DNA from: a virus
Virus record (IMG/VR): IMGVR_UViG_3300036772_000211
Location: 1 to 64,000 of that record
Length of the DNA stretch: 64,000 nucleotides
Strand: one strand, 5' to 3'
Part shown: positions 1 to 64,000 of the stretch, piece by piece
How the letters are laid out: each line of letters begins with the position of its first letter
Numbering within the stretch: the stretch's first letter is position 1
Notes under the pieces: model-generated
Told to the model about the DNA's origin: nothing
Databases searched by the model: none
Seen by the model: only the letters and a program-made list of their open reading frames with translations
Made by a program: the position numbers and the translations under genes

Positions 1-2
1 TG

Positions 3-659
3 CAGAACCTGCATCTCGACGGCGGAAGCGTCGGTACGACCGGCGTCAAGGTACTGTCTGGCCAGAGTGGCGGCATGGACGGCGTCAGCTTCACGAACTT
101 CACTAGCTGGACAGCGTCCTTCAGCTGCATGGCGCCTGCCGAGACTGGCGTCATGGCAGGGATCAATACCAACACCGAGCACAACATCTACCGCAATATC
201 CACTTCCTGTTGTCCGCATTGAACAACGCTGCGGGCATCCTCTGGACGGGTGCTGGCGAGCCGGCGAACACCATCACGTGTGGCACCTCGAACGAACTCT
301 GGGAGCAGGTCAGCATGACCTTCACGCCAACCAGTGGGAAGTTGTCGTACGGCCTGTACTACCAAGTGTGCGCGGAGGTGGTCATTCGCAACCTCCGCTT
401 CCTCAATGCCGGCGCTACCCAGAACGGTGCGATCACCAGTGTCATCGACTACGACTACACCCTCGGCCAGAGTCTTTATCCCTCTGACAACCTGATCGAC
501 ACCGTCGACTTCCAGACGAACAACATCAGCATCATCAACTCGGGCCTGCCTGCCTCCTCGTCCAACAACAAGATCGTCAATATCTGCTCGCATGCTGGTC
601 GACCACCGAATCCCAACCTGATCGGCCTGGCCTGGGGTTACTCGAATGCCAGCCCGTAA
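3..659 (+). CDS. Tail spike / beta-helix-like virion protein, 5' end cut by window edge
   Basis: The reading frame is open from base 3 without a start codon, so the gene begins left of the window; 218 codons are visible. The protein is rich in Asn, Gly, Thr and Ser with short beta-strand-like repeats, and resembles the C-terminal half of parallel beta-helix spikes. It is followed after 9 bp by the next virion gene with a strong Shine-Dalgarno (aaggagg). Role in receptor binding or polysaccharide cleavage is inferred from composition and position beside other tail genes. No catalytic residues can be assigned. Confidence 0.6.
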   Translation, partial: QNLHLDGGSVGTTGVKVLSGQSGGMDGVSFTNFTSWTASFSCMAPAETGVMAGINTNTEHNIYRNIHFLLSALNNAAGILWTGAGEPANTITCGTSNELWEQVSMTFTPTSGKLSYGLYYQVCAEVVIRNLRFLNAGATQNGAITSVIDYDYTLGQSLYPSDNLIDTVDFQTNNISIINSGLPASSSNNKIVNICSHAGRPPNPNLIGLAWGYSNASP

Positions 660-668
660 GGAGGTCAC

Positions 669-1862
669 GTGTCCAATACCATCACGCTGAGCGAGCCGCA
701 GGTCAACACTGTCATGCAGTCGTGGACCGGCCTCCAGTTGGAGCGCGCCTCCATCCAGCCTGGTCCGTACAGCGTGCTGGTGCAGCTGCCGTACGTGGCC
801 AACCAGACGGTCTACACCTACACCGACACCGTCGGGGCGATCAGCAGCTGGTATCGCGTGGTGCGCTACGCGCCAGGACCGGTGCTCGGCCAGTACTCCG
901 CGCCGTGGACGATCACCGCGCCGCCATTCCCGCGGCGATCGCTGGCCAACTGCCGCCAGGTTCTGGCGAAACGGTTGCACAGTTACGAGCCCGTGCAGAC
1001 CACCTCGGCTGGCGCCTCGGACGGTTCGACGCTGGTCGGCGTGCAGATGGCCGGCGCGGGTGACAGCAACCGCTACCGCAGCTGGTGGGTGCTGGTTGCC
1101 GACCAGCTTGCCCCCTCCGCGCTGCTAGGTCAGGTACGCAAGGTGCCGGATTCAGCGCTCGGTACGACCGACGGCACGCTCAACTTCCCGATCGTGAAGT
1201 GGCCAGCCCAGATCCCAGCCGGACTCCAGCTGGAGTTCCACAAGATGCTGCCGCCCACCGCAAACCTGCATGGCGTAACCGGACTGACGGAGTGCCTGAA
1301 TGCGGCGCTGCGCGAGTGCTACGTGCCAGATCGCCTGCTGTTGGCTGGCTCCAGCACGACCGCTGTCTACGACCTGACTGGGTTCGGTTCCTGGCTGGAG
1401 ACGGACGCGATCAAGGAACTCTGGTATCCGCCCGCGGGCAACGCGATGGTGCGCTTCGAGTGGCCCGGCTTCAACGCCTGGCGGGCAGGTCAGAACCTGA
1501 ACCTCGACGCGATCGGGCTGCCGACGGGACAGAACATGGAGATTGGCGTCACACGCCAGGGCGAAACGCTGATCAAGACCAACGGCGTGTGGACCGACAA
1601 CTCGTCGGGCTTCGTCAACGATCTGGACGAGTCGCTGTTCCAGCCGGAGTTCCTGTCTGAGATCGCGATGGCGCATGCGTACGCAGCACTGGCCAGGACG
1701 TCCTCAGGCACCGATCACGCCGAGTTCACCGCGCTGGCTGACGACCAGCGGCGCGCGGCCAACTATCTCAAGCTGCGCTATCTGGAGCATCTGTCCGAAC
1801 GGCTGAGCCATCCGGTGAATGCGCTGGGCATCGGCGCCGACTGGCCGCTGCTGGTTCGCTGA
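669..1862 (+). CDS. Virion protein of unknown function (tail or head-tail region), 397 aa
   Basis: GTG start preceded by an AAGGAGG ribosome site 6-7 bp upstream. The first ~85 residues look like a small beta-sandwich (possibly fibronectin-III-like), the middle is beta-rich, and the last ~70 residues are helical. No family recognised. Its stop overlaps the next start by one base (TGATG), so the two are translationally coupled. Placement between a spike and a long beta-rich protein argues for a structural tail role. Confidence 0.55.
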   Translation: MSNTITLSEPQVNTVMQSWTGLQLERASIQPGPYSVLVQLPYVANQTVYTYTDTVGAISSWYRVVRYAPGPVLGQYSAPWTITAPPFPRRSLANCRQVLAKRLHSYEPVQTTSAGASDGSTLVGVQMAGAGDSNRYRSWWVLVADQLAPSALLGQVRKVPDSALGTTDGTLNFPIVKWPAQIPAGLQLEFHKMLPPTANLHGVTGLTECLNAALRECYVPDRLLLAGSSTTAVYDLTGFGSWLETDAIKELWYPPAGNAMVRFEWPGFNAWRAGQNLNLDAIGLPTGQNMEIGVTRQGETLIKTNGVWTDNSSGFVNDLDESLFQPEFLSEIAMAHAYAALARTSSGTDHAEFTALADDQRRAANYLKLRYLEHLSERLSHPVNALGIGADWPLLVR

Positions 1863-3922
1863 TGGCCCAGGCTCCGCGTCCAGCTGCCGCTCCGATGTCC
1901 TTCAAGGAGGTCATCACCCTCAACGGGCTGACGTACAGCGCCGCGCGCCAGGTGATGGACCCGAACACCACCGGCGTGGCGTACGTGCCAAAGACCGCCT
2001 CGGCCATTCAGGACCAGGCTGGTGCCCCACAGCTGGACCCGATCAACGTCATCACCTTCCACCACGGCTCGGGTGCCAGCCGCGACGTCGGGCTGCCGAT
2101 GGCTGCCTGGGGCGAAAATGTCTGGTGCTGTGATCCAGGCTTGATCCTGCCGGGTCCGCTGGTGACGCGCGTGAGCCTGCCGGTGGCCGGCACGGCGCCA
2201 GTCCCTGGCCAGGGATTCGCGGAGTACGGCGGCGACATCTTCTTCGTGGCTGGCCGCTACGTGTACCGCATCCCCGCGGGCAACGGCACGATCGTGCAGG
2301 ACTTCGACCTCGGTCTGAACTCCGCGGGTAACTGCTTCCAGCTGGGCTTCGGGCAGCTACTGCTCTCAGCTGGTCCCACGGGCATCGACCTGTCAGCCAA
2401 GACCGCGCCGGGTGCTGGCAACTGGACTCAGGCGCTCACGGGACCGAGCGCGATTCAGCCTGGCACGCTGAGCCATGTCTACTGGACAACCGGCGGGGTC
2501 ACGTCCGAACGCATCGTAGGTCAGTTCGGTCCCACCACGATCCGCTACACGAATGGTGGAGATCCGCGGAACAGCAACTCGTGGACACCTGGCCTCACGG
2601 CTAACGCCATTGACGTTGGGCCATACGCGATCAACAGATTCATAGCCACGCTCGATCATCTGTATATCGCTACCACCGGCGGTCTGCGCGACCTCGATTC
2701 CAGCGGCAACGCGCCGATGCTCACGCCCGAGATCGAGCTACAGCAGATGCCGACCAACGGCATCTCGGTGCTCGCCGCGGGCGGCCTCGTCTACATCAAC
2801 GGCGGGTACGAACTGTACCGCGTGCCTGTCACCGCGCAGCTGAGCTTCGCCGAGGTGCAGCTATGTACGCCAGGCAACCCGAGCATGCTGCCGAACGAGA
2901 CGCCGGTGCATGGCTACATCAGCGCCATGACGCGGCGCGGCCAGTGGGTGATCGCCTGCCAGTACGACGACACCAACAACATCAGCTGGATCAGCTGGGG
3001 CCGCGAGGCATTCGCCGGTTTCCTGACCAGCCCGATCCAGCCCGCGAGAGAAGCCGGGCCGATGGTCTGGAACATGTGTCCGATCGTGCTCCGCGGGCAG
3101 AAGGTCACGTCGCTCTGGGTAAGCGGCCTGGTGAGTGCCAATCCGCGGCTGTGGATCGCAGGCATCGACAACGCGAACAACGTCATCATCCAGTGGGCAC
3201 CGCTGGCGACGCAGACGCCGTATCAGGATCTACGCAACGGGCGCCCGTACCAGTTCAATCCTGGCACCGTGACCGCGGTCACGGTAACGCACCCAGCCTA
3301 CGACGCGGGTGACGACTCGATGCCGAAGGATCTGGAGGAGGCGGTCATCGAGGCCGAGAACCTGACCTCCGGCAATCAGGTGACGCTGAAGGTCGCGACC
3401 GATGCCGCGCCAGGCGTCTTCACCTCGATCGGCACGTGGGCGAAAGGCCCGCGCCAATCCATCCTGCCGTCGCTTACCGTGCTCGGCAACCGCATCATCC
3501 CGCAGCTGGTGATGCAGGGTGGCGTCTCGTCACCGGTAATCGTGCGCAAGCAGTCGTATCTGGTCAACCCGCGGCCAGAGATGGCGCAGGTACGCACCTA
3601 CTTCCTGAAGCTCGGGCGCTTCGAGCGGCACGCCTTCAACGATCCCGATGAAACGGACCCCCTGGTGCGCATGGCAGCGCTCGAAGCGCTACAGGTGGGT
3701 AGTCGCGCCACGCTGCTTGACGAAGCCCAGCAGAGCATGGTCGTCCTGCTCAAGCACATCGGCCAGGTTGTCGAGGCCGAGGACTCCGTCTACGGCGGGC
3801 GCGTGCTGGCTGCCACGATCGTGCTGCGTGTGGTTGCTGCGGCCCAGGAACCGCTATTCAGTCTCACCCCTGGTCGGTACGACTCCACGGCCACCTACGA
3901 CACCGTGTTCACCTACTCGTGA
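1862..3922 (+). CDS. Large beta-rich tail protein, 686 aa
   Basis: Starts at the ATG overlapping the previous stop. Residues ~60-480 contain repeated short beta strands with GG/NG turns, like the propeller-type tail proteins of short-tailed phages (compare T7 gp12 as a functional type, not as a homology claim). The last ~120 residues are helical. Likely part of the tail hub or nozzle; inferred from fold impression and neighbours only. Confidence 0.5.
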   Translation: MAQAPRPAAAPMSFKEVITLNGLTYSAARQVMDPNTTGVAYVPKTASAIQDQAGAPQLDPINVITFHHGSGASRDVGLPMAAWGENVWCCDPGLILPGPLVTRVSLPVAGTAPVPGQGFAEYGGDIFFVAGRYVYRIPAGNGTIVQDFDLGLNSAGNCFQLGFGQLLLSAGPTGIDLSAKTAPGAGNWTQALTGPSAIQPGTLSHVYWTTGGVTSERIVGQFGPTTIRYTNGGDPRNSNSWTPGLTANAIDVGPYAINRFIATLDHLYIATTGGLRDLDSSGNAPMLTPEIELQQMPTNGISVLAAGGLVYINGGYELYRVPVTAQLSFAEVQLCTPGNPSMLPNETPVHGYISAMTRRGQWVIACQYDDTNNISWISWGREAFAGFLTSPIQPAREAGPMVWNMCPIVLRGQKVTSLWVSGLVSANPRLWIAGIDNANNVIIQWAPLATQTPYQDLRNGRPYQFNPGTVTAVTVTHPAYDAGDDSMPKDLEEAVIEAENLTSGNQVTLKVATDAAPGVFTSIGTWAKGPRQSILPSLTVLGNRIIPQLVMQGGVSSPVIVRKQSYLVNPRPEMAQVRTYFLKLGRFERHAFNDPDETDPLVRMAALEALQVGSRATLLDEAQQSMVVLLKHIGQVVEAEDSVYGGRVLAATIVLRVVAAAQEPLFSLTPGRYDSTATYDTVFTYS

Positions 3923-3930
3923 GGTAGCTA

Positions 3931-5511
3931 ATGGTTTCTCTGTACACCGTCGGCCCGACCGTCAACAGCGGACTGATCGAGTCCGCCGACCTCAACCAGC
4001 TGGTCAACACTCTGAGCGGGGCTCAGAACACGCCGGTCTTCATTAAGAACACCGACCCCATCAGCTTCACCCTCCAGCTGCAGAACACCGACTCGGCGAG
4101 CAAGGCACTGCTGGTGACTGCCGCAGACGGTTCAACCGTGCTCGCGCGCGTGCAAGGCAGCGGCATGGTGGCCAGTCCCGACGGGACCGTTGCCGACACC
4201 ATCGTTACGATCAGCCACGCGCAGACGCTCACCAACAAGACGCTGAGCAACCCGATCATCAACACAGGTGGTCTGCAGGTCAATGGCGGCAACATCGGCA
4301 TCGGGGGTGCGGCGACAGGCAACAACGGGCTCCTTATTCCTGGCAGCTACAACATCAACGCTTCGGGTGGCGCCGGGGCTGGTCTGAGCGTCGACCCGAC
4401 GCTGGTCGCGCAGGCTACCAACGACAGCCTGTATGGCGTCTACGTCCAGCCAGCGTTCAATGACAATTCGCACACTGGCGTTCTCCATTACGGCCTGTAC
4501 GTCGGCAGCGGCCAGAGCTACTTCGCGAACAACGTCGGGCTCGGATTCAGTCCTGGCACCGTGCAACGGTTGTGGATTCGCGGTGCCACGGCAGACGCCG
4601 GTAGCGACGCGCTGCTGGCGCAGAACTCTGCTGGGACCAACCTGCTCGAAGTTCGCGACGACGGCTACCTGCTGTTCGCGAACGGGGCGCGCAACATCTC
4701 TCCAAACGGCACAGTCAACTCGTTTTACCTGACCACTACCGACGGCTCGAATGGCATCGTCCAGTCAAGCAACGGCAGCCTGTACGTGCGCTCCGCTGGC
4801 GGCGCTAACGGCGTCATCATGGACACCGGTACGGGTGGCCTGAACGTTAGCTCCGGTGGCCCCCTCAACTGCGCGGGCTATATCGCCGCTGGTCCCGCGA
4901 TCTCTGCTGGTGCTGGCGACCTGAACGCCAATCGCAACAACGGCACCGGCTACGTGTTCCTGGCCAACGCAAGCCACTACATCGGCTTCGACGGCACGAG
5001 CTACCAGATGCCCACGAGCGGCCTGAATGTTGGTGGAGGCATCACCGGCACCACCCTCGCCGCTGGAGCAAGCCTGATAGCGCAGGCTGGAGACATCAGC
5101 GCCAACCGCGGCAACGGTACCGGGGTCATCTACCTGGGCAACAATACTCACTATCTGTTCTTTGACGGCACCAACTACCAGTTGCCAGGTAGCAAGCTTC
5201 AAGTTACCGGCCTCAATGCACTGCTGTCGCAAACCAATGCGACCGACTTCAAGTTCGACTGCGGCAACGCTTTTATGAACAACATCCCCAACGGCACCCA
5301 GGTGGTGGCGATAGGTTTCAACGCTGCCTTCGCCGCGGCACCCACGTCCATCGTCTTCTCGATGAACAACATCAGCGGGGGGCGTGGCAGCTACAGCCAG
5401 GTTCACCTGGGCGCTGATGGCATCGGCACCAACGGCTTCAACCTCGTGATCGACAACACCAGCGGAGGCAGCCAGAGCTTCCTCGTTGGTTGGATGGCGT
5501 TCGGCCATTAG
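3931..5511 (+). CDS. Tail fibre protein with internal repeats, 526 aa
   Basis: The N-terminal part holds the fibre signature LTNKTLSNPIINTGGLQ (about residues 95-115), common in phage fibre shafts. The middle and end are Gly/Asn-rich. Two homologous blocks of about 42 residues, encoded near 4912-5037 and 5089-5214, share the pattern ANR-NGTG--LN--HY--FDGT-YQ, so the shaft has grown by internal duplication. The last ~100 residues differ and may be a receptor-binding head. Start ATG follows GAGGTAGCTA. Confidence 0.7.
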   Translation: MVSLYTVGPTVNSGLIESADLNQLVNTLSGAQNTPVFIKNTDPISFTLQLQNTDSASKALLVTAADGSTVLARVQGSGMVASPDGTVADTIVTISHAQTLTNKTLSNPIINTGGLQVNGGNIGIGGAATGNNGLLIPGSYNINASGGAGAGLSVDPTLVAQATNDSLYGVYVQPAFNDNSHTGVLHYGLYVGSGQSYFANNVGLGFSPGTVQRLWIRGATADAGSDALLAQNSAGTNLLEVRDDGYLLFANGARNISPNGTVNSFYLTTTDGSNGIVQSSNGSLYVRSAGGANGVIMDTGTGGLNVSSGGPLNCAGYIAAGPAISAGAGDLNANRNNGTGYVFLANASHYIGFDGTSYQMPTSGLNVGGGITGTTLAAGASLIAQAGDISANRGNGTGVIYLGNNTHYLFFDGTNYQLPGSKLQVTGLNALLSQTNATDFKFDCGNAFMNNIPNGTQVVAIGFNAAFAAAPTSIVFSMNNISGGRGSYSQVHLGADGIGTNGFNLVIDNTSGGSQSFLVGWMAFGH

Positions 5512-5520
5512 GAGGTCCAC

Positions 5521-5706
5521 ATGGAGATACAACCCGACGAACTGATCGTCCTGCTCGGCTGGAAGGAAGCCGAGATTCACGTGTTGCGCAAGAAGGTCGC
5601 CAAGCTCGAAGCGATGGTTGCCCAGCTGGCGCAGCAGGAGACGGACAAGCCAGCAGAGCCACCACCGGACCCGCTGTTGAGCATGGCAGCCAACGGAGTC
5701 CGCTGA
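5521..5706 (+). CDS. Small coiled-coil protein, 61 aa
   Basis: ATG follows AGGAGG with 5-6 bp spacing, directly after the fibre gene. Residues ~10-45 form a heptad helix (LLGWKEAEIHVLRKKVAKLE), followed by a Pro-rich tail. Could be a fibre-associated or chaperone-like protein. No family known to me. Confidence 0.5.
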   Translation: MEIQPDELIVLLGWKEAEIHVLRKKVAKLEAMVAQLAQQETDKPAEPPPDPLLSMAANGVR

Positions 5707-5707
5707 C

Positions 5708-6001
5708 GTGGCGGGCCTGGTGTTTCCCTACACCGATCCCAGGAGCGGCTTCCAGTACCCGTCGGCGTTTCTGGTGATTGACGATGCGCGCGTTCACTGG
5801 GCCGCACAGACTGCCATCCTGGGTATCTCGATCTACGGGTCGGAGGCTCTCTACAACCAGGGCAAAGATCCGATCTTCCGCGACACCGACCTGTACCTGA
5901 CCAGTGGCGAGCTTGCGAACGAAGAGCCGCGATTCCTGGGTGACCTGTACGGCATCCTGCAGGCTCGTCCCACCTTCGCTGGAGGCACCATTGTCACCTG
6001 A
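5708..6001 (+). CDS. Small virion-associated protein of unknown function, 97 aa
   Basis: GTG start one base after the preceding stop. Mixed alpha/beta composition, no membrane segment, no Cys motif. The sequence (FPYTDPRSGFQYPSAF near the N terminus) looks like the short tail-completion or fibre-associated proteins found next to fibre genes. Function not recognised. Confidence 0.45.
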   Translation: MAGLVFPYTDPRSGFQYPSAFLVIDDARVHWAAQTAILGISIYGSEALYNQGKDPIFRDTDLYLTSGELANEEPRFLGDLYGILQARPTFAGGTIVT

Positions 6002-6027
6002 GCGACGGCTCTGGTCGCAGTGAGTGG

Positions 6028-6330
6028 GTGGACACCCTTGGTAGTCCAGCCGCTCTGCTGCCGCTCCTGGCTGGGCCAAGCGGTGCGATCGCGGCGCTAC
6101 TGCTCTTTTGCGGGTATCTGCTGCGTGAACTCAGCCTGGCGCGCGCGGATGTCAAAAGTTACCAGGCCAAGTACGAAGCCATGCGTGAATCCAGGGATGA
6201 GTTCCGCTTCCTGACCGGCGACGCGGTGCGTGCGGGCAAACGTGCGATTCAGACAGCCGTGGCGAGCGAGTTCGTTCACGAGCAGCACGGTCGCGAAACG
6301 CACGAGGTCCGCGAAGAGGTTCACGAATGA
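6028..6330 (+). CDS. Membrane protein with cytoplasmic helix (lysis cassette candidate), 100 aa
   Basis: GTG start proposed. One hydrophobic segment at residues ~5-30 is followed by a long charged helix rich in Arg and Glu. This N-anchor/helical layout resembles spanin-like or holin-partner proteins. It overlaps the next gene by 4 bp and lies upstream of the muralytic enzyme, so a lysis role is likely but unproven. Confidence 0.45.
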   Translation: MDTLGSPAALLPLLAGPSGAIAALLLFCGYLLRELSLARADVKSYQAKYEAMRESRDEFRFLTGDAVRAGKRAIQTAVASEFVHEQHGRETHEVREEVHE

Positions 6331-6593
6331 ACTGGCCGCACTGGTTGCGCTGGCTGCGCTGGTTGCTGGGCAAGCCTCCCATGCCTGCTGTCAGGCTGGA
6401 CGAGCCAGACATCAACGAGGAAAAAGCGCAGATACGCAGAGATGTGGGGCAGATCAAGGAACTCAACGAGTACCTGCTGAACAAGGCTGTCGCCCGCGGG
6501 CGCCTGTCACCGGAAGCGGCAGCCGCAATCCGCGCATCTCAAACCTATGAACGCGAGGTAATGGATATTGGATCTGGTAGTAAGTCGAATTGA
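6327..6593 (+). CDS. Small Trp-rich protein with helical domain, 88 aa
   Basis: Starts at the ATGA overlap with the previous stop. The first 15 residues are Trp/Arg-rich (NWPHWLRWLRWLL), an amphipathic membrane-contact segment; the rest is a charged helix. Lies in the lysis region. No family recognised. Confidence 0.45.
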   Translation: MNWPHWLRWLRWLLGKPPMPAVRLDEPDINEEKAQIRRDVGQIKELNEYLLNKAVARGRLSPEAAAAIRASQTYEREVMDIGSGSKSN

Positions 6594-6930
6594 GGATCCG
6601 GCCATTCTGGTGTGGCTGGCTGTTGCGCTGATCGGATTCACGTCAAGCCTGGGAACCTTGCTGCTTATGCGCTTCGAGATTGCCCTGCACCCAATGGCAC
6701 TGGCCGTTCCAGCCGTCGCAGCCATGAAGAATCACAACATGGGTGCCGAGGCGGCGCGCATTGCGGCGCAGCTGATCGCTTTTGGCGTGGGCATAGGCTT
6801 CATTGTCGACTGGCTTTCGCCGGAAGTTGTCGCCTGGGCACTGGTGCTGATGAACTTCATCTTGTGCGCCAACTCGGTCAACGAGTTCGTGCTGTCTATC
6901 CGCCTGCTTGGCGGACTGGAGACTCATTGA
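6568..6930 (+). CDS. Polytopic membrane protein, putative holin, 120 aa
   Basis: TTG start overlapping the previous gene by 26 bp; a later start is possible. Three or four hydrophobic segments (about residues 12-35, 40-55, 62-80, 84-105). Its stop overlaps the start of the dual glycosidase gene (TGATG), the usual holin-endolysin coupling. Assigned as a holin by topology and context. Confidence 0.5.
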   Translation: MDLVVSRIEDPAILVWLAVALIGFTSSLGTLLLMRFEIALHPMALAVPAVAAMKNHNMGAEAARIAAQLIAFGVGIGFIVDWLSPEVVAWALVLMNFILCANSVNEFVLSIRLLGGLETH

Positions 6931-8198
6931 TGCCTGGCATAAATGTCGACGTTCTCAATCAGCCGCCCACGGTTGCCCTGCTGCAGCAGGCTGGCATCGA
7001 CGCGGTGCGCCTGGTGTCGCAACCGGACCCCAACGGACCCGGTGTCCATCCGCTGATCGAGCAGTACCTGGCAGACCTGAAAGCGGCCAATATCTTCGCC
7101 CTGGTGGTGATCACTGGCCAGTCCGCGGGCAAGCTGCCGGCCAACAACCAGGGCTGGTTCCAGTGCCGCAACGAACCTGACGGGCAGCCGCCGGCGTCCG
7201 AGCCGATGACCACCGACCAGTACGTTCAGGAGTTCAACACCTACAGCGAGACGTTCCCGCAGTTCAACTGGGTGGCAGCTGGGCTGTGCGGCTCGGACCC
7301 GCTCGGGTACTGGCAGACGATCGCGCCGCAGCTGGTCAACTGCACTGGCTTCGCGGTCCATCCGTACCTGAAGACACCCACCGACGCGACGGCTCTGGTC
7401 GACGCCATGCAAGCAGTGGACACCTCGAAGCTCGCGTTCGTGACGGAGTTCAACACCGATGCTGGCAGCCTGCTGGCGATGCTGGTCGGCCTCCACGGCG
7501 ACACCGCTGGACAGTACTGGTACGCCGCGGGCGACTGGATGAACAGTGGCTACGGCCTGCTCGATCACCCCGATAAGCTCACCGCGTGGACGCAGGCTCT
7601 GCAGCTGATCCAGAACCCTCCGCAGCCACAGCCGGAGCAATGGGTCGACTTGTCGAACTACCAGGGCGACCTGACGGCGAACATGATGGCAGACATGCGC
7701 AACAGCGGCGTCGTCGGTATAGTCAGTCAAGCAATCACGGGCCTCAACGGCATGAGTTACTGTCGCCAGCAATTGCAAGCTGCGCTCGAAGGCTCCTTCC
7801 GCATCGCCGGTTACGCGTGGTGCTTCCACGGCGTGAGCGTCTCGCAGCGGTTGCACATGTTCGATGGCTTCCAGCTGGAGTACCTGGCTCTTGACAACGA
7901 ACAGGCGGGCATCACGATCGCTGATGTCAACCGCGACTTCGGGCTGTGCGACCAGTACATGGGCAAACTCACTGAGGACTACACCGCACGCTGGTTCTTC
8001 CAACAGCAGGGCTGGCAGAACTTCACGGGTTGGTCCGGTCGGCCGCTCTGGTACGCGCTCTACGACAACGAGAAAGACCTGGCCGATTTCGCCCCATTCG
8101 GCGGCTGGACGCGACCGCGGATGCACCAGTTCTCTGCTAGCCAGGTGTTCGGAGGTGTCAAGTGCGACATCTCGATCCGCTACCCCACGATGCCGTGA
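6930..8198 (+). CDS. Two-domain endolysin: glycosidase-like barrel plus GH25-type lysozyme, 422 aa
   Basis: Residues ~1-225 look like a (beta/alpha)8 glycoside hydrolase, with RNEPD (Glu near 81) and FVTEFN (Glu near 172) placed like acid/base and nucleophile. Residues ~235-422 match the GH25 muramidase pattern: VDLSNYQGD near 238, a D-x-E pair in LALDNEQ near 322, and a late FSASQ...CDISI segment. The likely job is cell-wall hydrolysis at lysis, cutting the glycan with the GH25 domain; the N-terminal substrate is unknown. It is coupled to flanking membrane protein genes by 1-4 bp overlaps. The GH25 call is strong; the first domain is weaker. Confidence 0.75.
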   Translation: MPGINVDVLNQPPTVALLQQAGIDAVRLVSQPDPNGPGVHPLIEQYLADLKAANIFALVVITGQSAGKLPANNQGWFQCRNEPDGQPPASEPMTTDQYVQEFNTYSETFPQFNWVAAGLCGSDPLGYWQTIAPQLVNCTGFAVHPYLKTPTDATALVDAMQAVDTSKLAFVTEFNTDAGSLLAMLVGLHGDTAGQYWYAAGDWMNSGYGLLDHPDKLTAWTQALQLIQNPPQPQPEQWVDLSNYQGDLTANMMADMRNSGVVGIVSQAITGLNGMSYCRQQLQAALEGSFRIAGYAWCFHGVSVSQRLHMFDGFQLEYLALDNEQAGITIADVNRDFGLCDQYMGKLTEDYTARWFFQQQGWQNFTGWSGRPLWYALYDNEKDLADFAPFGGWTRPRMHQFSASQVFGGVKCDISIRYPTMP

Positions 8199-8395
8199 AC
8201 TGGTCGGCCATCGTCTGGCTCACGTGGCTGGGTTCGTTTGTCGTGCTTGAGGGAGCAGCAATCAGCGGCAGAGTGCCCTGGACGACGCTGAGCGTTTATA
8301 CGTGGATGCTCGAATCGACTGACGGCGTGGTGCGGTGGGTGCTGCTCATTGGCCTGGCAGCGCTACTGACGCACCTCGTGGCGAAGTGGCCCTAG
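8195..8395 (+). CDS. Holin-like small membrane protein, 66 aa
   Basis: The GTG start overlaps the endolysin stop (GTGA). Two hydrophobic segments (residues ~5-25 and 43-62) with a TTLS-x-W turn and a C-terminal THLVAKWP. This is the pattern of a widespread phage membrane protein placed beside endolysins. It ends the rightward lysis cluster; the next gene is on the other strand and its stop overlaps here. Confidence 0.6.
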   Translation: MNWSAIVWLTWLGSFVVLEGAAISGRVPWTTLSVYTWMLESTDGVVRWVLLIGLAALLTHLVAKWP

Positions 8396-8658
8396 CCAGG
8401 CGCTTCGAGCAGGTCGCGCGGCTCGCATTCAAGCGCGTCTGCGAGCTTGCGGACGGTAGATGGTAGGGCCTCGCCGCCGTTCTCCAGGCGAGTAACAGTG
8501 AACCGCTGGACGCCAGCACGCTTGCCAAGCTCTTCCTGCGACAGCGCGGCCAGGTGGCGCGCTCGCTTTAGGCCGGGCAGTTTGACCAATCTGACGTCAA
8601 TCGTACCGTCAGCGTCCCCCGGAAGCACAGTCACGTCTATATCGCGAGGTCGAGTCAT
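8392..8658 (-). CDS. XRE-type helix-turn-helix repressor beside the secretion-like cassette, 88 aa
   Basis: Residues ~30-80 form a lambda-type HTH (LSQEELGKRAGVQRFTVTRLENGG), with a short N-terminal arm. The chosen ATG at 8658 lies 6 bp after a TACAAT box, so the mRNA is probably leaderless. The gene is divergent from the VirB6-like gene at 8705, with a 46-bp gap holding a CAATGCATTG palindrome. It probably represses itself and the secretion-like operon. It is distinct from the CI-type gene near 31 kb. Confidence 0.7.
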   Translation of the reverse strand: MTRPRDIDVTVLPGDADGTIDVRLVKLPGLKRARHLAALSQEELGKRAGVQRFTVTRLENGGEALPSTVRKLADALECEPRDLLEAPG

Positions 8659-8704
8659 CAATGCATTGTATGTCCGTGGTGCGTTTGCTGTATGCTGGCT
8701 GTGC
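8658..8704. promoter_or_regulatory. Divergent promoter region with CAATGCATTG palindrome
   Basis: On the minus strand TACAAT (8670-8665) is followed by 6 bp and the ATG of the HTH gene. On the plus strand TGTATGCT (8689-8696) is an extended -10-like box 8 bp before the ATG at 8705. The perfect 10-bp palindrome CAATGCATTG (8658-8667) covers the leftward start site and is a likely operator. The -35 boxes are poor on both strands. Confidence 0.45.
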
Positions 8705-9706
8705 ATGATGAAGTGGCTCGCCTGGCCGGTGGGGGTGGTGGCTGCGCTGGTCGTGGTGACGGCATACGCGCAGGGCAACCCCATCGTGACCGCGCCACCG
8801 AGCAGCAGCAGCACCTCGACGCACATAGACGTGACTGTCCAGGCACCCCCAGAAGATCCGAAAGCAATCGCGGAGGCAGCGACGCAGTCGTCAGACGCGG
8901 TGATCGTGAATGTGCTCGCGCCGATTCCGGTGGGCTTCGTCAAGGGAGCTATCGGCAGCTTCCCGAACGTGTGGACGCAGACGCCGCCGAACCTTACTTA
9001 CGCCAACGGCGATCTGTCGCGGCTGGCGGGGGTAGTGCGGGATGGATCGCTGGCGCTGAGCGGCCTGGCGGTCTTCGCGCTCGGTATGAAGCTGGCGTTC
9101 ACGCGCACGGCGCCGACGGGGCGACTGCTCTTCGGCGTGGTGATGTGTCTGGGCAACCTTGTCTGGTGGAAGGTCGGCATTGACCTGAACAACGCGATCA
9201 ACCAGCAGATCAGCGCGCCGACGTTAGCCAGCCTGCTCAACCCCGGCATGACGCTCCCGAAGGTCGCGGATGGGACCATCCCCACGCCAGACATCGTCGC
9301 CAGCGCTGTGCTGGCCGCGGTCTTCGCGGTTGTCGGATTCCTGACGATGTTCAGTCTGCTTGCGCGGCTGGCGCTGATCGACATCCTGATCGTCGTCGGA
9401 CCGCTCGCGCTGATCTGTTTCGCATCAGAAGAGTCGGCCAGCTGGGGCACGATGTACGCGCGCACGGCAGTGGGGCTGACGTTCAGCCAGGTGCTGATCA
9501 CGGTCGCGTTCCTCGTGGCGAAAGTACTGGGCGTCCTGGGCACCTCCGGCGTGCTCGGGGCGATCGTGGGCATCGCGGTGCTGCTGACCATTCGCGGCCT
9601 GCCGAGCCTGATGGCATCCGGTCGTATGACGGCTGGGCCAAGCAACAGCGCGGCGTTCGGCGCCATCCTGGCGTTCGGTCGCCGCGCACTGGGGCTACTG
9701 ATCTGA
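8705..9706 (+). CDS. VirB6/TrbL-like polytopic membrane protein, 333 aa
   Basis: Signal-peptide-like N terminus (residues 1-24, ending AYA-QG), an extracytoplasmic stretch to ~95, then five or six transmembrane segments (about 108-126, 134-152, 195-238 as a double segment, 258-282, 286-306). VirB6/TrbL proteins form the inner-membrane channel of type IV secretion systems and have this build. ATG 8705 is chosen (8708 also possible). Its stop overlaps the next start (ATG at 9706). First gene of a seven-to-nine-gene cassette ending at 14624. Assignment rests on topology and neighbours. Confidence 0.55.
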   Translation: MMKWLAWPVGVVAALVVVTAYAQGNPIVTAPPSSSSTSTHIDVTVQAPPEDPKAIAEAATQSSDAVIVNVLAPIPVGFVKGAIGSFPNVWTQTPPNLTYANGDLSRLAGVVRDGSLALSGLAVFALGMKLAFTRTAPTGRLLFGVVMCLGNLVWWKVGIDLNNAINQQISAPTLASLLNPGMTLPKVADGTIPTPDIVASAVLAAVFAVVGFLTMFSLLARLALIDILIVVGPLALICFASEESASWGTMYARTAVGLTFSQVLITVAFLVAKVLGVLGTSGVLGAIVGIAVLLTIRGLPSLMASGRMTAGPSNSAAFGAILAFGRRALGLLI

Positions 9707-10314
9707 TGGGCTGGATTGCAGGCGCCGCGGGCGCGTTCTTTGGGATCTTCCTGATGTTCTGGGTCGGCTTCACCACCCAGCCGTGGTCGCCGTGGTGGAT
9801 CTCCGGCGGCAGCCAGGACCAGACGGTAGCCGGCGGCGGCGACATCAGCCTGCCAAGCTTCAGCGTCCCATCCGGTGGCGCTCTGCCGCCTATCTCGGAC
9901 GCGCCCGCTCCACCTGTCACAGCTGGTCATGTCAGCGACGTGCAGCGCTTCCAGCTGATCGAGGCAGCTGGAGCTTCGCCACAGGTCGCGATCGTCATGA
10001 CGGCGCTGAGCATCGCCGAGGATGGCTCGGGCGACCCGTCCATCGTCGGTCCCCCCAACCGTGACCATTCGGTCGACAACGGACTCTGGCAGGTCAACAG
10101 CGGGCACATCGGGCAGTGCGGCATCACCAGCCAGCAGTGGCTCTTCGACCCGATGAACAACGCGCGGGCTGCCATGTGCATCCTGGGGCCTGGGCTGAAC
10201 TACTGCGCCTGGTCGACGTTCGAGGCTAGCTGCGGTGCGGGTCATACGGGCGCGTACCGCGCGTTCATCGCGGGCGCGACGTTCATCGCGCAGGGGCAAA
10301 CATGGCAGCACTGA
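9706..10314 (+). CDS. Membrane-anchored lytic transglycosylase/lysozyme-like protein (VirB1-like), 202 aa
   Basis: N-terminal membrane anchor (residues ~4-22), a Gly/Pro-rich linker, then a lysozyme-like domain from ~85. The sequence ALSIAEDGSGDPSIVG supplies the expected catalytic Glu, and NGLWQVNSGHIG (about 125-137) is the goose-type/SLT signature. Three or more Cys may form disulfides outside the cell. In conjugation systems such an enzyme locally opens the wall for the channel. It is separate from the endolysin at 6930, supporting a role in channel assembly rather than lysis. Confidence 0.65.
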   Translation: MGWIAGAAGAFFGIFLMFWVGFTTQPWSPWWISGGSQDQTVAGGGDISLPSFSVPSGGALPPISDAPAPPVTAGHVSDVQRFQLIEAAGASPQVAIVMTALSIAEDGSGDPSIVGPPNRDHSVDNGLWQVNSGHIGQCGITSQQWLFDPMNNARAAMCILGPGLNYCAWSTFEASCGAGHTGAYRAFIAGATFIAQGQTWQH

Positions 10315-10571
10315 TCGCGCTTCTGATGGTGGCTCAGCAGCTGCTGAGCGTTCCTGGGTTCCTCACCGAGATCGTGCCAGGCGACCTCGATACGACAGTG
10401 CTGCAGGTCGACCAGACCAGCTACGAGATCGCGTTCGGACCAGGGTGCGAGGACTTCCAGCCCGGAATGGACGTGCTGGTGGAGGCAGGAAGCGGCGGCG
10501 TGGCCACGCTTTACGACGACAGCGGAAGCGGGCAGTGCAACGTGCTGATCGGAGCACCGGTCGGCGAATGA
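10302..10571 (+). CDS. Small exported protein of secretion-like cassette, 89 aa
   Basis: Starts at ATG 10302, overlapping the previous gene by 13 bp. Hydrophobic signal-like N terminus (residues 1-18) followed by a beta-rich acidic domain with two Cys (FGPGCEDF and GQCNV) that could pair outside the cell. No family recognised; context suggests a surface component of the channel. Confidence 0.5.
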   Translation: MAALIALLMVAQQLLSVPGFLTEIVPGDLDTTVLQVDQTSYEIAFGPGCEDFQPGMDVLVEAGSGGVATLYDDSGSGQCNVLIGAPVGE

Positions 10572-10672
10572 ACTGGAGGGTGCTCAGGGGTTGGGTGGTG
10601 GTGGTGGTCATCGTATCCATTGACGTGCTGGGGTGCGCATTCATCGCACAGCACATCATTTCGGGAGGTTAG
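10568..10672 (+). CDS. Single-span membrane peptide, 34 aa
   Basis: ATG overlaps the previous stop (ATGA). One transmembrane segment (GWVVVVVIVSIDVLGCAFIA). The following gene has a GGAGG site inside the end of this one. Too short for family recognition; supported by coupling and hydrophobicity. Confidence 0.45.
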   Translation: MNWRVLRGWVVVVVIVSIDVLGCAFIAQHIISGG

Positions 10673-10677
10673 CGTTC

Positions 10678-10887
10678 ATGTTCGGTCCTATCGTCAACAT
10701 CCTGAATCAGATCCTGACGTCGGCTCAGCCAATCATCGCGCCACTGATCGGCCTGGCGCTGCTGATGTACGGCGCCATCCTGGCGGCTGGCAACCACGCC
10801 AAGGCGCGCGAGGGCATCATCTGCGCCATCATCGGCGGTGCCATCATGCTCGGCTCACAGCAGATCGCTGCGGCGATCCATCCGTAG
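10678..10887 (+). CDS. VirB2/TrbC-like pilin candidate, 69 aa
   Basis: ATG 10678 sits 5-6 bp after GGGAGG. Two hydrophobic helices (residues ~18-35 and 44-64) are joined by a short basic loop (NHAKAREG), and the second carries IIGGAIMLG. This two-helix hairpin with a small polar loop is typical of VirB2/TrbC pilins. The gene lies just before VirB3-like and VirB4-like genes, the classic order. It is shorter than most pilins and lacks an obvious signal peptide. Confidence 0.5.
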   Translation: MFGPIVNILNQILTSAQPIIAPLIGLALLMYGAILAAGNHAKAREGIICAIIGGAIMLGSQQIAAAIHP

Positions 10888-10888
10888 T

Positions 10889-11479
10889 GTGCGAGACGAT
10901 GAGCAGCCAGCCGTCTACATCGTTCCGACCGAACTCGGCCGCTCGGATGCATTCAACGACCTGGCTTTCCTGGCAGTATCGTTTCTGGTCATCTGGTGGC
11001 TGTTCCAGCGTGGGCTGCCATTGTGGACAGGCGCCGTGGTGCTGCCCTTCGTGGCGATTGAGACGCTCACTTCTGAAGCTGCCGAGTCTGTCGCGTGGGT
11101 CGGCGATTTTGCGCAGGTACTGCGGATGGTCTTCGGCCACAGGCGGGCGCACGAATGGGCTTTAGCTTTCGGCCATCACGTGCAAAGCGTGACGTGGCGC
11201 CGGTGGAACCATCGTGCCAGGGCACGCTGGAGATCACTCCTACGTCGAACGCTCCGATGGGTTCGGCGGCAGAACGCGAGGACGCGGCGGATGCTTTCGC
11301 GCGCGTGCTCATGGGCCTCAGCTACCCGCTCCAGATTGTCAGCCAGGCTCGCGAGATCCAGAACCCGCCGGAGTGGCGCAAGCCACCCCGTCTCCGTCGA
11401 CGCTGGCTGGCTGTCTTACGCGGCAAAGATGCGGCGGAACGGGACTGGCGACTCCGAACACTCGAAGAGTCGCTCATAG
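10889..11479 (+). CDS. VirB3-like membrane protein candidate with long overlapping C-terminal frame
   Basis: GTG start one base after the pilin stop. Residues ~10-75 match the VirB3 layout: a short polar start (YIVPTELGRSDAFN), a hydrophobic segment (AFLAVSFLVIWWLF), then a second one. From ~95 on, the frame overlaps the VirB4-like gene by 325 bp and becomes Arg/Ser-rich, as shadow frames do. Either the tail is really translated or the functional product is the first third. VirB3 normally sits immediately before VirB4, as here. Confidence 0.4.
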   Translation: MRDDEQPAVYIVPTELGRSDAFNDLAFLAVSFLVIWWLFQRGLPLWTGAVVLPFVAIETLTSEAAESVAWVGDFAQVLRMVFGHRRAHEWALAFGHHVQSVTWRRWNHRARARWRSLLRRTLRWVRRQNARTRRMLSRACSWASATRSRLSARLARSRTRRSGASHPVSVDAGWLSYAAKMRRNGTGDSEHSKSRS

Positions 11480-12930
11480 GAGTAGGGCTGCATGCCAGAG
11501 TGGCTGATCCAGGCGACGTCAGTGGACATGCGAGGCGTGTTCATTCTTCTTTTGCTTTCGTGGACGGTGACCCTAACCCTTATCACGGTACGCTGGTGCT
11601 CCGACGATGGCCGCGAGAAGTCTCAGTCGGATGGCTCGGCAACGCTACCGCGGGGGAACTCCCCATCGACTGGGCGATGCATGTCCGCCCAGAGGACGCG
11701 AAGGCGGTAGCGCGCTACCTGAAGCGCCAGCAGTCCTGGCAGAGCGACCAGTACAGCCTCAAGCCTGACGCGCACAACGCGCTCGGGCGCCGCGACGCCC
11801 AGGAGACACAGCGCAAGCTGATCGCGGGCACTGATCGTCCGGTGAAGGTTGCTGTCGCGTTCACGGTGGCAGCCCCGTCCGAAGCAGAGTTGAAGGTGCG
11901 GATGGAAACAGCGCGGCACCAGATCGGCCTCACGCTGGGTGACGCTCGCGCGGCACGCTGGGAGATGGCCCGTGGCTACCAGGCGACGTCACCCGAAGGG
12001 GTCTGCGACCTGCTGGGCGCGTGGCGACGGCTGGACTGCACGTCGGTAGCTTCGGCGTGGCCATTCATGCCGGCCACGGTGTGGCACGAGCACGGCGCAC
12101 CGCTGGGCACCACCCACAAGGGTGCGATGGAAGTGCGGCTCGATCCATTCGATGAGTCGCTGGAGAGCTTCGGTGGTCTGATCCTGGCCAAGGTCGGCGC
12201 GGGCAAGAGCTACCTGCTCAAGCTGCTGACACTGCGGTTGCCAGATGTCGAGATGCTCATTGTCGAACAGCGCAACCCACCTGAATACCGCGGGATGCGA
12301 GCGACGACGATCAACCTGGCCGACCACGAGTACCACGAGCGAGCCGCGAAGCTGCGCGAGTTCGTAGAGAACATCTGGGAGACAGCCAAGCGCGACCCGC
12401 GCCCGCGACTGCTGGTGCTGGACGAGTTATGGAGCTTGCTGCTGGATGGCAACATGGCGCGCCTCGTAGAAGAGATCGCGCGCATCGGCAGGCACCACTA
12501 CCTGAGCATGTGGATTGCGACGCAGCAGGTACAGGAAATGCTGGGCAGCCAGGAGCGCCCGTGTCGTGAGGGCCGCGCGGTGCTCGACAATGCCGCCATC
12601 CGCATCTTCCTGAAGCAGCACGACCGCGACCTGGCGAGTATCGCCGATGCGGTTGGCCTGTCGAAGACCGCGCGGCGGTACGTTCGTTCGGCAGCCCGCG
12701 GGCAAGCGCTCCTGAGCGTGAATGACTTACTCGTCCCGGTTGACATTCAAGCAACAATGCGGGAGCATCAATTAATCTCAACCGACCCCCGTGAACGCCA
12801 TGCTGCTGCTACGAATCCCCTGGCTGATCCTGAAGGTGACCTTCCTGATTCTCTGGAAGGTGCTGGTGGTCCTTGGGTTCCTCGTGGTCGCACTGGTGAT
12901 CCTGTTGGACTCGGGGCGTCCGCAGGTTGA
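11155..12930 (+). CDS. VirB4/TraC-like secretion ATPase, 591 aa
   Basis: ATG 11155 is chosen. The N-terminal half has the VirB4 order (DAFARVLMGLSYPLQIV, then a long alpha/beta region). Walker A is AKVGAGKS near 344-351; Walker B is RLLVLDELWSLL near 417-428; the conserved RxGRHxxLSxWxATQQ block follows. VirB4 ATPases energise channel and pilus assembly in every type IV secretion system. It is shorter than the usual ~800 residues, mainly in the N-terminal half. The last ~45 residues are unusual and overlap a small membrane ORF in another frame. The stop overlaps the next start (TTGA). Confidence 0.85.
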   Translation: MGFSFRPSRAKRDVAPVEPSCQGTLEITPTSNAPMGSAAEREDAADAFARVLMGLSYPLQIVSQAREIQNPPEWRKPPRLRRRWLAVLRGKDAAERDWRLRTLEESLIGVGLHARVADPGDVSGHARRVHSSFAFVDGDPNPYHGTLVLRRWPREVSVGWLGNATAGELPIDWAMHVRPEDAKAVARYLKRQQSWQSDQYSLKPDAHNALGRRDAQETQRKLIAGTDRPVKVAVAFTVAAPSEAELKVRMETARHQIGLTLGDARAARWEMARGYQATSPEGVCDLLGAWRRLDCTSVASAWPFMPATVWHEHGAPLGTTHKGAMEVRLDPFDESLESFGGLILAKVGAGKSYLLKLLTLRLPDVEMLIVEQRNPPEYRGMRATTINLADHEYHERAAKLREFVENIWETAKRDPRPRLLVLDELWSLLLDGNMARLVEEIARIGRHHYLSMWIATQQVQEMLGSQERPCREGRAVLDNAAIRIFLKQHDRDLASIADAVGLSKTARRYVRSAARGQALLSVNDLLVPVDIQATMREHQLISTDPRERHAAATNPLADPEGDLPDSLEGAGGPWVPRGRTGDPVGLGASAG

Positions 12931-12940
12931 CCTACGTTGA
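12800..12940 (+). CDS. Overprinted single-span hydrophobic ORF, 46 aa
   Basis: An ATG-initiated frame lies across the end of the VirB4-like gene and the start of the VirD4-like gene. It encodes an almost continuous hydrophobic helix (WLILKVTFLILWKVLVVLGF) with a short polar tail. In the same bases the VirB4-like frame encodes a low-information Pro/Gly-rich tail, so selection may act on the hydrophobic frame. It could be a small membrane subunit, or chance. Confidence 0.35.
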   Translation: MLLLRIPWLILKVTFLILWKVLVVLGFLVVALVILLDSGRPQVDLR

Positions 12941-14624
12941 GCCGACACGCGCTCTGCTAGCTGGCGCGTGGGCTGAGCCTGCGACTCGACTCCCACTGGT
13001 TCTCCTGGCCATAGGAGTCTTCTTGTTGCTCTTCTGGCGACCTGGCCAGCAAGGCGCCCAGCAGCGCTCGAAGCTGCAGACAGAAGAGCGAGACGTCAGG
13101 CGTCCGACGAACACCGTGTGGTGGAAGCGCTGGTGGTGGAAGCTGCGCCCGCCTGTGGACACGATGGCTGTCGACGGTCTGGTGATCGAGCGCACCGGGC
13201 GCCGCTCGCACTGCCTGTGGCTGGGACCGACCGGCGCAGGCAAGAGCCAGAGCGTAGCCACGGTACGGGTGAATCACCAGCGGCCCATGCTCATCGTCAC
13301 GCCAGACCTGAGCGACCCCTTCATTCCGCTCGCGGACTTCCACTGGACAGCTGGCGGCAAGCGATCGGTGGACTTCCTGATCGGCACGCCCGAGCAGGTA
13401 GCCGAGCGGCTGACTGAGGTCTTCCGCAGCGGTGGCAATGGCGTGTGGAAGATGACCGCCAGGCGCGCGGTCACGGCCATCATCTACGTGCTCGATTCGA
13501 TGCGCGAGCCGCGGACGCTGCAGGCGATCGGCGAGATGCTGGCCGACGAGGTGAAGGATGACCGCGAGCTACGCACGGCGTGTGCTGGCTGGGTGGAGCG
13601 GTTCCTGTCGACGGCGCAGCAGTTCGGGGAGAGCATCGGCGCCGGTGGCGTGGACGTCGCCGAGCTTCTGCTGCAAGGCAAGACGGTGCTGCTGGACAAC
13701 GATGCCTTCGCTCACCCCGGCCTGGTGGGCGACGTGGTCGCGTTCGGGCTGGCTGAGGCCAAGCGCTGTGCTGACCGCGTGCCTGGCGGCTTCCGCCTGA
13801 TTTTCGAGGAGGCTGGCCAGCTTGGCGATCGCATCGACCTGGCCGATCCCTTCTTCCGCGCGGGTCGACGGCGGCGCATCGCTGTAGATGCCCTCACACA
13901 GGCAGAAAGCGACCTCAATGACGCGATTAGCCAGAATGCGGCCACAAGGGTGTATTTCAGCCAGGAGCTTCAGAACCTCCAGAAAGCGGCCGCAAATCGC
14001 CTGTCTATGGACTGGCACGATCTGGACCCCGCGGTGATGCAGGACTTCACAGCGTGGATCACCAGTGGCAAGATCCGCCGCCTTGTTCACTTCCCGAAGC
14101 CCAGGAATGCACGTCCACCTGTGACGGTGGGCATCTCCTACGAAGCTACGGATGGACGTTCACAGGTGGACGTGCGTCTGGTGGTGACCGAACAGAAGCG
14201 CTGGAAGGGCACAGGCGAAGCGGTTGACGTCGAATGGAACGGACCAAGAATGCTGCCGCCTCCGCAGGTACGGTTTCAGAAGCTCGTGGACGGGGCCTAT
14301 CGGGATGGGGCGTGCTTACGGTGGAAGGCTCATCTGCGGCATGACAAGGATGGCTATGGCGAGGTGTGGATCGACGGGGAAGGTCGGTACATGAAGGTGC
14401 ATCGTCTGGCCTACGAGCTTGCGTATGGAGCGATCCCGCGGAACCCTGACGGAACGACCATGACGGTTGACCATCTGAGCGGGGTGTGCCAGCACAAGGA
14501 TTGCTTCGAGCTAACGCACCTCGAACTGGTGACACGTGCAAAGAACAGCAGTAGACGGCAGGCCGCTGCGAAGGCTCGGCCGAAGGCTGGGGGGTCTGGG
14601 GGGAGACACGCCGGGATTGGCTGA
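12927..14624 (+). CDS. VirD4/TraG-like coupling ATPase fused to C-terminal HNH endonuclease, 565 aa
   Basis: TTG start coupled to the previous stop. A membrane segment (residues ~20-38) is followed by an ATPase: Walker A GPTGAGKS near 100-107, Walker B-like LIFEEAGQL near 290-298, and a late ATRVYFSQ block. This build matches coupling proteins that bring DNA or protein to the channel. From ~450 the protein switches to an HNH domain: MKVHRLAYELAYG, then TVDHL-x-GVCQHKDCFELTHLELVT, with the HNH His/Asn-type and Cys positions recognisable. The frame is continuous; a basic tail follows. An HNH fusion on a coupling ATPase is unusual. Confidence 0.75.
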   Translation: MTYVEPTRALLAGAWAEPATRLPLVLLAIGVFLLLFWRPGQQGAQQRSKLQTEERDVRRPTNTVWWKRWWWKLRPPVDTMAVDGLVIERTGRRSHCLWLGPTGAGKSQSVATVRVNHQRPMLIVTPDLSDPFIPLADFHWTAGGKRSVDFLIGTPEQVAERLTEVFRSGGNGVWKMTARRAVTAIIYVLDSMREPRTLQAIGEMLADEVKDDRELRTACAGWVERFLSTAQQFGESIGAGGVDVAELLLQGKTVLLDNDAFAHPGLVGDVVAFGLAEAKRCADRVPGGFRLIFEEAGQLGDRIDLADPFFRAGRRRRIAVDALTQAESDLNDAISQNAATRVYFSQELQNLQKAAANRLSMDWHDLDPAVMQDFTAWITSGKIRRLVHFPKPRNARPPVTVGISYEATDGRSQVDVRLVVTEQKRWKGTGEAVDVEWNGPRMLPPPQVRFQKLVDGAYRDGACLRWKAHLRHDKDGYGEVWIDGEGRYMKVHRLAYELAYGAIPRNPDGTTMTVDHLSGVCQHKDCFELTHLELVTRAKNSSRRQAAAKARPKAGGSGGRHAGIG

Positions 14625-14640
14625 GGCCAGCCGCCGCGGG

Positions 14641-17600
14641 CTAGTTGTCGTACGCCTCGGCCCAGTCGTAGTCGACGGTGCAGGTTCCTGCGCCAGGCTG
14701 GCTGGGGTTCATGGCCGGTCCCAGCCGACCGCCTGTCACTTGCCAGGGAGTGCCGGTGGTGGTGTCGTTCAGGGTGGTATCGAGCACGCCGGCGACGTAG
14801 ACGCGGTAAACGCTCTTCGCGCCGGAATTGTCCTGCAGCAAGTCGATCTGATACCACGTGCCGACCGCGAAGCTCTGGAAGGTGAGTGACGCCTGCAGGA
14901 ACGTGCCGTCTGCGGCAGACACGCCGATCGTCCAGGCGCCGTTGAAGTCGTAGATCTCAGTACCGTGGCCGCTACCGTCGACCAGCTGGATGATCTGACA
15001 GGCACCGCCGGTGACGTTCCACGCCGACAGGCGGAACACCGTTGAGAACCTGAAGATCTTACTGATGGGTGCCAGACCCGGGGTGTCGATTGCGGCTTGC
15101 GCCCCGCCCAGCGGCGGCACAGACATCTCCGCATAGACGTTGTCTGCGCTGGGGGTGGTGCCGGTCAGGATCGTTTGCGTGCTGCCGGTGTCGATCGTGA
15201 AATGGTTGCCCCACAAGGGGAACGTGACAGCCTCGCCAGCGAAGCCGTCTCCGAACATCGGGTGAGCGACGGTGATGACGAGTGTGGTGCTCACCCCCTG
15301 GAGCTTCGCGGTGATGGTCGCAGCACCGATCGCCAGACAGCTGTAGTTGCCAAGCTGGTCGACGGTGACCTTGGTTGCATCCGAGGTCGACCAGACCGCG
15401 TAGGCATTCAGCCCGAGACGGATGGTGTCGTCGGAGAACAGACCCTGGATCTGCAGCTGTCCCGTTTTGCCGGGGTACGGCCAGGAAACCGGAGCGATGG
15501 TCATGGACACCACCTCGCCAACCAGATCCTGTGGCACGAACTTGCTCATGTCCGTCGGCAACACGCCTGCCGCAGCTGCCGTGTGGCAGATGTACTGCTT
15601 CCCGAAGAAGTCCACCGAATCGCCAGGCGCGTACGTGTTCGTCAGACTGTAGACACCTCGCCAGTTGACGGTGTACGGGCCGGGGCTGATGCCGCCGAGG
15701 GTGGTGGCGTTTGGGTTGAAGGCGACGATCTGTTCCTTCAGTGCCGTTGGATCGCCGCCGGTCGCGGTCACGTTGATGGCCAGATCGCCGAGCGTGTTGG
15801 TGTCGACCGCGGTGGCGTGGAAGATGTACCAGCCGCCGCCGACCTCGCTGACGGTGCCCGCGGGCGCGGCGAAGCTGCCGCCGGCCTTGCTGATCTGCAG
15901 GGTAGGGCTGGCACCCGTCAGCGCACTGATGTGGTCGCTCGAAGACACCATCGCGAACTCAATGCTGGCGGCGACGGATTGCTGCCACTGTCCCATAAGC
16001 TGGATTGCCTTTCGTGGTCGAACAGCGCTGCCGGTGACGGACAGTGTGGCGCTTGCCTTGCCCTGGCCTGTAGCGTTGCCCGAGAGGGCTGGATTGACCA
16101 CGCCGCCCGTAGCCTGGAGGTTGAAGCTGAGCCGCTCGTTGTAGGTGGTGACGTTGATGAACTGGATCTGGGTGTAGTTCGCAGGCGGGTTGGCCTGCAT
16201 GTCGATGGGCTTGATGCCACGCAGCGGCGCGAGGTGGCTGGTGACGTAAGCGTTCTGGTCACTGACGCCAGCTGACACCTCGGCGATCTGCGTCGTCTGG
16301 CCTGAGTTATCGACTTGCTGGCGCGGGTTGAGGATGGCGTACTGGGTGGCGCCGCCGATGACGTAGGGCGGGTTCGGACCCGGGAACGCCTGGCTACCGA
16401 AGCTCGCGCCCAGGAGCAGCTGGTTATTGCCCACCTTGATGCTCACGTTCGGGCACGACTCGCCGAGCCAGTAGTTCGAGATCGTTGACGGGCCACTGAA
16501 GCTGGAGAAGTCGACGTTCACGGCGCCGCCGACGATGCGTCCACCGTCCAGGCTGAATGTGCCATTGCCACCCCCGGCGATCAGGTTGCTGGTGCGACTG
16601 CTGTTCTCGGCGTAGATGTTGGCGCAGGCGATCGTGCCGCCCGAGTAGCAGCGGTAGAACGGGCCGTTGCCATTGCCCGTGGTGCCGAAGATCACGTGGA
16701 CCGTGGACCCGTTTTCGCTGCTGATGCCGTACACGCCGGTGGTGCCGGGCCAGCCGTCCTGCTCATTGAGTGAGACGCTCGAATTGATGACGTCGACCCT
16801 GATCCCGCCCAGGTTGTTGGCCAGGATGCCGCCGACCTGGGCTGCCTGCGAGTTGGCGAAGCCGTCGATGTGGATGACGCCCCCGCCGCCGTTCGGTCCG
16901 CTGGTGCCGAAGCAGTCGGCGATGCTGGCGCCCTGGACCTGCATGTTGCGGAAGATCACCTGTGACGGCAGGTTCAGCATGAACACCGGCCCCGTGCCGC
17001 TGCCGCTCCAGACCAGATTCGTCGCGTACTGTGAGTCGCCCTCGAAGAAGAGCGGGAAGTTCGCGGGAACCTGAATGGTCTGACTGACACCGATCTGGCC
17101 GGCGCCGATGTGGATGACGTCGAATGGTTGGGCGCTGTTGATTGCTGACTGGATCGAGCCGCCACTGGACTGGTTATCCCAGATGGTGCGTGTGACGACC
17201 GGCGGCTCAGCTGGGCGCGCGGGGAAGCCTGGATCGCTCCAGGCGATGCTGAAGGTGTCACTGATGGAGTGCGTCCGGGTGAAGGCGCTCGCGAAGTAAG
17301 GCGAACCGTCGGCGTACGTGTTGTTGATACCAACCTGCTCGCCGCTGGAGTTATCTCCGCTGTACGGGCACTCGGCGATAATTGCCACGGCGCCGCCCGT
17401 GCCATGTGCGCCGACAAGGTTATCGACCATGATGATCGGACCGGCGTTGCTGAGTTGGATGATCTCCGCGGCTTTGCCGCCGATGTTGCAGCCCTGGACG
17501 GTGAAGCTGGCGATGAAGTTACCGATCGCCTGCGCCTCGACGTGACGCCAGGCGCCCGGCGCACTGTAATTCCAGCGGCTGGACATGTTGGCGCCCAGGT

Positions 17601-18447
17601 TGCCGAAGAAGATGTCGTGCTCGCTGCATTGGAACGCCGAGCGGGCCACGACGAAGTCGCCCGAGAAGCCGGCCTGGTAGGTGGTGTTGCAGACGCCGTG
17701 ATTGGGGCCGATGAACTGGCAGTCCCAGATCCAGTTATCCAGACTGTTGAAGTTGTAGGTCATGATGCCGACCACGTCGGGGTTGGTGTTCCCCGTGATC
17801 GGGTTCTTGCTGCCGTAGGGGTTCTGCGCGTAGTTGAAATAGCAGCGCATGATCGACGTCTCGGACGCGCCGAAGCCGTAGACGCCGAGCATCAGGCCCG
17901 CGGTTTCGGACTGGGGACCGCTCTGATTAGAGACGCCGAGCAGGTTGACGAAGCCGAGATCTTCGTAGCGGTTGCCGGTCGGAAAGTACTGATTGTCAGG
18001 TGTCGGCGCGCCGTCGATCGAGTGGTACGCATCCATGACCCCAACGTTGGCGATGCCGGCGCCGTCGAAGGTCAGCCGCGCCAGCCGCAACTGGGTGACC
18101 CCATTGTGGACGAGCATGATCGCGTCATTGGTCGCGCCGCTACTGTTGGGCGGCGGGCCAACCCACTGGATGACCGTGTCGTCTCTGGAGTGGCCGACGA
18201 TCATCGGGCCGATCAGCCCTTGCCCCACGGGTCGATACGCCGCGTCACCATAGCCGGTGCCCATACCCAGCGTGGCGTTCTGGTAGTAGCGGCCCGGGTT
18301 CACGTAGTACGCGCTGGGGAAGCCGGGTCGGGAGATGTTGGAGCACATCGCCTGCAGCGCCGCGGTGTCGGTCGCGCCGCTGGTGTCACCGCTGGGGCGG
18401 ACCTGGCCCCAGCTGGGAAACAGGTGCCCGTGGAACTCTTCCAGCAT
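14641..18447 (-). CDS. Large multidomain tail spike (beta-helix, Ig-like, lectin-like), 1268 aa
   Basis: Residues ~20-380 and ~400-720 are two beta-helix regions (repeated short strands, Asn/Gly turns). A beta-sandwich covers ~770-910, a short Trp-rich carbohydrate-binding-like module (WRGVYSLTNTYAPGDSVDFF) ~927-960, a bacterial Ig-like (Big_2) domain ~978-1062, and a concanavalin/LamG-like domain ~1070-1268. It probably binds or cuts surface glycans of the host. It is on the strand opposite other virion genes and convergent with the secretion-like cassette (16-bp gap). The ATG lies inside a perfect inverted repeat. Confidence 0.75.
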   Translation of the reverse strand: MLEEFHGHLFPSWGQVRPSGDTSGATDTAALQAMCSNISRPGFPSAYYVNPGRYYQNATLGMGTGYGDAAYRPVGQGLIGPMIVGHSRDDTVIQWVGPPPNSSGATNDAIMLVHNGVTQLRLARLTFDGAGIANVGVMDAYHSIDGAPTPDNQYFPTGNRYEDLGFVNLLGVSNQSGPQSETAGLMLGVYGFGASETSIMRCYFNYAQNPYGSKNPITGNTNPDVVGIMTYNFNSLDNWIWDCQFIGPNHGVCNTTYQAGFSGDFVVARSAFQCSEHDIFFGNLGANMSSRWNYSAPGAWRHVEAQAIGNFIASFTVQGCNIGGKAAEIIQLSNAGPIIMVDNLVGAHGTGGAVAIIAECPYSGDNSSGEQVGINNTYADGSPYFASAFTRTHSISDTFSIAWSDPGFPARPAEPPVVTRTIWDNQSSGGSIQSAINSAQPFDVIHIGAGQIGVSQTIQVPANFPLFFEGDSQYATNLVWSGSGTGPVFMLNLPSQVIFRNMQVQGASIADCFGTSGPNGGGGVIHIDGFANSQAAQVGGILANNLGGIRVDVINSSVSLNEQDGWPGTTGVYGISSENGSTVHVIFGTTGNGNGPFYRCYSGGTIACANIYAENSSRTSNLIAGGGNGTFSLDGGRIVGGAVNVDFSSFSGPSTISNYWLGESCPNVSIKVGNNQLLLGASFGSQAFPGPNPPYVIGGATQYAILNPRQQVDNSGQTTQIAEVSAGVSDQNAYVTSHLAPLRGIKPIDMQANPPANYTQIQFINVTTYNERLSFNLQATGGVVNPALSGNATGQGKASATLSVTGSAVRPRKAIQLMGQWQQSVAASIEFAMVSSSDHISALTGASPTLQISKAGGSFAAPAGTVSEVGGGWYIFHATAVDTNTLGDLAINVTATGGDPTALKEQIVAFNPNATTLGGISPGPYTVNWRGVYSLTNTYAPGDSVDFFGKQYICHTAAAAGVLPTDMSKFVPQDLVGEVVSMTIAPVSWPYPGKTGQLQIQGLFSDDTIRLGLNAYAVWSTSDATKVTVDQLGNYSCLAIGAATITAKLQGVSTTLVITVAHPMFGDGFAGEAVTFPLWGNHFTIDTGSTQTILTGTTPSADNVYAEMSVPPLGGAQAAIDTPGLAPISKIFRFSTVFRLSAWNVTGGACQIIQLVDGSGHGTEIYDFNGAWTIGVSAADGTFLQASLTFQSFAVGTWYQIDLLQDNSGAKSVYRVYVAGVLDTTLNDTTTGTPWQVTGGRLGPAMNPSQPGAGTCTVDYDWAEAYDN

Positions 18448-18475
18448 GCCTGACTGCTATTGTCAGGCATGCTGG
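18441..18475. repeat. Perfect 14-bp inverted repeat over the spike start codon
   Basis: CCAGCATGCCTGAC (18441-18454) and GTCAGGCATGCTGG (18462-18475) are exact inverted copies with a 7-base loop. The spike ATG (18447-18445) is within the left arm, so the hairpin would hide the start codon in mRNA. The arm also contains GTCAGGCATGC, which recurs at 57651-57661 and in variants near 38.3 and 40.5 kb, so an operator role is equally possible. Confidence 0.65.
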
Positions 18476-18511
18476 ACTGAGAGGGCTACCCCGAGCTAAT
18501 TCGCCTTATCG

Positions 18512-18682
18512 TTACCAAACTGCGGTGTGGGCCGCGTACGCATGATTCACTTCGCGCTCGTATTCGCCCTGCGCGTAGTGCTGCTGGCAGTAATCCTCGT
18601 CTAGCAGGCGGCGTTCGCATCGCTTTCCGTCCTGCCTGATTCCGTGGCACTGCTCAGTCTCGTCGTGTTGATCGTTTGGCAT
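18512..18682 (-). CDS. Small Cys/His zinc-binding protein, 56 aa
   Basis: ATG at 18682. Motif CHGIRQDGKRC (C-x9-C) followed by DYCQQH gives a Cys3-His cluster of the type seen in short phage zinc proteins. Last gene of the leftward early chain; 18 bp separate it from the upstream gene. Function unknown. Confidence 0.55.
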   Translation of the reverse strand: MPNDQHDETEQCHGIRQDGKRCERRLLDEDYCQQHYAQGEYEREVNHAYAAHTAVW

Positions 18683-18700
18683 ATCTAACTCGCTCTATCT

Positions 18701-18964
18701 CTACCCAAGGGCTTCCAGTGCCCGAACTAACGAATCGACCTGAGTCGTGTTGAGCAGCACTCGGCACACGTCAACGATTGGGGCACCATCATTTCGATGT
18801 GCTGACCCTCGAAGACAAGCAAGCACTGATTGAGACGATTCTGCTACCGCCCGCAGCCGCTCGATCTCAGCGCGAAGGTCGCGCTCACGCTTGTCAGCAT
18901 CGGCAACGTTCACTGCGTTTCTAACAGCCAGCATGTGCCAGTATTCCGCGTCACTCTCGGTCAT
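18701..18964 (-). CDS. Small helical protein, 87 aa
   Basis: ATG at 18964 chosen because it overlaps the upstream stop (ATGA). Mostly helical, with a coiled-coil-like stretch (KRERDLRAEIERLRAVAE, residues ~24-42). No family recognised; part of the overlapping early gene chain. Confidence 0.55.
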   Translation of the reverse strand: MTESDAEYWHMLAVRNAVNVADADKRERDLRAEIERLRAVAESSQSVLACLRGSAHRNDGAPIVDVCRVLLNTTQVDSLVRALEALG

Positions 18965-19116
18965 GGGCGCTTGCCGGGGTGGCCCAAATGCCAGGCATGA
19001 CAAAGCTCACAGAGGTACGCGCGCATGACGGCAGCCGAGCCTCGATGCCAGGCTAACGCTTTGCGCGCGGCCTGCTTGGACGTGTAACGAATCTTGTCCT
19101 GGCATGGTGTGTTCAC
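18961..19116 (-). CDS. Small zinc-ribbon-like protein, 51 aa
   Basis: GTG start overlaps the previous stop (GTGA). Basic N-terminal half (YTSKQAARKALAW), then a YLCELCHAWHLGH motif, a compact C-x2-C-x3-H-x3-H site typical of small phage proteins. The function of such proteins is unknown. Confidence 0.6.
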   Translation of the reverse strand: MNTPCQDKIRYTSKQAARKALAWHRGSAAVMRAYLCELCHAWHLGHPGKRP

Positions 19117-19358
19117 CGCTTGCTCCTTGTGTAGCGCCGCTTGGGCGCGATGTCGCTGTAGGTGATCGGGGTGTAAGCCGCGGCACCGCCAAGCTTCTCC
19201 TGCTCGGGGCAGCGCCGCCCGTGCTCCAGGCAGGACTGGCAGCCGTCGACGGGGCAGATGTGCTCGGAGTGCTGCTCGGGCTCCCAGTCGGGCTGGAGCC
19301 GCGAGGCAGGGAAGCTCTCGCGGCAGCCGCACGTATAGATCAGGACTAGCTCAGGCAC
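19113..19358 (-). CDS. Cys-rich small protein, 81 aa
   Basis: GTG start, 8-bp overlap with the upstream gene. Contains CGC, CPVDGCQSC and RRCPEQ, a likely two-metal or knuckle arrangement. Basic C terminus (KRRYTRSKR). Probably nucleic-acid- or protein-binding; not identified. Confidence 0.5.
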   Translation of the reverse strand: MPELVLIYTCGCRESFPASRLQPDWEPEQHSEHICPVDGCQSCLEHGRRCPEQEKLGGAAAYTPITYSDIAPKRRYTRSKR

Positions 19359-19632
19359 GCGCGTCGGGCCACTCCTGAACCTCTGACCAGTGGCCCAGGT
19401 TGCGCGCCACCCGCGCGGCCTGCAGGTTGAGCAGGACCGGCGGGTAGTTGCGGTACAGACCGCTGAGCAGAAGCTCTAGCGCCTTCACCAGGCGCACGCG
19501 CGCGGCCAGCTTGGGCGGCAGCGCATCGATCGCAGACTGCTCCTGCAGCACGCGGCTGGCAATCGCATCGAGCGCGCCGTGGAAGTCTGACTCGGGATCG
19601 GGGATCTCTGACTGCTTCGTGTTCTTACTCAT
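19351..19632 (-). CDS. Small helical protein of unknown function, 93 aa
   Basis: ATG at 19632. Predicted all-helical with an acidic N terminus and no Cys motif. Followed by overlapping genes downstream; a 36-bp gap lies upstream. No family recognised. Confidence 0.55.
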   Translation of the reverse strand: MSKNTKQSEIPDPESDFHGALDAIASRVLQEQSAIDALPPKLAARVRLVKALELLLSGLYRNYPPVLLNLQAARVARNLGHWSEVQEWPDARA

Positions 19633-19668
19633 GAATGACTAATAGCCTCGGAAGGGTGAAAGCGGAAA

Positions 19669-20010
19669 TCAATCGATGTCGCCCTGCGCGGTCAGCTGGT
19701 TACGCAGCAACACCGCACGAGCCTTCAGGTCGACGTCGGCGACGATGGCCTCGTAGTCGCGTGTCCAGTCACCCATGTCGAGCAGCTTGCGCGTAGCCTC
19801 GATGGCTACGTTCTGCCCGTGGATGTCGCGGATGACCGCCCAGCCGCTGGCGACGTGGGTGATCGTCCAGTGGCCGCGGGCTTCGTCCATCGCTGGCGTG
19901 ATGGCCAGCCCGCTGCGCATCCACGGCGTCTGCGCCATGTCGTAGCCGCGTACGCCACGCTTCTCCCAGGCGATGCGCACCAGTGGGCGTTTTCTCAGCG
20001 GGACACTCAT
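19669..20010 (-). CDS. Hypothetical early protein, 113 aa
   Basis: ATG overlaps the upstream stop (ATGA at 20010-20007). The middle (HWTITHVASGWAVIRDI) looks like a small beta sheet; the C-terminal half is helical. Resembles short phage proteins that describe no known enzyme. Function unknown. Confidence 0.55.
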   Translation of the reverse strand: MSVPLRKRPLVRIAWEKRGVRGYDMAQTPWMRSGLAITPAMDEARGHWTITHVASGWAVIRDIHGQNVAIEATRKLLDMGDWTRDYEAIVADVDLKARAVLLRNQLTAQGDID

Positions 20011-20309
20011 GACTCGTCCTCCGTCTCACCTGGCCACAGGTCGCCGCAGCTGAGTGCCTGGCAGCGGCACATCGGGCACTCTTCGATGTCGCAGCCAGGG
20101 TGGTGCAGCTGGTCGAGGCCAACACCACAGTCGTGGCACGTGCGGCCGCTGGCGATGATGCCCGGTCGCCAGGGGTCGCCTGGCACCGTACGGCCGAAGC
20201 GGTCCACGTCGAAGCGCTGCTCCTGGCCGTACGGGATGCGCTCGATACCCTCCCACGGCGTGCAGGCGTTCCGCGACAACATCTCCTGGCCGCAGTGCTC
20301 GCAGATCAC
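20007..20309 (-). CDS. Zinc-ribbon protein with three Cys clusters, 100 aa
   Basis: GTG start coupled to the upstream stop. Cys clusters: CEHCG at the N terminus, CHDCG near residue 58, and CDIEECPMCRC near 73. Likely binds two zinc ions. Such proteins are common in phage early regions; partner unknown. Confidence 0.6.
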   Translation of the reverse strand: MICEHCGQEMLSRNACTPWEGIERIPYGQEQRFDVDRFGRTVPGDPWRPGIIASGRTCHDCGVGLDQLHHPGCDIEECPMCRCQALSCGDLWPGETEDES

Positions 20310-20830
20310 GACTTCGCCTCGCGAACGCCGACCACCTTGCGGACCTTGGGGTCGGTCTTGGCACGGTGGATCGCCTCCTCCAGGGACACGGCGTACAGGG
20401 TGATCGTGGTCGTGGTGACTATCTCTACCTCGACGTCGTACGCGGGTAGCTGCGCGCCCACGCGCTCGGCGCTGACCACGGTGCTGTACTTGTCGACCGT
20501 GTACTTGACGCCTCCGTTAGCAGGCCGGTCCTGTGGCTTCAGTGCGTTCGGAACGGGGCCGCTGGCAGCGGCCACAGCGCGCGCCAGGTTGGGCTGGGCC
20601 GGGGGGACTGGTGTGCTCACGGGGGCCTCCTGGGGCTTCTCAGTGGCCTTTGCGCGGGGATGCAATGTGGCGATACCGCGGGACCGCATCCAGCCGTAGA
20701 GTGTGCCGATCGAAACGCCATACGCACGGCAGATCTCATCTGACCGAGTGCCGCACTGGTACAGCGAGATCGCCTCATCGACCTGAGCGGCGGTAACCTT
20801 GCGTAGCCCGTGCCCTGGCTTAGCTGTCAT
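20306..20830 (-). CDS. Helix-turn-helix DNA-binding protein, 174 aa
   Basis: ATG at 20830 overlaps the preceding stop (TGATG). Residues ~10-50 form a resolvase/transposase-type HTH (AISLYQCGTRSDEICRAYGVSIGTLYGWMRSRG). A Pro/Ala-rich linker follows, then a small domain (~110-174) with DVEVEIVTTTTITLYAVSLEEA. Probably an early regulator or DNA-structure protein. No catalytic recombinase residues seen. Confidence 0.6.
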   Translation of the reverse strand: MTAKPGHGLRKVTAAQVDEAISLYQCGTRSDEICRAYGVSIGTLYGWMRSRGIATLHPRAKATEKPQEAPVSTPVPPAQPNLARAVAAASGPVPNALKPQDRPANGGVKYTVDKYSTVVSAERVGAQLPAYDVEVEIVTTTTITLYAVSLEEAIHRAKTDPKVRKVVGVREAKS

Positions 20831-20997
20831 CACTTCTCCTCCTTCGGGTAGTCGGTAAAAAACCCGGCCTCGATGGCCTTGCGGTAGTTGTCCAGACGGA
20901 TGGTGTCGAGTCCTAGCTGTTCGGCGATCGCCCAGACGTTCAGTCGCCATACCCTGGGCGGGATGCCTTCGGTCCTGACTGGAAGTTCGAGTAACAT
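20830..20997 (-). CDS. Small protein, possible excisionase-type DNA-binding fold, 55 aa
   Basis: ATG at 20997 is preceded by AGGAG with 8-bp spacing, one of the clearer Shine-Dalgarno sites in the leftward region. The sequence WRLNVWAIAEQLGLDTIRLDNYRKAIEAG looks like a short winged or HTH-type helix pair. It begins the downstream chain after a hairpin at 21042-21072. Function uncertain. Confidence 0.5.
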   Translation of the reverse strand: MLLELPVRTEGIPPRVWRLNVWAIAEQLGLDTIRLDNYRKAIEAGFFTDYPKEEK

Positions 20998-21041
20998 TGG
21001 AATGACTCCTCTCGCACCACGGTGGGGTCGAATCGAATAGA

Positions 21042-21072
21042 GGGGCGGGGTTGATGCAGTTGGCCCCGCCCC
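21042..21072 (-). terminator. GC-rich hairpin downstream of the DUF932-like operon
   Basis: GGGGCGGGG (21042-21050) and CCCCGCCCC (21064-21072) are perfect inverted copies with a 13-base loop, 10 bp after the stop of the 37-codon gene. There is no strong U-run, so it may be a pause or attenuation point between the operon ending at 21082 and the chain starting at 20997. Confidence 0.5.
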
Positions 21073-21081
21073 TTCGGTTGT

Positions 21082-21195
21082 CTAGCGGCAGTTCTGCCCG
21101 AGCTTCTTGCCGCGTGGGCAACGGTGCTGCCCCTGTCGAATCAAGTGGCCACGAGCGCCGTGCTTCGGGCATGGCACCGATTCACGCTTGTTCAT
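21082..21195 (-). CDS. Tiny basic Cys-containing protein, 37 aa
   Basis: ATG overlaps the DUF932-like stop (TGATG). Basic, with CPKHG near residue 9 and two more Cys (HRCPRG, QNCR), a possible Cys3-His metal site. Below usual gene-finding limits; supported by coupling and the hairpin just after it. Confidence 0.5.
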   Translation of the reverse strand: MNKRESVPCPKHGARGHLIRQGQHRCPRGKKLGQNCR

Positions 21196-22289
21196 CAGTC
21201 CTGACCTTTGCCTGCGTAGCTCAGGAGGCCGCTCCAGCGTTTTTCCGCGTCCAGGCGCGCGTCCTGATGCCCTACCGACCGCGCGGCAGCCGTGCCGCCG
21301 TTGATCAGATCCCAGAGGTTGCTGGGGTTGCCGCTGCTGCCGGTGTCACCACCCTGCGCGGCCAGCTGCATCGCGACCTTCGACTCGAAGGTGCCGAAGC
21401 CTTTGCGCGCCAGCCACTTCTCGACGTCGCTGACGGTCTTGCCGACGTAGGTTTCCTTGGCCGACTTGATGGCCGTCACGATCGGCTCGGGGCTGCCCTC
21501 TGCAAGCGCCTTGAGCGCTGGCTGGGCCTCTTCGATGAAGCGGTCGGGCGCCAGGCTGGTATGGCGGATGCGAAGCTCTTCGATGTCGCGAGCGCCCCAG
21601 ATGATGCGGTTGCAACAGACGTAGCTGTAGATGAAGCTGTTCAGACCGAAGGTCCGATCGCCGACTTCGCTGTTCCACGTGTAGAACCCGCGGAAGTAGG
21701 TCTGCCCGTCGATGTCGATGGGGCGCGTCTCGTCTACCAGAAACGCGAACATGTCGTGGTCGCTGGCGTACAGCGTGGTGTTCGCCTTCGTGACGGTGAA
21801 CCCCTCGGTGCGGTTGAACTCGGACGGGACCGTCCAGATGTTCCCCGAGCGTTCGTTCATCTGACGCACGGCCGCGACGATCTGCGAGTCCCAGATCCGC
21901 CCGTAATTGGGGCCGGTGGTGGCGCGCATCACCTCGGGCGTGTACAGGAACTTGCGGTCTTCGACGTCACCGCGAAACTTCATGCCGAACTCCAGCAGGT
22001 CGGCTGCCATCGGCGCGGGAAGCTCGCGCAGGTAGCTGGCGGGGGTCTTCGTGCGAGCGGCCATCTGGCCGAAGCTGTAGTGGGTCAGCTTGAGCGGGTC
22101 AGCGCCCACGCCGCGAACGACGATCTCGTCGTCAACCACGCCAGCTTCCAGGCTGCGCGTGCTCATCACCGCGGAGGTCGACATCTCGCGGCTGTAGTTG
22201 GTGGCGTCCTGTAGCGCGTCCAGGGAGTCGAAGCGCTGGTCGTCTGGGCGGCTGGCCCACTGTGCAGAAGCGGCGTAAATGTTCGTCAT
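21195..22289 (-). CDS. DUF932-like protein, 364 aa
   Basis: ATG at 22289, with GAGG 11 bp upstream. The order of conserved blocks (LTHYSFGQMAARTKTPASYL, YGRIWDSQIVAAV, ASDHDMFAFLVDE, FIYSYVCCNRIIWG) matches DUF932 proteins found in phages and plasmids, some near DNA maintenance genes. Biochemical role unknown. It is the second gene of an operon driven by the leaderless promoter at 22626-22654. Confidence 0.7.
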   Translation of the reverse strand: MTNIYAASAQWASRPDDQRFDSLDALQDATNYSREMSTSAVMSTRSLEAGVVDDEIVVRGVGADPLKLTHYSFGQMAARTKTPASYLRELPAPMAADLLEFGMKFRGDVEDRKFLYTPEVMRATTGPNYGRIWDSQIVAAVRQMNERSGNIWTVPSEFNRTEGFTVTKANTTLYASDHDMFAFLVDETRPIDIDGQTYFRGFYTWNSEVGDRTFGLNSFIYSYVCCNRIIWGARDIEELRIRHTSLAPDRFIEEAQPALKALAEGSPEPIVTAIKSAKETYVGKTVSDVEKWLARKGFGTFESKVAMQLAAQGGDTGSSGNPSNLWDLINGGTAAARSVGHQDARLDAEKRWSGLLSYAGKGQD

Positions 22290-22330
22290 GTCAGGTAGTG
22301 CCTCTCGGTCTTGAATGAATGGGCGGCTGA

Positions 22331-22618
22331 TCAGTTGGAGTGGGAAGCTTCCCACTCCGCGAATCGGGAAGCGAAGCTAGCGACTGCATCACGCCAGCCT
22401 TGCTCGAACTCTGTGCCCGCGACCTCGGCGATGCGACCCTCGCCAGCTTCGATAGCCTGCCGACCGATCTCGCGTCGGTCGGCGATTACGTTGGCGAAAT
22501 TCCCCAGACAAGCCTTGCGGCCGAAGTCTGTCCTGAGCGATTCAAACAATTCCTGGTTGCTGATGGCGCGCGCCTGGCGGGCGCGGGCGAAACGGCGAGC
22601 GGTGCTGTTCTTGTTCAT
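22331..22618 (-). CDS. Hypothetical early protein, first gene of leaderless operon, 95 aa
   Basis: The ATG at 22618 is chosen because a sigma70-type -10 box ends 7 bp before it, so the transcript should start at or one base before the ATG. Longer upstream readings run through the promoter. The protein is basic at the N terminus (NKNSTARRFARARQARAIS) and helical; probably nucleic-acid-binding. Not recognised. Confidence 0.6.
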   Translation of the reverse strand: MNKNSTARRFARARQARAISNQELFESLRTDFGRKACLGNFANVIADRREIGRQAIEAGEGRIAEVAGTEFEQGWRDAVASFASRFAEWEASHSN

Positions 22619-22625
22619 CACGTCT

Positions 22626-22666
22626 AATGTACTCCATACGTGCATGACTGTCAATAGGGTGCATGC
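22626..22666 (-). promoter_or_regulatory. Leaderless promoter with GCATG(C) operator sites
   Basis: TTGACA (22654-22649), 17-bp spacer, TACATT (22631-22626), then 7 bp to the ATG. The spacer contains GTCATGCACG, and a GCATGC (22661-22666) lies exactly 6 bp upstream of the -35 box. The same layout occurs at 23.3 and 24.7 kb. There is no Shine-Dalgarno. Confidence 0.75.
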
Positions 22667-22674
22667 CTGCAATA

Positions 22675-22893
22675 CTAGGTGCCGGCACGCAGGCTGAGTG
22701 ATTCGACCCAGCACCCTCTCCCGCTAGCAACGATCACGTTCGCGGTGAAGTAGCCGTTCTGGTAGCCCCAGAGTCGCCAGTGGCCGGCATGACGGTCCCA
22801 CGTGTCGACGCGATAGCCTCGCTTGCCCGACGTATAGACCAAGCGAAAGAGGCGGGCTGGCGGGCCGTGGACGGCATAGAGTTCATTGCTCAT
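22675..22893 (-). CDS. Hypothetical early protein, 72 aa
   Basis: ATG overlaps the upstream stop (ATGA). Aromatic and Gly-rich, likely a small beta-sheet protein (RVDTWDRHAGHWRLWGYQNG). Last gene of the operon starting at 23251. Confidence 0.55.
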   Translation of the reverse strand: MSNELYAVHGPPARLFRLVYTSGKRGYRVDTWDRHAGHWRLWGYQNGYFTANVIVASGRGCWVESLSLRAGT

Positions 22894-23045
22894 CGTGGTG
22901 CCTCCTGGCGGATCTTGGCGCGGTCGCGGCTGGCAGCCAGCCGATCGAGGGTGAGCAGGAACGCGCGGCTCGTGGTTGGCGTGTGGCGAGCCTTCGAGCG
23001 GCGTTGCTCGCGCCGCTCGCTCTTGAACTGGGGTGCTCGGCTCAC
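22890..23045 (-). CDS. Small highly basic protein, 51 aa
   Basis: GTG start overlaps the upstream stop (GTGA). Very Arg/Lys-rich (RREQRRSKARHTPTTSR), probably DNA- or RNA-binding. Overlaps both neighbours by 4 bp. Confidence 0.5.
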   Translation of the reverse strand: MSRAPQFKSERREQRRSKARHTPTTSRAFLLTLDRLAASRDRAKIRQEAPR

Positions 23046-23251
23046 CGCATCACCTTGCGCAGCGAGGCTGGCAAACGGTACTGCTGACCGCACGCCATGC
23101 AGTCCACCACCTGGCCGATCTGCTCGGGCTTGAAGTTATGCATCGAGAGCAGCTGGCTGCCGTCCTCGGTGCCGTCGTAGCTCTCGCCGCAGGTCGGGCA
23201 GTTGGCGTACATGGCGGCGATCTCTGTTCTGGCGCTCGGGATGCTTGGCAT
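23042..23251 (-). CDS. Zinc-ribbon protein, first gene of leaderless operon, 69 aa
   Basis: ATG 23251 lies 6 bp after the -10 box, so it is read from a leaderless mRNA. CPTCG near residue 18 and CMACG near 51 form a four-Cys zinc ribbon. Role unknown; likely nucleic-acid or polymerase contact. Confidence 0.65.
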   Translation of the reverse strand: MPSIPSARTEIAAMYANCPTCGESYDGTEDGSQLLSMHNFKPEQIGQVVDCMACGQQYRLPASLRKVMR

Positions 23252-23257
23252 GTATCC

Positions 23258-23298
23258 AAGATATAGCATGCGCGCATGCTTGTCAATACCCTGCATGC
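23258..23298 (-). promoter_or_regulatory. Leaderless promoter with 16-bp palindromic operator
   Basis: TTGACA (23286-23281), 17-bp spacer, TATCTT (23263-23258), 6 bp to the ATG. The spacer holds the perfect palindrome AGCATGCGCGCATGCT. A further GCATGC (23293-23298) begins 6 bp upstream of the -35 box. A repressor bound here would cover RNA polymerase contacts on both sides of -35. Confidence 0.8.
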
Positions 23299-23303
23299 AC
23301 GAC

Positions 23304-23942
23304 TTACTCACCCGGCGCGATGCAGACAAGGAAGTACGAGTGCCGCTTCCTGGCATGAACCTGCTGCTTGATGCGGCCTGTCGACGGGTGGTCTGGCCTG
23401 ACGACGACGACCAGATCCTTGATGTACCAGCCGCCGCGCTGCAGATAGCCGATGAGTTCGGCGTGGGTGAGCCACTGCCGATGGTTGCTGACCTCGTCCT
23501 GGCATTTGAGGATCAGCACGCCGCTGGGCCTCAGCACGCGCTGTGCTTCGCGAATGCCACCCTCGTACAGCGCCAGCACTGCCGCGTGGTACTTGGGACC
23601 AGTGCCGTCTACGAACTGCTCGTCTGAGTAGCGTTCCCGAAAATCACCGTGGCTGATCGGCACTTGGTGTGCCTGGTTATGGAAGCCTGACATGTACGGC
23701 GGATCGAGCACGAGGCAGTCAACGCTGCCGCAGACGTACGGCAGCTGGCGGAAGTCGGTGCCGGTGCGGATGTCGGTGGCCAGGAGGTCGTACGTGCCTG
23801 GTGGCACCTGCTTCCAGAACGTGCCACGCCCATAGGTCACATCAGCCACGCGCGCGCCGCGCGGCACGTGCAGGTCGAGAATGCGCTTGAACACTGGCGC
23901 GTTGTGCGCCACGTACGCGGAGTACAGCGGCTCAGTGTTCAC
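23304..23942 (-). CDS. DNA methyltransferase (adenine-N6 or cytosine-N4 type), 212 aa
   Basis: The AdoMet site VADVTYGRGTFW (residues ~32-43) and catalytic DPPY (near 80) are clear, and a late ILKCQDEV strand fits the Rossmann fold. The target sequence cannot be read from the gene. No matching restriction enzyme is seen, so it is a solitary enzyme, likely for evading host restriction or marking DNA. It overlaps the upstream gene by 4 bp. Confidence 0.8.
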   Translation of the reverse strand: MNTEPLYSAYVAHNAPVFKRILDLHVPRGARVADVTYGRGTFWKQVPPGTYDLLATDIRTGTDFRQLPYVCGSVDCLVLDPPYMSGFHNQAHQVPISHGDFRERYSDEQFVDGTGPKYHAAVLALYEGGIREAQRVLRPSGVLILKCQDEVSNHRQWLTHAELIGYLQRGGWYIKDLVVVVRPDHPSTGRIKQQVHARKRHSYFLVCIAPGE

Positions 23943-24700
23943 TTCGTGAACCCCTTCCTCGCCAGCCAGGCGGCGATGTCGTAGTCGCGGCTGCCCTTGA
24001 ATACGACGCTCTCGGCGCCGTTGTCGTACGCGACCTCCGCGGCGTTGTCCTGGGCAACGGTGGGCATGACTGGCGCGTCTTGTCGGTCCTGACTGACTGG
24101 GGCTGCCATCAGGTCGGCAGCCGTGGTGCCCTCGGGGAAGCGGAGGATGCAGACGGGGCCGATGCCGCGCGCCACGCTGTCAGCTGCCTTGAGGCGGCGA
24201 CCGCACCAGGCGCAGATGCCGTACAGTGTGCTGAAGCGGAGCGCTTCGTCGCGGCTCATCTTGCGGCCTTCGCTCAGAGCGACCGACTTCAGCTGCGGCG
24301 CGTACTGGTAGTCGCCCTGGCTGCGGTTGTTCTTGAGGGTTTCGGGGTCGATCTCCTCTGTCAGGCGGTAGCCCGAGATGTGCTGCCAAGCCATCGCGTA
24401 GCTGCCGGTCTTCTCAGCATTGGTCTTGATCCGGACGATGTCGCTGCTCGGGAGGACGTACACGCCGCACTCGGCCAGCATGGTCTGGAAAGCCATCCAG
24501 GCGTCGTAGCTGGCGTCGTCGGCGTCGCGGCTGGCCGCCACCATCACTGGCTGGTAACCGCTGCGCTGCTCGAAGTGAGCCGTGGTCGGGCAGACGAGGT
24601 GGGTGGCTGGATTGCCCTTCGTCCACTCGACGTTCTCGCGAGGCTGGATGCGGATGCTGCAGTTCGGGCAGACGCTGGAGAACTTCGCTTCGATGACCAT
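23939..24700 (-). CDS. Zinc protein with DUF6011-like domain, 253 aa
   Basis: ATG 24700 follows the -10 box by 6 bp (leaderless). N-terminal CPNCS...C zinc site, a helical middle, then CAWCGRRLKAADSVARGIGP-x-C (near residues 165-188), the hallmark of DUF6011-type domains in phage proteins. A C-terminal Pro-rich stretch is followed by DYDIAAWLARKG. Function unknown; cotranscribed with the methyltransferase. Confidence 0.65.
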   Translation of the reverse strand: MVIEAKFSSVCPNCSIRIQPRENVEWTKGNPATHLVCPTTAHFEQRSGYQPVMVAASRDADDASYDAWMAFQTMLAECGVYVLPSSDIVRIKTNAEKTGSYAMAWQHISGYRLTEEIDPETLKNNRSQGDYQYAPQLKSVALSEGRKMSRDEALRFSTLYGICAWCGRRLKAADSVARGIGPVCILRFPEGTTAADLMAAPVSQDRQDAPVMPTVAQDNAAEVAYDNGAESVVFKGSRDYDIAAWLARKGFTK

Positions 24701-24706
24701 GTACGT

Positions 24707-24747
24707 AGTATGAGGCATGCATGCATGCTTGTCAATACATTGCATGC
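24707..24747 (-). promoter_or_regulatory. Leaderless promoter with GCATGCATGCATGC operator
   Basis: TTGACA (24735-24730), 17 bp, CATACT (24712-24707), 6 bp, ATG. The spacer carries GCATGCATGCATGC (24715-24728), and GCATGC (24742-24747) lies 6 bp beyond the -35 box, the same spacing as at 22.65 and 23.29 kb. Confidence 0.8.
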
Positions 24748-24757
24748 ACGGGTTTCT

Positions 24758-24988
24758 CTATGCCGGCGAGGTGAGTTCGAGCATCCAGATCGCGAGCGCG
24801 TGCTTGCGCCCGCAGGCGGCACGCCAACCGATGAACCCGCCGTCGGCGTTCACCCAGCCATAGACGCTGGCGCAGCGCTTATCGCAGCCGGGTTGCGCAC
24901 ACCAGTACGCGTGGTCCAGGCTGCGCGGGCGCTTCATGCGCAGTAGCTCTTCGCCCGTGGCGAGCTTGTAGGTGAACAGGCGGGCCAT
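24758..24988 (-). CDS. Cys-containing small protein, 76 aa
   Basis: ATG overlaps the upstream stop. WCAQPGCDKRC (near residue 29) with a later AACGRKH suggests one zinc site. Last gene of the chain that begins at 26411; stops just before the next promoter region. Confidence 0.55.
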   Translation of the reverse strand: MARLFTYKLATGEELLRMKRPRSLDHAYWCAQPGCDKRCASVYGWVNADGGFIGWRAACGRKHALAIWMLELTSPA

Positions 24989-25185
24989 CAGGCTGTCCTG
25001 AACCCGATGTCGCTGGCCTGCCAGCTGGCGCCCTGGTCGTGCGAGACGTACAGCACGCCCGACAGCCAGCCCGTCATGAACGGGTGGCCGACGTAGCTGC
25101 TGGCGTCCTGAATGCAGGTCACGAGGTGGCCCGTGCGCAGGCGCACCGTGGTCGGCGTCTCGAAGCTGCCTTGCGTCGGTTTCAT
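24988..25185 (-). CDS. Hypothetical early protein, 65 aa
   Basis: ATG overlaps the upstream stop (ATGA). Beta-rich small protein (VRLRTGHLVTCI; GVLYVSHDQGASW). No family recognised. Confidence 0.5.
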   Translation of the reverse strand: MKPTQGSFETPTTVRLRTGHLVTCIQDASSYVGHPFMTGWLSGVLYVSHDQGASWQASDIGFRTA

Positions 25186-25487
25186 GCGATCTCCTGAGCG
25201 TGCAGCCGACCGTCTTCAGTGATACGGCAGGCGTACTTGCCGAGCTTCGGCTCCCATTCGATCCAGCCCTTACGCTCGAAGCTGCGCAGGGTGGACGCAT
25301 CGCCGCTGCCACTGGCCCAGAACACGAACGACTCGTGTCCGATGCTGAAGTATTGGCCCCGGCCGTCGAGTGACGGCAGCCACGCTGCGCCCTCGAACGC
25401 AGCGCAGCGCTGCTCGATCAGCAGCAGGAATTGATCGGCGCGCGTGAGCGCCCGCCCGTCAGCGTCCCGCGGTACGTTGCCGTTCAT
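25182..25487 (-). CDS. Possible winged-helix protein, 101 aa
   Basis: ATG 25487 overlaps the upstream stop (ATGA). The C-terminal ~45 residues (TLRSFERKGWIEWEPKLGKYACRITEDGRLHA) read as a helix plus wing of winged-helix proteins, the TEDGR end being typical. Possibly an early transcriptional regulator; partners unknown. Confidence 0.5.
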   Translation of the reverse strand: MNGNVPRDADGRALTRADQFLLLIEQRCAAFEGAAWLPSLDGRGQYFSIGHESFVFWASGSGDASTLRSFERKGWIEWEPKLGKYACRITEDGRLHAQEIA

Positions 25488-25948
25488 CGCGTGTACTCCG
25501 CGACATTGCACTTGCCCTGGCACTCGTCGCCATTCAGGCAGCCGTCGTGATCATTGGCGCCGCAGTGCGGGCACTCGACGGGAATCTCAGACTCCATTAG
25601 TTGCTCCTCTCGTTTCGCCGCCCACCACTCGCGTTTCCGCTGGGCGATCTTTTCTCGGCGCTCTGCCGACTGTGGCCCCAGGACCAGGCCGCGGGGTCCA
25701 CGTAGCCGCCCCTTCTGGGCGGCGTCTCTGGCGTTGATTAGGCGCGTGCCCAGGAACAGGTGGTCAGGCTCGAAGCACGGCGGGTTGTCGCACGTATGGC
25801 AGATCTCCATGCCCGCGGGGATCTGACCATGGATCGTGGCCCATACGAACCGGTGGACGTACTGGAGCTTGCCGCCGCGACCCCCAATGCGGATCTGGCC
25901 ATAGCCGTTCTTCGAACGCGCTCGAAGCCACTCGCGACAAGGCTTCAC
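25484..25948 (-). CDS. HNH endonuclease fused to a C-terminal Cys cluster, 154 aa
   Basis: GTG start overlaps the upstream stop (GTGA). Residues ~25-75 carry an HNH_3-like core: YVHRFVWATIHGQI, then EICHTCDNPPCFEPDHLFLGT. After a basic helix, the last ~38 residues (VECPHCGANDHDGC...CQGKC) hold a separate Cys-rich module starting at an internal Met. The HNH part may be a homing-type insertion fused onto a pre-existing small zinc gene. Confidence 0.7.
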   Translation of the reverse strand: MKPCREWLRARSKNGYGQIRIGGRGGKLQYVHRFVWATIHGQIPAGMEICHTCDNPPCFEPDHLFLGTRLINARDAAQKGRLRGPRGLVLGPQSAERREKIAQRKREWWAAKREEQLMESEIPVECPHCGANDHDGCLNGDECQGKCNVAEYTR

Positions 25949-26139
25949 GGGCGCGGCCGGAGCAGCGCCATAGCCTCTTCGACTGCGAGGCGGGTTTCAG
26001 CTTTGATGCGGCTCGGGGCCGAAGTATCAAAGCTGTTGAGGTAGAGGTCCGCGGCCTCTACGGCTGCGGCCAGCACCTTGACCATGTCGGTGATCTCGCT
26101 GAGCTTCTCAGCGGCGATGCGGCTCTGCTCGTTGTCCAT
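25945..26139 (-). CDS. Small helical protein, 64 aa
   Basis: ATG at 26139. All-helical (EQSRIAAEKLSEITDMVKVL). Stop overlaps the HNH gene start. No family recognised. Confidence 0.5.
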   Translation of the reverse strand: MDNEQSRIAAEKLSEITDMVKVLAAAVEAADLYLNSFDTSAPSRIKAETRLAVEEAMALLRPRP

Positions 26140-26141
26140 GA

Positions 26142-26411
26142 CTAGTTCCTCCGGTCGTTCGGGAATGACTTGGCGGCTCGGCCGTTGAGCACCGCGAGCG
26201 CGTCGCGCGCTACCTGCAGCACCTCGGGGGCCTGGTCGATCTTCGGTAGCTCGAACGCCATCACCTCAAGGAAGGCCCAGCAGTAGCGCCCCTCGGCGCC
26301 GGCCTTGCAGGAGCAGGGGTGCTCCATGTCGATCGGCGCCAGCGTCACGGCGTCGAGGTGAATCACGTGCGTCACGCCACCGGAGCGGCTCGGGCGAGTG
26401 AAGGTTTTCAT
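26142..26411 (-). CDS. Small protein with SWIM-like Cys motif, first gene of leaderless operon, 89 aa
   Basis: ATG 26411 lies 7 bp after the -10 box. CSCKAGAEGRYCWAF (near residues 33-47) resembles the C-x-C...C core of SWIM zinc fingers but lacks the usual final His. May bind DNA or protein. Heads a chain of six overlapping genes ending at 24758. Confidence 0.55.
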   Translation of the reverse strand: MKTFTRPSRSGGVTHVIHLDAVTLAPIDMEHPCSCKAGAEGRYCWAFLEVMAFELPKIDQAPEVLQVARDALAVLNGRAAKSFPNDRRN

Positions 26412-26418
26412 TACCGTC

Positions 26419-26447
26419 ATTATGGGGCATGCATGAATGCATGTCAA
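26419..26447 (-). promoter_or_regulatory. Leaderless promoter with GCATGCATG operator
   Basis: TTGACA (26447-26442), 17 bp, CATAAT (26424-26419), 7 bp, ATG. The spacer contains GCATGCATG and ATGCAT. No upstream GCATGC is present here, unlike three of the other promoters. Confidence 0.75.
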
Positions 26448-26494
26448 TAGGCAATCTCAGCGCCAGCGTCTACGAGGCGATCGAGCCTCGGCCA

Positions 26495-26701
26495 TTACCG
26501 CTCATCCACCGGCAGCACGCGCACGTCTTCGCGCTCGCCGGCCGGTCGACGGCTGTACTCTTCGTCGGTCGCATGAACGATCACACGCGTCATGTGAGTG
26601 CGGCAGTACGGGCGGTACTCACCGAACGGAACCGCGACTAGATAACGTGCAGCTAGCCCGCACTCACTGGCACCGAGGATGTATCGGCAGGTCGTCATCA
26701 T
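26495..26701 (-). CDS. Small Cys/His protein, 68 aa
   Basis: ATG overlaps the upstream stop (TGATG). CRYILGASEC near the start and YCRTH near 36 form a Cys3-His zinc-type site, a common build for phage early proteins. Acidic C-terminal half. Confidence 0.55.
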   Translation of the reverse strand: MMTTCRYILGASECGLAARYLVAVPFGEYRPYCRTHMTRVIVHATDEEYSRRPAGEREDVRVLPVDER

Positions 26702-26859
26702 CAGTTGGCCTCCTGTTGCTCGCGCAGCGCCTTCTCCTCGGCGTAGCTGCGCCGTATCTCGACGTACCACCATTCGCGCTCCTCGGCGGTCAGAAAATCC
26801 CAGTTCGGCGGGACGCGCCCGGTGCGCGCCCACGCCTCGATCCATTCCTTCAGGTCCAT
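26701..26859 (-). CDS. Short Trp-rich helical protein, 52 aa
   Basis: ATG at 26859 shares a base with the upstream stop; its own stop overlaps the next start. The sequence starts MDLKEWIEAWARTGRVPPNW and ends with a charged helix. Function unknown. Confidence 0.55.
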   Translation of the reverse strand: MDLKEWIEAWARTGRVPPNWDFLTAEEREWWYVEIRRSYAEEKALREQQEAN

Positions 26860-27425
26860 CAGTTGGCCTCCTCGTGGATGGGATCGGTTTTCTCATTGCC
26901 GCAGCTGCCACACATGCTGACGATCTCTGGCCGACCGAACAGACGGTTCTGGCCATTCACCCAATCGATGTCCCGCTGCGGCGCCCTGGTGAACGTGTGC
27001 GGGTGGTAGGGGCGGCAGGTTGAGCAGTAGTCGCTGGTCTTGCTGGCGCGGCCGTCGCACGGTCGACCGTTCCAGTCGCTGCCGGCGCAGTGCTTGATCG
27101 ACGCCTGCTTGGCGGCTTCCTTGGCTGCCTTCGCGGCCTGGCGCTCCGACTCCTTGAGAGCGGTGGTCTGGTAGCCAGCGACGCGCTCGGCGCACTTGGC
27201 CAGTCGGCGAGCCTCGAAGGCTGGGTTGCAGGTTGGGCACTGTGTCTCGGCCTGGTCAGCGTGGTAGCCGTCGAGGTGCTCGTTCTCGTAGCCAGCGCTA
27301 TCGAAGCAACCGCTGCACAGGCGACCCGTCTGGCTGTCCTGGCGATCGGCCCAGCTGCGAACTCCGCAGAACTCGCAGACCTTGGTGCCGCGGTTGTCGA
27401 GTCCGAATCGGGTGGGGTTCTGCAT
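26859..27425 (-). CDS. Multi-Cys zinc protein, first gene of leaderless operon, 188 aa
   Basis: ATG 27425 is 6 bp after the -10 box. At least four Cys pairs: CEFCG, CSGC, CPTCN, CSTC near residue 142 and MCGSCG near 175. A Lys/Ala-rich helix lies in the middle. Probably binds several zinc ions and nucleic acid or protein. No specific family recognised. Confidence 0.6.
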   Translation of the reverse strand: MQNPTRFGLDNRGTKVCEFCGVRSWADRQDSQTGRLCSGCFDSAGYENEHLDGYHADQAETQCPTCNPAFEARRLAKCAERVAGYQTTALKESERQAAKAAKEAAKQASIKHCAGSDWNGRPCDGRASKTSDYCSTCRPYHPHTFTRAPQRDIDWVNGQNRLFGRPEIVSMCGSCGNEKTDPIHEEAN

Positions 27426-27431
27426 ACACGT

Positions 27432-27460
27432 AGTATCGCTCATGCATGCATGCATGTCAA
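27432..27460 (-). promoter_or_regulatory. Leaderless promoter with 16-bp CATG repeat operator
   Basis: TTGACA (27460-27455), 17 bp, GATACT (27437-27432), 6 bp, ATG. The spacer is almost entirely CATGCATGCATGCATG (27441-27456), a perfect palindrome reaching into the -35 box. Confidence 0.8.
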
Positions 27461-27480
27461 TAGGTTTCTAGAATGAGATC

Positions 27481-27536
27481 GGCAGGCCGGCAGCCGTGAG
27501 AACGCCAATCCGCGCGTGCTAGCCGCCGGCCCTGCC
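27481..27536 (-). repeat. Inverted repeat after the 28.6-27.5 kb operon, possible terminator
   Basis: GGCAGGCCGGC (27481-27491) pairs with GCCGGCCCTGCC (27525-27536), leaving one unpaired base and a 33-base loop. It lies immediately after the stop at 27538 on the minus strand. No U-run. It fills the only gap between this operon and the promoter at 27460. Confidence 0.4.
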
Positions 27537-27537
27537 G

Positions 27538-27732
27538 TCATGGCCGCGACTTGACGACGCGACCCGTGAACGACACCAGCACGGTGTAATCGTTGTCGCC
27601 CTTCTGGACGCTGTGCTGGCAGCCCTGCAGTAGGTTCAGCGCCAGGCGGTACGCCTCATACGGCGACAGCTTCAAGTCGATCAGGTCGCCGTGGTCGGCG
27701 TGGTTCGAGTCGAAGATCACGGTGTGAGACAT
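27538..27732 (-). CDS. Hypothetical early protein, 64 aa
   Basis: ATG overlaps the upstream stop (shared base at 27732). Alternating strand-helix-strand (TVIFDSNHADHGDLIDLKLS, then a helix, then YTVLVSF). Its pattern resembles the neighbour at 28222, suggesting related small folds. Confidence 0.5.
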   Translation of the reverse strand: MSHTVIFDSNHADHGDLIDLKLSPYEAYRLALNLLQGCQHSVQKGDNDYTVLVSFTGRVVKSRP

Positions 27733-28028
27733 CAGCTGGCCACCTCCGCGGGCGTGACCATGTCCTCCAGCAGCTTGACGCGGTCAGCTGGCAGGTTGCG
27801 AGCGGTCACGATGGCCACGGGCTTCCTGTCGGAGTACCAGCCCCCCATCCCGTTGATGTTCACCTCGGTGCCGTCTGGGAAGGCGAGCACGTAGTGTGGC
27901 GTGCGGTCGGCGCGGAACCGGCCGCGGAAGCCGGACTTCGCGCGAGCGAGCGCCTGGTCGGCGGAAGCTGGGTTGTCACGGTCGTTGGAGAAACCCCAGG
28001 ACTGGTCGGTGATGGCGAGGTAGATCAC
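27732..28028 (-). CDS. Hypothetical early protein, 98 aa
   Basis: ATG overlaps the upstream stop (ATGA). Mixed alpha/beta small protein with WGFSNDRDNP near the start and YVLAFPDGTEVNINGMGGW in the middle. No family recognised. Confidence 0.55.
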   Translation of the reverse strand: MIYLAITDQSWGFSNDRDNPASADQALARAKSGFRGRFRADRTPHYVLAFPDGTEVNINGMGGWYSDRKPVAIVTARNLPADRVKLLEDMVTPAEVAS

Positions 28029-28225
28029 GAGTGCTCCTCTGGTCCGATGCGGACCCCTTCAAGGCTGAACCAGCCGATCAGTTCGTTCAGCGTGTCCATA
28101 CGCACTTCGAGTGTTCGGGCGTAGCGGGCAGTCGCGGTGTGCTCGTATTCCCGCTGGAGCCGATCGCGGCGAGAGACAAGCTCTTCGATGACGCCCGCCT
28201 TACCGGCGATGATGGTGACGCTCAC
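28025..28225 (-). CDS. Small helical protein, 66 aa
   Basis: GTG start overlaps the upstream stop (GTGA). Mostly one long helix pair (VIEELVSRRDRLQREYEH; RTLEVRMDTLNELIGWF). Possibly dimerising by coiled coil. Confidence 0.5.
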   Translation of the reverse strand: MSVTIIAGKAGVIEELVSRRDRLQREYEHTATARYARTLEVRMDTLNELIGWFSLEGVRIGPEEHS

Positions 28226-28416
28226 GACTTCACTCCGTTGGCAGCCAGGTTGCCGACCAGGCGCGCGGCCTGGTCGCGGGTCATGCGGACCTGAAACACC
28301 GACTCTTTGTCCGCGAAGCTGATCTCTAGCTCGTCGGCGCTGATCGTTCGGGCGCCGATCGCGATGTTGCTCTGCGCGGTGTTGAGCCAGACGGTCTGGC
28401 TGGTCGGCAGGCTCAT
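28222..28416 (-). CDS. Hypothetical early protein, 64 aa
   Basis: ATG overlaps the upstream stop by one base. Beta-hairpin then helix (ELEISFADKESVFQVRMTRDQAARLV). The build resembles its neighbours at 28416 and 27538, so these may be diverged copies. Confidence 0.5.
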   Translation of the reverse strand: MSLPTSQTVWLNTAQSNIAIGARTISADELEISFADKESVFQVRMTRDQAARLVGNLAANGVKS

Positions 28417-28646
28417 CAGTTGGCCTCCGGCTCCGGGGTGTTGACGAGAACTTCCTGCAGCTGACGGATGATCTCGGGCAGCTGGTCACGGGTGAAGGTC
28501 AGGCGCACGAGCGCTGGCGAGTGCGAGTCCTGGGTCGGCGTCTCGCGGAACCCGTACGAGCGGATCGTGGTCTGACCGCTGACTGGCTGGTAGTTGACGA
28601 CGGCGCCCGTCGAGAAGAACTTGTAGCGGGTGGGGGTCTGCTGCAT
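28416..28646 (-). CDS. Hypothetical early protein, first gene of leaderless operon, 76 aa
   Basis: ATG 28646 is 6 bp after the -10 box GATAAT. Beta-rich front half and a helical end (LVRLTFTRDQLPEIIRQLQEVL), like the 28222 product. Divergent from the RHH gene at 28704 with a shared control region. Confidence 0.55.
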   Translation of the reverse strand: MQQTPTRYKFFSTGAVVNYQPVSGQTTIRSYGFRETPTQDSHSPALVRLTFTRDQLPEIIRQLQEVLVNTPEPEAN

Positions 28647-28706
28647 GCATGCATTATCGCTCATGTTTGACTATGCTGTCAAGAGCGTATATGGTGGTCA
28701 TGCATG
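28643..28706. promoter_or_regulatory. Divergent promoter pair with GCATGC sites at both start points
   Basis: Leftward: TTGACA (28682-28677), 18 bp, GATAAT (28658-28653), 6 bp, ATG 28646. Rightward: TTGACT (28667-28672), 17 bp, TATGGT (28690-28695), 8 bp, ATG 28704. The promoters overlap face to face. GCATGCATGCAT (28643-28654) and CATGCATG (28699-28706) lie over the two start sites, so one repressor could silence both. Confidence 0.75.
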
Positions 28707-28904
28707 AACAACATACGAGCTTCCTATGCGCCCGAGCGCATGATTCAGGTGAGAAACCTCGACCCACAAGTCAAGCGCGAGATGCGGTTGGAATGTGCTT
28801 ACCGTGACCTGACGCTTGGTGAGCTAATCAACGAGATCTGGCGAGAGCACATCGACGCGAATGGGTCGCTATGGGCGCGGGAAGATGTGGCAGCAGCTAG
28901 CTAG
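28704..28904 (+). CDS. Ribbon-helix-helix regulator, 66 aa
   Basis: A short strand (RMIQVRNLD) is followed by two helices (VKREMRLECAYRDLT and LGELINEIWREHI), the MetJ/Arc RHH build. Likely a dimeric DNA-binding regulator that controls its own divergent promoter. Its second half is clearly related to the C terminus of the next gene's product. Nearly leaderless start. Confidence 0.65.
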   Translation: MNNIRASYAPERMIQVRNLDPQVKREMRLECAYRDLTLGELINEIWREHIDANGSLWAREDVAAAS

Positions 28905-29262
28905 ACAGCTGCTCTATGAACGCGACCGCGGTCTATGCTGCTTCTGCGACCTGCCCGTCCCATTCGAGACGATGCATATAGACCACAGGCAACCGCGCGC
29001 GCTCGGCGGCGGTAGCGATGCGGGCAACCTTCGCGTCGCGCATCGTGGCTGCAACATTGCTGCCGGCAACGAGGTGGCTATGAAGCGACGCGCTATGGGT
29101 ATGCCGCCCGTCACCGTCACGCTGTCTATCTATCGGTTGCACGCGTCACTGATTCACGCGATGCGAGTCGAATGCGCCGCGCGCGACATCCCCATATCGC
29201 AGCTGATCGCCGACATGTGGCACACCTACCAGTCGAGCGGGGCGTCCGCGGTCAGGTCATAG
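28861..29262 (+). CDS. HNH endonuclease fused to an RHH DNA-binding domain, 133 aa
   Basis: ATG 28861 overlaps the RHH gene; ATG 28885 is another option. Residues ~25-72 hold a zinc-type HNH: CCFCDLP, then IDHRQPRALGG, then NLRVAHRGCN. From ~82 a second domain (VTVTLSIYRLHASLIHAMRVECAARDIPISQLIADMW) repeats the upstream RHH pattern, sharing MR-ECA-RD, LI and W positions. So a duplicated RHH unit is attached to a nuclease, giving sequence-specific targeting. Ends before the integrase terminator. Confidence 0.7.
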   Translation: MGRYGRGKMWQQLARQLLYERDRGLCCFCDLPVPFETMHIDHRQPRALGGGSDAGNLRVAHRGCNIAAGNEVAMKRRAMGMPPVTVTLSIYRLHASLIHAMRVECAARDIPISQLIADMWHTYQSSGASAVRS

Positions 29263-29267
29263 AAAAA

Positions 29268-29297
29268 CCCGCCTGACGCGGGGAGCCGCCAGGCGGG
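29268..29297 (-). terminator. Rho-independent terminator of the integrase gene
   Basis: Read on the minus strand: CCCGCCTG (29297-29290), a 14-base loop, CAGGCGGG (29275-29268), then TTTTT (29267-29263). A classic GC stem with U-run. It may also stop rightward transcription weakly. Confidence 0.8.
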
Positions 29298-29408
29298 TAT
29301 GTTAGAAACTGGTTAGAAACGTGTTTTCGAGTTGATAACGTGACGCCGTTACACCTGAACAAGATTGCGGCTGTAACAGTGTTCGTTTGACGGTTCCGGA
29401 GTTAGCGC
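29298..29408. other. Candidate phage attachment site (attP) region
   Basis: Non-coding stretch between the terminator and the 3' end of the integrase gene, locally less GC-rich. It has two direct copies of GTTAGAAAC (29301-29309 and 29312-29320, 11-bp period) and related GTAAC elements (GTGACGCCGTTAC and CTGTAACAG). These would suit integrase binding sites. Position next to int is typical; no host junction is available, so the core is unknown. Confidence 0.4.
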
Positions 29409-30656
29409 TTACTTTGTCAGGCGCCGGCTCCCACGCGGGCTGGCAAAGCGCGTGGCTGGGGCTGTCTGCTGTTCCACGGGAGGCACCCCGGCCATGTCGT
29501 CACCAGCCCACGTAGGGCCCGCGTAACCAGTCAACGGAGCCCGCCGGCGAGCGGCTATGGGGCTCGATTGCAGTTGGGTTACGACAGGGTGTGGGCCGAG
29601 TACCGATTCGGCCAGGGATGCACGCCCGCGGCGCGCGTCGATCGTCGTCTGCGCCAGGTGGACGTAATCCGCCAGGACGCCGGTGCTGATGTGGCCCACG
29701 ATGCGCCGCAGGCCCATCTCGTCGCCTGGATGCACCGTCAGATACCACGTACAGAAGGTATGCCTGAAACGGTGGGGATAGGCGTCCTCGACGTCTGAGG
29801 CGGCGGCGATGCGCTTGATGACGTCGTTGCCGCCCTCGGCGGTCAGCTGGTGGCCGTCGCGCGCCAGGAAGACATAGCCGAGCGGGTTGCTCCAGCGCTG
29901 CTCCTGAATCGACAGGTGACGCGCGAGCGCGCGCACGACGCGCCCGCCGTCGCGCCTTGGACGACCGTTGTCGTCGTAGGACTGGATAGAGATGGTTCGC
30001 TCCCGGCGACCCTTGCCCATAACCGTAACCGCGCGTTCCGTCAGGTTGAGCTTCTCAAGTTTGAGGCTGCACGCTTCTCCGATCCGTACTCCAGTGTCCA
30101 GCAGCAGTAGGAACAGCGCCTCGTCGCGCGCCGGATTGCGAGTCCGGAAGCAGGCCCCCCACATGGCGGCTAGCTCTTGGTCGCTGAACGGTGTACGGGT
30201 GAACTTTGTTATGCGCGGTCGCTTGAGCTTGCGCAGCGGGTTGACCTCAACATACTCGTTCTCTTCGAGCAGGTTGCCCAGCCGCTTGAGCACGTCCGCG
30301 GCGGCGCGCACGGCAACCTCGCCGCCACGCGTGCGCCGCGGGTGCTCCAGGGTGCGATACCAGACGAGGAACTCCCGGACCCGATCTGGCCGCAGTTCAT
30401 TGAGTGCCGGCGTGATGCCGCGGCCTCTCAAGAACTCAAGGAAGCGCACCTCGTAGTCGAGGTACTGCTTGTGCGTATGCTCTGATGCGCCGTTGGCGCC
30501 GAGCACCAGCTGGTGAAACGAAACAGCGTCGCGGAGATCCTGCACAGACCCCCTCCACGCGGGCACAGATTCGGGTGCCTGTCGCCGACTCCCCGTGGTC
30601 CGGGGACTGCTGCCCTGCCCGCGAGAAGTCGTGTTACGGCGCATCAAGCGTGCCAC
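29409..30656 (-). CDS. int: Tyrosine recombinase (phage integrase), 415 aa
   Basis: All catalytic residues are visible in the 415-residue reading: Arg191 (GVRIGEA), Lys215 (MGKGRRER), His295 and Arg298 (HRFRHT), His322 (VGHIS) and Tyr331 (LADYVHL). The N-terminal SAM-like core-binding domain spans ~40-140; a Pro/Arg-rich C-terminal tail of ~70 residues is extra. GTG 30656 or ATG 30644 may be the start. Upstream, GTGACA-17 bp-TCAGAT lies 6 bp before an 8-codon ORF (30686-30660), possibly a leader. It catalyses integration and, with an excision factor, excision. Confidence 0.95.
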   Translation of the reverse strand: MARLMRRNTTSRGQGSSPRTTGSRRQAPESVPAWRGSVQDLRDAVSFHQLVLGANGASEHTHKQYLDYEVRFLEFLRGRGITPALNELRPDRVREFLVWYRTLEHPRRTRGGEVAVRAAADVLKRLGNLLEENEYVEVNPLRKLKRPRITKFTRTPFSDQELAAMWGACFRTRNPARDEALFLLLLDTGVRIGEACSLKLEKLNLTERAVTVMGKGRRERTISIQSYDDNGRPRRDGGRVVRALARHLSIQEQRWSNPLGYVFLARDGHQLTAEGGNDVIKRIAAASDVEDAYPHRFRHTFCTWYLTVHPGDEMGLRRIVGHISTGVLADYVHLAQTTIDARRGRASLAESVLGPHPVVTQLQSSPIAARRRAPLTGYAGPTWAGDDMAGVPPVEQQTAPATRFASPRGSRRLTK

Positions 30657-30741
30657 CGTTCATGTCCGTACATGCGTCTGCTTCATGGATCTATCTGAGG
30701 GATGGCCAGGACCGATGTCACAAACGCGGTACGACGCCCGA

Positions 30742-31302
30742 TTAGACTGACGCTAGTGCTTCATCACGTATGTCGAGATGACGGGGCTTTATTGGGCGCT
30801 GACGGCGTCTGTATCCCTTGATGGAGCCTGTCGGCGGCACTGTATCGGCCGATTCTTCTACGACTCTATCGGGCGATACGTCGTTGGGCTGCTGGCGCAG
30901 CATCTCGGCGGTATTGCGGGCATTCTCGGTCGCCAGGTTGAAGTTGGCCTGGATGATGGCTGGCCAGAAGGCTTCGGGTGCGCCGCGCACGGCTGCCATG
31001 AACTCCGCAGTACGCGCGGCGATGTCGACCTCGATGTCGCTCTTCGCGTCCAACTGCGCCTTGCCAGGACGGTAGCCGCACAGGATCAGCAGGTCGTCGT
31101 ACGGCACGTCCAGCACCGGCGCGTACTTCTCAAGGTTCTCGGGGCTGGGGCGCACGCGGCGCCTGGGGTCAGCGGCCAGGTGCTTGCTAACCAGAGACTG
31201 GGCGATCTCGGTCGCCTCAGCCAGGCGAGCTTGTGACCAGCCGCGGCGTTCGAGCCACGCGAGCACAAACTCTCGGAAATCTTCCATGCGAATCAGGGCC
31301 AT
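30742..31302 (-). CDS. CI-type lysogeny repressor candidate, 186 aa
   Basis: HTH at residues ~15-55 (GWSQARLAEATEIAQSLVSKHLA), then a helical domain of ~110 residues. There is no LexA-like self-cleavage Ser/Lys site, so induction would need another trigger. ATG 31302 is chosen; 31287 is possible. Divergent from the Cro-like gene. Its promoter spacer has the same TGCATGACT element as the early operon promoters, which suggests it binds them all. Confidence 0.7.
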   Translation of the reverse strand: MALIRMEDFREFVLAWLERRGWSQARLAEATEIAQSLVSKHLAADPRRRVRPSPENLEKYAPVLDVPYDDLLILCGYRPGKAQLDAKSDIEVDIAARTAEFMAAVRGAPEAFWPAIIQANFNLATENARNTAEMLRQQPNDVSPDRVVEESADTVPPTGSIKGYRRRQRPIKPRHLDIRDEALASV

Positions 31303-31419
31303 CCTTATACGTGGGAGTTGACAGCACTCTAACGCGTGCATGACTACGCGTCAATCGAATGCACACTCTGTTGACAATCGAGCATTGCAGTCAGTCACGC
31401 CAGACGCTAAGATTCTGTC
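31303..31419. promoter_or_regulatory. CI/Cro-type divergent control region
   Basis: Leftward: TTGACG (31354-31349), 17 bp, TAGAGT (31331-31326), start near 31319, giving a ~17-base leader for the repressor. Its spacer contains GTCATGCACG, as in the 22.6-kb promoter. Rightward: TTGCAG (31385-31390), 17 bp, TAAGAT (31408-31413), 6 bp, ATG 31420, so the Cro-like mRNA is leaderless. A further TTGACA is at 31371-31376 with no good -10. Confidence 0.65.
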
Positions 31420-31665
31420 ATGCAAAACAAGGCTGTGGGGGCCAGGATCTCAGAGCGACTGGAACTTTTCGAGCGCGATCAGCGCTGGCTGGCGCGACGC
31501 GTTGGAAAGAGTCCGTCGCTGATCTCTCGATGGATGGATGGCAGCCGACAGATGACGCCGCAGGAGCTACGCGAGGTAGCCATCGCGCTGCACATGGAGC
31601 CGACCGCTCTGTTCGACGCGCTGTTCGATTCTGCCGACAAGGCTGAGCAGGAGAAGGTGGCGTGA
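31420..31665 (+). CDS. Cro-like HTH regulator, 81 aa
   Basis: Residues ~12-60 are a compact HTH (DQRWLARRVGKSPSLISRWMDGSRQMT), with an acidic tail. It starts the rightward early operon and overlaps the next start (GTGA). Small size and divergence from the repressor fit a Cro-type switch protein. Confidence 0.7.
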   Translation: MQNKAVGARISERLELFERDQRWLARRVGKSPSLISRWMDGSRQMTPQELREVAIALHMEPTALFDALFDSADKAEQEKVA

Positions 31666-32120
31666 AGGTCTACCTGGCCGCGCGCTACTCGCGGCACCCC
31701 GAGATGCAGGTTTACGCGGCAGAGATTGAGAGCTTCGGCCACTCGATCACCAGCCGCTGGATCTGGGGCAGTCATCAGGTGATGCTCAACGGTGAACCGC
31801 TCGGGCCTGAACGCGAAGCGATGTTCGAGTCTGACCACGAAGCGATGGAGCAGCAGCGGCGCGAGTTCGCCGGCCACGACTGGGACGACCTGATGGCCGC
31901 GGACGTGGTGATCTCGTTCACCGAGCGACCGCGCACATCGAGCACCTCGCGCGGCGGCAGGCATGTTGAGTTCGGTGCGGCACTGGCAGCTGGCAAGCGC
32001 TGCATCGTCGTCGGCTGGCGCGAGAACGTCTTCCATTGTCTGCCTGGCGTCGAGTTCTACATGACCTGGGGCGAGGCGTTCGAGGCTGTTGTCGTCGGCG
32101 GAAAGGAGCGGGTGGCGTGA
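31662..32120 (+). CDS. Nucleoside 2-deoxyribosyltransferase-like protein, 152 aa
   Basis: KVYLAARYSRHPEM at the start, DDLMAADVVISFTE near 78, and GGRHVEFGAALAAGKRCIVVG near 100 follow the order of the NDT family (substrate loop, acidic pocket, catalytic Glu in HVEFG). These enzymes move bases between deoxyribosides or hydrolyse nucleotides. In a phage it could serve salvage, base modification or counter-defence. First gene after the switch protein, so expressed very early. Confidence 0.65.
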   Translation: MKVYLAARYSRHPEMQVYAAEIESFGHSITSRWIWGSHQVMLNGEPLGPEREAMFESDHEAMEQQRREFAGHDWDDLMAADVVISFTERPRTSSTSRGGRHVEFGAALAAGKRCIVVGWRENVFHCLPGVEFYMTWGEAFEAVVVGGKERVA

Positions 32121-32377
32121 TCACCTCGAAGCCCTGGTACGCGAGCCTGACGCTATGGGTCAACCTGCTGTCAATCATTGCCGTGGGCCTGGTCACCGCT
32201 GGTCCGCTGGCCGACCTGCTGCAACTGACACCTCAGCAGGTCGCAGCTGGCGCGGTGCTCCTGGCCGTGGTCAACGGAGCCATCCGCGTCCTGCGCACCA
32301 ACCAGCCGATCAGTGGCACGCCGGCACAGGCAGCGCTGGAGCATGCGGCGGTCATGCGTCGGCTGACCGAGGACTGA
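32117..32377 (+). CDS. Small two-span membrane protein, 86 aa
   Basis: GTG start overlaps the previous stop. Residues ~13-32 and 42-58 are hydrophobic; the frame KPWYASLTLWVN at the start and NGAIRVLRTNQPIS after the second span match a widespread phage membrane family, sometimes called holin-like. Location in the early operon argues against a lysis role; perhaps superinfection exclusion. Confidence 0.55.
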   Translation: MITSKPWYASLTLWVNLLSIIAVGLVTAGPLADLLQLTPQQVAAGAVLLAVVNGAIRVLRTNQPISGTPAQAALEHAAVMRRLTED

Positions 32378-32380
32378 GCG

Positions 32381-32665
32381 GTGAAGCGCTTCTGTCCGAT
32401 CCACGAGTACGAGCGTTATGAGTGCGGTCCTGAGTGCCGCGCTCGGCGCAAACAGTTCAAGGCGATCTGCCACAGCTTCAACGTCCTCTGGCACGATCGC
32501 ATGCGCCGCGGCGTCAAGTACGTCTCGCTGGCGCGCGTGCTGCGTTGCCCCGTCTGCCGCCACCTGTTCGCACCCCAACGGGGCAATCAGCTGTTCTGCT
32601 CGATCGAATGCCGTCGGCGCCAGGAGCACTGGCGTCGTTACGCCAGGCTCAAGGCCGCGGCATGA
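32381..32665 (+). CDS. Zinc-binding protein with two Cys clusters, 94 aa
   Basis: GTG start. First cluster CPIHEYERYECGPEC, second CPVCRHLF...FCSIEC (near 54-80), the latter like small treble-clef proteins. Very basic. Overlaps the VRR-NUC gene by 4 bp; may bind nucleic acid with it. Confidence 0.55.
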   Translation: MKRFCPIHEYERYECGPECRARRKQFKAICHSFNVLWHDRMRRGVKYVSLARVLRCPVCRHLFAPQRGNQLFCSIECRRRQEHWRRYARLKAAA

Positions 32666-33093
32666 CCAGCGCGGCCATCGTCACCTCGGCGCTGACCCAC
32701 AACCAGTGGGTGAACCAGATTGTCGAGTGGGCGCACCTGGGCGGCTGGCGCGTCTACGTGATGCACGACTCACGCAGCCAGCACTGGGCCACAGACACCG
32801 GCTTCGCGGACGTCTTCTGCGTCGATGAGCGTGGCCTCGGCCGCGGCGCAGTCTGCTTCGAGTGCAAGACGGGTAGCGGTCGCGAGCGCAGGGATCAGGC
32901 TGCCTGGAGATCCGCCATGCTCGATGCAGGCATCCGCAGCCTGGTGGTCTATCCCGTCGATGACAGGGTGGTGCAGCAGATCCTGTTGGACGGCATCCCC
33001 TTACACGACATAGTCATGCGCGGTATACTCAGAGACGCACGCCTGCCTGACAGGCGCCAACCACGAAGAAGCCCCAGACGCGTGAACGCCTGA
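32662..33093 (+). CDS. VRR-NUC family nuclease, 143 aa
   Basis: ATG 32662. Residues ~20-95 follow the VRR-NUC pattern: TDTGFADVFCV (metal-binding Asp), then CFECKTGSGRERRDQAAW (E-x-K and Gln) and a late LVVYPVDD strand. These PD-(D/E)XK-type enzymes cut branched or flap DNA during replication and repair. The final ~25 residues are Arg-rich and overlap a promoter-like element and hairpin. Confidence 0.75.
   Translation: MTSAAIVTSALTHNQWVNQIVEWAHLGGWRVYVMHDSRSQHWATDTGFADVFCVDERGLGRGAVCFECKTGSGRERRDQAAWRSAMLDAGIRSLVVYPVDDRVVQQILLDGIPLHDIVMRGILRDARLPDRRQPRRSPRRVNA
33000..33029 (+). promoter_or_regulatory. Promoter-like element inside the VRR-NUC gene
   Basis: CTTACA (33000-33005), 18 bp, TATACT (33024-33029). 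The spacer has GTCATGCGCGG, close to the operator core of the early operons. It would start transcription near 33036, ahead of the 49-codon gene, SSB-like and replication genes. The -35 box is modest. Confidence 0.4.
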
Positions 33094-33099
33094 GGCTTC
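33068..33099 (+). repeat. Hairpin at the end of the VRR-NUC gene
   Basis: GAAGCC (33068-33073) pairs with GGCTTC (33094-33099), continuing as CAG/CTG and CG/CG with two mismatches. No U-run follows. It may pause or attenuate transcription before the replication genes. Confidence 0.35.
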
Positions 33100-33129
33100 G
33101 GACACCACAAGGAAGGTTGAGTTCCACGG

Positions 33130-33279
33130 ATGTCGCTCTTCGATTGTAACCAAGCCAGCGCTCGCGCAGCGATCAAGAACTGGCTTCATCACCATTTTCA
33201 CAGCAGTGTGAAGATCGGCCCGTTCTACGTGAGCACGTGGGACTGGGAAGAGCAGCACCGGATCTGCTGCCACCCCTGA
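33130..33279 (+). CDS. Small protein, 49 aa
   Basis: ATG 33130, AAGGAAGG about 14 bp upstream. Mixed sequence with several aromatic residues (FYVSTWDWEEQHRICC). The following ~85 bp to the SSB-like gene have no clear feature. Function unknown. Confidence 0.4.
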   Translation: MSLFDCNQASARAAIKNWLHHHFHSSVKIGPFYVSTWDWEEQHRICCHP

Positions 33280-33366
33280 CGAAAGGATGGTTTCCGCGTT
33301 TCTGTCTATCCGCACGTCTAGTGCGCCTCGCGTCAGCGCTGGAATCGACGCCGCAAACGCCCCCTC

Positions 33367-33987
33367 ATGAATATGTTCGCCACCCCTAAGAGCGTTTCCT
33401 ACGTGGCTTCCGCGGAGCCAATCGACCCCAATGCCAAGTACCTCGTCGTTCTCATGGAGATCAAGGACGAGGGTGTCAGCCAGTTCGCTGACCAGGCGGA
33501 CGCTGACCCGCCGCACAACCTGGGCTGGACGTTCCGCCTCCACAACATGGACAAGACGCCCGTCCTGAATATCGATGGTGACGTGTACGAGCACCACGAC
33601 TTCACCTCGAACCGCACCGGCAAAGGTGGTGCGCGCACAGCCAAGGCGCGCGAGTGGATCGAAGCCCTGCTCGGTCGCGCCGTCGATGACGGCGAGATCA
33701 ACGACTCGCTGCCTGGCCAGCTGATCCACAAGGCCGCGGTGATCCTCTTCGAGACGAAGGAAGTCACGGGTCGCAACGGTGAGACGTATGAGCGGCTGCG
33801 CATCATGCGCATGTCGCCCATGAAAGACGGCGGGCAACCGATGCCGCAGGCCGCGGCCATCTCTCCCCGTCAAGGAGCCGCGCCACTGCCGGTCGCGGCG
33901 CCATCACTCGACGCCGTCCTGGCGGGAAGACCTCAAGGAGCACCGGCAGCGCGCACGCCAGACCCCGACAACGAGCTTCCCTTCTAG
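33367..33987 (+). CDS. SSB-like single-strand DNA-binding protein, 206 aa
   Basis: A beta-rich front domain (residues ~20-140) is followed by a flexible Pro/Ala tail ending DPDNELPF, an acidic tip with terminal Pro-Phe as in bacterial SSBs, which use it to recruit replication proteins. The core is not recognisably the standard OB fold. It lies 25 bp before the primase-helicase gene, which supports a replication role. Confidence 0.6.
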   Translation: MNMFATPKSVSYVASAEPIDPNAKYLVVLMEIKDEGVSQFADQADADPPHNLGWTFRLHNMDKTPVLNIDGDVYEHHDFTSNRTGKGGARTAKAREWIEALLGRAVDDGEINDSLPGQLIHKAAVILFETKEVTGRNGETYERLRIMRMSPMKDGGQPMPQAAAISPRQGAAPLPVAAPSLDAVLAGRPQGAPAARTPDPDNELPF

Positions 33988-34012
33988 GCCCAGGTAACCC
34001 GAGTCCACCCGG

Positions 34013-35932
34013 GTGACGTTCACAGCCCCCGCCGAACTCGCCACGCGACCCCAGTGGGTCGCGTGGCGGATCGAGGATCGCATCGACGCGAAGGGGGAAG
34101 TCAAACCTACCAAGGTGCCGTACAACGCGCGCACAGGCAAGCGGGCAGCTAGCACTGACCCGTCAACCTGGGCGGCGTTCGAGGTGGCTGTGGCGTTCGC
34201 AGAGCACGAGCGCATGGGTGGCATCGGCTTCGTGGTCACCAACGATGACCCGTACGTCGGCGTCGACCTTGATCACTGCCGCGATGATGACACGGGTGCG
34301 ATCGAAGAGTGGGCTGCCGTGATTGCGATGCAACTCGACAGCTACACAGAGATCAGCCCGTCGGGCACTGGACTGCGGATCTTCGTCCGCGGCGAGCTAC
34401 CACCGTTCGGCAAGCGCAAAGGCCACGTCGAGATGTACCAGCACGCGCGCTTCCTGACGGTGACCGGCAACCATCTCGAAGGCAGCCCCGAAGCCATCGA
34501 AGATCGGTGCAGTGAACTGCTCGAACTGCACCACAGCGTCTTCGGAGCGCCGCCGGAGGCGCGCCAGAACGGTCATGTGGCGGCGCGCCTCCCTCTCGCG
34601 CTCGCTGACGCCGACGTGCTCAAGAAGGCTCGCGGCGCGACCAATGGCGAGAAGTTCTGGGCACTGTGGAACGGTGACTGGTCAGGCAGCTACGACTCGC
34701 AGTCCGAAGCTGACCTGGCACTGGTGAGTTACCTGGCGTTCTATACGGGTCCAGACGAAGCGCGCCTGGATCAGCTGTTCCGCGCGAGCGGCCTGGTGCG
34801 TGACAAGTGGGACCGACCTGACTACCGCGGAAGCACGATCAGCAAAGCGCTGGACGGTCGCACGGAGTTCTATGGTAACGGCAGCCTCGCGCTAGCGCCC
34901 AGGCTCAGCGTCAACGGTCTGGTGCATGCCAGCGCTGGTGAGGTTGACCCAGAGACGGGCGAGGTGGTCAAGCCGCGCCTGATTATCTCGCTAGCTGAGA
35001 TGGTGAAGGGCGCACCCGAGTCAGACCGCCAGCTTGTCGAAGGCATGCTGTGGGCCGGCCTGCTGCACTGGCTGTACTCAGGACCAGGCTCAGGCAAGAC
35101 CATGCTCGCGCTCGCGATGGGCATGCACATCGCGGCTGGCAAGCCGTTCCTGGGCCGTGCCGTGGAACAGGGCACGGTGCTGCTGGTCGAAGAGGATTCG
35201 CCGCGCACCGTTATGCGCGACTACGTTGAGCTTCTGGCGGCAATCTATGACATCGACCTCGACGGGCTGCCGTTCTATATGAACGACATTCGCGGGCTGA
35301 AGATGTCAGACGAAGACGGCTGTAACGCGGTCAAAGAGCTTGTGGCCGCATGCCCGCAGCAACCGCTGCTGCTGATCCTCGACGCCTGCGAGCGCCTGGT
35401 GCCGAGCGCTGACTTCAACAGCCGAGAGCTAGCACCGCTCAAAGATTTCCGCGTGTGGGCCGAAGAGCAAGCCGTCGCAATGCTGATGATCGACCACACG
35501 CGAAAGCCAGGCAATGGCGACAAGATAGACGACATCGACCTGCTCTATGGTGGCCGCTCAAAGTCCGCGCTCGCGGACATCATGATGTGCATAAAGGGCA
35601 GCATCAAAGCTGAGGCTAAGCTGACCTTCCCCAAGCGTCGCGGCGAGGATATCCCAGCTATCGATCTGAACTTCGATGCTGCTGGCGGATTCATCTTCAA
35701 GCAGGAAGCTGCGCCGCTCAGCGACAACGAACGGCTGATAATCAAAGCCATCAACAATGCACCTGGGACGCGGCTAACCAAAGCCGACATCATGAAGGAT
35801 TCTGGCCTACCAGAAGGCATCGCGAACCGCGCGCTGCAAGCCCTTGTGAAGGCTGGTCGTATCGACCGTCAGGGAGCCTCAGTGGCGACCACGTACGGCC
35901 TGCGGACTGGCACAGGAGGGTTCTTCAGTTGA
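34013..35932 (+). CDS. Primase-polymerase/helicase replication protein, 639 aa
   Basis: GTG start. Residues ~1-180 resemble NrS-1-type primase-polymerases: GIGFVVTNDDPYVGVDLDHC (D-x-D), ISPSGTGLRIFV, and HARFLTVTGNHLEG. A helical bridge (~200-290) follows. Residues ~330-560 are a RepA-like AAA ATPase: Walker A GPGSGKTM near 357, Walker B LLLILDACE near 453, and a late DHTRKPG and GGRSKSALAD. The C terminus (~575-630) is a winged helix. It should open DNA and make primers at the adjacent iteron array. Confidence 0.85.
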   Translation: MTFTAPAELATRPQWVAWRIEDRIDAKGEVKPTKVPYNARTGKRAASTDPSTWAAFEVAVAFAEHERMGGIGFVVTNDDPYVGVDLDHCRDDDTGAIEEWAAVIAMQLDSYTEISPSGTGLRIFVRGELPPFGKRKGHVEMYQHARFLTVTGNHLEGSPEAIEDRCSELLELHHSVFGAPPEARQNGHVAARLPLALADADVLKKARGATNGEKFWALWNGDWSGSYDSQSEADLALVSYLAFYTGPDEARLDQLFRASGLVRDKWDRPDYRGSTISKALDGRTEFYGNGSLALAPRLSVNGLVHASAGEVDPETGEVVKPRLIISLAEMVKGAPESDRQLVEGMLWAGLLHWLYSGPGSGKTMLALAMGMHIAAGKPFLGRAVEQGTVLLVEEDSPRTVMRDYVELLAAIYDIDLDGLPFYMNDIRGLKMSDEDGCNAVKELVAACPQQPLLLILDACERLVPSADFNSRELAPLKDFRVWAEEQAVAMLMIDHTRKPGNGDKIDDIDLLYGGRSKSALADIMMCIKGSIKAEAKLTFPKRRGEDIPAIDLNFDAAGGFIFKQEAAPLSDNERLIIKAINNAPGTRLTKADIMKDSGLPEGIANRALQALVKAGRIDRQGASVATTYGLRTGTGGFFS

Positions 35933-35940
35933 GCGGGAAA

Positions 35941-36104
35941 AGCGTGCTACGGGGCGTGACACGCTTTAGCACGCTCAATCTCAAAAGCGTGCCAAAAGCG
36001 TGCTACGACTACAAGATCAATACAGGATCGAGCGTGCTACGTAGCGTGCCAAAAGCGTGCCAAGCGTGCTACGCCCGAGTTCAAAAGCGTGCTACGGAGC
36101 GTGT
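35941..36104 (+). repeat. ori: Iteron array, probable replication origin
   Basis: Eight exact AGCGTGC units start at 35941, 35986, 35997, 36031, 36043, 36054, 36063 and 36086; weaker ones are GGCGTGA (35953) and AGCGTGT (36098), and one inverted copy covers 35975-35964. Most continue as TACG or CAAA. Start-to-start distances are 12, 33, 11, 34, 12, 11, 9, 23 and 12 bp, i.e. close to whole helical turns. The array lies just after the initiator-like gene. It would load the replication protein on one DNA face. Confidence 0.75.
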
Positions 36105-36142
36105 CGCCTCGCGCGCGTACGCGAGCGCGTGCATGACGCGCG

Positions 36143-36212
36143 CCCCCTTCGGGGGAGAGATGGTTTGTGTGGTCGGGGCGGCTCCCGCTAACGCTCCCGC
36201 CGCCCTCCGACC
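36143..36212 (+). repeat. Two hairpins downstream of the iterons
   Basis: CCCC (36144-36147)-TTCG-GGGG (36152-36155), an UUCG-type hairpin, and GGTCGGGGCGGC (36171-36182) against GCCGCCCTCCGACC (36199-36212), a longer imperfect stem. They fill the gap before the gene at 36230. They may be origin structure, primer sites or terminators. Confidence 0.45.
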
Positions 36213-36229
36213 AGTGTGTGGAGGATCGA

Positions 36230-36502
36230 ATGGCTAAATTCGTTCATGTGTCGGCGCTTGACGCTGACACTCGGCAATGGCGGCACGTGTTCGTCAACGC
36301 CGAGCAGATTCAGTACATCCGAGACATGCCGATGGGCGCACCATCGATGACTCAGATCGTGATGGCGAACGGCATTGTGCTCAGCGTGGATGGCAGCGCT
36401 GACTGCCTCGCTGAGTACCTGGCGGGGGATTCTGTTCACCCGCTCGAAGACTGGATCTACACCAACCATCGGCGGATCGACATGGATGGGTCCGCAACCT
36501 GA
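36230..36502 (+). CDS. Hypothetical early protein, 90 aa
   Basis: ATG 36230 with GAGG 5-6 bp upstream; longer readings would cross the hairpins. Small alpha/beta protein (FVNAEQIQYIRD; VMANGIVLSVDGSAD). Its end meets the next ATG. Probably in the replication operon. Confidence 0.55.
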   Translation: MAKFVHVSALDADTRQWRHVFVNAEQIQYIRDMPMGAPSMTQIVMANGIVLSVDGSADCLAEYLAGDSVHPLEDWIYTNHRRIDMDGSAT

Positions 36503-37236
36503 TGGAAAAGCACCCGCCTGCCTACCTGAGCAGTAGCCGTCTCGGCTGCTACGACTGGTGCCCTGCCGAGTTTCGCAAGCGGTACGTGGAAAACCACGAT
36601 GAGCCACCTACCGCGGAGCGCATCTTCGGCGTGTCGGTGCATGCGGGATTCGAGGCCCATTTCAAGGGTGAGGATGGCGACGTTGCGTTCCTGCGAGCGT
36701 GGCGCGAAGGCGTCAAAGAGCTACAGGCAGCCGACGTGCTCTTCGGCCCTGGTCTGGAGCTACGCGGCCTGGAAATGCTGGATCAGATCCGCGACCTGGG
36801 CATCGCTGGTGAGCCTGAGCGCTTCGTATCGGTAGTGTATCCGGGCTTCAAGATCCCGTTCATCGGCTACGCAGATCTGTGGGCCGATGGGCACATTTAC
36901 GACTTCAAAACCACGGGCTACCCCTGGACGCAGGCCAAGGCGGACGCCCAGATATTTCAGCCGGCAATCTACTCGCAGGCATACCTCGATGAGCACGGCA
37001 CGCTGCCGCGGTTCACGTTCATCGTGCTGCCGAGGATTGCAGGACAGATTCAGATGTTGAATGGCACGCGCGACATCGAGCAGATCGAGGCAGTGTTCGC
37101 TCGCGCGCATCAGATCCACGAGTGCATCGAGAATCATCAGTTCGATTGCCAGTGCGGAAAGCACGGGCTGGATGACGACATGGTGATCAATCTGCAGATC
37201 GCCAAGACGTTCGAGCGGAGGAAGTTCATCGTATGA
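36502..37236 (+). CDS. PD-(D/E)XK nuclease, Cas4/RecB-like, 244 aa
   Basis: YLSSSRLGCYDWCPAEFRKRYV at the start is the entry helix of this family. The active site is GYADLWADGHIYDFKTTG (near residues 113-130: Asp, then D-F-K), followed by QPAIYSQAY (QxxxY). Likely a 5'-3' or recombination exonuclease. Cys residues near the start and end (CYDWC; DCQCGKHG) may hold a metal cluster as in Cas4/AddB, though the exact set is uncertain. Confidence 0.75.
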   Translation: MEKHPPAYLSSSRLGCYDWCPAEFRKRYVENHDEPPTAERIFGVSVHAGFEAHFKGEDGDVAFLRAWREGVKELQAADVLFGPGLELRGLEMLDQIRDLGIAGEPERFVSVVYPGFKIPFIGYADLWADGHIYDFKTTGYPWTQAKADAQIFQPAIYSQAYLDEHGTLPRFTFIVLPRIAGQIQMLNGTRDIEQIEAVFARAHQIHECIENHQFDCQCGKHGLDDDMVINLQIAKTFERRKFIV

Positions 37237-37418
37237 CCACCGATGTGATGATCGAGATTCAGGTGACGGACCCAGGAGGTGAGCGCTGGACACTGACGCA
37301 GCACCACGGGTTCGAGGAGCCTGTTGATGAGTGCGACGTCGAAGAGTGGAAGCGGTACGTGATCCGTTCAGGATGCCCGCGGGGCGAGATCGTTCGAGAG
37401 ATGAGGCATGAGGCATGA
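37233..37418 (+). CDS. Small hypothetical protein, 61 aa
   Basis: ATG overlaps the previous stop (ATGA). Starts as a beta strand (MIEIQVTDPGGERWTLTQHH), ends helical and acidic. Part of a chain of four overlapping genes. No family recognised. Confidence 0.5.
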   Translation: MTTDVMIEIQVTDPGGERWTLTQHHGFEEPVDECDVEEWKRYVIRSGCPRGEIVREMRHEA

Positions 37419-37651
37419 AACCTGACGAAGCCGCGCGCAAATGGCTGGCCAACGTGTGGCCAGAGCACGAGCAGAACTACTTGCGTGACATTGATGTCGA
37501 TGAGCAGCTGCAGGACGCGTTGGATCACTGCCTGGTGCAAGCGTTCCACGCCGGTGTGGAGTGGCAGCGAAAGAACGGCTCGATTAGGGCTCGCGTCGAA
37601 GGCGACATGCTGGTGAATATCGACCCTGTGACGTTCGAGGTGCAGCCATGA
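37415..37651 (+). CDS. Small hypothetical protein, 78 aa
   Basis: ATG overlaps the previous stop. Acidic, helical first half (DEQLQDALDHCLVQAFHAGVEWQRK) with a strand-rich end. The helix pattern resembles small phage proteins near position 40.3 kb. Confidence 0.5.
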   Translation: MKPDEAARKWLANVWPEHEQNYLRDIDVDEQLQDALDHCLVQAFHAGVEWQRKNGSIRARVEGDMLVNIDPVTFEVQP

Positions 37652-37854
37652 GTCACTGGTGCGATTTCTGCCAGGACAGCTTCGAGATCGACCACTTCGA
37701 GGATGGCTGCCACAAGGTTGGGTCAGCGTTTGGACCTGAAGGTCTGACCATGTGGAAGCTCAGAGAGCTACACCGCCTGGCTACTGAGATTAGCGAGCCG
37801 CCAAACTGGCGAGACGAAGTGCTGGTCATCTTGAACACGAGGGAGCCACGATGA
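37648..37854 (+). CDS. Small Cys/His protein, 68 aa
   Basis: ATG overlaps the previous stop. WCDFCQDSFEIDHFEDGCHKVG near the start gives a C-x2-C, then H and C/H pattern, a likely zinc site. Function unknown. Confidence 0.5.
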   Translation: MSHWCDFCQDSFEIDHFEDGCHKVGSAFGPEGLTMWKLRELHRLATEISEPPNWRDEVLVILNTREPR

Positions 37855-38300
37855 CGTTGATGATCGGTACAACTGAACTCGCGAAGGCGTGCTACGCAGT
37901 GTGGCGGGCGTACGAGCAGCTGCATGGTCACGAGATGGCTCGCGTGCGCAGCTACTACGCGATGATCGAGATGCACCGCACGCTGGTGTGGGACCACCTG
38001 AGCAATCGCGAGCAGCAGCAGTGGCGCCAGGTGGCAATGGCTGCGGGACAGAAGCTCACCGGGGCATTCGGCGATCGCGAGGTATGCGCGGCGTGTGATG
38101 GCAGCGGTGCCGAGACTGTGCAGCACGAGTGTGAGCGGTGTCATGGGGCGGGTCACATGTTGGGCGACGGCTGGGAAGTGATCACAGTCGCACCCAGCGA
38201 CGATCCGTCCGGCGCGCAGGATGTCGCGAACATGCGAGCCGCGCTGGGCGGCGAGTGTGACACAAGCCCGGACACGTGCGACACGGGCGAGCTAGACTAG
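37851..38300 (+). CDS. Protein with DnaJ-like zinc motif, 149 aa
   Basis: ATG overlaps the previous stop. Helical first ~75 residues, then CAACDGSG and CERCHGAG (near 82-103), the CxxCxGxG pair of the DnaJ-type zinc centre, here only one centre. No J-domain. Could bind DNA or unfolded protein. Last gene of this overlapping chain. Confidence 0.6.
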   Translation: MTLMIGTTELAKACYAVWRAYEQLHGHEMARVRSYYAMIEMHRTLVWDHLSNREQQQWRQVAMAAGQKLTGAFGDREVCAACDGSGAETVQHECERCHGAGHMLGDGWEVITVAPSDDPSGAQDVANMRAALGGECDTSPDTCDTGELD

Positions 38301-38313
38301 TCAGGCAAGCACG
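38293..38313 (+). promoter_or_regulatory. TAGACT plus GTCAGGCAAGCACG element before the 38.3-kb gene
   Basis: TAGACT (38293-38298) looks like a -10 box; GTCAGGCAAGC starts at 38300. The same pair, in the same order, occurs near 40.49 and 57.62 kb. The ATG at 38319 is 5 bp beyond it. It starts a new overlapping gene chain. Confidence 0.45.
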
Positions 38314-38318
38314 ACAAC

Positions 38319-38855
38319 ATGGAGCAGGCACACATGGTTCGAGCAGAATTCGTGATACGCACGATCAATTTCAAGCCAGGCAAGGATGCCGACGGTAACG
38401 AGGTGACGGTGGCCGAGGTCAAGCTGGTGACCGATGACCTGACCGCGGCAACGCGGCTGGGTTGGGCGTTACGCAAGCTGGCCAACGTGAGCTTCGAGTT
38501 CTTGCAGCCGACGCTGCCGATGCAAGACGAGCAGCTGGGGCTGCCGAACAAGAACATCGACGTCACACTGCCGGCGCGCGAAGCCGATCTCAGGGCAGAC
38601 ATGACCGAGATCATTGGCGACGGCGTGTACTCGCGCGAGAGCGATCAGCCGTCAGACCCGGCTGTCACTGAGCAGCTGGCTGAGATGGGCACGTGGACTG
38701 GTGGTGAGCAGCGCACTGGTCTGTGTGCGCACGGGCGCTACTACGACCGAGCCTGTCCCGAGTGCGATCGCAGGCCCACCGAGTGGAAGCCGACCACGCG
38801 CGAGGAAGTCCTGGCTGACCTCGACAAGCGATCCGAAGCGCTGGACTCGCGATGA
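38319..38855 (+). CDS. Hypothetical protein with C-terminal Cys/His motif, 178 aa
   Basis: ATG 38319 (38334 possible). The first ~100 residues are a beta-rich domain beginning VRAEFVIRTINFKPG. After an acidic linker, LCAHGRYYDRACPECDRRP forms a zinc-type motif. Ends in a charged helix. First of a chain of overlapping genes up to 40462. Unknown function. Confidence 0.5.
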   Translation: MEQAHMVRAEFVIRTINFKPGKDADGNEVTVAEVKLVTDDLTAATRLGWALRKLANVSFEFLQPTLPMQDEQLGLPNKNIDVTLPAREADLRADMTEIIGDGVYSRESDQPSDPAVTEQLAEMGTWTGGEQRTGLCAHGRYYDRACPECDRRPTEWKPTTREEVLADLDKRSEALDSR

Positions 38856-38977
38856 GGTGCCTGTGGTGCGGCACGTGGGTCTTTGACAGTCAGGACCATG
38901 AACGGCCGCTGAAGACAGGGACGATCCGTCTGCTCATCGACCACCTGGCCGACGTTCACCGCGTGGTGAGGGTATGA
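38852..38977 (+). CDS. Single zinc-finger-like peptide, 41 aa
   Basis: ATG overlaps the previous stop (ATGA). CLWCGTWVFDSQDH...LIDHLADVH has the C-x2-C...H...H spacing of one zinc finger. Too short for standard gene calling; coupling on both sides supports it. Confidence 0.5.
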   Translation: MRCLWCGTWVFDSQDHERPLKTGTIRLLIDHLADVHRVVRV

Positions 38978-39192
38978 AGCGCTCACAGGTAAAACGGAAG
39001 CGCTCGCAAGCGCAGCGCGAAGCGTTCGCGCTGCTGGCCGGCATCCCACTTGAGCAGCTGAACAAGCCGAAGACGAAGCGCGTCATCACCGTCTGGGAAA
39101 CGTGCCGCGTCTGCGCTGACCAGATGTACGGAGGCCCGCGCTGTTTCGAGCACAACCCCACGCCGGAGCAGCGTGAACGAGGTGCGGCATGA
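38974..39192 (+). CDS. Small basic protein with Cys pair, 72 aa
   Basis: ATG overlaps the previous stop. Lys/Arg-rich N terminus (KRSQVKRKRSQAQREAF), then CRVCADQMYGGPRCFEH, a C-x2-C...C-x2-H site. Likely DNA- or RNA-binding. Confidence 0.5.
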   Translation: MKRSQVKRKRSQAQREAFALLAGIPLEQLNKPKTKRVITVWETCRVCADQMYGGPRCFEHNPTPEQRERGAA

Positions 39193-39362
39193 AGACCTAC
39201 GTGGTACGCGTCGGTGACAAGTCAGCGCTGACGAACGCCGAGGACGAGGTGACCGCGGTCAAGCTCGCGCGTGCTCGCGGCCTGGTCGGCAGCCGGTACG
39301 AAGTGATCGACCACGACTGCAACGTCTGGATGGTCGACGTCAGCGAGGTGGGCAATGGCTGA
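39189..39362 (+). CDS. Small alpha/beta protein, 57 aa
   Basis: ATG overlaps the previous stop. KTYVVRVGDKSALTNAEDEVTAVKLARARG followed by YEVIDHDCNVWMVDV: strand-helix-strand. No family recognised. Confidence 0.5.
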   Translation: MKTYVVRVGDKSALTNAEDEVTAVKLARARGLVGSRYEVIDHDCNVWMVDVSEVGNG

Positions 39363-39711
39363 TCAGTGGCAGGAGCGAGCACGCCAGGCACAGGACGAGT
39401 TCGCGATGAAGATGCCGGGCAGCGAGTTCAACCAGATCATGGGCGGCGGTATGACGAGCACGTCTGGGTCACTGACTTACCCAATGCCGCCGCCGAAGCA
39501 GCTGGACGAGCGCATGGCTCACATCGTCGGCGACCTGATCACTGCACGCCAGGTGCTCGATCGCGTGCTCGGCACCAGCAAAGGTGAGCCAGCCAACGAG
39601 CCAGAAGGCATCGAGCGAGGGCTGGTATTCGCGGTCGACCAGGCTGGCCACCTGGCTCAGACCATCAACAAGCTCGCCCAGGAACTCGAAGCCAGGATTG
39701 GCAGACTGTGA
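39355..39711 (+). CDS. Small helical protein, possibly related to phage Acb-type or structural helpers, unassigned, 118 aa
   Basis: ATG 39355 overlaps the previous gene by 8 bp. Helices at ~1-30 and ~50-118, with a Gly/Ser/Pro-rich link (GGGMTSTSGSLTYPMPPP). The name is only a reminder that small helical early phage proteins can be counter-defence factors; nothing here shows that. Its stop is followed at once by the next ATG. Confidence 0.4.
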   Translation: MADQWQERARQAQDEFAMKMPGSEFNQIMGGGMTSTSGSLTYPMPPPKQLDERMAHIVGDLITARQVLDRVLGTSKGEPANEPEGIERGLVFAVDQAGHLAQTINKLAQELEARIGRL

Positions 39712-39836
39712 TGCCCGATCACACCGAGACAGTGCTGCGCAACATCGCCATCGGCACGGTTGTCTGGATGGCGCTCGCCTGCGTTGTGGCCGCGGCGTTC
39801 AGCTGGTGGGTGAAGGTGAGACGCTGGCGTGAGTGA
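39711..39836 (+). CDS. Single-span membrane peptide, 41 aa
   Basis: ATG shares a base with the previous stop. One hydrophobic helix (IAIGTVVWMALACVVAAAF) and a basic end (WVKVRRWRE), so the C terminus should face the cytoplasm. Unknown role. Confidence 0.5.
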   Translation: MPDHTETVLRNIAIGTVVWMALACVVAAAFSWWVKVRRWRE

Positions 39837-40125
39837 ACCAGGCGAGAAGGCATTTCTGGATCTGTTGCTGAGCAACCTGCCAGGCGACGTCAAGCACGCG
39901 ATGATGATCCTCGTTGATGACGACGGCAACATCGAGACTGCGGAAGCCAACCTCGGGCCGGAGAACATGATGCTGGTGTGCTTCAGCCTGGCGTGCTCCA
40001 TCGCACAGGATCTGAAGTCCAGCGGCAAGTATCCCGCGGACTATCCGACCGAACACCGCAACGGCAAGACCAAGCCGTTGCTCTACCTGCCGCCAGACCT
40101 GCAGAGAAAGCTGGATCAGCTGTGA
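39829..40125 (+). CDS. Hypothetical protein, 98 aa
   Basis: GTG start overlaps the previous gene by 8 bp. Front half acidic and helical with MMILVDDDGNIETAEANL, a strand and turn. Resembles small phage proteins of unknown role. Its stop overlaps the next GTG. Confidence 0.5.
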   Translation: MSEPGEKAFLDLLLSNLPGDVKHAMMILVDDDGNIETAEANLGPENMMLVCFSLACSIAQDLKSSGKYPADYPTEHRNGKTKPLLYLPPDLQRKLDQL

Positions 40126-40238
40126 CCCTCAAGCTCGTGCCGACCGTCAGGCGGCGACTGTCCAGATTGCGACGCCTCGGCGAGCACTCGTACTACGTCA
40201 ACCTGTGGACGCACACCGTCTACGTCTGGTGGCCATGA
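40122..40238 (+). CDS. Short basic peptide, 38 aa
   Basis: GTG start overlaps the previous stop (GTGA). Arg-rich helix (TVRRRLSRLRRLGEH) then an aromatic strand (YYVNLWTHTVYVWWP). Supported only by coupling. Confidence 0.4.
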   Translation: MTLKLVPTVRRRLSRLRRLGEHSYYVNLWTHTVYVWWP

Positions 40239-40462
40239 TGGACCCGAAAGACCCTCAGCGCCTGTTCAGTAACCGCACGCTGTGGCTCGATGCCGAGTCG
40301 ATGGAAGTCGCGCGCGATCGTTTTTGGAAGGCGTGGCTGTCGCGTACAGAGCATGCGCCTGAAGGCTGGCATCACGAGGTCTGGAACATCGCCTGGGCAG
40401 CTGGCATCAGCGCCTATCTGTACATGGCCGAAGGGAATTTAGGCCCTGATCCACAGCAGTGA
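40235..40462 (+). CDS. Small helical protein, 75 aa
   Basis: ATG 40235 (or 40238) overlaps the previous stop. Helical with several Trp (RFWKAWLSR; WNIAWAAGISAYLYMAEG). The helix pattern recalls the 37.4-kb gene. Last gene before the packaging genes. Confidence 0.45.
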   Translation: MMDPKDPQRLFSNRTLWLDAESMEVARDRFWKAWLSRTEHAPEGWHHEVWNIAWAAGISAYLYMAEGNLGPDPQQ

Positions 40463-40470
40463 CTGGCGCA

Positions 40471-40510
40471 GTCAGTCAAGCACGCGTAGACTTTGAGCGC
40501 GTGCCTGACC
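40471..40510 (+). repeat. Inverted repeat and TAGACT element before terminase
   Basis: TCAAGCACGCG (40476-40486) and CGCGTGCCTGA (40498-40508) pair with one mismatch around TAGACTTTGAG (TAGACT at 40487-40492). The right arm read backwards gives GTCAGGCACGC. The terminase start (GTG 40521) follows. It may stop the early transcript, start the late one, or bind a late activator. Confidence 0.55.
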
Positions 40511-40520
40511 CACGCTGACC

Positions 40521-40991
40521 GTGCCACGTGAACGCAAGCCTGCTCGCCACTACGATCCAGAGACGATCGCGACCGCGATCAGGCGCTACATGGCCGGCGA
40601 TTCCGCGGTGTCGATCGCTCGCGATCTGGGCGTCACACGCTTCGTCGTCCACGGGTGGATCAACCGTCACGACCCGGCGCACGCGCCGGTCCCGCGGCAG
40701 ATGTACCAGCGCAATGCCGAAGAGCTAGCGCAGCTGGTCTATGACACGGTCACCGAAACCCTCAACGCAATTAGAGCTAGAGCCATCGCGACTCGCTCGG
40801 TGGAGTGGATCACGGCACAATCGGCCAACGACCTTGCCCAGCTGGATGCTGCTCAGTGGGACAGAGTCATCCGCATGGTTCAGGCCCTCCGACCTCGCCC
40901 GGCAAGTGACGAAGAAGCCGGTGATGCCGCGGACGCCTCAGACGACGAACCTGCGGTTCATCGAAACGGAACCGTGGACACCACCGACTGA
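40521..40991 (+). CDS. terS: Terminase small subunit, 156 aa
   Basis: GTG start. HTH near residues 18-50 (AIRRYMAGDSAVSIARDLGVTRFVVHGWINR), a helical oligomerisation part (~60-120), and an acidic tail. It recognises phage DNA for packaging. It overlaps the large subunit frame by 68 bp. Call rests on HTH, size and position. Confidence 0.7.
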   Translation: MPRERKPARHYDPETIATAIRRYMAGDSAVSIARDLGVTRFVVHGWINRHDPAHAPVPRQMYQRNAEELAQLVYDTVTETLNAIRARAIATRSVEWITAQSANDLAQLDAAQWDRVIRMVQALRPRPASDEEAGDAADASDDEPAVHRNGTVDTTD

Positions 40992-42597
40992 CGCGCACCC
41001 AGGCTGCAGCCTGTTCGAGTTCATCAAGCAAGCCTGGCGCATCCTCGAACCAGCCGAGCCGTTTGTCGACAACTGGCACCTCCACGAGTTCGTAGAGCAC
41101 GCCGAAGCCGTCAGCACTAGCAAGCTGGCCGAGTCCAGCCTGCTGATCAACACGCCACCAGGCACGTCGAAATCGCTGTTCTGGGCCGTGTTCTGGCCAG
41201 CCTGGGAATGGACCTGGGCGCCATGGACGAGATGGCTGACGATGTCCTACGACGAGGGCCTGGCGCTGCGCGACGCGGTCAGGTGCCGTCGGCTGATGCA
41301 GACGCAGTGGTATCGCCAGGTGGCCATGAGCGAGCCGTGGGAGTTCGTCGGCGACCAGAACGTCAAGGGTAACTACGTCAACGATCGCACGGGCTGGCGC
41401 ATCGCCACCTCGATCAAGGGCGCCGTCACCGGCAACCACGCGCACCGCGTCATGGTCGATGACCCGCACAACGTCAAGAAAGCTGAGTCGGACGCCGAGC
41501 GCGAGAACACGCTGAGCATCTGGCGTGAAGCTATCCCGAGCCGCGTGCTGCCAACTGGCACCCGCGTGATGATCGGCCAGCGCACCCACGAGCTTGACGC
41601 GACCGCGGACTGGCTCGATCGCGAGAAGAGCGACATCCATCACATCGAACTCAAGATGGAGCACGAGGTGCCGAAAGGGGGTGGTCAACCTGAGCGAGCA
41701 TCCAGTGAACTGCGTCTGTCAGATGTGCACGATGATTCGCCCGCAGTCTCTGTGGCCGGCTGGTGCTCGCTGACCAGCCGGCCACATGACCCCAGAGCGA
41801 AAGAGGGCGACCTGCTGGTGCCCGACCGCTACCCGCGGTCAGTGCTTGAGAGGCGCAAGATCGAGCTAGGCCCGTACGCGTACTCGGCGCAGTACCAGCA
41901 GGCACCTACGCCGCGCGCCGGCATGGTTGTCGACCCCAGCTGGATCGTCCAGTCGCCCGAGCAAATGGACCTGAGCCACTTCGATCTGGTGATGGTCTGG
42001 GATCTCAACTACTCCAGCCGCGACGCCAGCGACTGGACGGTAGGCATGATGGCCGCGGTCGAACGCGTGCCCGACCTGCCGAAGATCCACATCGTCGGCA
42101 TCTACCGCGACCACCTGTCGTCAGAGATGCACGACAAGGTCATCGCCGATCAGATCGTGCTCTACAAGCCGCTGATGGTCGGCATCGAGAAGCGCGCCTT
42201 CGAGAAACAAGGCGCGACCCAGGATCTGATGCGCCAGGTGATGCTGCGCCTCGATCGAGCGCGCGTCACGACGAGCCTTGAACCTGTCGACGCCGACGAG
42301 GACAAGGTCGCCAGGGCCATGATCATCCCTGGCCGCGCCAAGGCTGGCCTGATCACCGCGGACAAGCGCGCAGCCTGGTGGAGCGCGTTCAGCCGCGAGC
42401 TATCGAGCTTCCCGAAAGGCGCCAACGATGATCAGGTCGACTGCCTGGCGCATCTGGTGCGCCTGGTCGTGGAGAAGCTCTCGCGTGTGCGTAGCCAGCG
42501 GGCGCTGCTCGGCAAGAGCGCGCACATGCAGATCGTTGCCTCAGTGCCGCCGCCCAAGCGTGAGGGCTGGCAGACGATGGTGGATTCAGTCAGGTGA
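40924..42597 (+). CDS. terL: Terminase large subunit, 557 aa
   Basis: ATG 40924 chosen (GTG 40921 possible). ATPase: Walker A LINTPPGTSKSL near residues 76-87 and Walker B HRVMVDDPHN near 175-184, coupling motif soon after. Nuclease: DLVMVWDLNYSSRDASDWT near 353-371, GIEKRAF near 420, and NDDQVD near 500, giving the RNase H-like acidic set. It pumps and cuts phage DNA into the head. Overlap with terS is in another frame. Confidence 0.9.
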   Translation: MPRTPQTTNLRFIETEPWTPPTDAHPGCSLFEFIKQAWRILEPAEPFVDNWHLHEFVEHAEAVSTSKLAESSLLINTPPGTSKSLFWAVFWPAWEWTWAPWTRWLTMSYDEGLALRDAVRCRRLMQTQWYRQVAMSEPWEFVGDQNVKGNYVNDRTGWRIATSIKGAVTGNHAHRVMVDDPHNVKKAESDAERENTLSIWREAIPSRVLPTGTRVMIGQRTHELDATADWLDREKSDIHHIELKMEHEVPKGGGQPERASSELRLSDVHDDSPAVSVAGWCSLTSRPHDPRAKEGDLLVPDRYPRSVLERRKIELGPYAYSAQYQQAPTPRAGMVVDPSWIVQSPEQMDLSHFDLVMVWDLNYSSRDASDWTVGMMAAVERVPDLPKIHIVGIYRDHLSSEMHDKVIADQIVLYKPLMVGIEKRAFEKQGATQDLMRQVMLRLDRARVTTSLEPVDADEDKVARAMIIPGRAKAGLITADKRAAWWSAFSRELSSFPKGANDDQVDCLAHLVRLVVEKLSRVRSQRALLGKSAHMQIVASVPPPKREGWQTMVDSVR

Positions 42598-42848
42598 GTG
42601 CGATCGAGTTCGAGGTGTTGTACTGCGACGGGCAGCGCGAGGTGGAAATCCAGGGCGACTGGCCTCAGCAGACGTCGATCAGTATCGGACTGCTAGAGGT
42701 ATCTGATCCAGGCATCCTGCGTCGCGAAGACGACAAGATCACCATCGACGTCGACAACGCTGCGGCCACGTATCGCATCATCGGCGAAGACCAGTCGCTG
42801 CCATGCGTGCAGTGCGAACTGATCCAGGGCGCGGTGCATGGCAGCTGA
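42594..42848 (+). CDS. Small beta-rich protein between terminase and portal, 84 aa
   Basis: GTG start overlaps the terminase stop (GTGA) and its end overlaps the portal by 11 bp. Strand-rich and acidic (EFEVLYCDGQREVEIQGDW; DDKITIDVDNAAATYRI). Unknown; may help head assembly. Confidence 0.5.
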   Translation: MSAIEFEVLYCDGQREVEIQGDWPQQTSISIGLLEVSDPGILRREDDKITIDVDNAAATYRIIGEDQSLPCVQCELIQGAVHGS

Positions 42849-45018
42849 TCCACGCCAGGACACGACTGCCAACGGTCAGCGCTTCAACCTGGCCGATTAC
42901 TGGTCGCAGCACTATGAGCGCTTCAGAGATTCGCGTGAACGCGTGCGGTTGTGCGCGCTGCTGCGTCGCGGTGAGGACCAGCCGGCTGTGCCGAGCGACA
43001 TGGACTCGGCAGACGCGTTCCGCATCCAGACGCCGATGGCGCCGAAGCTCGTGCAGGACGTCATGCAGAACTTCACCGCGAAGCTGCCAGACATCAAGCG
43101 CAACAGTGGGCCCGGGCCGATGGCCGAGCGCACCGCGGAGAAGATCGAGCACTTCCTGGGCCAGTCGGGCAAAGCCGGCGCGCTTGGCGAGCTACGCAGC
43201 GGCGGCGAGGAAATCTGGGAGAGCCTGGTTGCGCACAGCGCTGAGGGCGAGTACGGCATGCTGGTCGTCCCGCGCGCAGCGCACTGGTCGGGCTTGCTCG
43301 ATTTCACCGAGCCCGATCCTGACAACCCCGAGGGGCCAGGCAAGGTCCAGCCGTTCTTCCAGCGTGACGCCAGCGGCAACTCGCCCGAAGACATTCTGTA
43401 CGCCAACCCGCACGAACCCGAGTTCGACTTCCAGATAGACGATCGGAAGAGTGCCGACGCGTACTATGCTTATGCTCGCGACGCCAAAGCGCGCCGTCTG
43501 CCGATCGTGGCTGTGGTTCTGGCCCCTGACGTGTGCCTGCCGATCGGGCTGGACCCAGCCACGGGACGCGTGGATGCGCTGCTGGTGCGTACCGTCCGCA
43601 GCGCTCGCTCGCTGAACCGCGACGGCTTCCACTGGGTGATGCTGGGTGCCGGCGACGCGCCGACCGACCAGAGCCGCAGCTGGATGGAGACGTCAGTGCT
43701 CCGCGGCCTCGATCAGCGCCTGTTGCTGTACGAACTCTGGGTGCCTGGTGGCGTCTACTACCAGATCGGCAGCGTGCCGCCGAAAGGCCAGGAACCTGTC
43801 GGCTACCCGACCAGCTTCGCGGTCTACAAGCGCGACGGCAGCATCATCGACAGGCACGAGGCGTTCGTCAACCTCGAAGCCGAGTACGGCATCACTGACG
43901 TGCCAGGCGGCTACTTCTACGGTTGCCACTGGGCCGCTGAACTCGATCCCGACAAGAAGGGCTACCCGCTGCTCTGGACGTACCGCTCGATCATCAAGGG
44001 CCTGAACCAGACGGTCAGCGCCGACGTGGCGCACATGTACAACGTGGCCTACGGCGGCTGGCTCATTGACCCGACCGGCATCGACCCGAAGTTCTGGACG
44101 GAGAACGGCAGGCCGATGTCGGTCAGGATCAAGCGTGGCGAGGTCACGTATGTTGCAGGCAAGCCTGTCCCTGCGGTTCATCCTGGCGTGAACAAGGACA
44201 CCAGCGCGTTTATCACCTTCGCGCTCAGCCAGCTGGGATCGACCTCGCCCCCAGGCCCAGGCTCGCAAGCTGGGGCCGGTCCTGTCGCGATGGGCGTGGC
44301 GCAGGTCAACAGCGAGTACGCTCAGGCGCAGATCCTGGCCGGCGCGGTCAGGGGCTACAAGCGCTGCGCCGAGATCGTGCTGGAGATCACCGCGGCACTC
44401 AGCGAACGACTCGGCGAGCCGATCCCCGTCTACACGCGCATCGACCGCGATGGCAAGCGCCACGACCTGCTCGAACTGTCCAGCAAGGACATCAACAGCG
44501 ACTACGGCGTCGACGTCGTGTTCCCGACCAAGAAGGGCAGCAACGTCCCGCTGGCGCAGGCTGGCTACCAGTGGATGCAGGGTCAGAATCCGGCGATCAG
44601 CCACTACACCTGGCTCAGCGATATGTGGGGCGAAGAGTTCCCCGAGGAGGAGATCGACAAGATCAACGTCGAGAAGGCGCTCAATTCACCTGAAGGCCAG
44701 AAGCTGGTCTGGGACATCGCATCGAAGATCAGCGGCGATCGCGAGATGGCCAAGATCGCCAAGCTGCAGCAGGCAGGTCAGATGACGCTCGGCGGCACGC
44801 CCACCGCGCTGCTGCCGCCCAGACCACCCGTCTCAGGAGGCGTGGGACCAGCCGGGACGCCAGCCCCGGGAACCGCGGGCGTCCAGGCCGGCAACCCGGC
44901 CATCTCCAGCCTGGGTGGCCAGATGAACGCGACGATGGGCAACGGAATCCAGAGCGACATCATGCAGCAGACCGGCCAGGGCGCCGCGCTCGCGCCGAAC
45001 GGCGCCATAGGAGGGTAG
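42838..45018 (+). CDS. Portal protein, 726 aa
   Basis: Starts within the previous gene's end. Helical front (~10-90), central beta/alpha region with RDAKARRLPIVAVVLAPDV and YRSIIKGLNQTVSADVAHMYNVAYGG (the helix entering the channel), helical wing, then a Pro/Gly-rich C-terminal tail from ~640. Length is close to that of P22- and N4-type portals. It forms the DNA gate of the head. Directly after terminase, as usual. Confidence 0.8.
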   Translation: MAADPRQDTTANGQRFNLADYWSQHYERFRDSRERVRLCALLRRGEDQPAVPSDMDSADAFRIQTPMAPKLVQDVMQNFTAKLPDIKRNSGPGPMAERTAEKIEHFLGQSGKAGALGELRSGGEEIWESLVAHSAEGEYGMLVVPRAAHWSGLLDFTEPDPDNPEGPGKVQPFFQRDASGNSPEDILYANPHEPEFDFQIDDRKSADAYYAYARDAKARRLPIVAVVLAPDVCLPIGLDPATGRVDALLVRTVRSARSLNRDGFHWVMLGAGDAPTDQSRSWMETSVLRGLDQRLLLYELWVPGGVYYQIGSVPPKGQEPVGYPTSFAVYKRDGSIIDRHEAFVNLEAEYGITDVPGGYFYGCHWAAELDPDKKGYPLLWTYRSIIKGLNQTVSADVAHMYNVAYGGWLIDPTGIDPKFWTENGRPMSVRIKRGEVTYVAGKPVPAVHPGVNKDTSAFITFALSQLGSTSPPGPGSQAGAGPVAMGVAQVNSEYAQAQILAGAVRGYKRCAEIVLEITAALSERLGEPIPVYTRIDRDGKRHDLLELSSKDINSDYGVDVVFPTKKGSNVPLAQAGYQWMQGQNPAISHYTWLSDMWGEEFPEEEIDKINVEKALNSPEGQKLVWDIASKISGDREMAKIAKLQQAGQMTLGGTPTALLPPRPPVSGGVGPAGTPAPGTAGVQAGNPAISSLGGQMNATMGNGIQSDIMQQTGQGAALAPNGAIGG

Positions 45019-45019
45019 A

Positions 45020-45511
45020 TTGCCAACCGAACTCGACAACATTCTCGCCCCGCCGTTCGAGGCGAACCCGATGGACGTGCGCGTCTGGAATGACGATGGC
45101 AACGGCGGCGGTCAGCGCCAGATGGGCAACATCGTCGGCACGCTGCTGGCCAGCGGTGTGCGCACGACCAACACCAACGGCCTCGCGATGGTCAACCCCA
45201 ACCATCGCGGCCTGGTCCTGTACGCCAACGTCACCGCGTTCAGCGGCACCACGCCGACACTGCAGTTCCGCATCAACTCGATCGACCCGATCACGGGCAC
45301 CCCGCAAATCCTCTGGCTGCCGGTAGCTGTTGCAGCCGCGGCTGGCGAGTTCGTCTGGATCATGTACCCCGGCTACACCACGGCCCTGACCGGCGCGGTG
45401 AACACAGTCGTGGCTAGTGGCGTGCTTACCCGCACTTGGAGCGTCGACTTCGTTATTGGCGGCACAACGCCGAGTACCACCTTCAGCCTGGGTTACAGCC
45501 TGCTTCTCTGA
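45020..45511 (+). CDS. Small virion protein, 163 aa
   Basis: TTG start with GGAGG upstream, one base after the portal stop. Beta-rich, Thr/Gly/Asn-rich (HRGLVLYANVTAFSGTTPTL), ending in a strand (FSLGYSLLL). Looks like a decoration or jelly-roll head protein. No family assigned. Confidence 0.5.
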   Translation: MPTELDNILAPPFEANPMDVRVWNDDGNGGGQRQMGNIVGTLLASGVRTTNTNGLAMVNPNHRGLVLYANVTAFSGTTPTLQFRINSIDPITGTPQILWLPVAVAAAAGEFVWIMYPGYTTALTGAVNTVVASGVLTRTWSVDFVIGGTTPSTTFSLGYSLLL

Positions 45512-45522
45512 GGAGGTTCATT

Positions 45523-45759
45523 ATGGTCGTAGTCAAAAGCATCGACGTCGTTTCACACCCCGTCTTCGCTATCTGCCAGCTGGACACGGGCAAGACCTGC
45601 AAATTCCCGAAGGTCAAGCCGACGGGCGCCAGCGACGCCAGCGATGCCGCGTGGCAGACGCGCTTCCAGACCGAACTCGTCAACGCCATCGGCGCGGTCA
45701 TGATCAGCGGTAGCGGCAGCAACAAGAACGCCACTCATCACCTCGCCGGCCTGGCGTGA
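45523..45759 (+). CDS. Small hypothetical virion-region protein, 78 aa
   Basis: ATG 45523 with strong AGGAGG (45511-45516). Beta front (VKSIDVVSHPVFAICQLD) and helical back. Overlaps the next GTG. Unknown function. Confidence 0.55.
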   Translation: MVVVKSIDVVSHPVFAICQLDTGKTCKFPKVKPTGASDASDAAWQTRFQTELVNAIGAVMISGSGSNKNATHHLAGLA

Positions 45760-46121
45760 GCCACGAGGAACAGGTTCTCCAAGAGCTTCGGCTGATCCGT
45801 CAGTCGATGCACCGTCCGCCGATGCGGCACGGTTGGCTGAAGCTGTTCGTCCACGACCTCGAATACAACCCGCAGACCCAGTACAAGGTGCATCTCTATG
45901 CCGCGTACTTCTGGGTCATCAACGCCATTGCGGTGACGATTGCGCTGTTCGCGTTCCCCGATCAGTGGAACATGATCGCCGTCTTCTACGTCGCGCTCGT
46001 GTCGCTGTACGCCAACTTCGCGACGGACTACGGCGCGATGAGCGCAACGCTGGCCGCGATGGGACAGATGCCGCTGCCCGAGATTCCAGTCGAGGCCCAC
46101 GTCAATGAGCCCTCTCAGTAA
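45756..46121 (+). CDS. Membrane protein, two spans, 121 aa
   Basis: GTG start overlaps the previous stop. Two hydrophobic helices (about 48-68 and 72-90: AAYFWVINAIAVTIALFAF and MIAVFYVALVSLYANF). Located inside the head gene cluster, so it may act at infection rather than lysis. Unknown. Confidence 0.5.
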   Translation: MSHEEQVLQELRLIRQSMHRPPMRHGWLKLFVHDLEYNPQTQYKVHLYAAYFWVINAIAVTIALFAFPDQWNMIAVFYVALVSLYANFATDYGAMSATLAAMGQMPLPEIPVEAHVNEPSQ

Positions 46122-46278
46122 GAAGGGGGCCAAGATCCTCGACGCCATGACCAAGGAGTACGGCGACGAGAAGAAAGCCAAGTCAGTCATGTACGGCAGC
46201 ATCAGCGAGGGACGCATTACAGGGGCTGACCCCACATTCGAGAAGCGCATGAAGGCGCGCAAGTCTAAGAAAGGCTGA
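46105..46278 (+). CDS. Small basic protein, 57 aa
   Basis: ATG 46105 overlaps the previous gene by 17 bp. Lys-rich, helical (KKGAKILDAMTKEYGDEKKAKSVMY; ending RMKARKSKKG). This is the common phage head-region 'K-rich KSVFYAS'-type small protein. Role unknown. Confidence 0.5.
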   Translation: MSPLSKKGAKILDAMTKEYGDEKKAKSVMYGSISEGRITGADPTFEKRMKARKSKKG

Positions 46279-46281
46279 GCG

Positions 46282-46758
46282 ATGGCAAATCTCACAGCGG
46301 CCAGTCGGAACAAGTTGAAGTCCAGCCAGTTCGCTCTGCCAGGGAAGGGCGAAGGCGAAGGCGGCAAAGGATCGGGTAGCTATCCGATTCCAGACGAGGA
46401 GCACGCCAGAGCGGCTCTGAGTCTGGCGCATAACGCTGGCCCCGCGGGCGAAGCCAAGATCCGCGCTAAGGTCGCGGCGAAGTTTCCAGGCATCAAGGTG
46501 AGCGGCGCCAAGCACAAGCCGACGCACGGCTCGGGCAAGCTGACCGCGATGGGCTCCAAGACGCTCGGCGCGCTGCAGGATAAGCACGGCGCTGACGAAG
46601 GCAAGAAGCGCTTCCACGCCGCGATGGACAGCGGCAAGCTCGATAAGGGACGCATGATGAGCGCGGCCGAGGACGAGGCCGAAGACAAGAAAGCCGGCAT
46701 CAAGGAAGGCTCGGCCAAGGACAAGGCCCTCGACAAAAAGCGCGGGGTGAAGGACTAG
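46282..46758 (+). CDS. Lys/Ala-rich protein with head-gene motif, 158 aa
   Basis: ATG 46282. SSQFALPGKGEGEGGKGSGS, then YPIPDEEHARAALSLAHNAG and KIRAKVAAKFPGI form a motif I know from phage head-region proteins. The rest is charged and helical. May bind DNA inside the head. No enzymatic features. Confidence 0.55.
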   Translation: MANLTAASRNKLKSSQFALPGKGEGEGGKGSGSYPIPDEEHARAALSLAHNAGPAGEAKIRAKVAAKFPGIKVSGAKHKPTHGSGKLTAMGSKTLGALQDKHGADEGKKRFHAAMDSGKLDKGRMMSAAEDEAEDKKAGIKEGSAKDKALDKKRGVKD

Positions 46759-46761
46759 CGC

Positions 46762-47475
46762 ATGCTTCCCCCGCAGCCTGCTCAGCTGGGGCCGGCGAAT
46801 CCACCCGTTCCTGCAGTTGCCGCCAGCCCTGGCGCTGCGGGAGCTATGCCACCTCCCCCCGGTGCGGGTGGTGCGCCGGCCCCGCCTCCCGCGGCACCGA
46901 TGCAGCCTGGTCCGAACACATCAGCGACGATCCCGACGGGTATTCCGCAACCACCTGTGCAGCCGCCGGTGCCCGCCGGCCCACTGCCCCCGATTCAGCG
47001 CACCATGCCGCCGCAGGAAGGTGTGACCGCGGAGAACGCCCAGAACCCGTTCGAGCGCGTGGCCGCGCTGGTCGTGGATCAGGCCCAGAACCTGGCGCAG
47101 CGGCTGTCGGCCAACCTGAGTGAAGCTCCCGCGAACTCGCGCGAGCTTTCGCCTGACGAAATCAAAGCCATGTGGTACTACTCGCCGACTGGCCAGACGC
47201 CGACGCAGGCTGACGCCACGTTCTGGCAGGTCCACGATCAGGTTCTGGCGCAGACCGGAGATCCCAACCAGGCCGAGACGCAGGCGATGAAAGCCTCGTA
47301 CCCGTACCGTCCGACCCTGGCCCTGGTCGGCGCTGCCAATGCCGAGAAGCAGGTCCAGATGGCTGAGTACCTGCGCAAGAGCATCGACGGCGACCAGGCG
47401 CCCGATTCGGCACAAACGGGCTTCGACGCCGCGATGCATAGCACCGCGGTCAGGAACGCGAACGGGAGTGTCTGA
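46762..47475 (+). CDS. Pro-rich virion protein, 237 aa
   Basis: ATG 46762. First ~80 residues are Pro/Ala/Gly-rich and disordered; the rest is helical (FERVAALVVDQAQNLAQRL; PNQAETQAMKAS). Stop overlaps the next ATG. Likely an internal or linker head protein. Confidence 0.5.
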   Translation: MLPPQPAQLGPANPPVPAVAASPGAAGAMPPPPGAGGAPAPPPAAPMQPGPNTSATIPTGIPQPPVQPPVPAGPLPPIQRTMPPQEGVTAENAQNPFERVAALVVDQAQNLAQRLSANLSEAPANSRELSPDEIKAMWYYSPTGQTPTQADATFWQVHDQVLAQTGDPNQAETQAMKASYPYRPTLALVGAANAEKQVQMAEYLRKSIDGDQAPDSAQTGFDAAMHSTAVRNANGSV

Positions 47476-49481
47476 TGCCTGATCCGACAGTAAGCGGTCC
47501 GCCACCAGCTGTCAGCGGTCCGTCGGCGCCGCCAGGCACGGGCAACCAGCCTGATCCGATGGGTGGTTGGACCCCGCCGACGCTGGACACCTCGGGCACG
47601 CCGGATGGCTCGCAGCTGGATGCGGACTACGCCGCCGCGACGCAGGGGTTGGCAGATGCGAAGCAGGCAGTTCAGGACGCCGTCGGACGCTACCAGCAGC
47701 TGTATCAGGACTTCAACCAGGCGAAGACCGATGCTCAAGATCCGTCGAACACCAACGCAGCGCAAGAACTTCAGGCTGCCTATCAAGCCTTCGATACCGC
47801 ACAGCGCGATCTAGGGACCGCAAACACCGCGTACGCCAATGCGAGCGCGCGTGTCGCGTCTGCAGCTGAATCCGCAGCCGCACGACCAGCCAACAATCCG
47901 GCGCTGAAGGCGTACTACCAGGCACATGCCAACCAGGCGAACGCATCTGGCGCGCTCGCCACCAATCAGTCGCTGGCATTGCAGGCGACAACGCCGGAGC
48001 AGGTCAAGAACCTGGCGGCGAATACCACCAAGACGCTGCAGGACGCCCAGGATGCGGGCCTCATTACTCCGGCGCAAGTCGAGCAGATCAAGGCAAACAC
48101 CAGCCAGATCACCAGCCAGACTGCGACAGCTGATGCCATCCGTCCGTACGTCGTCCAGCAGCAGAAAGCTGCGGCGACGACGGCAACGGCGCAGGCGAAC
48201 CTCGCGCCAGAGGCCGCGCAGGCTGCGGTCGACAAGGCTCAGGCCGAGGTCGACCAGACAAAGACGCAGACGCAGCAGCTGGCGCAGACCCTGGCTAACA
48301 CGCCGACGACGTCGGAAGCGCACGACGCGATTCAGCTGCAGCTGCAGCAGGCGACGACTGACCTCGCGACCAAGCAGCAAGCGCTCGAACAGGCGCGGCA
48401 ACTCATGCCTATCGCGGTCGCGGGCGCGCAGGCCAACGTCGGCCAGACTCTGGCGACCACCCAGGCGACCCAGGCAGGCGCTGTGGCCACCCTTGCCGGT
48501 GTCGCGCAGAAGACGCTCGGTCCGCTGTACGGCGTGGGCGATCAGATCACCAAGCTGCGCGGCATGATCGCCAACGGTCAGATCCAGCCCGAGGACGCCA
48601 GCACCGCGCTCAACACCTACCTGAACAGTCAGCTGCAGGGTGCGACGCCGTTCCAGCAGGCTCAGGAAGCCAACACCTACAACCTGTCCAACCGCACGCT
48701 CGACGTCAACCAGGCCAATACGCGGCTGCAGGCTGGCGCCTCGTACGCGGGCAACACAATGGGTATGTTCGGCCAGCTGGCCGCCGGCGCGGGACCAGGG
48801 CATGGTGCCGCGATGGCAGCTGGCCTGCAGGCGGCGCTCAACATGGGGCGCCAGTACTTCGCTCAGCTGGGTGGTTTGACCAACACGCCCGCGGCGCCCA
48901 ATGCGATGTCGCAGGCTCCGACGGTGCACATCAACATCGGTAGTGGCCAGCCGACGAGCGCTGACACAACGCAATCCCAGCCGCAGCAACCCGTGCCGGC
49001 GATCAACACGACGCAGCCAGCTGGCGGCGCAGCTGTGCCAGGTACAGGTGGTATCGCTGGTGCGAATGCCAATCTGGGCGGCGCGCCGTCGGGTGGCATG
49101 TCGGGCGACTCCCTCGACTGGCAGGCTGCGACGGCAGCCATGCAGAACGCGGGCAATACGAGCGGTCTGCCGAACCCGATGACAATGGGCAACAACATGA
49201 CATTGGGTGGTGTGAACCCGGGCCTGCAGATGCCAGCGTTCGCCTCCGGCGGCGTGGTCACCAAGCCGACGGTTGCCCTGATTGGCGAGGCCGGCCCAGA
49301 AGCCGTCGTGCCGCTTGGCCATACGGGTGACGCCATTGCGTCGCACCCGTCGGTTCTGGCCGCGCTGGCCGCGCACCCGGGAGCTACGCCGAACAGCCCG
49401 TGGGGCCAGCACGTCAGCCGCTGGCGCAACGAGATCGCTTCGGGCAAGGTGTCGGTGGCTGCGGCGAGAGGAAGGCCATAG
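47475..49481 (+). CDS. Long Gln/Ala-rich coiled-coil internal or tape-measure-like protein, 668 aa
   Basis: Residues ~40-330 are Gln/Ala/Thr-rich heptads, which predict long coiled coils. The C terminus carries MPAFASGGVVTKPTVALIGEAGPEAVVPL (near 585-615; the ASGGVV...GEAGPEAV pattern is a hallmark of tape-measure C termini). In a short-tailed phage this would be an ejected internal protein. Pro/Gly-rich stretch ~470-570. Confidence 0.6.
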   Translation: MPDPTVSGPPPAVSGPSAPPGTGNQPDPMGGWTPPTLDTSGTPDGSQLDADYAAATQGLADAKQAVQDAVGRYQQLYQDFNQAKTDAQDPSNTNAAQELQAAYQAFDTAQRDLGTANTAYANASARVASAAESAAARPANNPALKAYYQAHANQANASGALATNQSLALQATTPEQVKNLAANTTKTLQDAQDAGLITPAQVEQIKANTSQITSQTATADAIRPYVVQQQKAAATTATAQANLAPEAAQAAVDKAQAEVDQTKTQTQQLAQTLANTPTTSEAHDAIQLQLQQATTDLATKQQALEQARQLMPIAVAGAQANVGQTLATTQATQAGAVATLAGVAQKTLGPLYGVGDQITKLRGMIANGQIQPEDASTALNTYLNSQLQGATPFQQAQEANTYNLSNRTLDVNQANTRLQAGASYAGNTMGMFGQLAAGAGPGHGAAMAAGLQAALNMGRQYFAQLGGLTNTPAAPNAMSQAPTVHINIGSGQPTSADTTQSQPQQPVPAINTTQPAGGAAVPGTGGIAGANANLGGAPSGGMSGDSLDWQAATAAMQNAGNTSGLPNPMTMGNNMTLGGVNPGLQMPAFASGGVVTKPTVALIGEAGPEAVVPLGHTGDAIASHPSVLAALAAHPGATPNSPWGQHVSRWRNEIASGKVSVAAARGRP

Positions 49482-49484
49482 CTC

Positions 49485-50966
49485 ATGCCGACATACTCGC
49501 TGCCAAACACCCAGACTGGCGGCAGCCAGAGCGTTGATGCAAGCTCGCTGGCTGCCGCGGAGTCTCAGGCGCAGTCAGGCGGCACGTGGTCGCCAGCCGC
49601 TGGCACGTATGGCGCGAAATCGTCACCGGGAGGCGACACTAGCGGCGGCAGCCAGGGTGGCAACCAGGGCGGCGGTAATGCCGCCGACACAGCTGCGCTC
49701 ACGGCCGCATTCAACGCTGCTGGGACGATGTCCCAGAAGCAGCTTGATCAGCAGAAAGCCGAGTTCGACGCCCAGCTTGCCTTCCAGCAGCAGCAGATGC
49801 AGCAGGAGGGCATCCCGCAGGTCGTTATCAACCAGCAGCTGGCCGTGCTCCAGCAGCAAGAGTTCGCGTTCCAGTCCAATCAGGCCGTTCAGCAGCAAGC
49901 GCTGGCTCAGGCTCAGGTCACGGGTCAGTACAGCCAGCCGTTCCAGCCGTCGACGCCCGATCAGTTCGCTCAGCAATCGAATAGCGTCCAGCAGCAGTAC
50001 ATCAACGCGCACGGCAAGGACAATCCGCAGCTTTCGGCTGCGGCTAACGCTGCGAATGCCTGGGCCGCGGATGCTTCGCAGGCGGGCCTCGCGGCGTACA
50101 ACGCGAACGGCGGCGGCACGCCACAGCAGACGTTGGCAGCCCAGCTTCAGGCGGCGAACATCGCCGCGCAGAACGCGGGCCTGACGGGCATCTTTCAAGG
50201 TTCCCCAACGCTGGCAGCGCAGCAGCAAGCCTTCGGGCAAGGCGTTACTGCCGCGGGGCTCACGGGCAGCTACCAGGGGCAGCAGACCCAGCAAGCTCAA
50301 CTGCAAGCCTTCAACGAGGCATTGCAGCAGCAACAGCTGGGCCTGGGCGCGCTGCAGACCGCGGCCACGCTCACCGGTCCCTCGAATTTCGTCCAGGCGG
50401 CGAACTACGCCCGCGGCATCCAGAACACTCAGGTGCCGCAGTTCCTGAACAACCTGCTCAGCGGCCAGAACGGCACGATCGCCACGGGTGGATCGGGGCT
50501 GAGCACGCCGCTGTCGATCGGCACATTGGCGAGCAACCTCGGCGCGACGCCGGGCAACCCGAATGGTGTCTCTGGCATGAATGGCGGCACTGGCAATGGC
50601 ACCGCGGCGACGAATGCGACTGGCGCATCACCACAGTATTCGAACATGTACTGGAATCCCAACGCGCCAGGTGCTGTTCCGCCTGGCACCCAGGCTCCCG
50701 TCCAGCAGATGGCGCTTCTTGGAAGCCCGACCTCGGCACCATCTGGCGCTACAAGTCAGCCAGACATGAATCAGACGCTCAGTCAGGCGTCGAAGGTGGC
50801 GCAGGCGGGCGGCTCAGCGCTCGGTCCGCAAGCCTGGGAGTCGCTGTCGCCAGACGAGCAGAGCATGTTCGGCTCGATGGTGGGAGGCGTGGGCGGCAGC
50901 ATGCCGACGTTCTTGCAGCAGTACAAGCAGAGCCGCATTGGGCAGGGAGCAGCGCAAGCAGCATGA
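49485..50966 (+). CDS. Gln-rich virion protein, 493 aa
   Basis: ATG 49485, 4 bp after the previous stop. About a fifth of residues are Gln (AQQQ and QQQ runs) in residues ~75-300; the end is Gly/Asn/Pro-rich. Looks like an internal virion protein that can form a channel or fibrous layer. Overlaps the next ATG by 4 bp. Confidence 0.55.
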   Translation: MPTYSLPNTQTGGSQSVDASSLAAAESQAQSGGTWSPAAGTYGAKSSPGGDTSGGSQGGNQGGGNAADTAALTAAFNAAGTMSQKQLDQQKAEFDAQLAFQQQQMQQEGIPQVVINQQLAVLQQQEFAFQSNQAVQQQALAQAQVTGQYSQPFQPSTPDQFAQQSNSVQQQYINAHGKDNPQLSAAANAANAWAADASQAGLAAYNANGGGTPQQTLAAQLQAANIAAQNAGLTGIFQGSPTLAAQQQAFGQGVTAAGLTGSYQGQQTQQAQLQAFNEALQQQQLGLGALQTAATLTGPSNFVQAANYARGIQNTQVPQFLNNLLSGQNGTIATGGSGLSTPLSIGTLASNLGATPGNPNGVSGMNGGTGNGTAATNATGASPQYSNMYWNPNAPGAVPPGTQAPVQQMALLGSPTSAPSGATSQPDMNQTLSQASKVAQAGGSALGPQAWESLSPDEQSMFGSMVGGVGGSMPTFLQQYKQSRIGQGAAQAA

Positions 50967-51184
50967 GCAACCTCACGGTGTGGAACGGTCGCGTTGCGGA
51001 GCTTCGCGAACTCAGGACGGCGATCGAGGACAACTGCACGTGTGCTAAGCAGGCCGACGCGAAGCCCGGCAATACGTGCTCGGCGCACTCGCTCATGACC
51101 GACCAGCGTGTGATGGATCACCTGGCGTTTGCAGCGCGCTACCGCTGGAAATGGCAGCTGCAGGAAGACACGCGCCAGGACTGA
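50963..51184 (+). CDS. Small Cys-containing protein, 73 aa
   Basis: ATG overlaps the previous stop. Helical with NCTCAKQADAKPGNTCSAH, a possible metal or disulfide site. 4 bp before the giant virion protein. Unknown function. Confidence 0.5.
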   Translation: MSNLTVWNGRVAELRELRTAIEDNCTCAKQADAKPGNTCSAHSLMTDQRVMDHLAFAARYRWKWQLQEDTRQD

Positions 51185-51187
51185 GGC

Positions 51188-54100
51188 GTGCCGCCGGTCT
51201 TCATCTCCAACGACGATTACCAGCAGTTCCAGGGCGATACCTGGGCGCAGCAGGCGCAGGGACAGGTCGCCGATCAGTGGGCGCAGCAGGCTAACGGCAA
51301 CGCGCCGAGCATGGTCGCAGACGCTGCAGACCGAGCCCAGCAGTCGGCGCAGGCCCAGCAGGCTGTCCAACAGGGACAGGACCAACAGGCCGGCCTCGAC
51401 AGTGCCGCGCAGCAAGGTGCGCAGGCGGGTATCCAGCAGGCTGCGACGGAGGCGCAGAACAACCAGAACGCTCAGGACTGGACGAACAAGGCGTACTCGG
51501 ATACAGCGACCAAAGTCACGGGTGTTGCGCCGCTGCCTTCGGCCGCGCCCGCCCCGGCTGCGGCTCCGTCCGACACCTCGGCGCCAGCACCAGCCGCTGT
51601 CGCACCTGACGTCACGGCGTCCGCCGCGCCGAGCGCGCCCGCCGGCCTCCCAAGCGGCGCTGCGGGCAACTTCGTGGCTTATGCGTGGCAGGCGGCACAG
51701 AAGGCTGGCATTGACCCGAACATCTTCGTGCGTCAGATCCAGCAGGAGTCGGGCTTCAATCCGACCGCCAAGAGCGGGGCTGGTGCGCAAGGTATCGCCC
51801 AGATCATGCCGGCTACGGCGAAGGGTTGGGGTGTCGATCCCAGCGACCCGCTTGCAAGCCTGGACGCCGCTGCGACGCACATGGCTGGCTACCTTCAGTC
51901 TTACGGCGGCGACTGGGCGAAAGCGCTCGCAGCGTACAACGCTGGTCCTGGCAACGTCGATAAGTTTGGCGGGGTGCCGCCCTTTGCGGAGACGCAGAAG
52001 TACGTCTCAAGCATCCTGGGCAGCGCTGGGCCGAGCGCGCAGGATTTGCTGAACAAGGCCGGCACGGCAGCACAGGGCGCAGGCACCGTGGCGAGCAGCG
52101 CCATCCAGGCGCCCGTGCAGAGCGCCCAGGACATCCTCGCGAAGGCGAACCCGTTCATCGGCAACAACTACGTGTGGGGCGGCAAGAGTCCGCAGCAGGG
52201 CTTCGACTGCTCAGGTCTGGCCGGCTACTTGACCACAGGCCAGCCTGAGTCGACCACCTCGCTGTACGGCAAGAGCACTGGTGTCGGCGCCGACCAGGCG
52301 CAGCCGGGCGACCTCGTGTTCTGGAACATGAACTCCAGCGACCCGCACGAGCAGCACGTCGCCGTCTACCTGGGCAATGGCCAGATCGTGCAGTCAGGCG
52401 GCGACCAGACGAAGGTCAACATCGGCAGCGTCAACCAGTCGATCGGCTCGGCGCCCGAGTTCCGACGCGTGAGCACGACTGCCGGCCAGGGACAGCCGGC
52501 ACAGGCTAACGCGCCAGCTGGTGCTCCACCACCCAACGCGCCGCCAGGCCAGCCGGGCCAGCCGGCCCAGCCAGCTGCGACCAACCTGAGCGACTACATC
52601 ACCCAGTACCAGGCAGCCAACAACGGAGCGATGCCCGACGATCAGGCTGTTGGCAACTTCGTGATGGGCCAGATGCAGCCTGCTGCCGGTGGCGCGCCAC
52701 CACCACCCCCGCCGCCAGGTGGTCCGAACAACAACGGCAACAACCAGAATCAGCAACAGCCGAGTCCGCTGGATACGTTTCTCACCGGACTCGGCGGCGC
52801 CGGTAGTGCGCTCGGTGGCGTGCTCAGCAACGCTGGGCAGACCGCGCAGGGTGCGCTCGGCGATCTCGGGCAAGGTGCGCAGGCAGCTGGCACTGGTGTG
52901 GTCAATGCCGCGCAGTCACCGCAGGTTCAGGGCGCGCTCGGCACTGCGGGTGACCTGGCCTCCGGCGGCATTACTCGGGCGTTCAATAACCAGCTGCAGG
53001 ATCTGGGGCAGAACGTGATCGCCCCGCCCATCAACGCCGTGGCCGACGCACTGAATCCCGCGGTCACGCCCACGCCCCCGCTCGCTCAGGGCGCGCAGGC
53101 GTTGTCGCAGCAGGATGTGCCGTTCTTGAGTGGCGCCGCGGGTGTTGCCGCGCCGTTCCTCGCTCAGCCAGGTGCGCTCGATGCGCTCATGAACCCGAAC
53201 GTGCCAGACAGCCAGAGGATGCTGGCTGTCGGCGGCGTGGCAAGCCCGCTCGCGTTGGAGCAGGGTGGCGGCGAAGCGCTGGCGAACGCGGCCGGCCGCA
53301 CCATGCAGGGCGCAAGCCTCGGCCAGCGATTGTTGGGCATTGGCCAGGACGCAGCCGACGCGACGGGCGGGGCGACAATGCCGATTGGACGCACACCGAT
53401 CGGTCAGGGTGGTCTGGGGACGCCGAACTACAACTTTGCTGAAGGGTCGCCTGAGCAGCAGATCACTCAGGTGCTGCGCAATGCAGCGTCGACCGACGAG
53501 ACAGGCCGCGCCAGGCTTACATCAGAGCAGATGTCGCAGCTACCTGGCATGCCTACTCCTGACGCGCCGTTGACTGCGCAGGGCAACACGCAGTGGAACT
53601 CTGGGCAGCCGCCGGCACTGGACGATTGGCGTTCGGCCATCGACGCGGGCATCCAGCACTCGCAGTGGTATTCGCAGTTCGCGAAGGGCATCGCCAATAC
53701 GGTTGGACGCGCGAACATTCCCGAGTTTTCATCGCTGTTCGGCATCACGTCGCCTCAGGCCAAGGTTGACGTCAACCTGTCTCAGACGCTGGCTCTCATG
53801 CGGATGGCGCGCGAGTTCGAGGCGAACGGCACCCCGTTTACCGAGCAGACCATTCAGGATTGGGTGCATGCCACGGATTCGAACGGCGTGCAGACCAACG
53901 GCATCCTGAAGAACGACGGCACGCCAGGCGGCTGGCAATCGTGGACGGGTCAGAAGGCAAAGCAGGTCGCCCAGCTTTATAGCGAGGGGAGCGTCGAGGT
54001 GCCGTCCAACGCGAAGACCCCGAGCTACGCGGGCAACATCATCTCGGCGCTAAACAATCAGTTCGATCCGAACTCCACGATTGACACGTGGATGTTTCAG

Positions 54101-57100
54101 CTTGGCGGCTATCAGAACAACAGCAAGGCTGCGAGTGAAGACCTGGCCTACCGTGCGATGCGTACGGTCAACGGGCATCTAGCCGGCGAGCTAGGGATCA
54201 CTCCGAATCAGGCGCAGGCAGCAGCGTGGTTCGGGATGAAGGCAGTCAAGGACTTTGCCGATACGGCGGGTGCTCCGCAAGCCCTGAAGTCAGCGATCGC
54301 TGACTACGGCAAGCCAGGCAGTACGACGACGCTCGGGGATCTCGTCGCGATGGGCAAGAACGAGGGTGGCCAGTTTGGCGACTACGGGAACCTGTTTGAC
54401 AGTCCGTCGGGCACCTGGCAGGACACGATCAACACCCCAAAGATCGCGCACCAACTCGGGATGCTTCCCGACAACATCACCGATACGACACCTCCGGGCG
54501 CGGCCAGTGCTGGTCAGCTAACGTATCCCGGCCAGACGACCAAGGCGATCCCGTCGTCGTTTCCAGTCACGCCAGAGGACACGGCAGCCAGGCGAACGCT
54601 CGCGGAGGGTCAAGCGCCCGTGGTCACCTTGCCAGGCATGTCGGACAACATCGCTCAGCAGCTTGGCTACGATCCGCAGACGAGCCAGTTCTCAGCGCTC
54701 GGCAACATGCCCCACATTGTGGACGCAAGCGGTGACACGACCAAGGTGCTCATTCCAGGCGGTAACGTCGACGCGGCGCTGTACGCGGGCGCGACCGTCA
54801 ATAAGGCCGCTGGCACCGACGCGATGGACGTTCACATGTTCACGCCGCAGGGCCAGGACACCATTGGTTACCACGTGGTCAACAGCGACGGCAGCAACCT
54901 CGACGGGCCACAGGCTGAGGCAGTCAGGAACGCACTCGACGCGCATGACTTGCAATACTCTGCCTCGCCAGATGGTACAATCGTACGTGTACACGCTCCT
55001 ACGAGCGGGGCCGATGAGGCTTTCCAGAGCCAGATGGCGCAGGCATTGGACAAGATGCCTAACCTTCAGGTTGAGGAACTCAAGGGTGTAGCTCAGAGCG
55101 TCGGGGCAGGTGACTATGACCAGATCATTCAAAGATATGCTTCGCGGTACGGCGCCCCCGAACAGCCCGGCGTACAAGCTGGGAACGTCGATCTCGGTGG
55201 GACCGAAGCTGGGGCCGGAGCAGCAGGGGGCGCTCAAACAGCTGGATACGGCGGAGCACTCGGAGGGGGCGGGCCAGGGGGCCAAGCCCCAGGGGCTAAC
55301 GCCGCCACCTCGCCTCAACAAGTAATCGGTGGCGCCCAGGCGGGCGCTGTCAATCCGCGGTTCGCGACCTCGCTTGGCGGCGCCGCCGCGGGGGGCCTGG
55401 CAGGCTACAACTCGGATCCGAACGCTGACGAGCAGACGAAGATCGAGCGCGCGGCAGCTGGCGCGCTCGCGGGCGCAGGACTTGGCTACGCGGCGGGTAG
55501 CATTGCCTCGGGGGGCGTCGACCCGTGGGCCGTCATCCAGGCTGAGCGCGTCGGTTCGATGGCGGGTGGCGTCTCGTCGCTTGCGCACATCGCGCTCAAC
55601 ACGCCGATCCAGGCGATGTGGAAGGTCGCGGGCGACGCGATCCTGTCGGTCAAGAGTCCTGAGACGATCCCGATGGAGTTCTTCGGCGCGTATAAAGGAT
55701 TGGCCGAGTGGCTGCCGACCGTCATCCCGCAGCTGACCGCGCCAGGGAAGCTGGCGACGCAGATCGGTGGCGTCGAGGGGCAGGCTGTCGAGACAGGGCT
55801 GATGGGGCTGGTCAAGACCCACGGCGTGCTGCAGGACTTCGCCAGTTCGGTCGGCACGAACATGGAGCTATGGCGCCTGGCAGGCGAACAGGCCGCTCAG
55901 AACAGCGTGCGCTTTTCGCCTCAATGGTGGAACGACGTCAACAAGATCGCCGCAGCGCCGCCAGGCCAGATGACTCAGCAAGCGCAACAGGTCGGCCAGC
56001 AATTCGCGCTCCGCGGTCCGCTGGGGCAGACAGGTTCGGCGATTCAGGACTTCCTGCAAGCCTCGCGGCTGGGGCGCTTGCTCAACCCGTTCTTCGGCAT
56101 CGGCGCGCACGTTGTCTCGGGTGGCATCGAGCGCTCGCCGCTTGGCGCTCTGGGCACCGCAGCTGACGTCGCGCGCGCTCCATTCGGTTTCGGACCGTAT
56201 GCAGCTACCGTTCCCGCTGGCCAGAGTCTGCTGCCAGGGGCGTCCCGCGTCAACTGGGGTGGTACGGACGCCGTAACTGCGCTCGGACCTCGTCTCAGGA
56301 ACAATATCCTGGGCCTGGGGGCCGCGGTCTGGGCGTTCAACCAGGCTGCGCAGGGCAATATCACAGGAAATGGGCCGTCAGACCCCGCAATCCGCGCGGA
56401 ATTGACGAAAACGGGCTGGGCGCCGAACTCGGTGCGCATCGGAGGCCGCTATTTCAGCCTCAATACGCTCGGCGTGGCTGGCTGGGGGCTCGCGCAGGGC
56501 GCGAATGTGTACGAAGCGACGCATACGGGCGACCAGGGCGGCTACATGAAGCCAGATGCGACCCTGCAGGACCAGTTAGGCGACGTTGCGGGCCGCATGT
56601 CGGCCTATGTTGAGAACGAAACCTTCTTGAAAGGCATCGGCGACCTCGCGGCTGCCATGCAGAACAAGGCGACAGGCTCTGGCGACGTCGCGTACGAGCT
56701 TGGCAGCATGGGATCGTCGCTCATCCCGCAAGGATCGCTGATTGGCAACGCTGCGAGCGCAATGGACCCCTTCCAGCGCAAGATTCAGACGGGTGACATC
56801 GGCCAGCAGATCGAAAATCGCATTCCAGGGCTTCGAGAGACGCTAAATCCGAAGCTGGGCGACACCGGCCAGCCGTTATCCAACCCGCAGGCGGGTTTGG
56901 GGGTGGTTTTGCCGCGAAGCAGCGTCATTCAGGACGATCCGGTGGCCAATATGCTGCTGAACGTCGGAATGAGCCCGCCGGTGGCCCCGAAGACCATTCG
57001 CGCGGGCAATGAGCAGGTTCAGATCACCCCGGACGAGCAATACCAGTACCAGACCCTCCGCGGGGCCATGTTGCAGCAGATGATGGGTCCGTTGACCTCG

Positions 57101-57412
57101 AATGCGAAATTCCTGCAGGCTCAACCCCAGGCGCGCAAGCAAGTGCTCACGAAGATGCTGTCGCAGGCCGATTCCGTGGCTCAGCGGCAGCTTCTGGGGC
57201 AGATTGCGCAGGGTGGCGCTCTGGCGGGCCGTCTAACGCCTCAGGCGAAGAATGTGGCACCGCAGAGCTTCGGCCCGCCCATGTCGATCCAGCAGTACCA
57301 GCCGCAGGGCGCTTCAGCGCCGCAGCAGAACCTGCCCGTCGAATCGGACATGGCTACTCTGTCTCCTGAGCTTCAGATGCAGCTGCAGGATCAGATGGGT
57401 GGCGGCGGGTAA
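51188..57412 (+). CDS. Giant virion protein with lytic transglycosylase and NlpC/P60 domains, 2074 aa
   Basis: GTG start. Gln/Ala-rich N terminus (~1-150). SLT-type transglycosylase at ~160-275: QESGFNPTAKSGAGAQGIAQIMP (catalytic Glu) and ALAAYNAGPGNV. NlpC/P60 peptidase at ~315-420: GFDCSGLAGYL (Cys near 341) and EQHVAVYLGNG (His near 390). Pro-rich link ~500. Later, SSLFGITSPQAKVDVNL (~840-860) resembles a domain of unknown function in other phage proteins. Hydrophobic helices occur near 1710. It should bore through the wall during infection, cutting both glycan and peptide. Confidence 0.8.
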   Translation: MPPVFISNDDYQQFQGDTWAQQAQGQVADQWAQQANGNAPSMVADAADRAQQSAQAQQAVQQGQDQQAGLDSAAQQGAQAGIQQAATEAQNNQNAQDWTNKAYSDTATKVTGVAPLPSAAPAPAAAPSDTSAPAPAAVAPDVTASAAPSAPAGLPSGAAGNFVAYAWQAAQKAGIDPNIFVRQIQQESGFNPTAKSGAGAQGIAQIMPATAKGWGVDPSDPLASLDAAATHMAGYLQSYGGDWAKALAAYNAGPGNVDKFGGVPPFAETQKYVSSILGSAGPSAQDLLNKAGTAAQGAGTVASSAIQAPVQSAQDILAKANPFIGNNYVWGGKSPQQGFDCSGLAGYLTTGQPESTTSLYGKSTGVGADQAQPGDLVFWNMNSSDPHEQHVAVYLGNGQIVQSGGDQTKVNIGSVNQSIGSAPEFRRVSTTAGQGQPAQANAPAGAPPPNAPPGQPGQPAQPAATNLSDYITQYQAANNGAMPDDQAVGNFVMGQMQPAAGGAPPPPPPPGGPNNNGNNQNQQQPSPLDTFLTGLGGAGSALGGVLSNAGQTAQGALGDLGQGAQAAGTGVVNAAQSPQVQGALGTAGDLASGGITRAFNNQLQDLGQNVIAPPINAVADALNPAVTPTPPLAQGAQALSQQDVPFLSGAAGVAAPFLAQPGALDALMNPNVPDSQRMLAVGGVASPLALEQGGGEALANAAGRTMQGASLGQRLLGIGQDAADATGGATMPIGRTPIGQGGLGTPNYNFAEGSPEQQITQVLRNAASTDETGRARLTSEQMSQLPGMPTPDAPLTAQGNTQWNSGQPPALDDWRSAIDAGIQHSQWYSQFAKGIANTVGRANIPEFSSLFGITSPQAKVDVNLSQTLALMRMAREFEANGTPFTEQTIQDWVHATDSNGVQTNGILKNDGTPGGWQSWTGQKAKQVAQLYSEGSVEVPSNAKTPSYAGNIISALNNQFDPNSTIDTWMFQLGGYQNNSKAASEDLAYRAMRTVNGHLAGELGITPNQAQAAAWFGMKAVKDFADTAGAPQALKSAIADYGKPGSTTTLGDLVAMGKNEGGQFGDYGNLFDSPSGTWQDTINTPKIAHQLGMLPDNITDTTPPGAASAGQLTYPGQTTKAIPSSFPVTPEDTAARRTLAEGQAPVVTLPGMSDNIAQQLGYDPQTSQFSALGNMPHIVDASGDTTKVLIPGGNVDAALYAGATVNKAAGTDAMDVHMFTPQGQDTIGYHVVNSDGSNLDGPQAEAVRNALDAHDLQYSASPDGTIVRVHAPTSGADEAFQSQMAQALDKMPNLQVEELKGVAQSVGAGDYDQIIQRYASRYGAPEQPGVQAGNVDLGGTEAGAGAAGGAQTAGYGGALGGGGPGGQAPGANAATSPQQVIGGAQAGAVNPRFATSLGGAAAGGLAGYNSDPNADEQTKIERAAAGALAGAGLGYAAGSIASGGVDPWAVIQAERVGSMAGGVSSLAHIALNTPIQAMWKVAGDAILSVKSPETIPMEFFGAYKGLAEWLPTVIPQLTAPGKLATQIGGVEGQAVETGLMGLVKTHGVLQDFASSVGTNMELWRLAGEQAAQNSVRFSPQWWNDVNKIAAAPPGQMTQQAQQVGQQFALRGPLGQTGSAIQDFLQASRLGRLLNPFFGIGAHVVSGGIERSPLGALGTAADVARAPFGFGPYAATVPAGQSLLPGASRVNWGGTDAVTALGPRLRNNILGLGAAVWAFNQAAQGNITGNGPSDPAIRAELTKTGWAPNSVRIGGRYFSLNTLGVAGWGLAQGANVYEATHTGDQGGYMKPDATLQDQLGDVAGRMSAYVENETFLKGIGDLAAAMQNKATGSGDVAYELGSMGSSLIPQGSLIGNAASAMDPFQRKIQTGDIGQQIENRIPGLRETLNPKLGDTGQPLSNPQAGLGVVLPRSSVIQDDPVANMLLNVGMSPPVAPKTIRAGNEQVQITPDEQYQYQTLRGAMLQQMMGPLTSNAKFLQAQPQARKQVLTKMLSQADSVAQRQLLGQIAQGGALAGRLTPQAKNVAPQSFGPPMSIQQYQPQGASAPQQNLPVESDMATLSPELQMQLQDQMGGGG

Positions 57413-57572
57413 TCCAGATCGCGCATCCCAGGATAACCACGTAGGTTCCGATCACGATGAGTACCCAGTTGGGGTACTCGCGGCTGAAGGCTCCGACGCT
57501 CACCACGGTAAGAAGTACGGCGACCGCTGTCCACGCTCCGCGCCACGCTCGCTCGCGTTGTAGGTCAGTCAC
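57354..57572 (-). CDS. Antisense two-span membrane protein, moron candidate, 72 aa
   Basis: GTG 57572. Two hydrophobic spans (about residues 12-30 and 36-54) with a short loop (SREYPN) and a polar tail. It is the only gene on this strand in the late cluster and overlaps the giant protein's end by 59 bp. It has its own leaderless promoter (TTGAGA-17-TAAAAC-6 bp-GTG) without GCATGC operators, so it may be made in the lysogen. Superinfection exclusion is a reasonable guess. Confidence 0.6.
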   Translation of the reverse strand: MTDLQRERAWRGAWTAVAVLLTVVSVGAFSREYPNWVLIVIGTYVVILGCAIWITRRHPSDPAAASEAQETE

Positions 57573-57578
57573 GAGGCC

Positions 57579-57607
57579 GTTTTACCGCTGTACCTTTGCT
57601 TTCTCAA
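57579..57607 (-). promoter_or_regulatory. Leaderless promoter of the antisense membrane gene
   Basis: TTGAGA (57607-57602), 17 bp, TAAAAC (57584-57579), then GGCCTC and GTG. Same geometry as the early promoters but with no GCATGC element. Confidence 0.65.
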
Positions 57608-57617
57608 GCTGAGGCCG

Positions 57618-57667
57618 TAGACTTCTGTGCAAGCCTGCACTGACTAATCGGTCAGGCATGCTATAGA
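57618..57667 (+). promoter_or_regulatory. Scaffold-coat upstream element
   Basis: TAGACT (57618-57623) is preceded by TTGCTT (57596-57601, 16-bp spacing). Next are TGCACTGAC and GTCAGGCATGC (57651-57661), nearly inverted copies around TAATCG. TATAGA (57662-57667) lies 4 bp before the ATG and could be a second -10 box. The GTCAGGCATGC copy matches 18462-18472 exactly. Confidence 0.5.
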
Positions 57668-57671
57668 GGCA

Positions 57672-58682
57672 ATGACCACTCAGGACCAAACGACGTTCGA
57701 CGCGGCGGATCTGGCACCCATCAGCACGTCCAGTTCAGTCGAGCAGCTTGATGAAGCGATGGACGTGGCGCGCATGGCCGCTAACGCCCAGCGCGACCTC
57801 GAAGCTGCCGGCGAGAACCCACTGGACCCATCTGACGAGGAAGAGGAAAACCCCGAGTCTGGCGAGCAGGGCGAGGAGTCGACCACAGGCAGTCCCGCCG
57901 AAGAGGCGCAGGAGTCTGAGGACGCCACTACCGACGAAGAGGAAGCCGAGGAAGAGCCTGAAGAGGCACCTCCCGCGGCACCAACCCCTCAGCAGCAACC
58001 CCAGCCAACGTACAGTCGACGGGACGCTGCTCGGTTCAAGTCCGAGCTAGATACTGCTCGAACAGAACTCCAGACCCTCAGAGGCCAGGTCAACGCGCAT
58101 CGGTCATCCGATAGCTCGATCATCCAGCAGATCGCCCAGCAGGCAGGCTCCGAAACGGACTACCAGCAGCTGGTCGACAAGGTGGTCAGTGGCCAGGCGA
58201 CAGCGGATGAGCAGCAGCGCGCCAACATCATGAAGCAGTGGCGCACGATTGCTGGTCCGATCTTCCGCACAGCACAGGAACAGGTGTTCAACCAGTGGGC
58301 GGGTGCCTACCAGGCAGCCTCCCAGTATGACGGCGTCACGCCCGAAGCGGCGCAAGCCATCATGAACGCCAGTGACCCCGCTAGAGCGTTGGAGACGATC
58401 CACGCCGCGGGCGCTGTGGCTGGTGCCGAGAAGGCGCGCCAGGAGTTCAAGGACGAGCAGAAGAAGGTCCAGGCCGAAAATCAGCGTCTCAAGGCCGAGC
58501 TATCCAGCGTGAAGTCCAAACAGGTCGCGGGCAAGCCGCAGCCGGCAACGCCAGACGGGTCAAGCCCCGCGGCGATGCCCAAGCTGCCGCCGATGTTCCT
58601 TGAGGACGGAGCGCTGAATCCCGACTTCGAGAAGTTGGCGAGTTCAGGGAAGCTGCTAGGAGTTGAGAAGTTGACTGGCTAG
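57672..58682 (+). CDS. Capsid scaffolding protein, 336 aa
   Basis: Residues ~20-115 are very acidic and disordered; ~120-290 are helical and Gln/Ala-rich; the last ~70 are basic then Pro-rich, with a final helix. Acidic-helical build, size and place directly before the coat gene are those of scaffolding proteins. It would guide coat assembly and then leave. There is no protease domain. Confidence 0.7.
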   Translation: MTTQDQTTFDAADLAPISTSSSVEQLDEAMDVARMAANAQRDLEAAGENPLDPSDEEEENPESGEQGEESTTGSPAEEAQESEDATTDEEEAEEEPEEAPPAAPTPQQQPQPTYSRRDAARFKSELDTARTELQTLRGQVNAHRSSDSSIIQQIAQQAGSETDYQQLVDKVVSGQATADEQQRANIMKQWRTIAGPIFRTAQEQVFNQWAGAYQAASQYDGVTPEAAQAIMNASDPARALETIHAAGAVAGAEKARQEFKDEQKKVQAENQRLKAELSSVKSKQVAGKPQPATPDGSSPAAMPKLPPMFLEDGALNPDFEKLASSGKLLGVEKLTG

Positions 58683-58697
58683 TCGCCCGAAGCGACT
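58681..58697 (+). repeat. Short hairpin between scaffold and coat genes
   Basis: AGTCGC (58681-58686) and GCGACT (58692-58697) with a 5-base loop, overlapping the scaffold stop. May tune the ratio of scaffold to coat. Small, so it could be chance. Confidence 0.35.
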
Positions 58698-58711
58698 GAA
58701 GGAACTCTCGC

Positions 58712-59689
58712 TTGGCAGTAACAACATACTCGGCCCTCACGAATGAGCAGCGCTCGTTCTACGTGGCTCGCCTGATCAAACGTCTTTTGCCGTTCATTCC
58801 GCTCCAGAAAGACGGTGAAAAAACCACCGTCGGCAGGAACACTGGTACTGGTGTCCAGTGGCGTAAATGGGGCGCACTCGCCCTGGCGACCTCGGCTCTT
58901 ACTGAAGGTACGCCACCGACTGAAATGTCGCTGACGATCACCGCGGTGACTGCGACGCTCGCGCAGTACGGCGCGTTCGTCAAGATCTCGGACCTGCTGA
59001 TCGTGGCGGGTATCGATCCAGCAATGGAACAGGTCAACGACCTTGAGTCCGAGCAGGCTGGTCGCTCGGTTCACACGCTGATCGTCAACGCGCTCGCCTC
59101 GGGCACGACCGTTCAGTACGCCAGCACGGCGACCACGCGCGGCACGGTTGCCGCGGGCATGAACTTTTTCATGATTGAGGTCAGGAAAGCTGTCCGCACG
59201 CTGAAGAAGAACAACGTGATGCGCTTCCCTGATGGCTACTACCACGGCACACTGACGCCTTCGCAGTGGTACGACCTGCGCGCTGACTCTAGCGCCGCCA
59301 CGGGTATGACCTGGGCGCAGGCGAATACCTACGTCAACACCGAGAACTTCCAGAAGGGCATGCTGGGAGCGGTTGAAGGAGTGACGTTCTACGAGACGTC
59401 GACTGATAACCCCGTGTTCGTGGGAGCTGGTCAAGGCCCCATCGACGTGCACGCAGCGTTTATCTACGGCCCTGGCGGCTACGGGACGGTCGACCTGACA
59501 ACCCAGACGGTTGCCGACATCGACCCGACTACCAACCGTGGCATCGACGTCATGGTGGTCCCGGCGAATACGCCTTCAAAAATTGATCCTCTTCAGCAGT
59601 ACGGCATCAGTGGCTGGAAGGTCGCGTACGTCGTTCAGGTCTTGGATGCGTTGCGCATGCTGCGCGTCGAGACGGCGGTTTCGGGCTAG
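58712..59689 (+). CDS. Major capsid protein, N4-gp56 family, 325 aa
   Basis: TTG start with GAAGGA upstream. The pattern GVQWRKWGALALATSALTEGTPPTEMSLTI, then TATLAQYGAFVKISDLLIVAGIDPAM (residues ~45-110) follows the N4-gp56-type coat family (HK97 fold). MMEV-type helix and WKVAYVVQVLDALRMLRVETAV close it. It forms the shell. Size is a little under the usual ~400. Preceded by the scaffold. Confidence 0.8.
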   Translation: MAVTTYSALTNEQRSFYVARLIKRLLPFIPLQKDGEKTTVGRNTGTGVQWRKWGALALATSALTEGTPPTEMSLTITAVTATLAQYGAFVKISDLLIVAGIDPAMEQVNDLESEQAGRSVHTLIVNALASGTTVQYASTATTRGTVAAGMNFFMIEVRKAVRTLKKNNVMRFPDGYYHGTLTPSQWYDLRADSSAATGMTWAQANTYVNTENFQKGMLGAVEGVTFYETSTDNPVFVGAGQGPIDVHAAFIYGPGGYGTVDLTTQTVADIDPTTNRGIDVMVVPANTPSKIDPLQQYGISGWKVAYVVQVLDALRMLRVETAVSG

Positions 59690-59696
59690 GTAGCGA

Positions 59697-59999
59697 ATGA
59701 GGGATATAACGCTAGGAACTCCCGACCCGGACAGCGGTACAGCCGTGATGGCGAAAACCTTGACTCTGCCAGACGACTTCCCACTGGACGGGTCAAGGGC
59801 GATCATCGTCGGCGCTGCTGCGTTAGCCACGATAAATACGACATACGGGCCAACCGCGGTCCACTTGAACGGCGAGGACTCCGTCGTGTGGGTGGACATC
59901 CACGACTGGTCTGTGCTGCCGTCCAAGCCGGCGCTGACTCACGCCCAGCTTGCTGCGCTGGGGTTCGCCGCCGTGACGTACGGCGGGTTCTACACCTAG
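59697..59999 (+). CDS. Small virion protein after the coat gene, 100 aa
   Basis: ATG 59697, 7 bp after the coat stop. Beta-rich (TLTLPDDFPLDGSRAIIVG; VHLNGEDSVVWVDIHDW) then helical end with ALTHAQLAALGF. Perhaps a head decoration or head-completion protein. No family recognised. Confidence 0.5.
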   Translation: MRDITLGTPDPDSGTAVMAKTLTLPDDFPLDGSRAIIVGAAALATINTTYGPTAVHLNGEDSVVWVDIHDWSVLPSKPALTHAQLAALGFAAVTYGGFYT

Positions 60000-60012
60000 T
60001 AAGGAGGAATCT

Positions 60013-60774
60013 ATGCCGAACCCCAATCACGTCGTCAGCAATACCGACAAGCCCTTCGTGCGCCAGCCGCGCTACGAAGAGCAGGCTGTGGGTTCAGCTG
60101 GCGACGAGCAGCACAAGGCCGAAGAGCGCTCGATTCTCGAACCGCACGACAACCTTGGCCGTCAGGCAGACAAGCTTGACGGCGAGGCGGGACGTCGAGG
60201 CGAGGATGCTGGCCTGGTGACGCGTGCCGAACTCGATCAGATCCTGCTCCAGCATCAACAGCAGATGCAGGGGATCATGGCGCTCTTCGAGATGTTCCAG
60301 CAGAACGATCCGCGGCGCGGCACCCCACCGACAGAAGACTTCATGGAATCCGAGCGGAAGGTCTACGAGCACACCATCAAGGAACTGACCGAAGCTCCCC
60401 GAGAAGCCGTCTACATCGTGCCGCTGGGGTACGAGGCCCAGGCGATCGAGCAGAACGGCAACAAGCCGCTGTACCGCGTCATCTGCATCAACGGCGTGCA
60501 GTTTCCAGTCGAGGTCGGCAAGGTTTGCGAGGTGCCGTACCAGATTGCCGAGATCATCCGCCACGCCAAGGATGGCGGCCTGGGCACATGGCGGCAGCAA
60601 GAGCCAGGTCCACCAATCCTGCGTCACTCGACGCAATCGGCCCAGGATCTGGAGCAGATTCCACGCCCACCCAAGGTTCCTGGGGCCGACGAAATGGGAC
60701 GCTCCGGCCTCGTCGGCCTGGATGTCTTCCGCCCATTCACCACCGAGCGGGCAGCGCCGCTCGATTCGAGGTAA
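60013..60774 (+). CDS. Hypothetical virion-region protein, 253 aa
   Basis: ATG with strong AAGGAGG. Disordered polar first ~65 residues, a helical stretch (LDQILLQHQQQMQGIMALFEMFQ), then a small beta domain (VYIVPLGYEAQAI; YRVICINGVQFPVEVG). Like small structural proteins following coat genes. Unknown. Confidence 0.5.
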   Translation: MPNPNHVVSNTDKPFVRQPRYEEQAVGSAGDEQHKAEERSILEPHDNLGRQADKLDGEAGRRGEDAGLVTRAELDQILLQHQQQMQGIMALFEMFQQNDPRRGTPPTEDFMESERKVYEHTIKELTEAPREAVYIVPLGYEAQAIEQNGNKPLYRVICINGVQFPVEVGKVCEVPYQIAEIIRHAKDGGLGTWRQQEPGPPILRHSTQSAQDLEQIPRPPKVPGADEMGRSGLVGLDVFRPFTTERAAPLDSR

Positions 60775-60778
60775 GCAC

Positions 60779-61414
60779 ATGGCCACAGACCCCACTTTCA
60801 TCCCCAGCATGAGCGCTCCACCGGTCCCTCCTATGCCTGGGCCAACCCCGCCGCCGCCAGAACCGGCTCCGGCGCCGCCTGCGCCTGCTCCTGACCCAGA
60901 GCCAGTACCCAAAGCGGATGCCTACCTGCCGGACGGCACACCGATTGGCACTCAGAACCTGATCACGGCGATGGTCAAGGGCGCGGATGGCGTTGAGCGA
61001 GAGGTGACCGCCGCGGCGACTGATCCCAACGCGCCGAAGCCTGTACCGACAGGACTCGCGGCGGCTCCCAACGTCGGCGCCGAAATGGGTGCTGCCGCGG
61101 TTACGCGCGTGCTCATGCCCGAGTCTGAGAAGCCCGCTCTGTCACTGCCCGATCTCATTGGTCGCTGGTTTGACAGCATGATTCACAAGCGCTTCGGCGT
61201 AGACATTGGGCGCGGCCCACAGGATCTCGGCCTCGTTGGTCAGGGTCACGTGGTGGAGGGCCACCAGCTGCTCATGGACGCCGAGACTGGCGAGGTCGTG
61301 CGTGCGATGCCTGGCTCGAAGATCAACGAGGACAAGCTGTACGTGAACACGCGCAACCTGCCTGAGTGGCTCGTGAACAACCCCGACCTGGCAAAGGGAG
61401 AGCACTCCGCATGA
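60779..61414 (+). CDS. Hypothetical virion-region protein with Pro-rich start, 211 aa
   Basis: ATG 60779, 5 bp after the previous stop. Residues ~12-45 are Pro/Ala/Glu-rich. The rest is mixed, with IGRWFDSMIHKRFGVDIG near 138. Stop overlaps the next ATG. Unknown function. Confidence 0.5.
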   Translation: MATDPTFIPSMSAPPVPPMPGPTPPPPEPAPAPPAPAPDPEPVPKADAYLPDGTPIGTQNLITAMVKGADGVEREVTAAATDPNAPKPVPTGLAAAPNVGAEMGAAAVTRVLMPESEKPALSLPDLIGRWFDSMIHKRFGVDIGRGPQDLGLVGQGHVVEGHQLLMDAETGEVVRAMPGSKINEDKLYVNTRNLPEWLVNNPDLAKGEHSA

Positions 61415-61893
61415 TGCAGAGCGGTGGACAGGCAGCTGGCCAGCTGAGCGTCGGTGCGCCCGGTTCGCCGCCAGCTGCACCACTCCCGACAATCGACCAG
61501 CCAACCACGGGCGATCGCTTCCAGGCAGTCATCAACTGCCACGCCTGCAATCTCCATCAGATCGAGGTGGCGATCGAGGCCAACCAGCACACGACCGACC
61601 CGCATCCAGCCCAGCCTGGGCGCACAGTCGCGCGCCACCCAGTCATTCTTGCCTGCTTCGACTACGCAAGTCTGGATGACCAGGGGCGACCCGCGGAGGG
61701 CCAGCCAGCCGAACTCAACATGACGGTGATCCGCCAGATCTTCTCGACGCGCTATGCGCACGTTTCAGCTGATCCGCCACCCGCGGACGGCTCGCACATC
61801 AGCGTTGAAGGCATGCACGTCATCGCCGAGCTTGACCAGGCTGGCAACGCCACGGGTCGGGTGAGGTTCGGCAACCCAGACGAGGTCAAGTGA
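61411..61893 (+). CDS. Hypothetical virion-region protein, 160 aa
   Basis: ATG 61411 (ATGA overlap; 61414 possible). Disordered first ~45, then CHACNLHQIEVAIEANQ and ILACFDYASLDDQG, a beta/alpha domain. Possibly a head-tail or minor tail protein. The CHAC motif may bind metal. Confidence 0.45.
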   Translation: MMQSGGQAAGQLSVGAPGSPPAAPLPTIDQPTTGDRFQAVINCHACNLHQIEVAIEANQHTTDPHPAQPGRTVARHPVILACFDYASLDDQGRPAEGQPAELNMTVIRQIFSTRYAHVSADPPPADGSHISVEGMHVIAELDQAGNATGRVRFGNPDEVK

Positions 61894-62372
61894 TGCTGCA
61901 GTTACTTCTTATCTTCGCGGTGTGGCTGGGGCTGATGACGCTTGCGACCAGTGGCCGCGGTACGACCACTGATTCGAGCATCCTGCAGTTCGTACTCGGC
62001 AAAGCGGCTTACACCGCGCCAGCTGGGTGCTACGCGGCGTTGTTCTCAGCCACGCCGACCGCTGACAACGGGACGTTCACCGAACTCACCGGCTCGAACT
62101 ACGCGCGTGCCACGATCGACGCAGCCAATGCGGCCGCGGCCTGGTCAGCGACTACGACGGACAGCACCGGCGTGTGGAAGACCAACGCTAACGTGATCAA
62201 CTTCCCGACCGCATCCGCGGGCTGGCTGGCTGCCACGGGCTTCGGCATCTACGACGCGGTCACCGGTACCACGAACCTGCTGTACTGGGGCACGTTCGCG
62301 TCAGCATCCACCGTCGGTAGCGGCGCGACAGCAAGCTTTGCCGCTTCAGCGCTCAAAGTAACGGAGGCGTAA
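61890..62372 (+). CDS. Tail fibre/receptor-binding-like protein, 160 aa (or 145 from inner start)
   Basis: ATG 61890 overlaps the previous stop, but ATG 61935 gives a more family-like start. Residues from ~30 (QFVLGKAAYTAPAGCYAALFSATP, YARATIDAAN, INFPTASAGWLAATGFGIYDA) follow a tail-protein family I have seen after fibres. It has Trp and Gly at the expected turns. The 15 hydrophobic residues at the front may be an artefact of an early start. Confidence 0.6.
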   Translation: MMLQLLLIFAVWLGLMTLATSGRGTTTDSSILQFVLGKAAYTAPAGCYAALFSATPTADNGTFTELTGSNYARATIDAANAAAAWSATTTDSTGVWKTNANVINFPTASAGWLAATGFGIYDAVTGTTNLLYWGTFASASTVGSGATASFAASALKVTEA

Positions 62373-62382
62373 GCCTCGGGGC

Positions 62383-64000
62383 GTGTCAGTCAGCCCCGTC
62401 ACCAACGGGTCGGGCTACGTCGACCAGGCGTCCGGCGGTAGCCTGACCCTCAGCCGTCCGAGCGGCATCGCTGACGGCGACCTGATGGTCGCGATCGTTG
62501 AGCGCGACGACGGTGCCGTCAACGTCATCCTGAGCCCGCCGTCAGGCTGGACGGTCGCCGATACCTTTGACAGCGGCAACGGGACGGTCGGCTCCAATCT
62601 GGTCTACAAGATTGCCAGCAGCGAGCCGACTAGCTGGACCTTCAGCGTAAACAACGGTTCGATCTACGGCGTTGCACTGATGAGCTACAGGAATGTGGCG
62701 TCGTCACAGCCCGACGTCACCCTGCAGCGCGGCTCTGGCACAGCCAACACCGAGGAAGCGCCCGCGACGGCAAGTACGCCAAGCTCCGGTTGCTACGAGG
62801 TGGTGCTCTACACCGACTGGTCGAGCAATCCATCGTTTACCACTCCAACTGGCTTCACCCAGCGCGTGCTCGATCAGGGGAATGCCGCGCTCGGTATCTA
62901 CGACAACGGACCGCTGACGCCGACAGGGGCGCTGGCAGCGGTCGACATGTTCGAGAACAACGCTGCCAACTGGGTTGCCTATCACTTCATCGTCAGTCCG
63001 TCGACCACGGGCGTCGCTCTGAGCGGCAGTGTCACCATTCAGGCATCCCAGACCGCCGCGCCGAGCCTGGGCCTCTCGATCACGCTGACTGGCCTGCCGG
63101 TCACCACGGCTGCACCTTCGCTGGCCATTGCTGCAGCGGCACCCGCCCAGGCAGTCGCGACAGCAGCGCTCACCCTGAAGCTGGCCGGAACAGCGGCACC
63201 ACAACCAACGACAGCTGCCGCGCCAATTCTGTCCCTGGCCGGTGTGGTGACAGCTGGTCCTGTCGTCAGCGGCGTGCTCCCTGGAAACGGCGTAGCTCTG
63301 ACTGGCGCAGCTGTTACATCTGCCGCGGCCTCCGCTGCGCCTGTCCTGGGCCTGCAGGTTGGCATACGCATCGCCACGTCGCAGTCGGCGACGGTTCACC
63401 TGGCACTGGTCGCCAGTACCGCGCCGCGGCCAGTTCTCAGCGTTGGCATCACGCTTACACAGCCTCCCCTGGTCCTGACTGCCGGCGGCTCCGCGCTAGC
63501 TAGCCCAACGCTTCGCCTGGCGCCATCTGTAACTGCAGGCGCCAGGGTAACTGGGGTGGTGAGTATCGGGACGGGCGTTTTCGTCTCGCTCGCCGGCTCG
63601 ATCAGCGTTGGCGCTGTCGTCACCAGCTACTCGCTGCCACGCGGGATTTACGGCACGCACCCTCCAGCTGCTACCTACGGCACCCACTTTCCGGCGGGCG
63701 TCTACGGCCGCACGACAGGTGGCCCGGTCATTGGTCTGGCTGGCGTCACCGGTGGTGCTGCGAGTTCGACGCTCGCCACCGTCTCCGTCGTAAGCCTCGG
63801 CGGCGCCGTGGCGGCCGGCGCGCTCGCCGCGGGCGCTCCGGTGCTCGGCATGGCTGGCAATGTCGGAGCGCAGGCGCTCTTCACTGGCGCGCCGCGCCTG
63901 AGCCTGCCTGCCGCTGCGACAGCACAAGCCCTGGCTACAGGGGCGGCTGCAGTTCAGGCGTACCACCTGACTGGCTCGGCCGGTGGACAGGCTGCAGCGA
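62383..64000 (+). CDS. Long tail-like protein, 3' end beyond window, at least 539 aa
   Basis: GTG 62383, 10 bp after the previous stop; open to the window's right edge. The first ~210 residues form a jelly-roll-like domain (LTLSRPSGIADGDLMVAIVE, SGWTVADTFDS, WTFSVNNGSIYGVALMSYRN) known from phage tail proteins. From ~210 on, Ala/Thr/Pro-rich hydrophobic repeats run on, with GIYGTHPPAATYGTHFPAGV near 420. The right end may lead, in a circular map, to the left-edge spike. Confidence 0.65.
   Translation, partial: MSVSPVTNGSGYVDQASGGSLTLSRPSGIADGDLMVAIVERDDGAVNVILSPPSGWTVADTFDSGNGTVGSNLVYKIASSEPTSWTFSVNNGSIYGVALMSYRNVASSQPDVTLQRGSGTANTEEAPATASTPSSGCYEVVLYTDWSSNPSFTTPTGFTQRVLDQGNAALGIYDNGPLTPTGALAAVDMFENNAANWVAYHFIVSPSTTGVALSGSVTIQASQTAAPSLGLSITLTGLPVTTAAPSLAIAAAAPAQAVATAALTLKLAGTAAPQPTTAAAPILSLAGVVTAGPVVSGVLPGNGVALTGAAVTSAAASAAPVLGLQVGIRIATSQSATVHLALVASTAPRPVLSVGITLTQPPLVLTAGGSALASPTLRLAPSVTAGARVTGVVSIGTGVFVSLAGSISVGAVVTSYSLPRGIYGTHPPAATYGTHFPAGVYGRTTGGPVIGLAGVTGGAASSTLATVSVVSLGGAVAAGALAAGAPVLGMAGNVGAQALFTGAPRLSLPAAATAQALATGAAAVQAYHLTGSAGGQAAA

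Follow-up and report, generated by a model that had tools for sequence, protein, structure and literature searches.

A type IV secretion-derived operon with a nuclease-fused coupling ATPase in a temperate phage genome

We analysed 64,000 nucleotides (positions 1 to 64,000, the window) of IMGVR_UViG_3300036772_000211, a temperate tailed-phage genome from soil, and confirm that positions 8392–14624 of this complete phage genome hold an operon derived from a type IV secretion system (T4SS). It contains a T4SS gene set in T4SS order, with a shortened VirB4 ATPase and a VirD4 coupling ATPase fused to an HNH endonuclease, and it recurs in other phages. In the usual classification, T4SSs belong to plasmids, ICEs and bacteria. 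We found no description of a phage T4SS module in a search of open-licence papers, and the word phage is absent from the main text of a 2025 review that unifies T4SS nomenclature (PMC12857230). With a recurring version of this kind, phages would have made a channel between cells their own, for virion-free DNA movement, for action on neighbours or for keeping rivals out, and the module shows which T4SS parts can be dropped.

The phage genome and its operon

The full record is 64,960 bp long, and we consider it a complete genome because its opening 127 bases are identical to its closing 127. It encodes TerL, a capsid protein, an internal virion protein and an integrase; matches to phrog_38, phrog_1357 and the integrase, together with the terminal repeat, place it in the Caudoviricetes. 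The portal was assigned by size and position: it has no PHROG match, is 52% identical to that of a sister phage and found no match in an alignment search of genome contigs. GC content is 0.642 in the cassette and 0.638 in the remaining genome, and codon usage agrees between the two (r of 0.92–0.94). This evenness and the presence of the module in independent contigs argue against an assembly chimera; on these grounds and that of the terminal repeat we reject chimera and contamination.

The features of the operon are as follows.

8392..8658, minus strand: divergently oriented XRE-type helix-turn-helix (HTH) regulator, 88 aa (PF01381 HTH_3, 1.2e-9)
8659..8704, no strand: 46-bp divergent intergenic gap, predicted promoter/operator
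8705..9706, plus strand: VirB6/TrbL-like polytopic membrane protein, 333 aa (hhalign profile–profile comparison)
9706..10314, plus strand: VirB1-like lysozyme/transglycosylase, 202 aa (PF18896 SLT_3, 1.8e-12)
10302..10571, plus strand: small exported protein, 89 aa (hydrophobic stretch at the N terminus; without a Pfam match)
10568..10672, plus strand: single-pass membrane mini-protein, 34 aa (similar ORFs in relatives)
10678..10887, plus strand: VirB2-like pilin, 69 aa, weak assignment (PF18895 and TrbC matches below cut-off)
10889..11479, plus strand: VirB3/PrgI-like protein, GTG start, weak assignment (position, topology and an IPTEL motif common with PrgI)
11155..12930, plus strand: VirB4 ATPase, 591 aa, with no alpha-helical insert between the two Walker motifs (A and B)
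12927..14624, plus strand: VirD4/TrwB-like coupling ATPase fused to an HNH endonuclease, 565 aa (VirD4 part with N-terminal transmembrane segment, about 12927–14230; HNH part, about 14247–14576)

The genes from VirB6 to VirD4 all lie on the plus strand, are tightly packed and have open reading frames with their motifs kept. An initial annotation, made from the sequence alone, had read them in this order, with small overlaps, in a complete tailed-phage genome; all are present, with overlaps of 1 bp (VirB6/VirB1) and 4 bp (VirB4/VirD4), and the genome has the terminal repeat, TerL, capsid and integrase. The extent given there, 8705–14624, covers these genes and misses the divergent XRE regulator, which moves the start to 8392. 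The sister phage has a homologue of the regulator (51%) adjoining its cassette, as do two more contigs (48–51%), although in G129 the reading frame is uncertain.

Membrane, wall and pilus components

The VirB6 assignment, at first made by topology and position, now has profile evidence: the phage VirB6 profile matches a profile of cellular and phage G TrbL_4 proteins (hhalign 98.2%, E 3.3e-14), identifying a VirB6/TrbL inner-membrane channel protein. A VirB1-like wall hydrolase follows. The gene in this position encodes SLT_3 in cassettes L128 and L130 and NlpC/P60 instead in L129 and, by sequence, in L127, an exchange that would be expected if the wall must be opened. The place of the mini-protein is occupied by single-pass ORFs of 29–33 aa in L127, L128 and L130.

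The VirB2 and VirB3 assignments are weak. A longer ORF form of the pilin matches PF18895 (1.6e-4) and PF04956 (TrbC; 0.0018), both below cut-off; an hhalign comparison for the pilin gives 52% (E 1.5e-4), and the homologue in L127 matches TrbC at 6.5e-5. The VirB3-like protein, the C-terminal part of which overlaps virB4 out of frame, has homologues at 41–43% identity in L127 and L128 and a weak hhalign match (E 0.083). Most Gram-positive T4SSs include a VirB8-like protein. Profiles recognized none among the cassette proteins, and such proteins are highly divergent.

Two remodelled ATPases

The VirB4 gene encodes a VirB4-family ATPase with intact Walker A and B motifs. Matches to NF045971 (the NCBIfam CD1110-family VirB4; 1.3e-18) and PF19044 (1e-4) are both below cut-off, and a profile built from five phage VirB4s matches the PDB VirB4 structure 4ag5 at 1.1e-15. 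The window VirD4 by itself matches weakly (AAA_10, 0.14), whereas its homologue in the sister phage exceeds the cut-off for PF10412 TrwB_AAD_bind (4.3e-12); the phage VirD4 profile matches a cellular VirD4 profile weakly (24%). Both AlphaFold models used here are poor (pLDDT 46 and 52), so the Foldseek matches of VirB4 to the VirB4 structure 8rtb (3.7e-14) and of VirD4 to TrwB, ranked first (2e-4), are taken as support for the profile results. Together, the sister profile and the TrwB match of the low-confidence window model identify a VirD4/T4CP coupling ATPase.

It is scarcely credible that these are packaging or FtsK/HerA-type ATPases misread as T4SS components. VirB4 and TrwB rank first, with one exception: phrog_2666, labelled ‘terminase large subunit’, matches the window VirB4 at 1.7e-16. 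This label conflicts with everything else, including the VirB4 profiles, the PDB VirB4, the neighbouring TrbL, pilin and VirB1 genes and a separate true TerL outside the cassette (phrog_38, 1.2e-56). The profile matches are to VirB4 and to coupling proteins of T4SSs, and the terminase is separate, so one of the outcomes that the initial annotation said would overturn it, matches to FtsK/HerA or packaging ATPases only, did not occur, and its T4SS reading is supported.

The window VirB4 departs from the canonical cellular form, in which the two Walker motifs are separated by a long insert, an all-alpha domain. Its Walker A lysine and Walker B aspartate are 72 residues apart; the spacing is 72–73 residues in the phage VirB4s, 102 in the sister phage and 186–202 in cellular VirB4s, and an insert of 136–157 residues is present in each of the nine cellular hit pairs that were measured. 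In a VirB4 tree with long branches, monophyly of phage G, the sister phage and the window clade was not rejected (p-AU 0.17–0.42), and the tree is compatible with convergent loss of the insert as well as with a shared origin.

The initial annotation correctly took the last gene for a VirD4/TraG ATPase and missed its fusion to HNH (HNH_3, 1.4e-7; phrog_826, 5e-20). The VirD4 part is shortened at its N terminus. By Pfam, HNH is fused to VirD4 in four cassettes (the window, the sister phage, where HNH_3 matches at 5.7e-8, L128 and L130), and in L127 the VirD4 C terminus is HNH-like by alignment. The window HNH part is 54–59% identical to those of two other cassettes and thus looks retained. Many phage HNH domains belong to homing endonucleases, however, and a parasitic origin of the fusion is conceivable.

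Recurrence across phages

The initial annotation had proposed a search for the same cassette in related phages. The sister phage carries a diverged copy at the same genomic slot. The cassette also occurs, with VirB4s that are 49–57% identical, in four more IMG/VR contigs, which include at least one complete HK97-type phage. Finding relatives took alignment-based patterns; single-protein pattern scans of viral contigs for VirB4 and the capsid gave no matches. Another IMG/VR contig, G132, was picked up through its related VirB4 and set aside: it looks like a conjugative element, with a relaxase (PF03432, 1.3e-29), a full T4SS-DNA_transf coupling protein nearby and a long VirB4.

The order of cassette genes is kept across unrelated phage backgrounds. 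In the window and the sister phage the cassette adjoins tail and lysis genes, as might be expected if T4SS-like proteins were packaged in the virion and formed a channel for genome delivery. However, in G128 and G129 its neighbour is the integrase and the structural genes are unrelated, and it has its own regulator. Moreover, the complete close relative G017 has homologous virion genes and no cassette, which makes the cassette dispensable for the phage and a virion role very improbable.

We consider it still more improbable that the cassette is the inert remains of a conjugative element that decayed after capture by phages. Loss of the VirB4 insert and the failure to find a relaxase would fit decay, but the open reading frames, the preserved motifs, the VirB4 identity across independent phages, the conserved gene order and the recurring Walker spacing show a conservation that decay would not yield.

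The short VirB4 and the N-terminally shortened VirD4 might instead be dominant-negative parts that join a host T4SS, or the two might block or cut incoming DNA at the membrane, as superinfection exclusion or anti-conjugation. VirB4 systems occur in 71 of 110 genomes of the candidate-host class, and the nuclease is located at the membrane. A poison subunit would nevertheless have no need of the wall hydrolase, pilin, VirB6 and VirB3 that are retained, and the VirB4 Walker motifs are intact; interference of this kind seems distinctly unlikely.

Substrate and proposed mechanism

Known T4SS DNA export by conjugation begins with a relaxase. Scans of six phage records (G000, G001 and G128–G131) detected neither PF03432 nor PF13814, whereas the same scans detect PF13814 in cellular relatives and PF03432 in G132, and nine of the larger unassigned ORFs of the window had no relaxase match among all Pfam families. 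By this measure the phage would not count as a conjugative element such as an ICE or a conjugative plasmid. The module could instead secrete a protein to neighbours or the medium, perhaps the 89-aa one or a different product of the prophage, in competition between lysogens and non-lysogens. Non-DNA T4SSs of other bacteria also have no dedicated relaxase. Effector T4SSs of Gram-positives are stressed as an open question in the recent review (PMC12857230). Yet the module has no conserved candidate effector (G129 and G131 showed no equivalent of the 89-aa protein in the corresponding position), and a coupling ATPase that bears HNH hints at DNA. We judge protein export unlikely.

We tentatively prefer, as quite possible rather than probable, the reading that the cassette is a phage-carried, self-regulated accessory module that derives from a monoderm-type (PrgI/TrbL/TrbC) conjugation apparatus and forms an envelope-spanning channel handling DNA. 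The T4SS-derived translocation part of this reading is likely. The channel would be built during infection or lysogeny. Once repression by the divergent XRE protein is lifted, the operon would turn on, and the VirB1-like hydrolase would open the wall. The channel or pilus would then form from VirB2, VirB3 and VirB6 together with the 34-aa membrane protein, powered by the insert-less VirB4. Membrane-anchored VirD4–HNH would replace both coupling protein and relaxase, binding DNA at the channel mouth, cutting or nicking it and passing it out of the cell, probably to a neighbour. What we observe is the gene set with its recurrence and slot, the deletion in VirB4, the HNH fusion and the negative relaxase scans; the state of expression, the formation of a channel, its direction and DNA as its substrate are all predicted. 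The features that matter most for the mechanism (HNH fusion, XRE regulator and relaxase absence) had all been missed earlier.

In weighing the DNA channel, we counted in its favour PF13814 beside VirB4/VirD4 in the nearest cellular systems and the divergent XRE gene, and against it the relaxase and VirB8 results, the weak VirB2 and VirB3 assignments and the dispensability in G017. The recurrence of the remodelled module in several otherwise different phages suggests that some phages may be able to affect neighbouring cells by a second means. A broader conjecture, to which we give rather low credence, is that some temperate tailed phages spread by a second, virion-free route through a remodelled T4SS in which a nuclease on the coupling ATPase replaces the relaxase, and that the short-VirB4 lineage is old and common to phages of Chloroflexota and Bacillus phage G.

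Comparison with known systems

The initial annotation knew of no standard phage with this set. Bacillus phage G (497-kb genome) has it in gp146–gp157 (JN638751), unannotated as a system; the record notes gp155 alone as ‘VirB-like’. As in the window, where the pilin is a tentative assignment, there are a pilin (gp150; PF18895, 3.7e-6), TrbL_4 (gp153; 1.8e-11) and a VirB4 with 72-residue Walker spacing (gp155), so the window phage is not unique in kind. In contrast to the window, VirD4-like gp156 is full-length, HNH gp157 is free-standing and adjacent, and gp146 is a PF13814 relaxase-family gene (4.1e-25). A relaxase-family gene and a free-standing HNH beside T4SS genes point to a DNA substrate.

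The closest cellular VirB4s (about 30% identity) belong to conjugation-type T4SSs of Chloroflexota (G036:C59, G044:C1 and G018:C29). G036:C59 has a PF18895 pilin, TrbL_4, PrgI, VirB4 and VirD4 in nearly the window order. Unlike the window, these systems have a Walker A–B spacing that is longer by about 115–130 residues, a PF13814 relaxase beside VirB4/VirD4 and a longer VirD4 N terminus, and no HNH was seen in the two VirD4s examined. In R388, a diderm T4SS with many more parts than the cassette, TrwK/VirB4 and TrwB/VirD4 are the best structural matches of the low-confidence window models. Streptococcus phi-SgaBSJ27/31_rum also has T4SS genes in a phage record; its VirB4 is the long form (199 residues), and a Tn5252 gene and TrsE VirB4 are consistent with an ICE–phage composite.

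SPO1-like phages have an operon (29.1–27.3) with VirD4-like gp27.4, a relative of phage G gp156, PF13814 relaxase-family gp27.3 (2.9e-12), a weak pilin-like 29.1 and an actin-like partition gene; unlike in the window, VirB4 and TrbL were not recognized in the stretch examined. G and SPO1 are classical Bacillus phages that can be cultivated, and the related genes that they carry make the question open to laboratory study.

Type IV secretion genes in a complete phage genome

The initial annotation described a type IV secretion system (T4SS)-like cassette at 8705-14624 within a phage genome, and profile and gene-order evidence shows that this reading was right and the finding real. From 8705 onwards we recovered the gene series as described, from the VirB6-like protein through a VirB1-like lysozyme, a small exported protein, a mini membrane protein, a VirB2-like pilin, a VirB3-like protein and VirB4 to VirD4. 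The left edge moves to 8392, taking in a divergent XRE regulator (HTH_3, 1.2e-9), and the final gene encodes a coupling ATPase with a fused HNH endonuclease domain (HNH_3, 1.4e-7).

The virus record is 64,960 bp long (the window covers bases 1-64,000) and its first 127 bases are identical to its last 127, so that the genome, of 64,833 bp, is complete and was assembled as a circle. Its phage genes include a primase and the following:

29409-30656, minus strand, integrase
40741-42597, terminase large subunit, TerL (phrog_38, 1.2e-56)
42838-45018, putative portal, from size and position (52% identity to the portal of the sister phage described below)
51188-57412, internal virion protein with a lytic domain, 2074 aa
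58712-59689, major capsid protein (phrog_1357, 1.8e-46)

The portal candidate had no match in a PHROG search. At 34013-35932 lies a primase-polymerase with an NrS-1-type helix bundle domain (PF22763, 8e-21) and an AAA domain. Convergent to the cassette, on the minus strand at 14641-18447, is a 1268-aa protein with a weak Big_2 match, probably a tail spike.

Firmness of the gene assignments

The VirB1 assignment is firm (PF18896, 1.8e-12), as is that of VirB4, which matches the NCBIfam CD1110-family VirB4 model (1.3e-18, under the cut-off of that model) and TraC (1.9e-13); a five-phage VirB4 profile finds Thermoanaerobacter VirB4 in the PDB (4ag5, 1.1e-15). The predicted VirB6 is also firm, its profile aligning with one of TrbL proteins from Bacillus phage G and two Chloroflexota systems (98.2%, E 3.3e-14). 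From the window protein alone the VirD4 assignment is weak; its sister homologue, which aligns with it across the ATPase, matches TrwB_AAD_bind above the cut-off (4.3e-12). The pilin is likely VirB2 (PF18895, 1.6e-4, below the cut-off), and the putative VirB3 is assigned from its place in the operon, its topology and the presence of an IPTEL motif.

VirB4 is also matched (1.7e-16, at 11095-12930) by phrog_2666, a PHROG whose label reads terminase large subunit. We rejected a terminase identity and take the label as an annotation error, likely a misnaming of the family, because a separate TerL is present and all other evidence indicates VirB4.

At 11155-11479 the VirB3-like ORF and the start of VirB4 overlap by ~325 nt in different frames, which could be explained by a true long overlap, by an indel or by a frameshift; in the sister the two form one fused protein. 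A strongly hydrophobic 46-aa alternative-frame ORF (12801-12941) lies within the 3' end of virB4; in the sister, a small membrane ORF separates virB4 from virD4.

An accessory module shared among phages

The cassette is not an artefact. Its GC content is 0.642 (window, 0.638), and its codon usage correlates with that of early (r 0.94) and structural (r 0.92) genes much as these do with each other (0.93). The sister phage, IMGVR_UViG_3300019887_000001 (TerL 54%, capsid 63%), has its own, diverged cassette at the equivalent position, after the lysis genes and a divergent HTH gene of the same kind. That cassette encodes an exported protein, a polytopic VirB6-like protein, a two-TM protein and VirB3-VirB4 and VirD4-HNH fusions. 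A third relative nearer to the sister (capsid 79%), IMGVR_UViG_3300012200_000002, is complete by a 123-bp repeat and shows neither VirD4 nor VirB4; the cassette is therefore an accessory element.

The same cassette was sought in other phages, as the initial annotation had proposed, and is carried by the sister and four further IMG/VR contigs. An alignment-based IMG/VR scan yielded the latter (VirB4 49-57% identical): G128 (61.3 kb), G129 (58.4 kb), G130 (26 kb) and G131 (78 kb), the last two being phages by IMG/VR classification alone. Gene order is unchanged wherever the contig extends over the cassette. G128 is complete (127-bp repeat) and has an HK97-type portal and capsid (phrog_2662, phrog_10); the G129 portal is also phrog_2662. 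The structural genes of both show no similarity to those of the window, and the module therefore passes from one phage type to another; in both it adjoins the integrase. As wall hydrolase, an SLT_3 enzyme fills the VirB1 place in the window, G129 and G131, and an NlpC/P60 enzyme does so in G130 and, by sequence, G128: non-homologous enzymes of the same predicted role are swapped. Downstream of the hydrolase, each of the four cassettes in which this stretch was read has a single-pass membrane protein of 29-34 aa. The last two viral scans, pattern-based and bound to miss diverged copies, found no further full cassettes. A separate contig filed as a virus, G132 (IMGVR_UViG_3300033181_000072), encodes a relaxase (PF03432, 1.3e-29), VirB4 and a full T4SS-DNA_transf protein, and looks like a conjugative element.

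A short VirB4 and an HNH domain

Two traits set the phage module apart: a short VirB4, and an HNH domain on VirD4 where no relaxase was found. The Walker A lysine and Walker B aspartate are 72-73 residues apart in phage VirB4s (sister, 102), against 186-202 in the intact cellular VirB4s compared and 199-264 in Firmicutes and Chloroflexota plasmid and ICE VirB4s. When the phage profile was run against 400 Chloroflexota genomes, 136-157 extra residues split all nine strong match pairs measured at this point; the stretch absent from the phage proteins is that of the alpha-helical domain separating Walker A from Walker B. One cellular VirB4-like gene (G044:C162, L109 11885-13693) has its Walker A stretch deleted, and is possibly a pseudogene or an assembly error.

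A search of the window's record, the sister and G128-G131 detected neither PF13814 nor PF03432; the same search in the three closest cellular systems found PF13814 (3.5e-23 to 3.9e-41) beside VirB4. Pfam places HNH on VirD4 in the window, the sister, G129 and G131 (6e-4 in G131, under the family cut-off). The G128 VirD4 C-terminus aligns with an HNH-like pattern and has no Pfam match. The cassette is a new T4SS variant and, by the relaxase criterion, not a conjugation system. Several free-standing HNH endonucleases occur in this phage family, including an HNH_3 protein at 25484-25948 (8e-14), and are a possible source of the fusion.

Host and possible function

In the VirB4 tree, the window and G128-G131 form one clade (100/100). 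A single origin of all phage forms is neither rejected (p-AU 0.23) nor shown, the placement of phage G and the sister being ambiguous. The host is probably a member of the Chloroflexota, given that the close cellular VirB4s come from this phylum and that a soil Chloroflexi MAG includes, possibly through a binning error, a phage-like contig whose TerL is 62% identical to the query.

We propose a self-regulated channel module that would work in the infected or lysogenic cell. VirB1 would open the wall, VirB2, VirB3 and VirB6 would form the channel and VirB4 would be the motor for assembly, with VirD4-HNH as an anchored pump that may also cut DNA, in the place of the relaxase. Judged from gene content, DNA is the favoured substrate, because the HNH fusion is kept in diverged copies and phage G has a relaxase-family gene and an HNH gene beside its own copy of the set. 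The serious alternatives to this account are protein export and interference.

Comparison with phage G and SPO1

The initial annotation knew of no standard phage with this set. Bacillus phage G, the top phage match for VirB4, has a related one, and the variant is therefore not unique. The phage G locus (JN638751 85059-93838) holds a near-complete T4SS set and a relaxase-family gene, of which the record annotates only gp155, as 'VirB-like':

gp146, PF13814 relaxase-family protein (4.1e-25)
gp150, pilin (PF18895, 3.7e-6)
gp153, TrbL_4 (1.8e-11)
gp155, VirB4
gp156, VirD4-like
gp157, HNH

SPO1-like phages have relatives of gp156 (gp27.4) and of the relaxase-family gene (gp27.3), adjoining an actin-like gene. 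In SPO1 (FJ230960 91819-97876), operon 29.1-27.3 encodes a weak pilin-like protein (29.1), an actin-like partition protein (gp27.9; PF17989, 2e-27), the VirD4-like ATPase gp27.4 and gp27.3 (PF13814, 2.9e-12). Among open-licence papers we found no description of the phage G or SPO1 genes as a system, and one may exist; the word 'phage' is absent from the main text of a 2025 T4SS review. Phage G and the window share a related T4SS set and an equal 72-residue Walker A-B spacing in VirB4, whereas phage G also has the relaxase-family gp146.

Follow-up and report, generated by a model that had tools for sequence, protein, structure and literature searches.

What would a tailed phage do with a membrane-anchored DNA motor that carries its own nuclease? 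The question is raised by an open reading frame at 12927..14624 on the plus strand of the IMG/VR record IMGVR_UViG_3300036772_000211, which is 64,960 bases long and of which positions 1-64,000 were analysed here (the window). In the first-pass annotation this frame was read as a VirD4-like ATPase fused to an HNH nuclease, and with no relaxase visible it was proposed that the HNH could supply the nick or cut that makes DNA transferable.

The window belongs to a temperate tailed phage

The first 127 bp of the window (1-127) are repeated directly at L004 4834-4960, which places the repeat at both ends of the 64,960-bp record. This terminal repeat is apparently the mark of a circular assembly, with the genome complete and circular at 64.8 kb, and an end repeat as in a circular assembly is likewise found in one of the related contigs described below (G005). 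We assign the genome to a temperate tailed phage because its products include a terminase, a primase, an integrase, a large virion protein carrying a lytic domain and a major capsid protein. This capsid protein is akin to the one in Bacillus Page-like podophages, and the phage is podophage-like. The true large terminase subunit (TerL) is encoded at 40741 and matches phrog_38. Elsewhere, at ~22500-28700 on the minus strand, many short ORFs have similar starts (MQCIDKHACMP, MHACMSDTTCM, MSDNACMQ), which suggests a repeated DNA element before these genes.

A motor ATPase and an HNH module share one reading frame

The frame at 12927..14624 is single and unbroken over 565 codons, starts with TTG and encodes a 565 aa protein (P0001), a fusion of a VirD4/TrwB/HerA-class motor ATPase and an HNH_3 nuclease. 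The TTG overlaps the stop codon of the upstream virB4 gene by 4 bp (NTGA), and the same overlap is present in four of five cassettes, namely those of the window and of three IMG/VR contigs (G003, G004 and G005); because it recurs in three of the four homologues, both the TTG start and translational coupling of the two genes are supported. Hydropathy indicates an N-terminal transmembrane helix at residues 19-37 (12981..13037), present in all five homologues, and this is followed by a Walker A motif, GPTGAGKS, at residues 100-107 (13224..13247), nearly invariant among the five, and a Walker B-like motif, RLIFEEAGQL, at residues 290-299 (13794..13823), which is also kept. The ATPase had been thought to end near residue 445, but the conserved motor ends at about residue 395, with a variable linker (9-33% identity among homologues) covering residues 396-441 (14112..14249) and the HNH nuclease module running from about residue 442 to 565 (14250..14621).

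Relatives of this protein were found only with patterns taken from alignments. Single-protein pattern scans with P0001, VirB4 and the capsid protein returned no relatives from viral and genome contigs, and the motor had no match in the phage and plasmid records searched by tblastn. When the genes located after VirB4 on three plasmids were compared with P0001 by BLASTP, no useful match emerged; the one on a Chloroflexota plasmid lacks a motor domain, and a scan of genome contigs with a VirB4 alignment yielded one fragment. Patterns built from an alignment of P0001 with one distant plasmid VirD4 retrieved two true relatives, and further alignments two more. A last scan used the ATPase part alone and, because its query contained nothing else, was unbiased towards HNH carriers; it returned the same four relatives again and none without an HNH.

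These relatives lie on IMG/VR phage contigs of 78, 58, 55 and 61 kb (G002, G003, G004 and G005, respectively). Their motor cores are 62-69% identical to that of the window, and in all four the HNH is attached at the same joint in an unbroken frame. Five independent phage contigs thus have the same architecture in open frames, which argues against chance and led us to reject a frameshift or a missed stop codon as the source of the fusion. Homologues in which the HNH is always a separate insertion or the frame is disrupted would have refuted the first-pass annotation; all five are fused in open frames, and both the fusion and its unusual nature hold up. Because the same attachment occurs in four other, quite different phages, the joined motor and HNH appear, from their sequences, to be a conserved device and no accident.

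The fusion closes a compact T4SS-like cassette

The fusion ends a compact T4SS-like gene cassette at ~8.7-14.6 kb, in the order TrbL/VirB6-like protein, SLT transglycosylase, VirB2/TrbC pilin, PrgI/VirB3-like protein, VirB4, tiny membrane protein and motor-HNH protein, all on the plus strand. The first gene encodes a VirB6/TrbL-like membrane protein of ~6 helices (8705..9706). Next come a VirB1-like lytic transglycosylase (SLT_3) that has a membrane anchor at its N terminus (9706..10314; PF18896, E 1.8e-12), a small ORF to which no role was assigned (10302..10571) and a VirB2/TrbC-type pilin-like protein with two helices (10678..10887). The pilin and the TrbL-like protein of the window were assigned by homology to the cassette proteins of the relatives; across the family, the best Pfam E-values among cassette proteins were 3.9e-12 for TrbC, 1.2e-16 for SLT_3 and 8e-4 for TrbL_4, the last from one scanned cassette protein. 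A further two-helix protein (10889..11479) is putatively PrgI/VirB3-like by look and position; it has homologous ORFs in L064, L065 and L067 and no Pfam match, and its 3' end, which overlaps virB4, is uncertain. Just upstream of the cassette a divergent ORF (8392..8943, minus strand) contains a Cro/CI-type helix-turn-helix sequence and is a possible regulator of it.

The VirB4-like ATPase is encoded at 11155..12930, with a start between 11155 and ~11203. It matches the VirB4 crystal structure 4ag5 (E 1e-16) and the CD1110-type VirB4 family model (E 1e-18), and its middle part is shortened. PHROG family phrog_2666, labelled 'terminase large subunit', also matches this protein (E 1.7e-16), but we rejected a terminase role in view of the true TerL at 40741 and the matches to VirB4 structures; some members of phrog_2666 may be mislabelled. 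A weaker match to CedB (E 0.0015) bears on the idea of an archaeal Ced-like importer, in which the cassette would pull DNA into the cell for the HNH to process on arrival. Such a reading would suit a small set of pilin, channel, VirB4 and motor with no relaxase found, but VirB4 matches conjugation ATPases more strongly and import offers the phage no clear benefit, and we regard it as very unlikely. Between virB4 and the motor gene, overlapping the end of the one and the start of the other, lies a tiny ORF for a one-helix membrane protein (12791..12940). Tiny hydrophobic ORFs in this position were observed in four of the five cassettes, including those of G002, G003 and G005 (L064 3028-3174, L065 9823-9948 and L067 9733-9873), and may encode a small accessory membrane protein.

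In all four relatives virB4 lies directly upstream of the motor-HNH gene, most of them also have TrbL-like, transglycosylase and pilin-like genes, and the order TrbL, SLT, pilin, VirB4, motor-HNH is conserved across the family. From their gene content G002-G005 look siphophage-like; they encode a head maturation protease, a tape measure protein and/or another type of terminase, and the TerL and capsid protein of the window have no match in them. As they possess terminase, head protease and tape measure genes of their own, we rejected the idea that the cassette belongs to the structure of a single virion type, and because it is carried both by these siphophage-like contigs and by the podophage-like window, it evidently moves between virion types. 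Within the cassette of G004 (L066 7557-9884) the motor-HNH protein is 54% identical to that of the window, while the 775 aa VirB4 is only ~24% identical, and on this basis exchange seems to affect each of the two ATPases independently.

Protein secretion or antagonism towards neighbouring cells, with the HNH in a side role, is a further conceivable use of such a cassette, and nuclease effectors delivered by T4SSs can kill competing cells (PMC11253643). Here the HNH is tied to a membrane motor instead of forming a separate effector, and the cassette yielded no candidate effector-immunity pair; we consider antagonism the least probable of the readings weighed.

The motor is of the TrwB/FtsK/HerA class

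None of the five family members matched the VirD4 family models T4SS-DNA_transf, TrwB_AAD_bind and TraG-D_C at E-values up to 1. In Pfam the window motor reached only E 0.14 with AAA_10, which matches four of the five members weakly (best E 1.1e-3), and DUF87/HerA gave one weak match (E 0.13) in one member of five. A structural model predicted by AlphaFold from the single sequence was of no use (pLDDT 36), and a model from the alignment of the five homologues had low overall confidence (mean pLDDT 47), with residues 120-290 mostly at 60-91. When this low-confidence model was compared with the PDB using Foldseek, TrwB was the top match (E 0.003-0.01, prob about 1.0), ahead of DndH, HerA and the VirD4-like Cag-beta, and VIA-align gave Z-scores of 11.9 for DndH, 11.7 for TrwB, 11.2 for VirB4, and 9.9 for both HerA and Cag-beta. 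The predicted fold is thus RecA-type and of the TrwB/FtsK/HerA class, at a resolution too coarse to tell VirD4 apart from the sister motors HerA, DndH and VirB4.

The motor does have VirD4-type features, namely the N-terminal membrane helix (5/5) and a gene position next to VirB4 and further T4SS components. What stands of the first-pass label 'VirD4-like ATPase' is therefore the motor class, the anchor and the VirB4 linkage, and what does not is a separation by fold from HerA, DndH or VirB4. The protein is VirD4-like by membrane anchor and gene context with VirD4 family membership unproven, and since the VirD4 Pfam models are silent and the fold scores are similar across the sisters we use the label TrwB/VirD4/HerA-class motor.

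Another reading is superinfection exclusion or defence, in which the membrane motor of a lysogen would grip incoming phage or plasmid DNA and the fused HNH would cut it, much as HerA- and DndH-type motors act with nucleases. DndH and HerA, antiphage complexes of HerA among them, match the model with scores similar to that of TrwB, and PADLOC gave a weak HerA match to the motor (E 1.9e-4, over 35 residues only). The cassette also lies near integrase and helix-turn-helix genes in G003, and beside the helix-turn-helix ORF in the window, as is often so for cargo associated with lysogeny. A pure defence motor, however, needs no VirB2-type pilin, transglycosylase, TrbL-like channel or VirB4, and no self-protection partner was identified. 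We judge defence to be rather unlikely as the whole explanation, if clearly the strongest competitor to relaxase-free DNA transfer.

The nuclease module is complete and conserved

By sequence, the C-terminal module belongs to the HNH_3 / phage HNH endonuclease family. HNH_3 (PF13392) matches residues 490-541 with E 1.4e-7 and 31.5 bits, above the curated cut-off of 24.8, and PHROG HNH families cover residues 441-550 (E 5e-20). Every residue that is invariant among ten free-standing phage HNHs is kept in the fused module, and the residues H516, C521, C526, H531 and N540 are invariant in those ten and in all five fusions, which answers the earlier query over catalytic-residue conservation in homologues; the middle Asn column of the HNH is variable across the whole HNH family.

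The HNH parts are 33-63% identical among the five fusions, against 55-78% for the motor cores, and G004 and G005 have the closest motors (77.9%) yet HNHs that are only 33% identical. In a phylogenetic tree four fused HNHs group together (89/80) and that of G005 is placed elsewhere on a long branch, with a single origin of the fused HNHs not rejected (p-AU 0.164). Because of the disparity between G004 and G005, the nuclease has either been swapped once or diverges fast, and the two-part architecture persisted either way; exchange or fast divergence would also suit the changing targets of a defence function. Third codon positions of the HNH part vary more than first and second positions in most pairs, a sign of purifying selection in those pairs, and the G004-G005 pair has no such contrast.

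A mobile homing-type HNH gene might instead have joined the motor gene at its 3' end as an idle passenger that contributes nothing to the machine. The domain does belong to a family of free-standing phage HNHs, a second such gene lies in the same genome outside the cassette (25484..25948, minus strand; 40% identity to P0001 residues 462-553), the fused module has its own Met at residue 442, from which a free HNH could be translated, and G004 and G005 have very different HNHs beside similar motors. A neutral passenger should, however, sometimes be lost, and the joint, the open frame and the invariant catalytic residues are the same in all five divergent phages; as the fusion persists in every one of them, we think an idle HNH improbable. 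G003 likewise has a free-standing HNH gene beside its fusion (L084 9930-10595, minus strand), and the free-standing genes in the window and in G003 are possible donors for domain exchange.

Relaxase searches

Relaxases were sought with six Pfam families. The models PF03432, PF08751, PF02486 and PF03389 found none in the five records and their controls worked, while PF13814 and PF01076 were searched with controls that stayed silent. The earlier statement that no relaxase is visible therefore stands for the four families with working controls.

Discussion

In temperate tailed phages with at least two types of virion there is a T4SS-like cassette whose motor and conserved HNH form one polypeptide. 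Most likely this cassette, with its ATPase of a DNA-motor class and a built-in predicted nuclease, acts on DNA at the inner membrane. For the way in which it might do so we propose that a hexamer of the motor would sit at the cytoplasmic mouth of a channel formed by the VirB6/TrbL-, VirB3- and VirB2-like proteins, with VirB4 supplying the power and the SLT enzyme opening the cell wall. HNH domains on flexible linkers would nick or cut DNA, on which the motor would load, and the motor would then drive this DNA through the channel, giving a relaxase-free transfer of phage or neighbouring DNA.

In this reading a motor-nuclease working on DNA at the membrane is better founded than export as the direction, which is the weak point. 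We infer relaxase-free transfer as the leading mechanism, with destruction of incoming DNA as a close rival, and hold the whole reading, in which the motor-HNH protein and channel export DNA nicked or cut by the HNH, to be plausible but somewhat short of probable. An HNH could not replace all functions of a relaxase, because no pilot protein stays covalently attached to the DNA end. That the phages own a relaxase-free transfer machine in which one membrane protein both cuts and pumps, providing a second, cell-to-cell route of spread, is the more ambitious form of the proposal and is doubtful.

Several known systems share parts of this design. As in TrwB and VirD4 (R388 TrwB, PDB 1e9r and 1gl6; the best Foldseek matches), there is an N-terminal anchor and a RecA-type motor with Walker A and B motifs, and the motor gene directly follows virB4, likewise in an Embleya plasmid cassette; unlike them, the window motor has one membrane helix, a C-terminal HNH, no VirD4 Pfam match and no relaxase found. 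With the HerA and DndH systems (HerA-NurA, SIR2-HerA and DndH) it shares a motor superfamily (Z 9.9-11.9) and the logic of motor plus nuclease, but here the HNH is in the same polypeptide, there is a membrane helix and the setting is a T4SS-like cassette. Gram-positive plasmid and ICE T4SSs (PrgI-VirB4-VirD4) have the same CD1110-type VirB4 and the same order of VirB4 then VirD4, whereas the window cassette is phage-borne and very compact, with a short VirB4 middle, no relaxase found and a nuclease on the motor. Free-standing HNH_3 proteins (PHROGs 826 and 1872) correspond over the whole module, including the CxxW stretch and the invariant His, Cys and Asn, but in the window this module is the C-terminal domain of a membrane motor.

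Among phages, Bacillus phage G gp155 and SPP1 gp32 are likewise VirB4/TrwB/FtsK-like ATPases, and for gp32 a transmembrane translocon has been suggested (PMC6316719). In contrast with the window, each is a lone ATPase that has neither a pilin nor a transglycosylase beside it and no fused HNH. The VirB4-like ATPase of phage G (gp155-gp157, L003 7581-12225) has the same shortened middle and adjoins an MsbA-like gene, and a separate HNH gene lies two genes downstream of it. A full-text search of the open-access literature found no published VirD4-HNH fusion or coupling-type motor with its own nuclease.

To our knowledge, descriptions of T4SS-like machines on tailed phages hardly go further than lone ATPase genes. 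Should this machine move DNA, phage spread and conjugation would be joined in one element, which would show how transfer can begin without a relaxase; if the cassette instead destroys incoming DNA, it would be a new type of prophage defence assembled from components of secretion systems.

Follow-up and report, generated by a model that had tools for sequence, protein, structure and literature searches.

Inverted-repeat operators are conserved at many early promoters of the phage phiC31, and MetJ, a regulator of the ribbon-helix-helix (RHH) type, binds boxes that lie 8 bp apart and have a sequence different from the one described here. In phage P1, one repressor, C1, serves 22 operators dispersed over the genome (PMC8546580), and L5 and other cluster A phages have many sites for one phage regulator, whose specificity differs between relatives (PMC9283540, PMC6550527). 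For omega, another RHH regulator, the boxes are heptad repeats of the form NATCACN (PMC4803016). Our literature search returned no paper on the phiC31 inverted repeats, none joining RHH proteins with phage early promoters and none for MetJ with "met box"; of two papers on GCATGC together with phage, repressor and operator, neither dealt with phage immunity as judged by title and start of abstract.

We analyzed a stretch of 64,000 nucleotides (the window) of a phage known from sequence alone (IMG/VR record IMGVR_UViG_3300036772_000211, positions 1-64,000). It is a temperate tailed phage, probably with a host from the Chloroflexota. Judged from the DNA sequence, the operator regulon across its early region is real, as supported by the position of the boxes, their register and the restriction of box pairs to promoters, and these boxes most likely let one phage DNA-binding protein shut the early promoters together.

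Promoters and boxes of the early region

A loosest scan, run first, gave 18 rows, namely, P1 to P7 and 11 others; in 10 of these 11 the -10 element matched at only 3 of 6 positions, and CATG was present in 3. When we scanned 18.3-32.0 kb for consensus sigma-70 promoters, at a threshold that P9 does not reach, we found 8 promoters versus 1.7 expected, all 8 with a CATGC-type box, which bears out the original prediction that GCATGC or TGCATG repeats lie in the spacers or over the starts of the early promoters. Both examples quoted for it were located (AGCATGCGCGCATGCT at 23265-23280 and CATGCATGCATGCATG at 27441-27456). A looser regular expression applied to the whole window yielded 8 leaderless promoter-like sites, 7 of them with a box; the eighth, at +7891, has a weak -10 element, lies within an open frame and carries no box. 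The predicted sites are where they had been placed, but the regulon extends further, to the repressor and cro-like starts at 31.4 kb, and the repressor promoter P8, unlike P1 to P5 and P9, is not leaderless (Table 1).

Table 1. Promoters, boxes and candidate regulatory genes in the window
Feature	Position	Strand	Elements or identity	Boxes or remarks
P1	22626..22666	-	-35 TTGACA 22654-22649; 17-bp spacer; -10 TACATT; leaderless ATG 22618	TCATGC 22647-22642 and GTATGG 22639-22634 in spacer; extra GCATGC 22666-22661
P2	23258..23298	-	-35 at 23286; -10 TATCTT; ATG 23251	GCATGC 23279-23274 and 23271-23266; extra GCATGC 23298-23293
DNA methyltransferase	23304-23942			Gene within the regulon
P3	24707..24747	-	-35 at 24735; -10 CATACT; ATG 24700	GCATGC 24728-24723 and 24720-24715; extra GCATGC 24747-24742
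P4	26419..26447	-	-35 at 26447; -10 CATAAT; ATG 26411	GCATTC 26440-26435, GCATGC 26432-26427; upstream box absent
P5	27432..27460	-	-35 at 27460; -10 GATACT; ATG 27425	GCATGC 27453-27448, GCATGA 27445-27440; upstream box absent
P6	28643..28682	-	TTGACA 28682; 18-bp spacer; -10 GATAAT; ATG 28646	GCATGCATGC 28652-28643, covering start site
P7	28667..28715	+	TTGACT 28667; -10 TATGGT 28690-28695; overlaps P6, divergent from it	26-bp imperfect dyad 28690-28715, centre ATGCAT, over RHH gene start codon
RHH protein, 66 aa	28704..28904	+	Weak PHROG/Pfam RHH matches	Favored candidate box binder
HNH nuclease	28861..29262	+	C-terminal RHH-like domain	Domain paralogous to 28.7-kb RHH protein
HTH (Cro/C1-type) repressor, 186 aa	30742..31302	-	HTH_3 passes Pfam cut-off	Rival candidate box binder
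P8, HTH repressor promoter	31326..31354	-	TTGACG 31354; -10 TAGAGT; start codon further on	GTCATGCA 31344-31337, in spacer
P9, cro-like promoter	31385..31424	+	Weak -35 TTGCAG; -10 TAAGAT 31408-31413	GTCATGCA 31417-31424, over leaderless ATG 31420
Cro-like HTH protein	31420..31665	+	Profile matches	

P1 to P5 share one layout on the minus strand, in which TATTGACA is followed by 17 bp, a TAnnnT-like -10 element and, after a further 6 or 7 bp, the ATG of a leaderless gene. Each spacer contains a pair of GCATGC-like boxes, identically positioned throughout and 8 bp apart from centre to centre (5/5), and in P1 to P3 a third box lies upstream of the -35 element, at a distance of exactly 12 bp. Measured against a consensus derived from the P1 to P5 sites themselves, the boxes show 5 mismatches in 60 positions, and none of 200000 random draws had fewer than 27. 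The impression of one to four repeat units reported earlier comes mostly from how the two bases between the boxes read; the register is fixed and the repeat count is not free. Selection seems to act on the boxes and not on repeat length, because P2, with GC between its boxes, and P4, with GCATTC, interrupt the ATGC repeat yet hold both box positions; for the same reason, we consider free microsatellite variation less probable. The boxes of P6, P7 and P9 are weaker evidence than those of P1 to P5, since the start codon itself partly supplies CATG.

In the window as a whole, neither GCATGC (36 versus 48.9 by shuffle) nor TGCATG (52 on both strands versus 58.7 expected) is raised in number. Thirteen of the 36 GCATGC fall inside the 388 bases of the promoter stretches; with these masked, the remaining 23 match a Markov expectation of 23.4, so that lone boxes elsewhere are best read as background, and restriction avoidance was rejected as a cause of the boxes. 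The pair GCATGC-NN-GCATGC with at most one mismatch occurs at five positions (23266, 24715, 26427, 27440 and 27444), all in regulon promoters, versus a mean of 0.94 and a maximum of 4 in 100 dinucleotide shuffles. At up to three mismatches there is no enrichment (91 versus 84.9).

Proposed silencing of the early operons

The multi-site operator foreseen in the original prediction thus stands on position, register and pair exclusivity, while its repressive action, like the transcription starts, is what we infer. The leftward early genes would be driven from at least six sigma-70 promoters, whose self-complementary, GCATGC-type boxes appear placed so that a bound protein would exclude RNA polymerase: the pair occupies the spacer between -35 and -10 in P1 to P5, the start site is covered in P6, P7 and P9, and the repressor promoter P8 has a single box in its spacer. 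Repression by polymerase blocking is suggested because the boxes lie between a TTGACA -35 element and the -10 element in a spacer of the optimal 17 bp; MerR-type activation, by comparison, works on spacers of 19-20 bp. One phage regulator, binding box pairs cooperatively, may silence the early operons together, with a strength graded by the number and quality of the boxes, from the three perfect boxes of P2 and P3 to the degenerate pair of P1. The RHH protein would be made from P7 and would regulate itself through the dyad over its own start. We give an even chance to this full reading, with co-silencing of the early promoters by one phage regulator through paired boxes and the RHH protein as the likeliest binder.

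Candidate binding proteins and alternative explanations

The RHH protein is the likeliest candidate for the binder, given the tandem 8-bp geometry and the 26-bp dyad, the longest found, at its own promoter. Its profile matches are a Pfam hit with an E value of 0.042, below the Pfam cut-off, and phrog_1016 with an E value of 0.0014. The predicted structure (pLDDT 65) has two helices after a strand-like stretch; Foldseek matched mostly RHH proteins, all weakly (E values of 1.3 to 9.4), and a phmmer search of PDB sequences returned no RHH protein. The profile and fold matches, though weak, agree in the kind of protein that they indicate. Should the RHH protein be the binder, it would act as an omega/MetJ-type silencer throughout the phage, beside or replacing a C1-type repressor.

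The main rival keeps the regulon and assigns it to the HTH repressor of the 31-kb region or its Cro-like partner, of which one dimer would recognize AGCATGC-NN-GCATGCT, a 16-bp dyad, in the manner known from classical immunity operators. This is possible, at a clearly lower probability: the P2 spacer contains the perfect 16-bp palindrome AGCATGCGCGCATGCT and that of P3 is nearly perfect, GTCATGCA is found at both the repressor and the cro-like starts, and the HTH_3 domain scores above the Pfam cut-off. The best operators of a C1-type protein usually lie in the repressor/cro intergenic region, whereas here that region has only single boxes and no two-box operator, and the lone upstream boxes of P1 to P3 lack the dyad spacing.

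We regard it as unlikely that the early region is simply a mosaic of duplicated promoter cassettes that carried the ATGC microsatellite along with no dedicated regulator. P3 and P5 do have much of a cassette in common (CATACTACGTACATG, GATACTACGTGTATG), and one gene-junction sequence recurs four times, but both box positions persist in P1, P2 and P4 without an uninterrupted tandem repeat, the boxes of P6 to P9 are positioned differently with respect to their promoters, and the window has no near-perfect pairs elsewhere. Slightly less probable still is positive control or control by methylation, with the boxes recognized by an activator, by a host factor or by the DNA methyltransferase of the phage; the methyltransferase gene lies within the regulon and methylation sites are often palindromic hexamers like these boxes, but a consensus -35 element with 17-bp spacing requires no activator, and elsewhere GCATGC shows neither avoidance nor enrichment. 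Finally, we consider very improbable the combined reading in which the 66-aa RHH protein, assembled on tandem 8-bp spacer boxes, and not the C1-type repressor, is the global early silencer and the adjacent HNH-RHH fusion carries a copy of its DNA-reading module with which it cleaves at related boxes, e.g., on incoming phage DNA. An alignment of the two RHH domains shows differences at the strand residues expected to contact DNA, which speaks against a shared target.

Relatives in sequence collections

The only long syntenic relative, G001 (terminase identity, 54%), has no boxes in its spacers, although TGCATG covers the start sites of its repressor gene, its cro-like gene and its early genes. 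In G001, too, a small gene points away from the early operon, next to an HNH-RHH fusion and the integrase; its product looks RHH-like on inspection, with no match in Pfam, and this arrangement counts in favor of the RHH protein as binder. Among viral contigs, the terminase retrieved 56 loci (3 at 54-62% identity, the others at 28-39%) and the primase-like protein one distant locus; the DUF6011-type protein, integrase, HNH-RHH and RHH queries retrieved no relative there, and two operator patterns had no match. The scan of genome contigs gave one 7.3-kb contig of a Chloroflexi MAG, in which GCATGC occurs four times, always singly, and spacers lack boxes. With one mismatch allowed, the operator pattern matched in 4 of 400 Chloroflexi genomes, each time singly; the match in L069, promoter-like but solitary in a stretch of 47% G+C, was read as chance. 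In the phage collection, tblastn with the RHH protein and the HTH repressor found nothing, and early-region DNA matched fragments of three records at HNH genes only.

The operator was thus found in no other record searched, and the phage is without close cultured relatives in these collections. The conservation expected in relatives is therefore partly contradicted, by G001 and by the collections; this makes the regulon reading less probable without refuting it, because heteroimmune relatives often have different immunity operators.

Comparison with known systems

The strategy is a known one in a fresh example, that of the multi-operator phage repressors such as P1 C1 and that of L5, with the same operator at several early promoters. 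As with P1 C1, many operators of one phage regulon lie at scattered sites, but an operator of P1 is asymmetric and 17 bp long, whereas here self-complementary hexamers come in pairs. The locus is not a stoperator system of the cluster A kind: those sites are 13 bp long, asymmetric, oriented and mostly outside promoters, whereas the boxes here are self-complementary and their pairs, at one mismatch or fewer, occur in promoters only. From phiC31 the regulon differs in operator sequence, operator length and repressor type. The tandem spacing of P1 to P5 falls within the 7-8 bp of MetJ/omega-like arrays, in which short boxes are bound by cooperating RHH dimers, as is predicted for the RHH protein here. 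In a temperate phage with a likely Chloroflexota host, this makes a readable regulon, in which promoter-like sites are defined, starts are leaderless and the operator can be put to the test.

Early promoters and their proposed operator boxes

Scanning 18.3-32.0 kb with a sigma-70 consensus yielded 8 promoter-like sites, compared with 1.7 expected from shuffles. These are exactly P1 to P8 (P7 on the plus strand and divergent from P6, all others on the minus strand), and each of the eight has a CATGC-type box, a self-complementary hexamer and candidate operator unit, within its spacer or over its start site, confirming the original observation of such boxes at the early promoters. P1 to P5 have in common TATTGACA, a spacer of 17 bp, a -10 resembling TAnnnT and an ATG that lies 6 or 7 bases past it; P6 has an 18-bp spacer and its ATG 6 bases past the -10. 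TANNNT signals ∼12 bp before the start codon have been reported for bacterial leaderless mRNA (PMC3160421), and starts this near the -10 would fit leaderless transcripts. The early promoters had been described as leaderless, which suits P1 to P6 but not P8, the promoter of the HTH repressor, whose longer leader means that it is not leaderless.

The spacers of P1 to P5 contain two boxes at positions 2-7 and 10-15, with a centre-to-centre distance of 8 bp. The boxes first read as repeats of one to four units are present, but as fixed-position pairs in these spacers; the apparent variation arises because an AT between boxes reads as a longer ATGC repeat. P1, P2 and P3 have a third GCATGC, which starts exactly 12 bp upstream of their -35; P4 and P5 lack it. 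P2 and P3 have three perfect boxes, P4 and P5 two with one mismatch, and P1 a degenerate pair plus the upstream box.

Mismatches of the P1-P5 boxes to GCATGC sum to 5/60, and five places drawn at random never gave fewer than 27 in 200,000 trials, a difference that is overstated since the consensus was derived from these same sites. By a fairer count, 5 window positions, all within P2 to P5, have box pairs with no more than one mismatch, versus 0.94 per shuffle, while pairs with up to three mismatches are not enriched. Once the promoter stretches are masked, GCATGC (23 versus 23.4 expected) and ATGCAT (6 versus 7.4) are at expectation, and lone boxes are therefore background: the regulon is marked by the pairing and place of its boxes.

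P6 and P7 overlap, and their -35 hexamers interlock in the sole TTGAC-N6-GTCAA of the window, making simultaneous polymerase occupancy unlikely. Boxes cover both start sites. In the repressor/cro-like intergenic region, one copy of GTCATGCA lies in the P8 spacer and another covers the start codon of the cro-like gene, and AGTCATGCACG is common to P1 and P8. Boxes over starts carry less weight, because ATG itself supplies part of any CATG there.

Overall, the box set is real and non-random, and it looks functional. Given the consensus -35, the 17-bp spacing and the position of the boxes between both hexamers, a bound protein would keep RNA polymerase out, and differing box numbers may grade repression across promoters. 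Repression, cooperativity and the identity of the binder are all three what we infer.

The repeated junction sequence GAGGCCAACTGATG makes three early proteins end in EAN and places an SD-like GGAGG ahead of an overlapping start.

Features of the early region and of two other phage records, G001 and G002
Feature	Position	Strand	Detail
P1 spacer boxes		minus	TCATGC/GTATGG, AC between
P2 spacer boxes		minus	GCATGC/GCATGC, GC between
P3 spacer boxes		minus	GCATGC/GCATGC, AT between
P4 spacer boxes		minus	GCATTC/GCATGC, AT between
P5 spacer boxes		minus	GCATGC/GCATGA, AT between
Interlocked P6/P7 -35 hexamers	28667-28682		TTGACTATGCTGTCAA
Imperfect dyad over RHH gene start	28690-28715		26 bp, ATGCAT at centre
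RHH gene	28704-28904		66 aa
HNH-RHH fusion gene	28861-29262		
HTH repressor gene	30742-31302		Cro/C1-type
Repeated gene junction	26699, 26857, 27730, 28414	minus	GAGGCCAACTGATG, one copy varied
Long inverted repeat	18441-18475		CCAGCATGCCTGAC/GTCAGGCATGCTGG, downstream of early genes, terminator-like, without T run
G001 HNH-RHH fusion	L062:13548-13943		
G001 TGCATG	L062:11963, 11870, 14134		over presumed starts of repressor, cro-like gene, early operon
G002 palindrome	L071:636; L004:5932, 8761, 17644, 19992; L072:17726		TTGACGNNNNCGTCAA

Candidate binding proteins

The RHH protein has weak profile matches (phrog_1016, E 0.0014; RHH_10, E 0.042, short of its cut-off). The structural model is of poor quality (pLDDT 65), with two helices at the places expected for an RHH fold; Foldseek gave 25 matches, mostly RHH proteins (CopG, Arc, AmrZ, MatP, antitoxins), all with E >1, and a PDB sequence search nothing useful. 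The protein encoded by the next gene, which Pfam identifies as an HNH nuclease, has a C-terminal section paralogous to the RHH protein (29% over 42 aa, with a pairwise E of 2e-7). In both this phage and its long syntenic relative G001, a fusion of an HNH nuclease with an RHH-like domain adjoins a small RHH or RHH-like gene, with an integrase nearby.

MetJ boxes are likewise 8 bp long. The tandem 8-bp boxes would suit cooperating RHH dimers, such as those through which omega binds heptad repeats (PMC4803016). The main alternative is that one HTH dimer binds the 16-bp palindrome of P2, and the HTH repressor does score above the Pfam HTH_3 cut-off.

Relatives and host

G001 (63,248 bases, terminase identity 54%) keeps part of the gene set, including the integrase, the fusion and a small gene of RHH-like type that diverges from an early operon with an apparently leaderless start. 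G001 lacks TATTGACA and spacer boxes, and its TGCATG over three presumed starts, in two of them taking in the start codon itself, is a hint at most. The operator pattern fitting all of P1 to P5 had no match in viral_contigs, and one-mismatch matches, each single, in 4 of 400 genomes.

The window covers bases 1-64000 of an uncultivated virus record of 64,960 bases, which we read as a temperate tailed phage because it encodes a tyrosine integrase and an HTH repressor, with a Cro-like gene divergent from the latter, as well as a primase-like protein, the large terminase subunit and a protein resembling a tape measure. The terminase is 54-62% identical to those of three virus contigs and, over the matched part, 62% identical to one on a 7.3-kb Chloroflexi MAG contig; from this single short contig, the host is likely Chloroflexota. 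CTCGAG, GAGCTC and AGGCCT are absent from the window (29.6, 7.3 and 14.1 expected) and occur 70, 24 and 4 times in G001; such strong avoidance suggests restriction pressure from the host.

Comparison with known multi-operator systems

Another uncultivated phage, G002 (record IMGVR_UViG_3300037462_000153), has six exact copies of a 16-bp palindrome, plus near copies, in 45,403 bases examined (mean 0 exact copies in 30 mononucleotide shuffles). Several embed the -35 of a promoter-like site, and the palindrome has the same outline as the P6/P7 element. These palindromes probably constitute an independent multi-operator regulon, a parallel case.

A stoperator system is ruled out, as the window's boxes are self-complementary and near-perfect pairs are confined to promoters. 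The box regulon would be a phage example of an already known strategy, many sites for one regulator, sharing its plan with C1 of phage P1, for which 22 operators are given (PMC8546580), and with L5, with more than twenty 13-mers (PMC9283540); 20 to 30 sites are cited for cluster A phages (PMC6550527).
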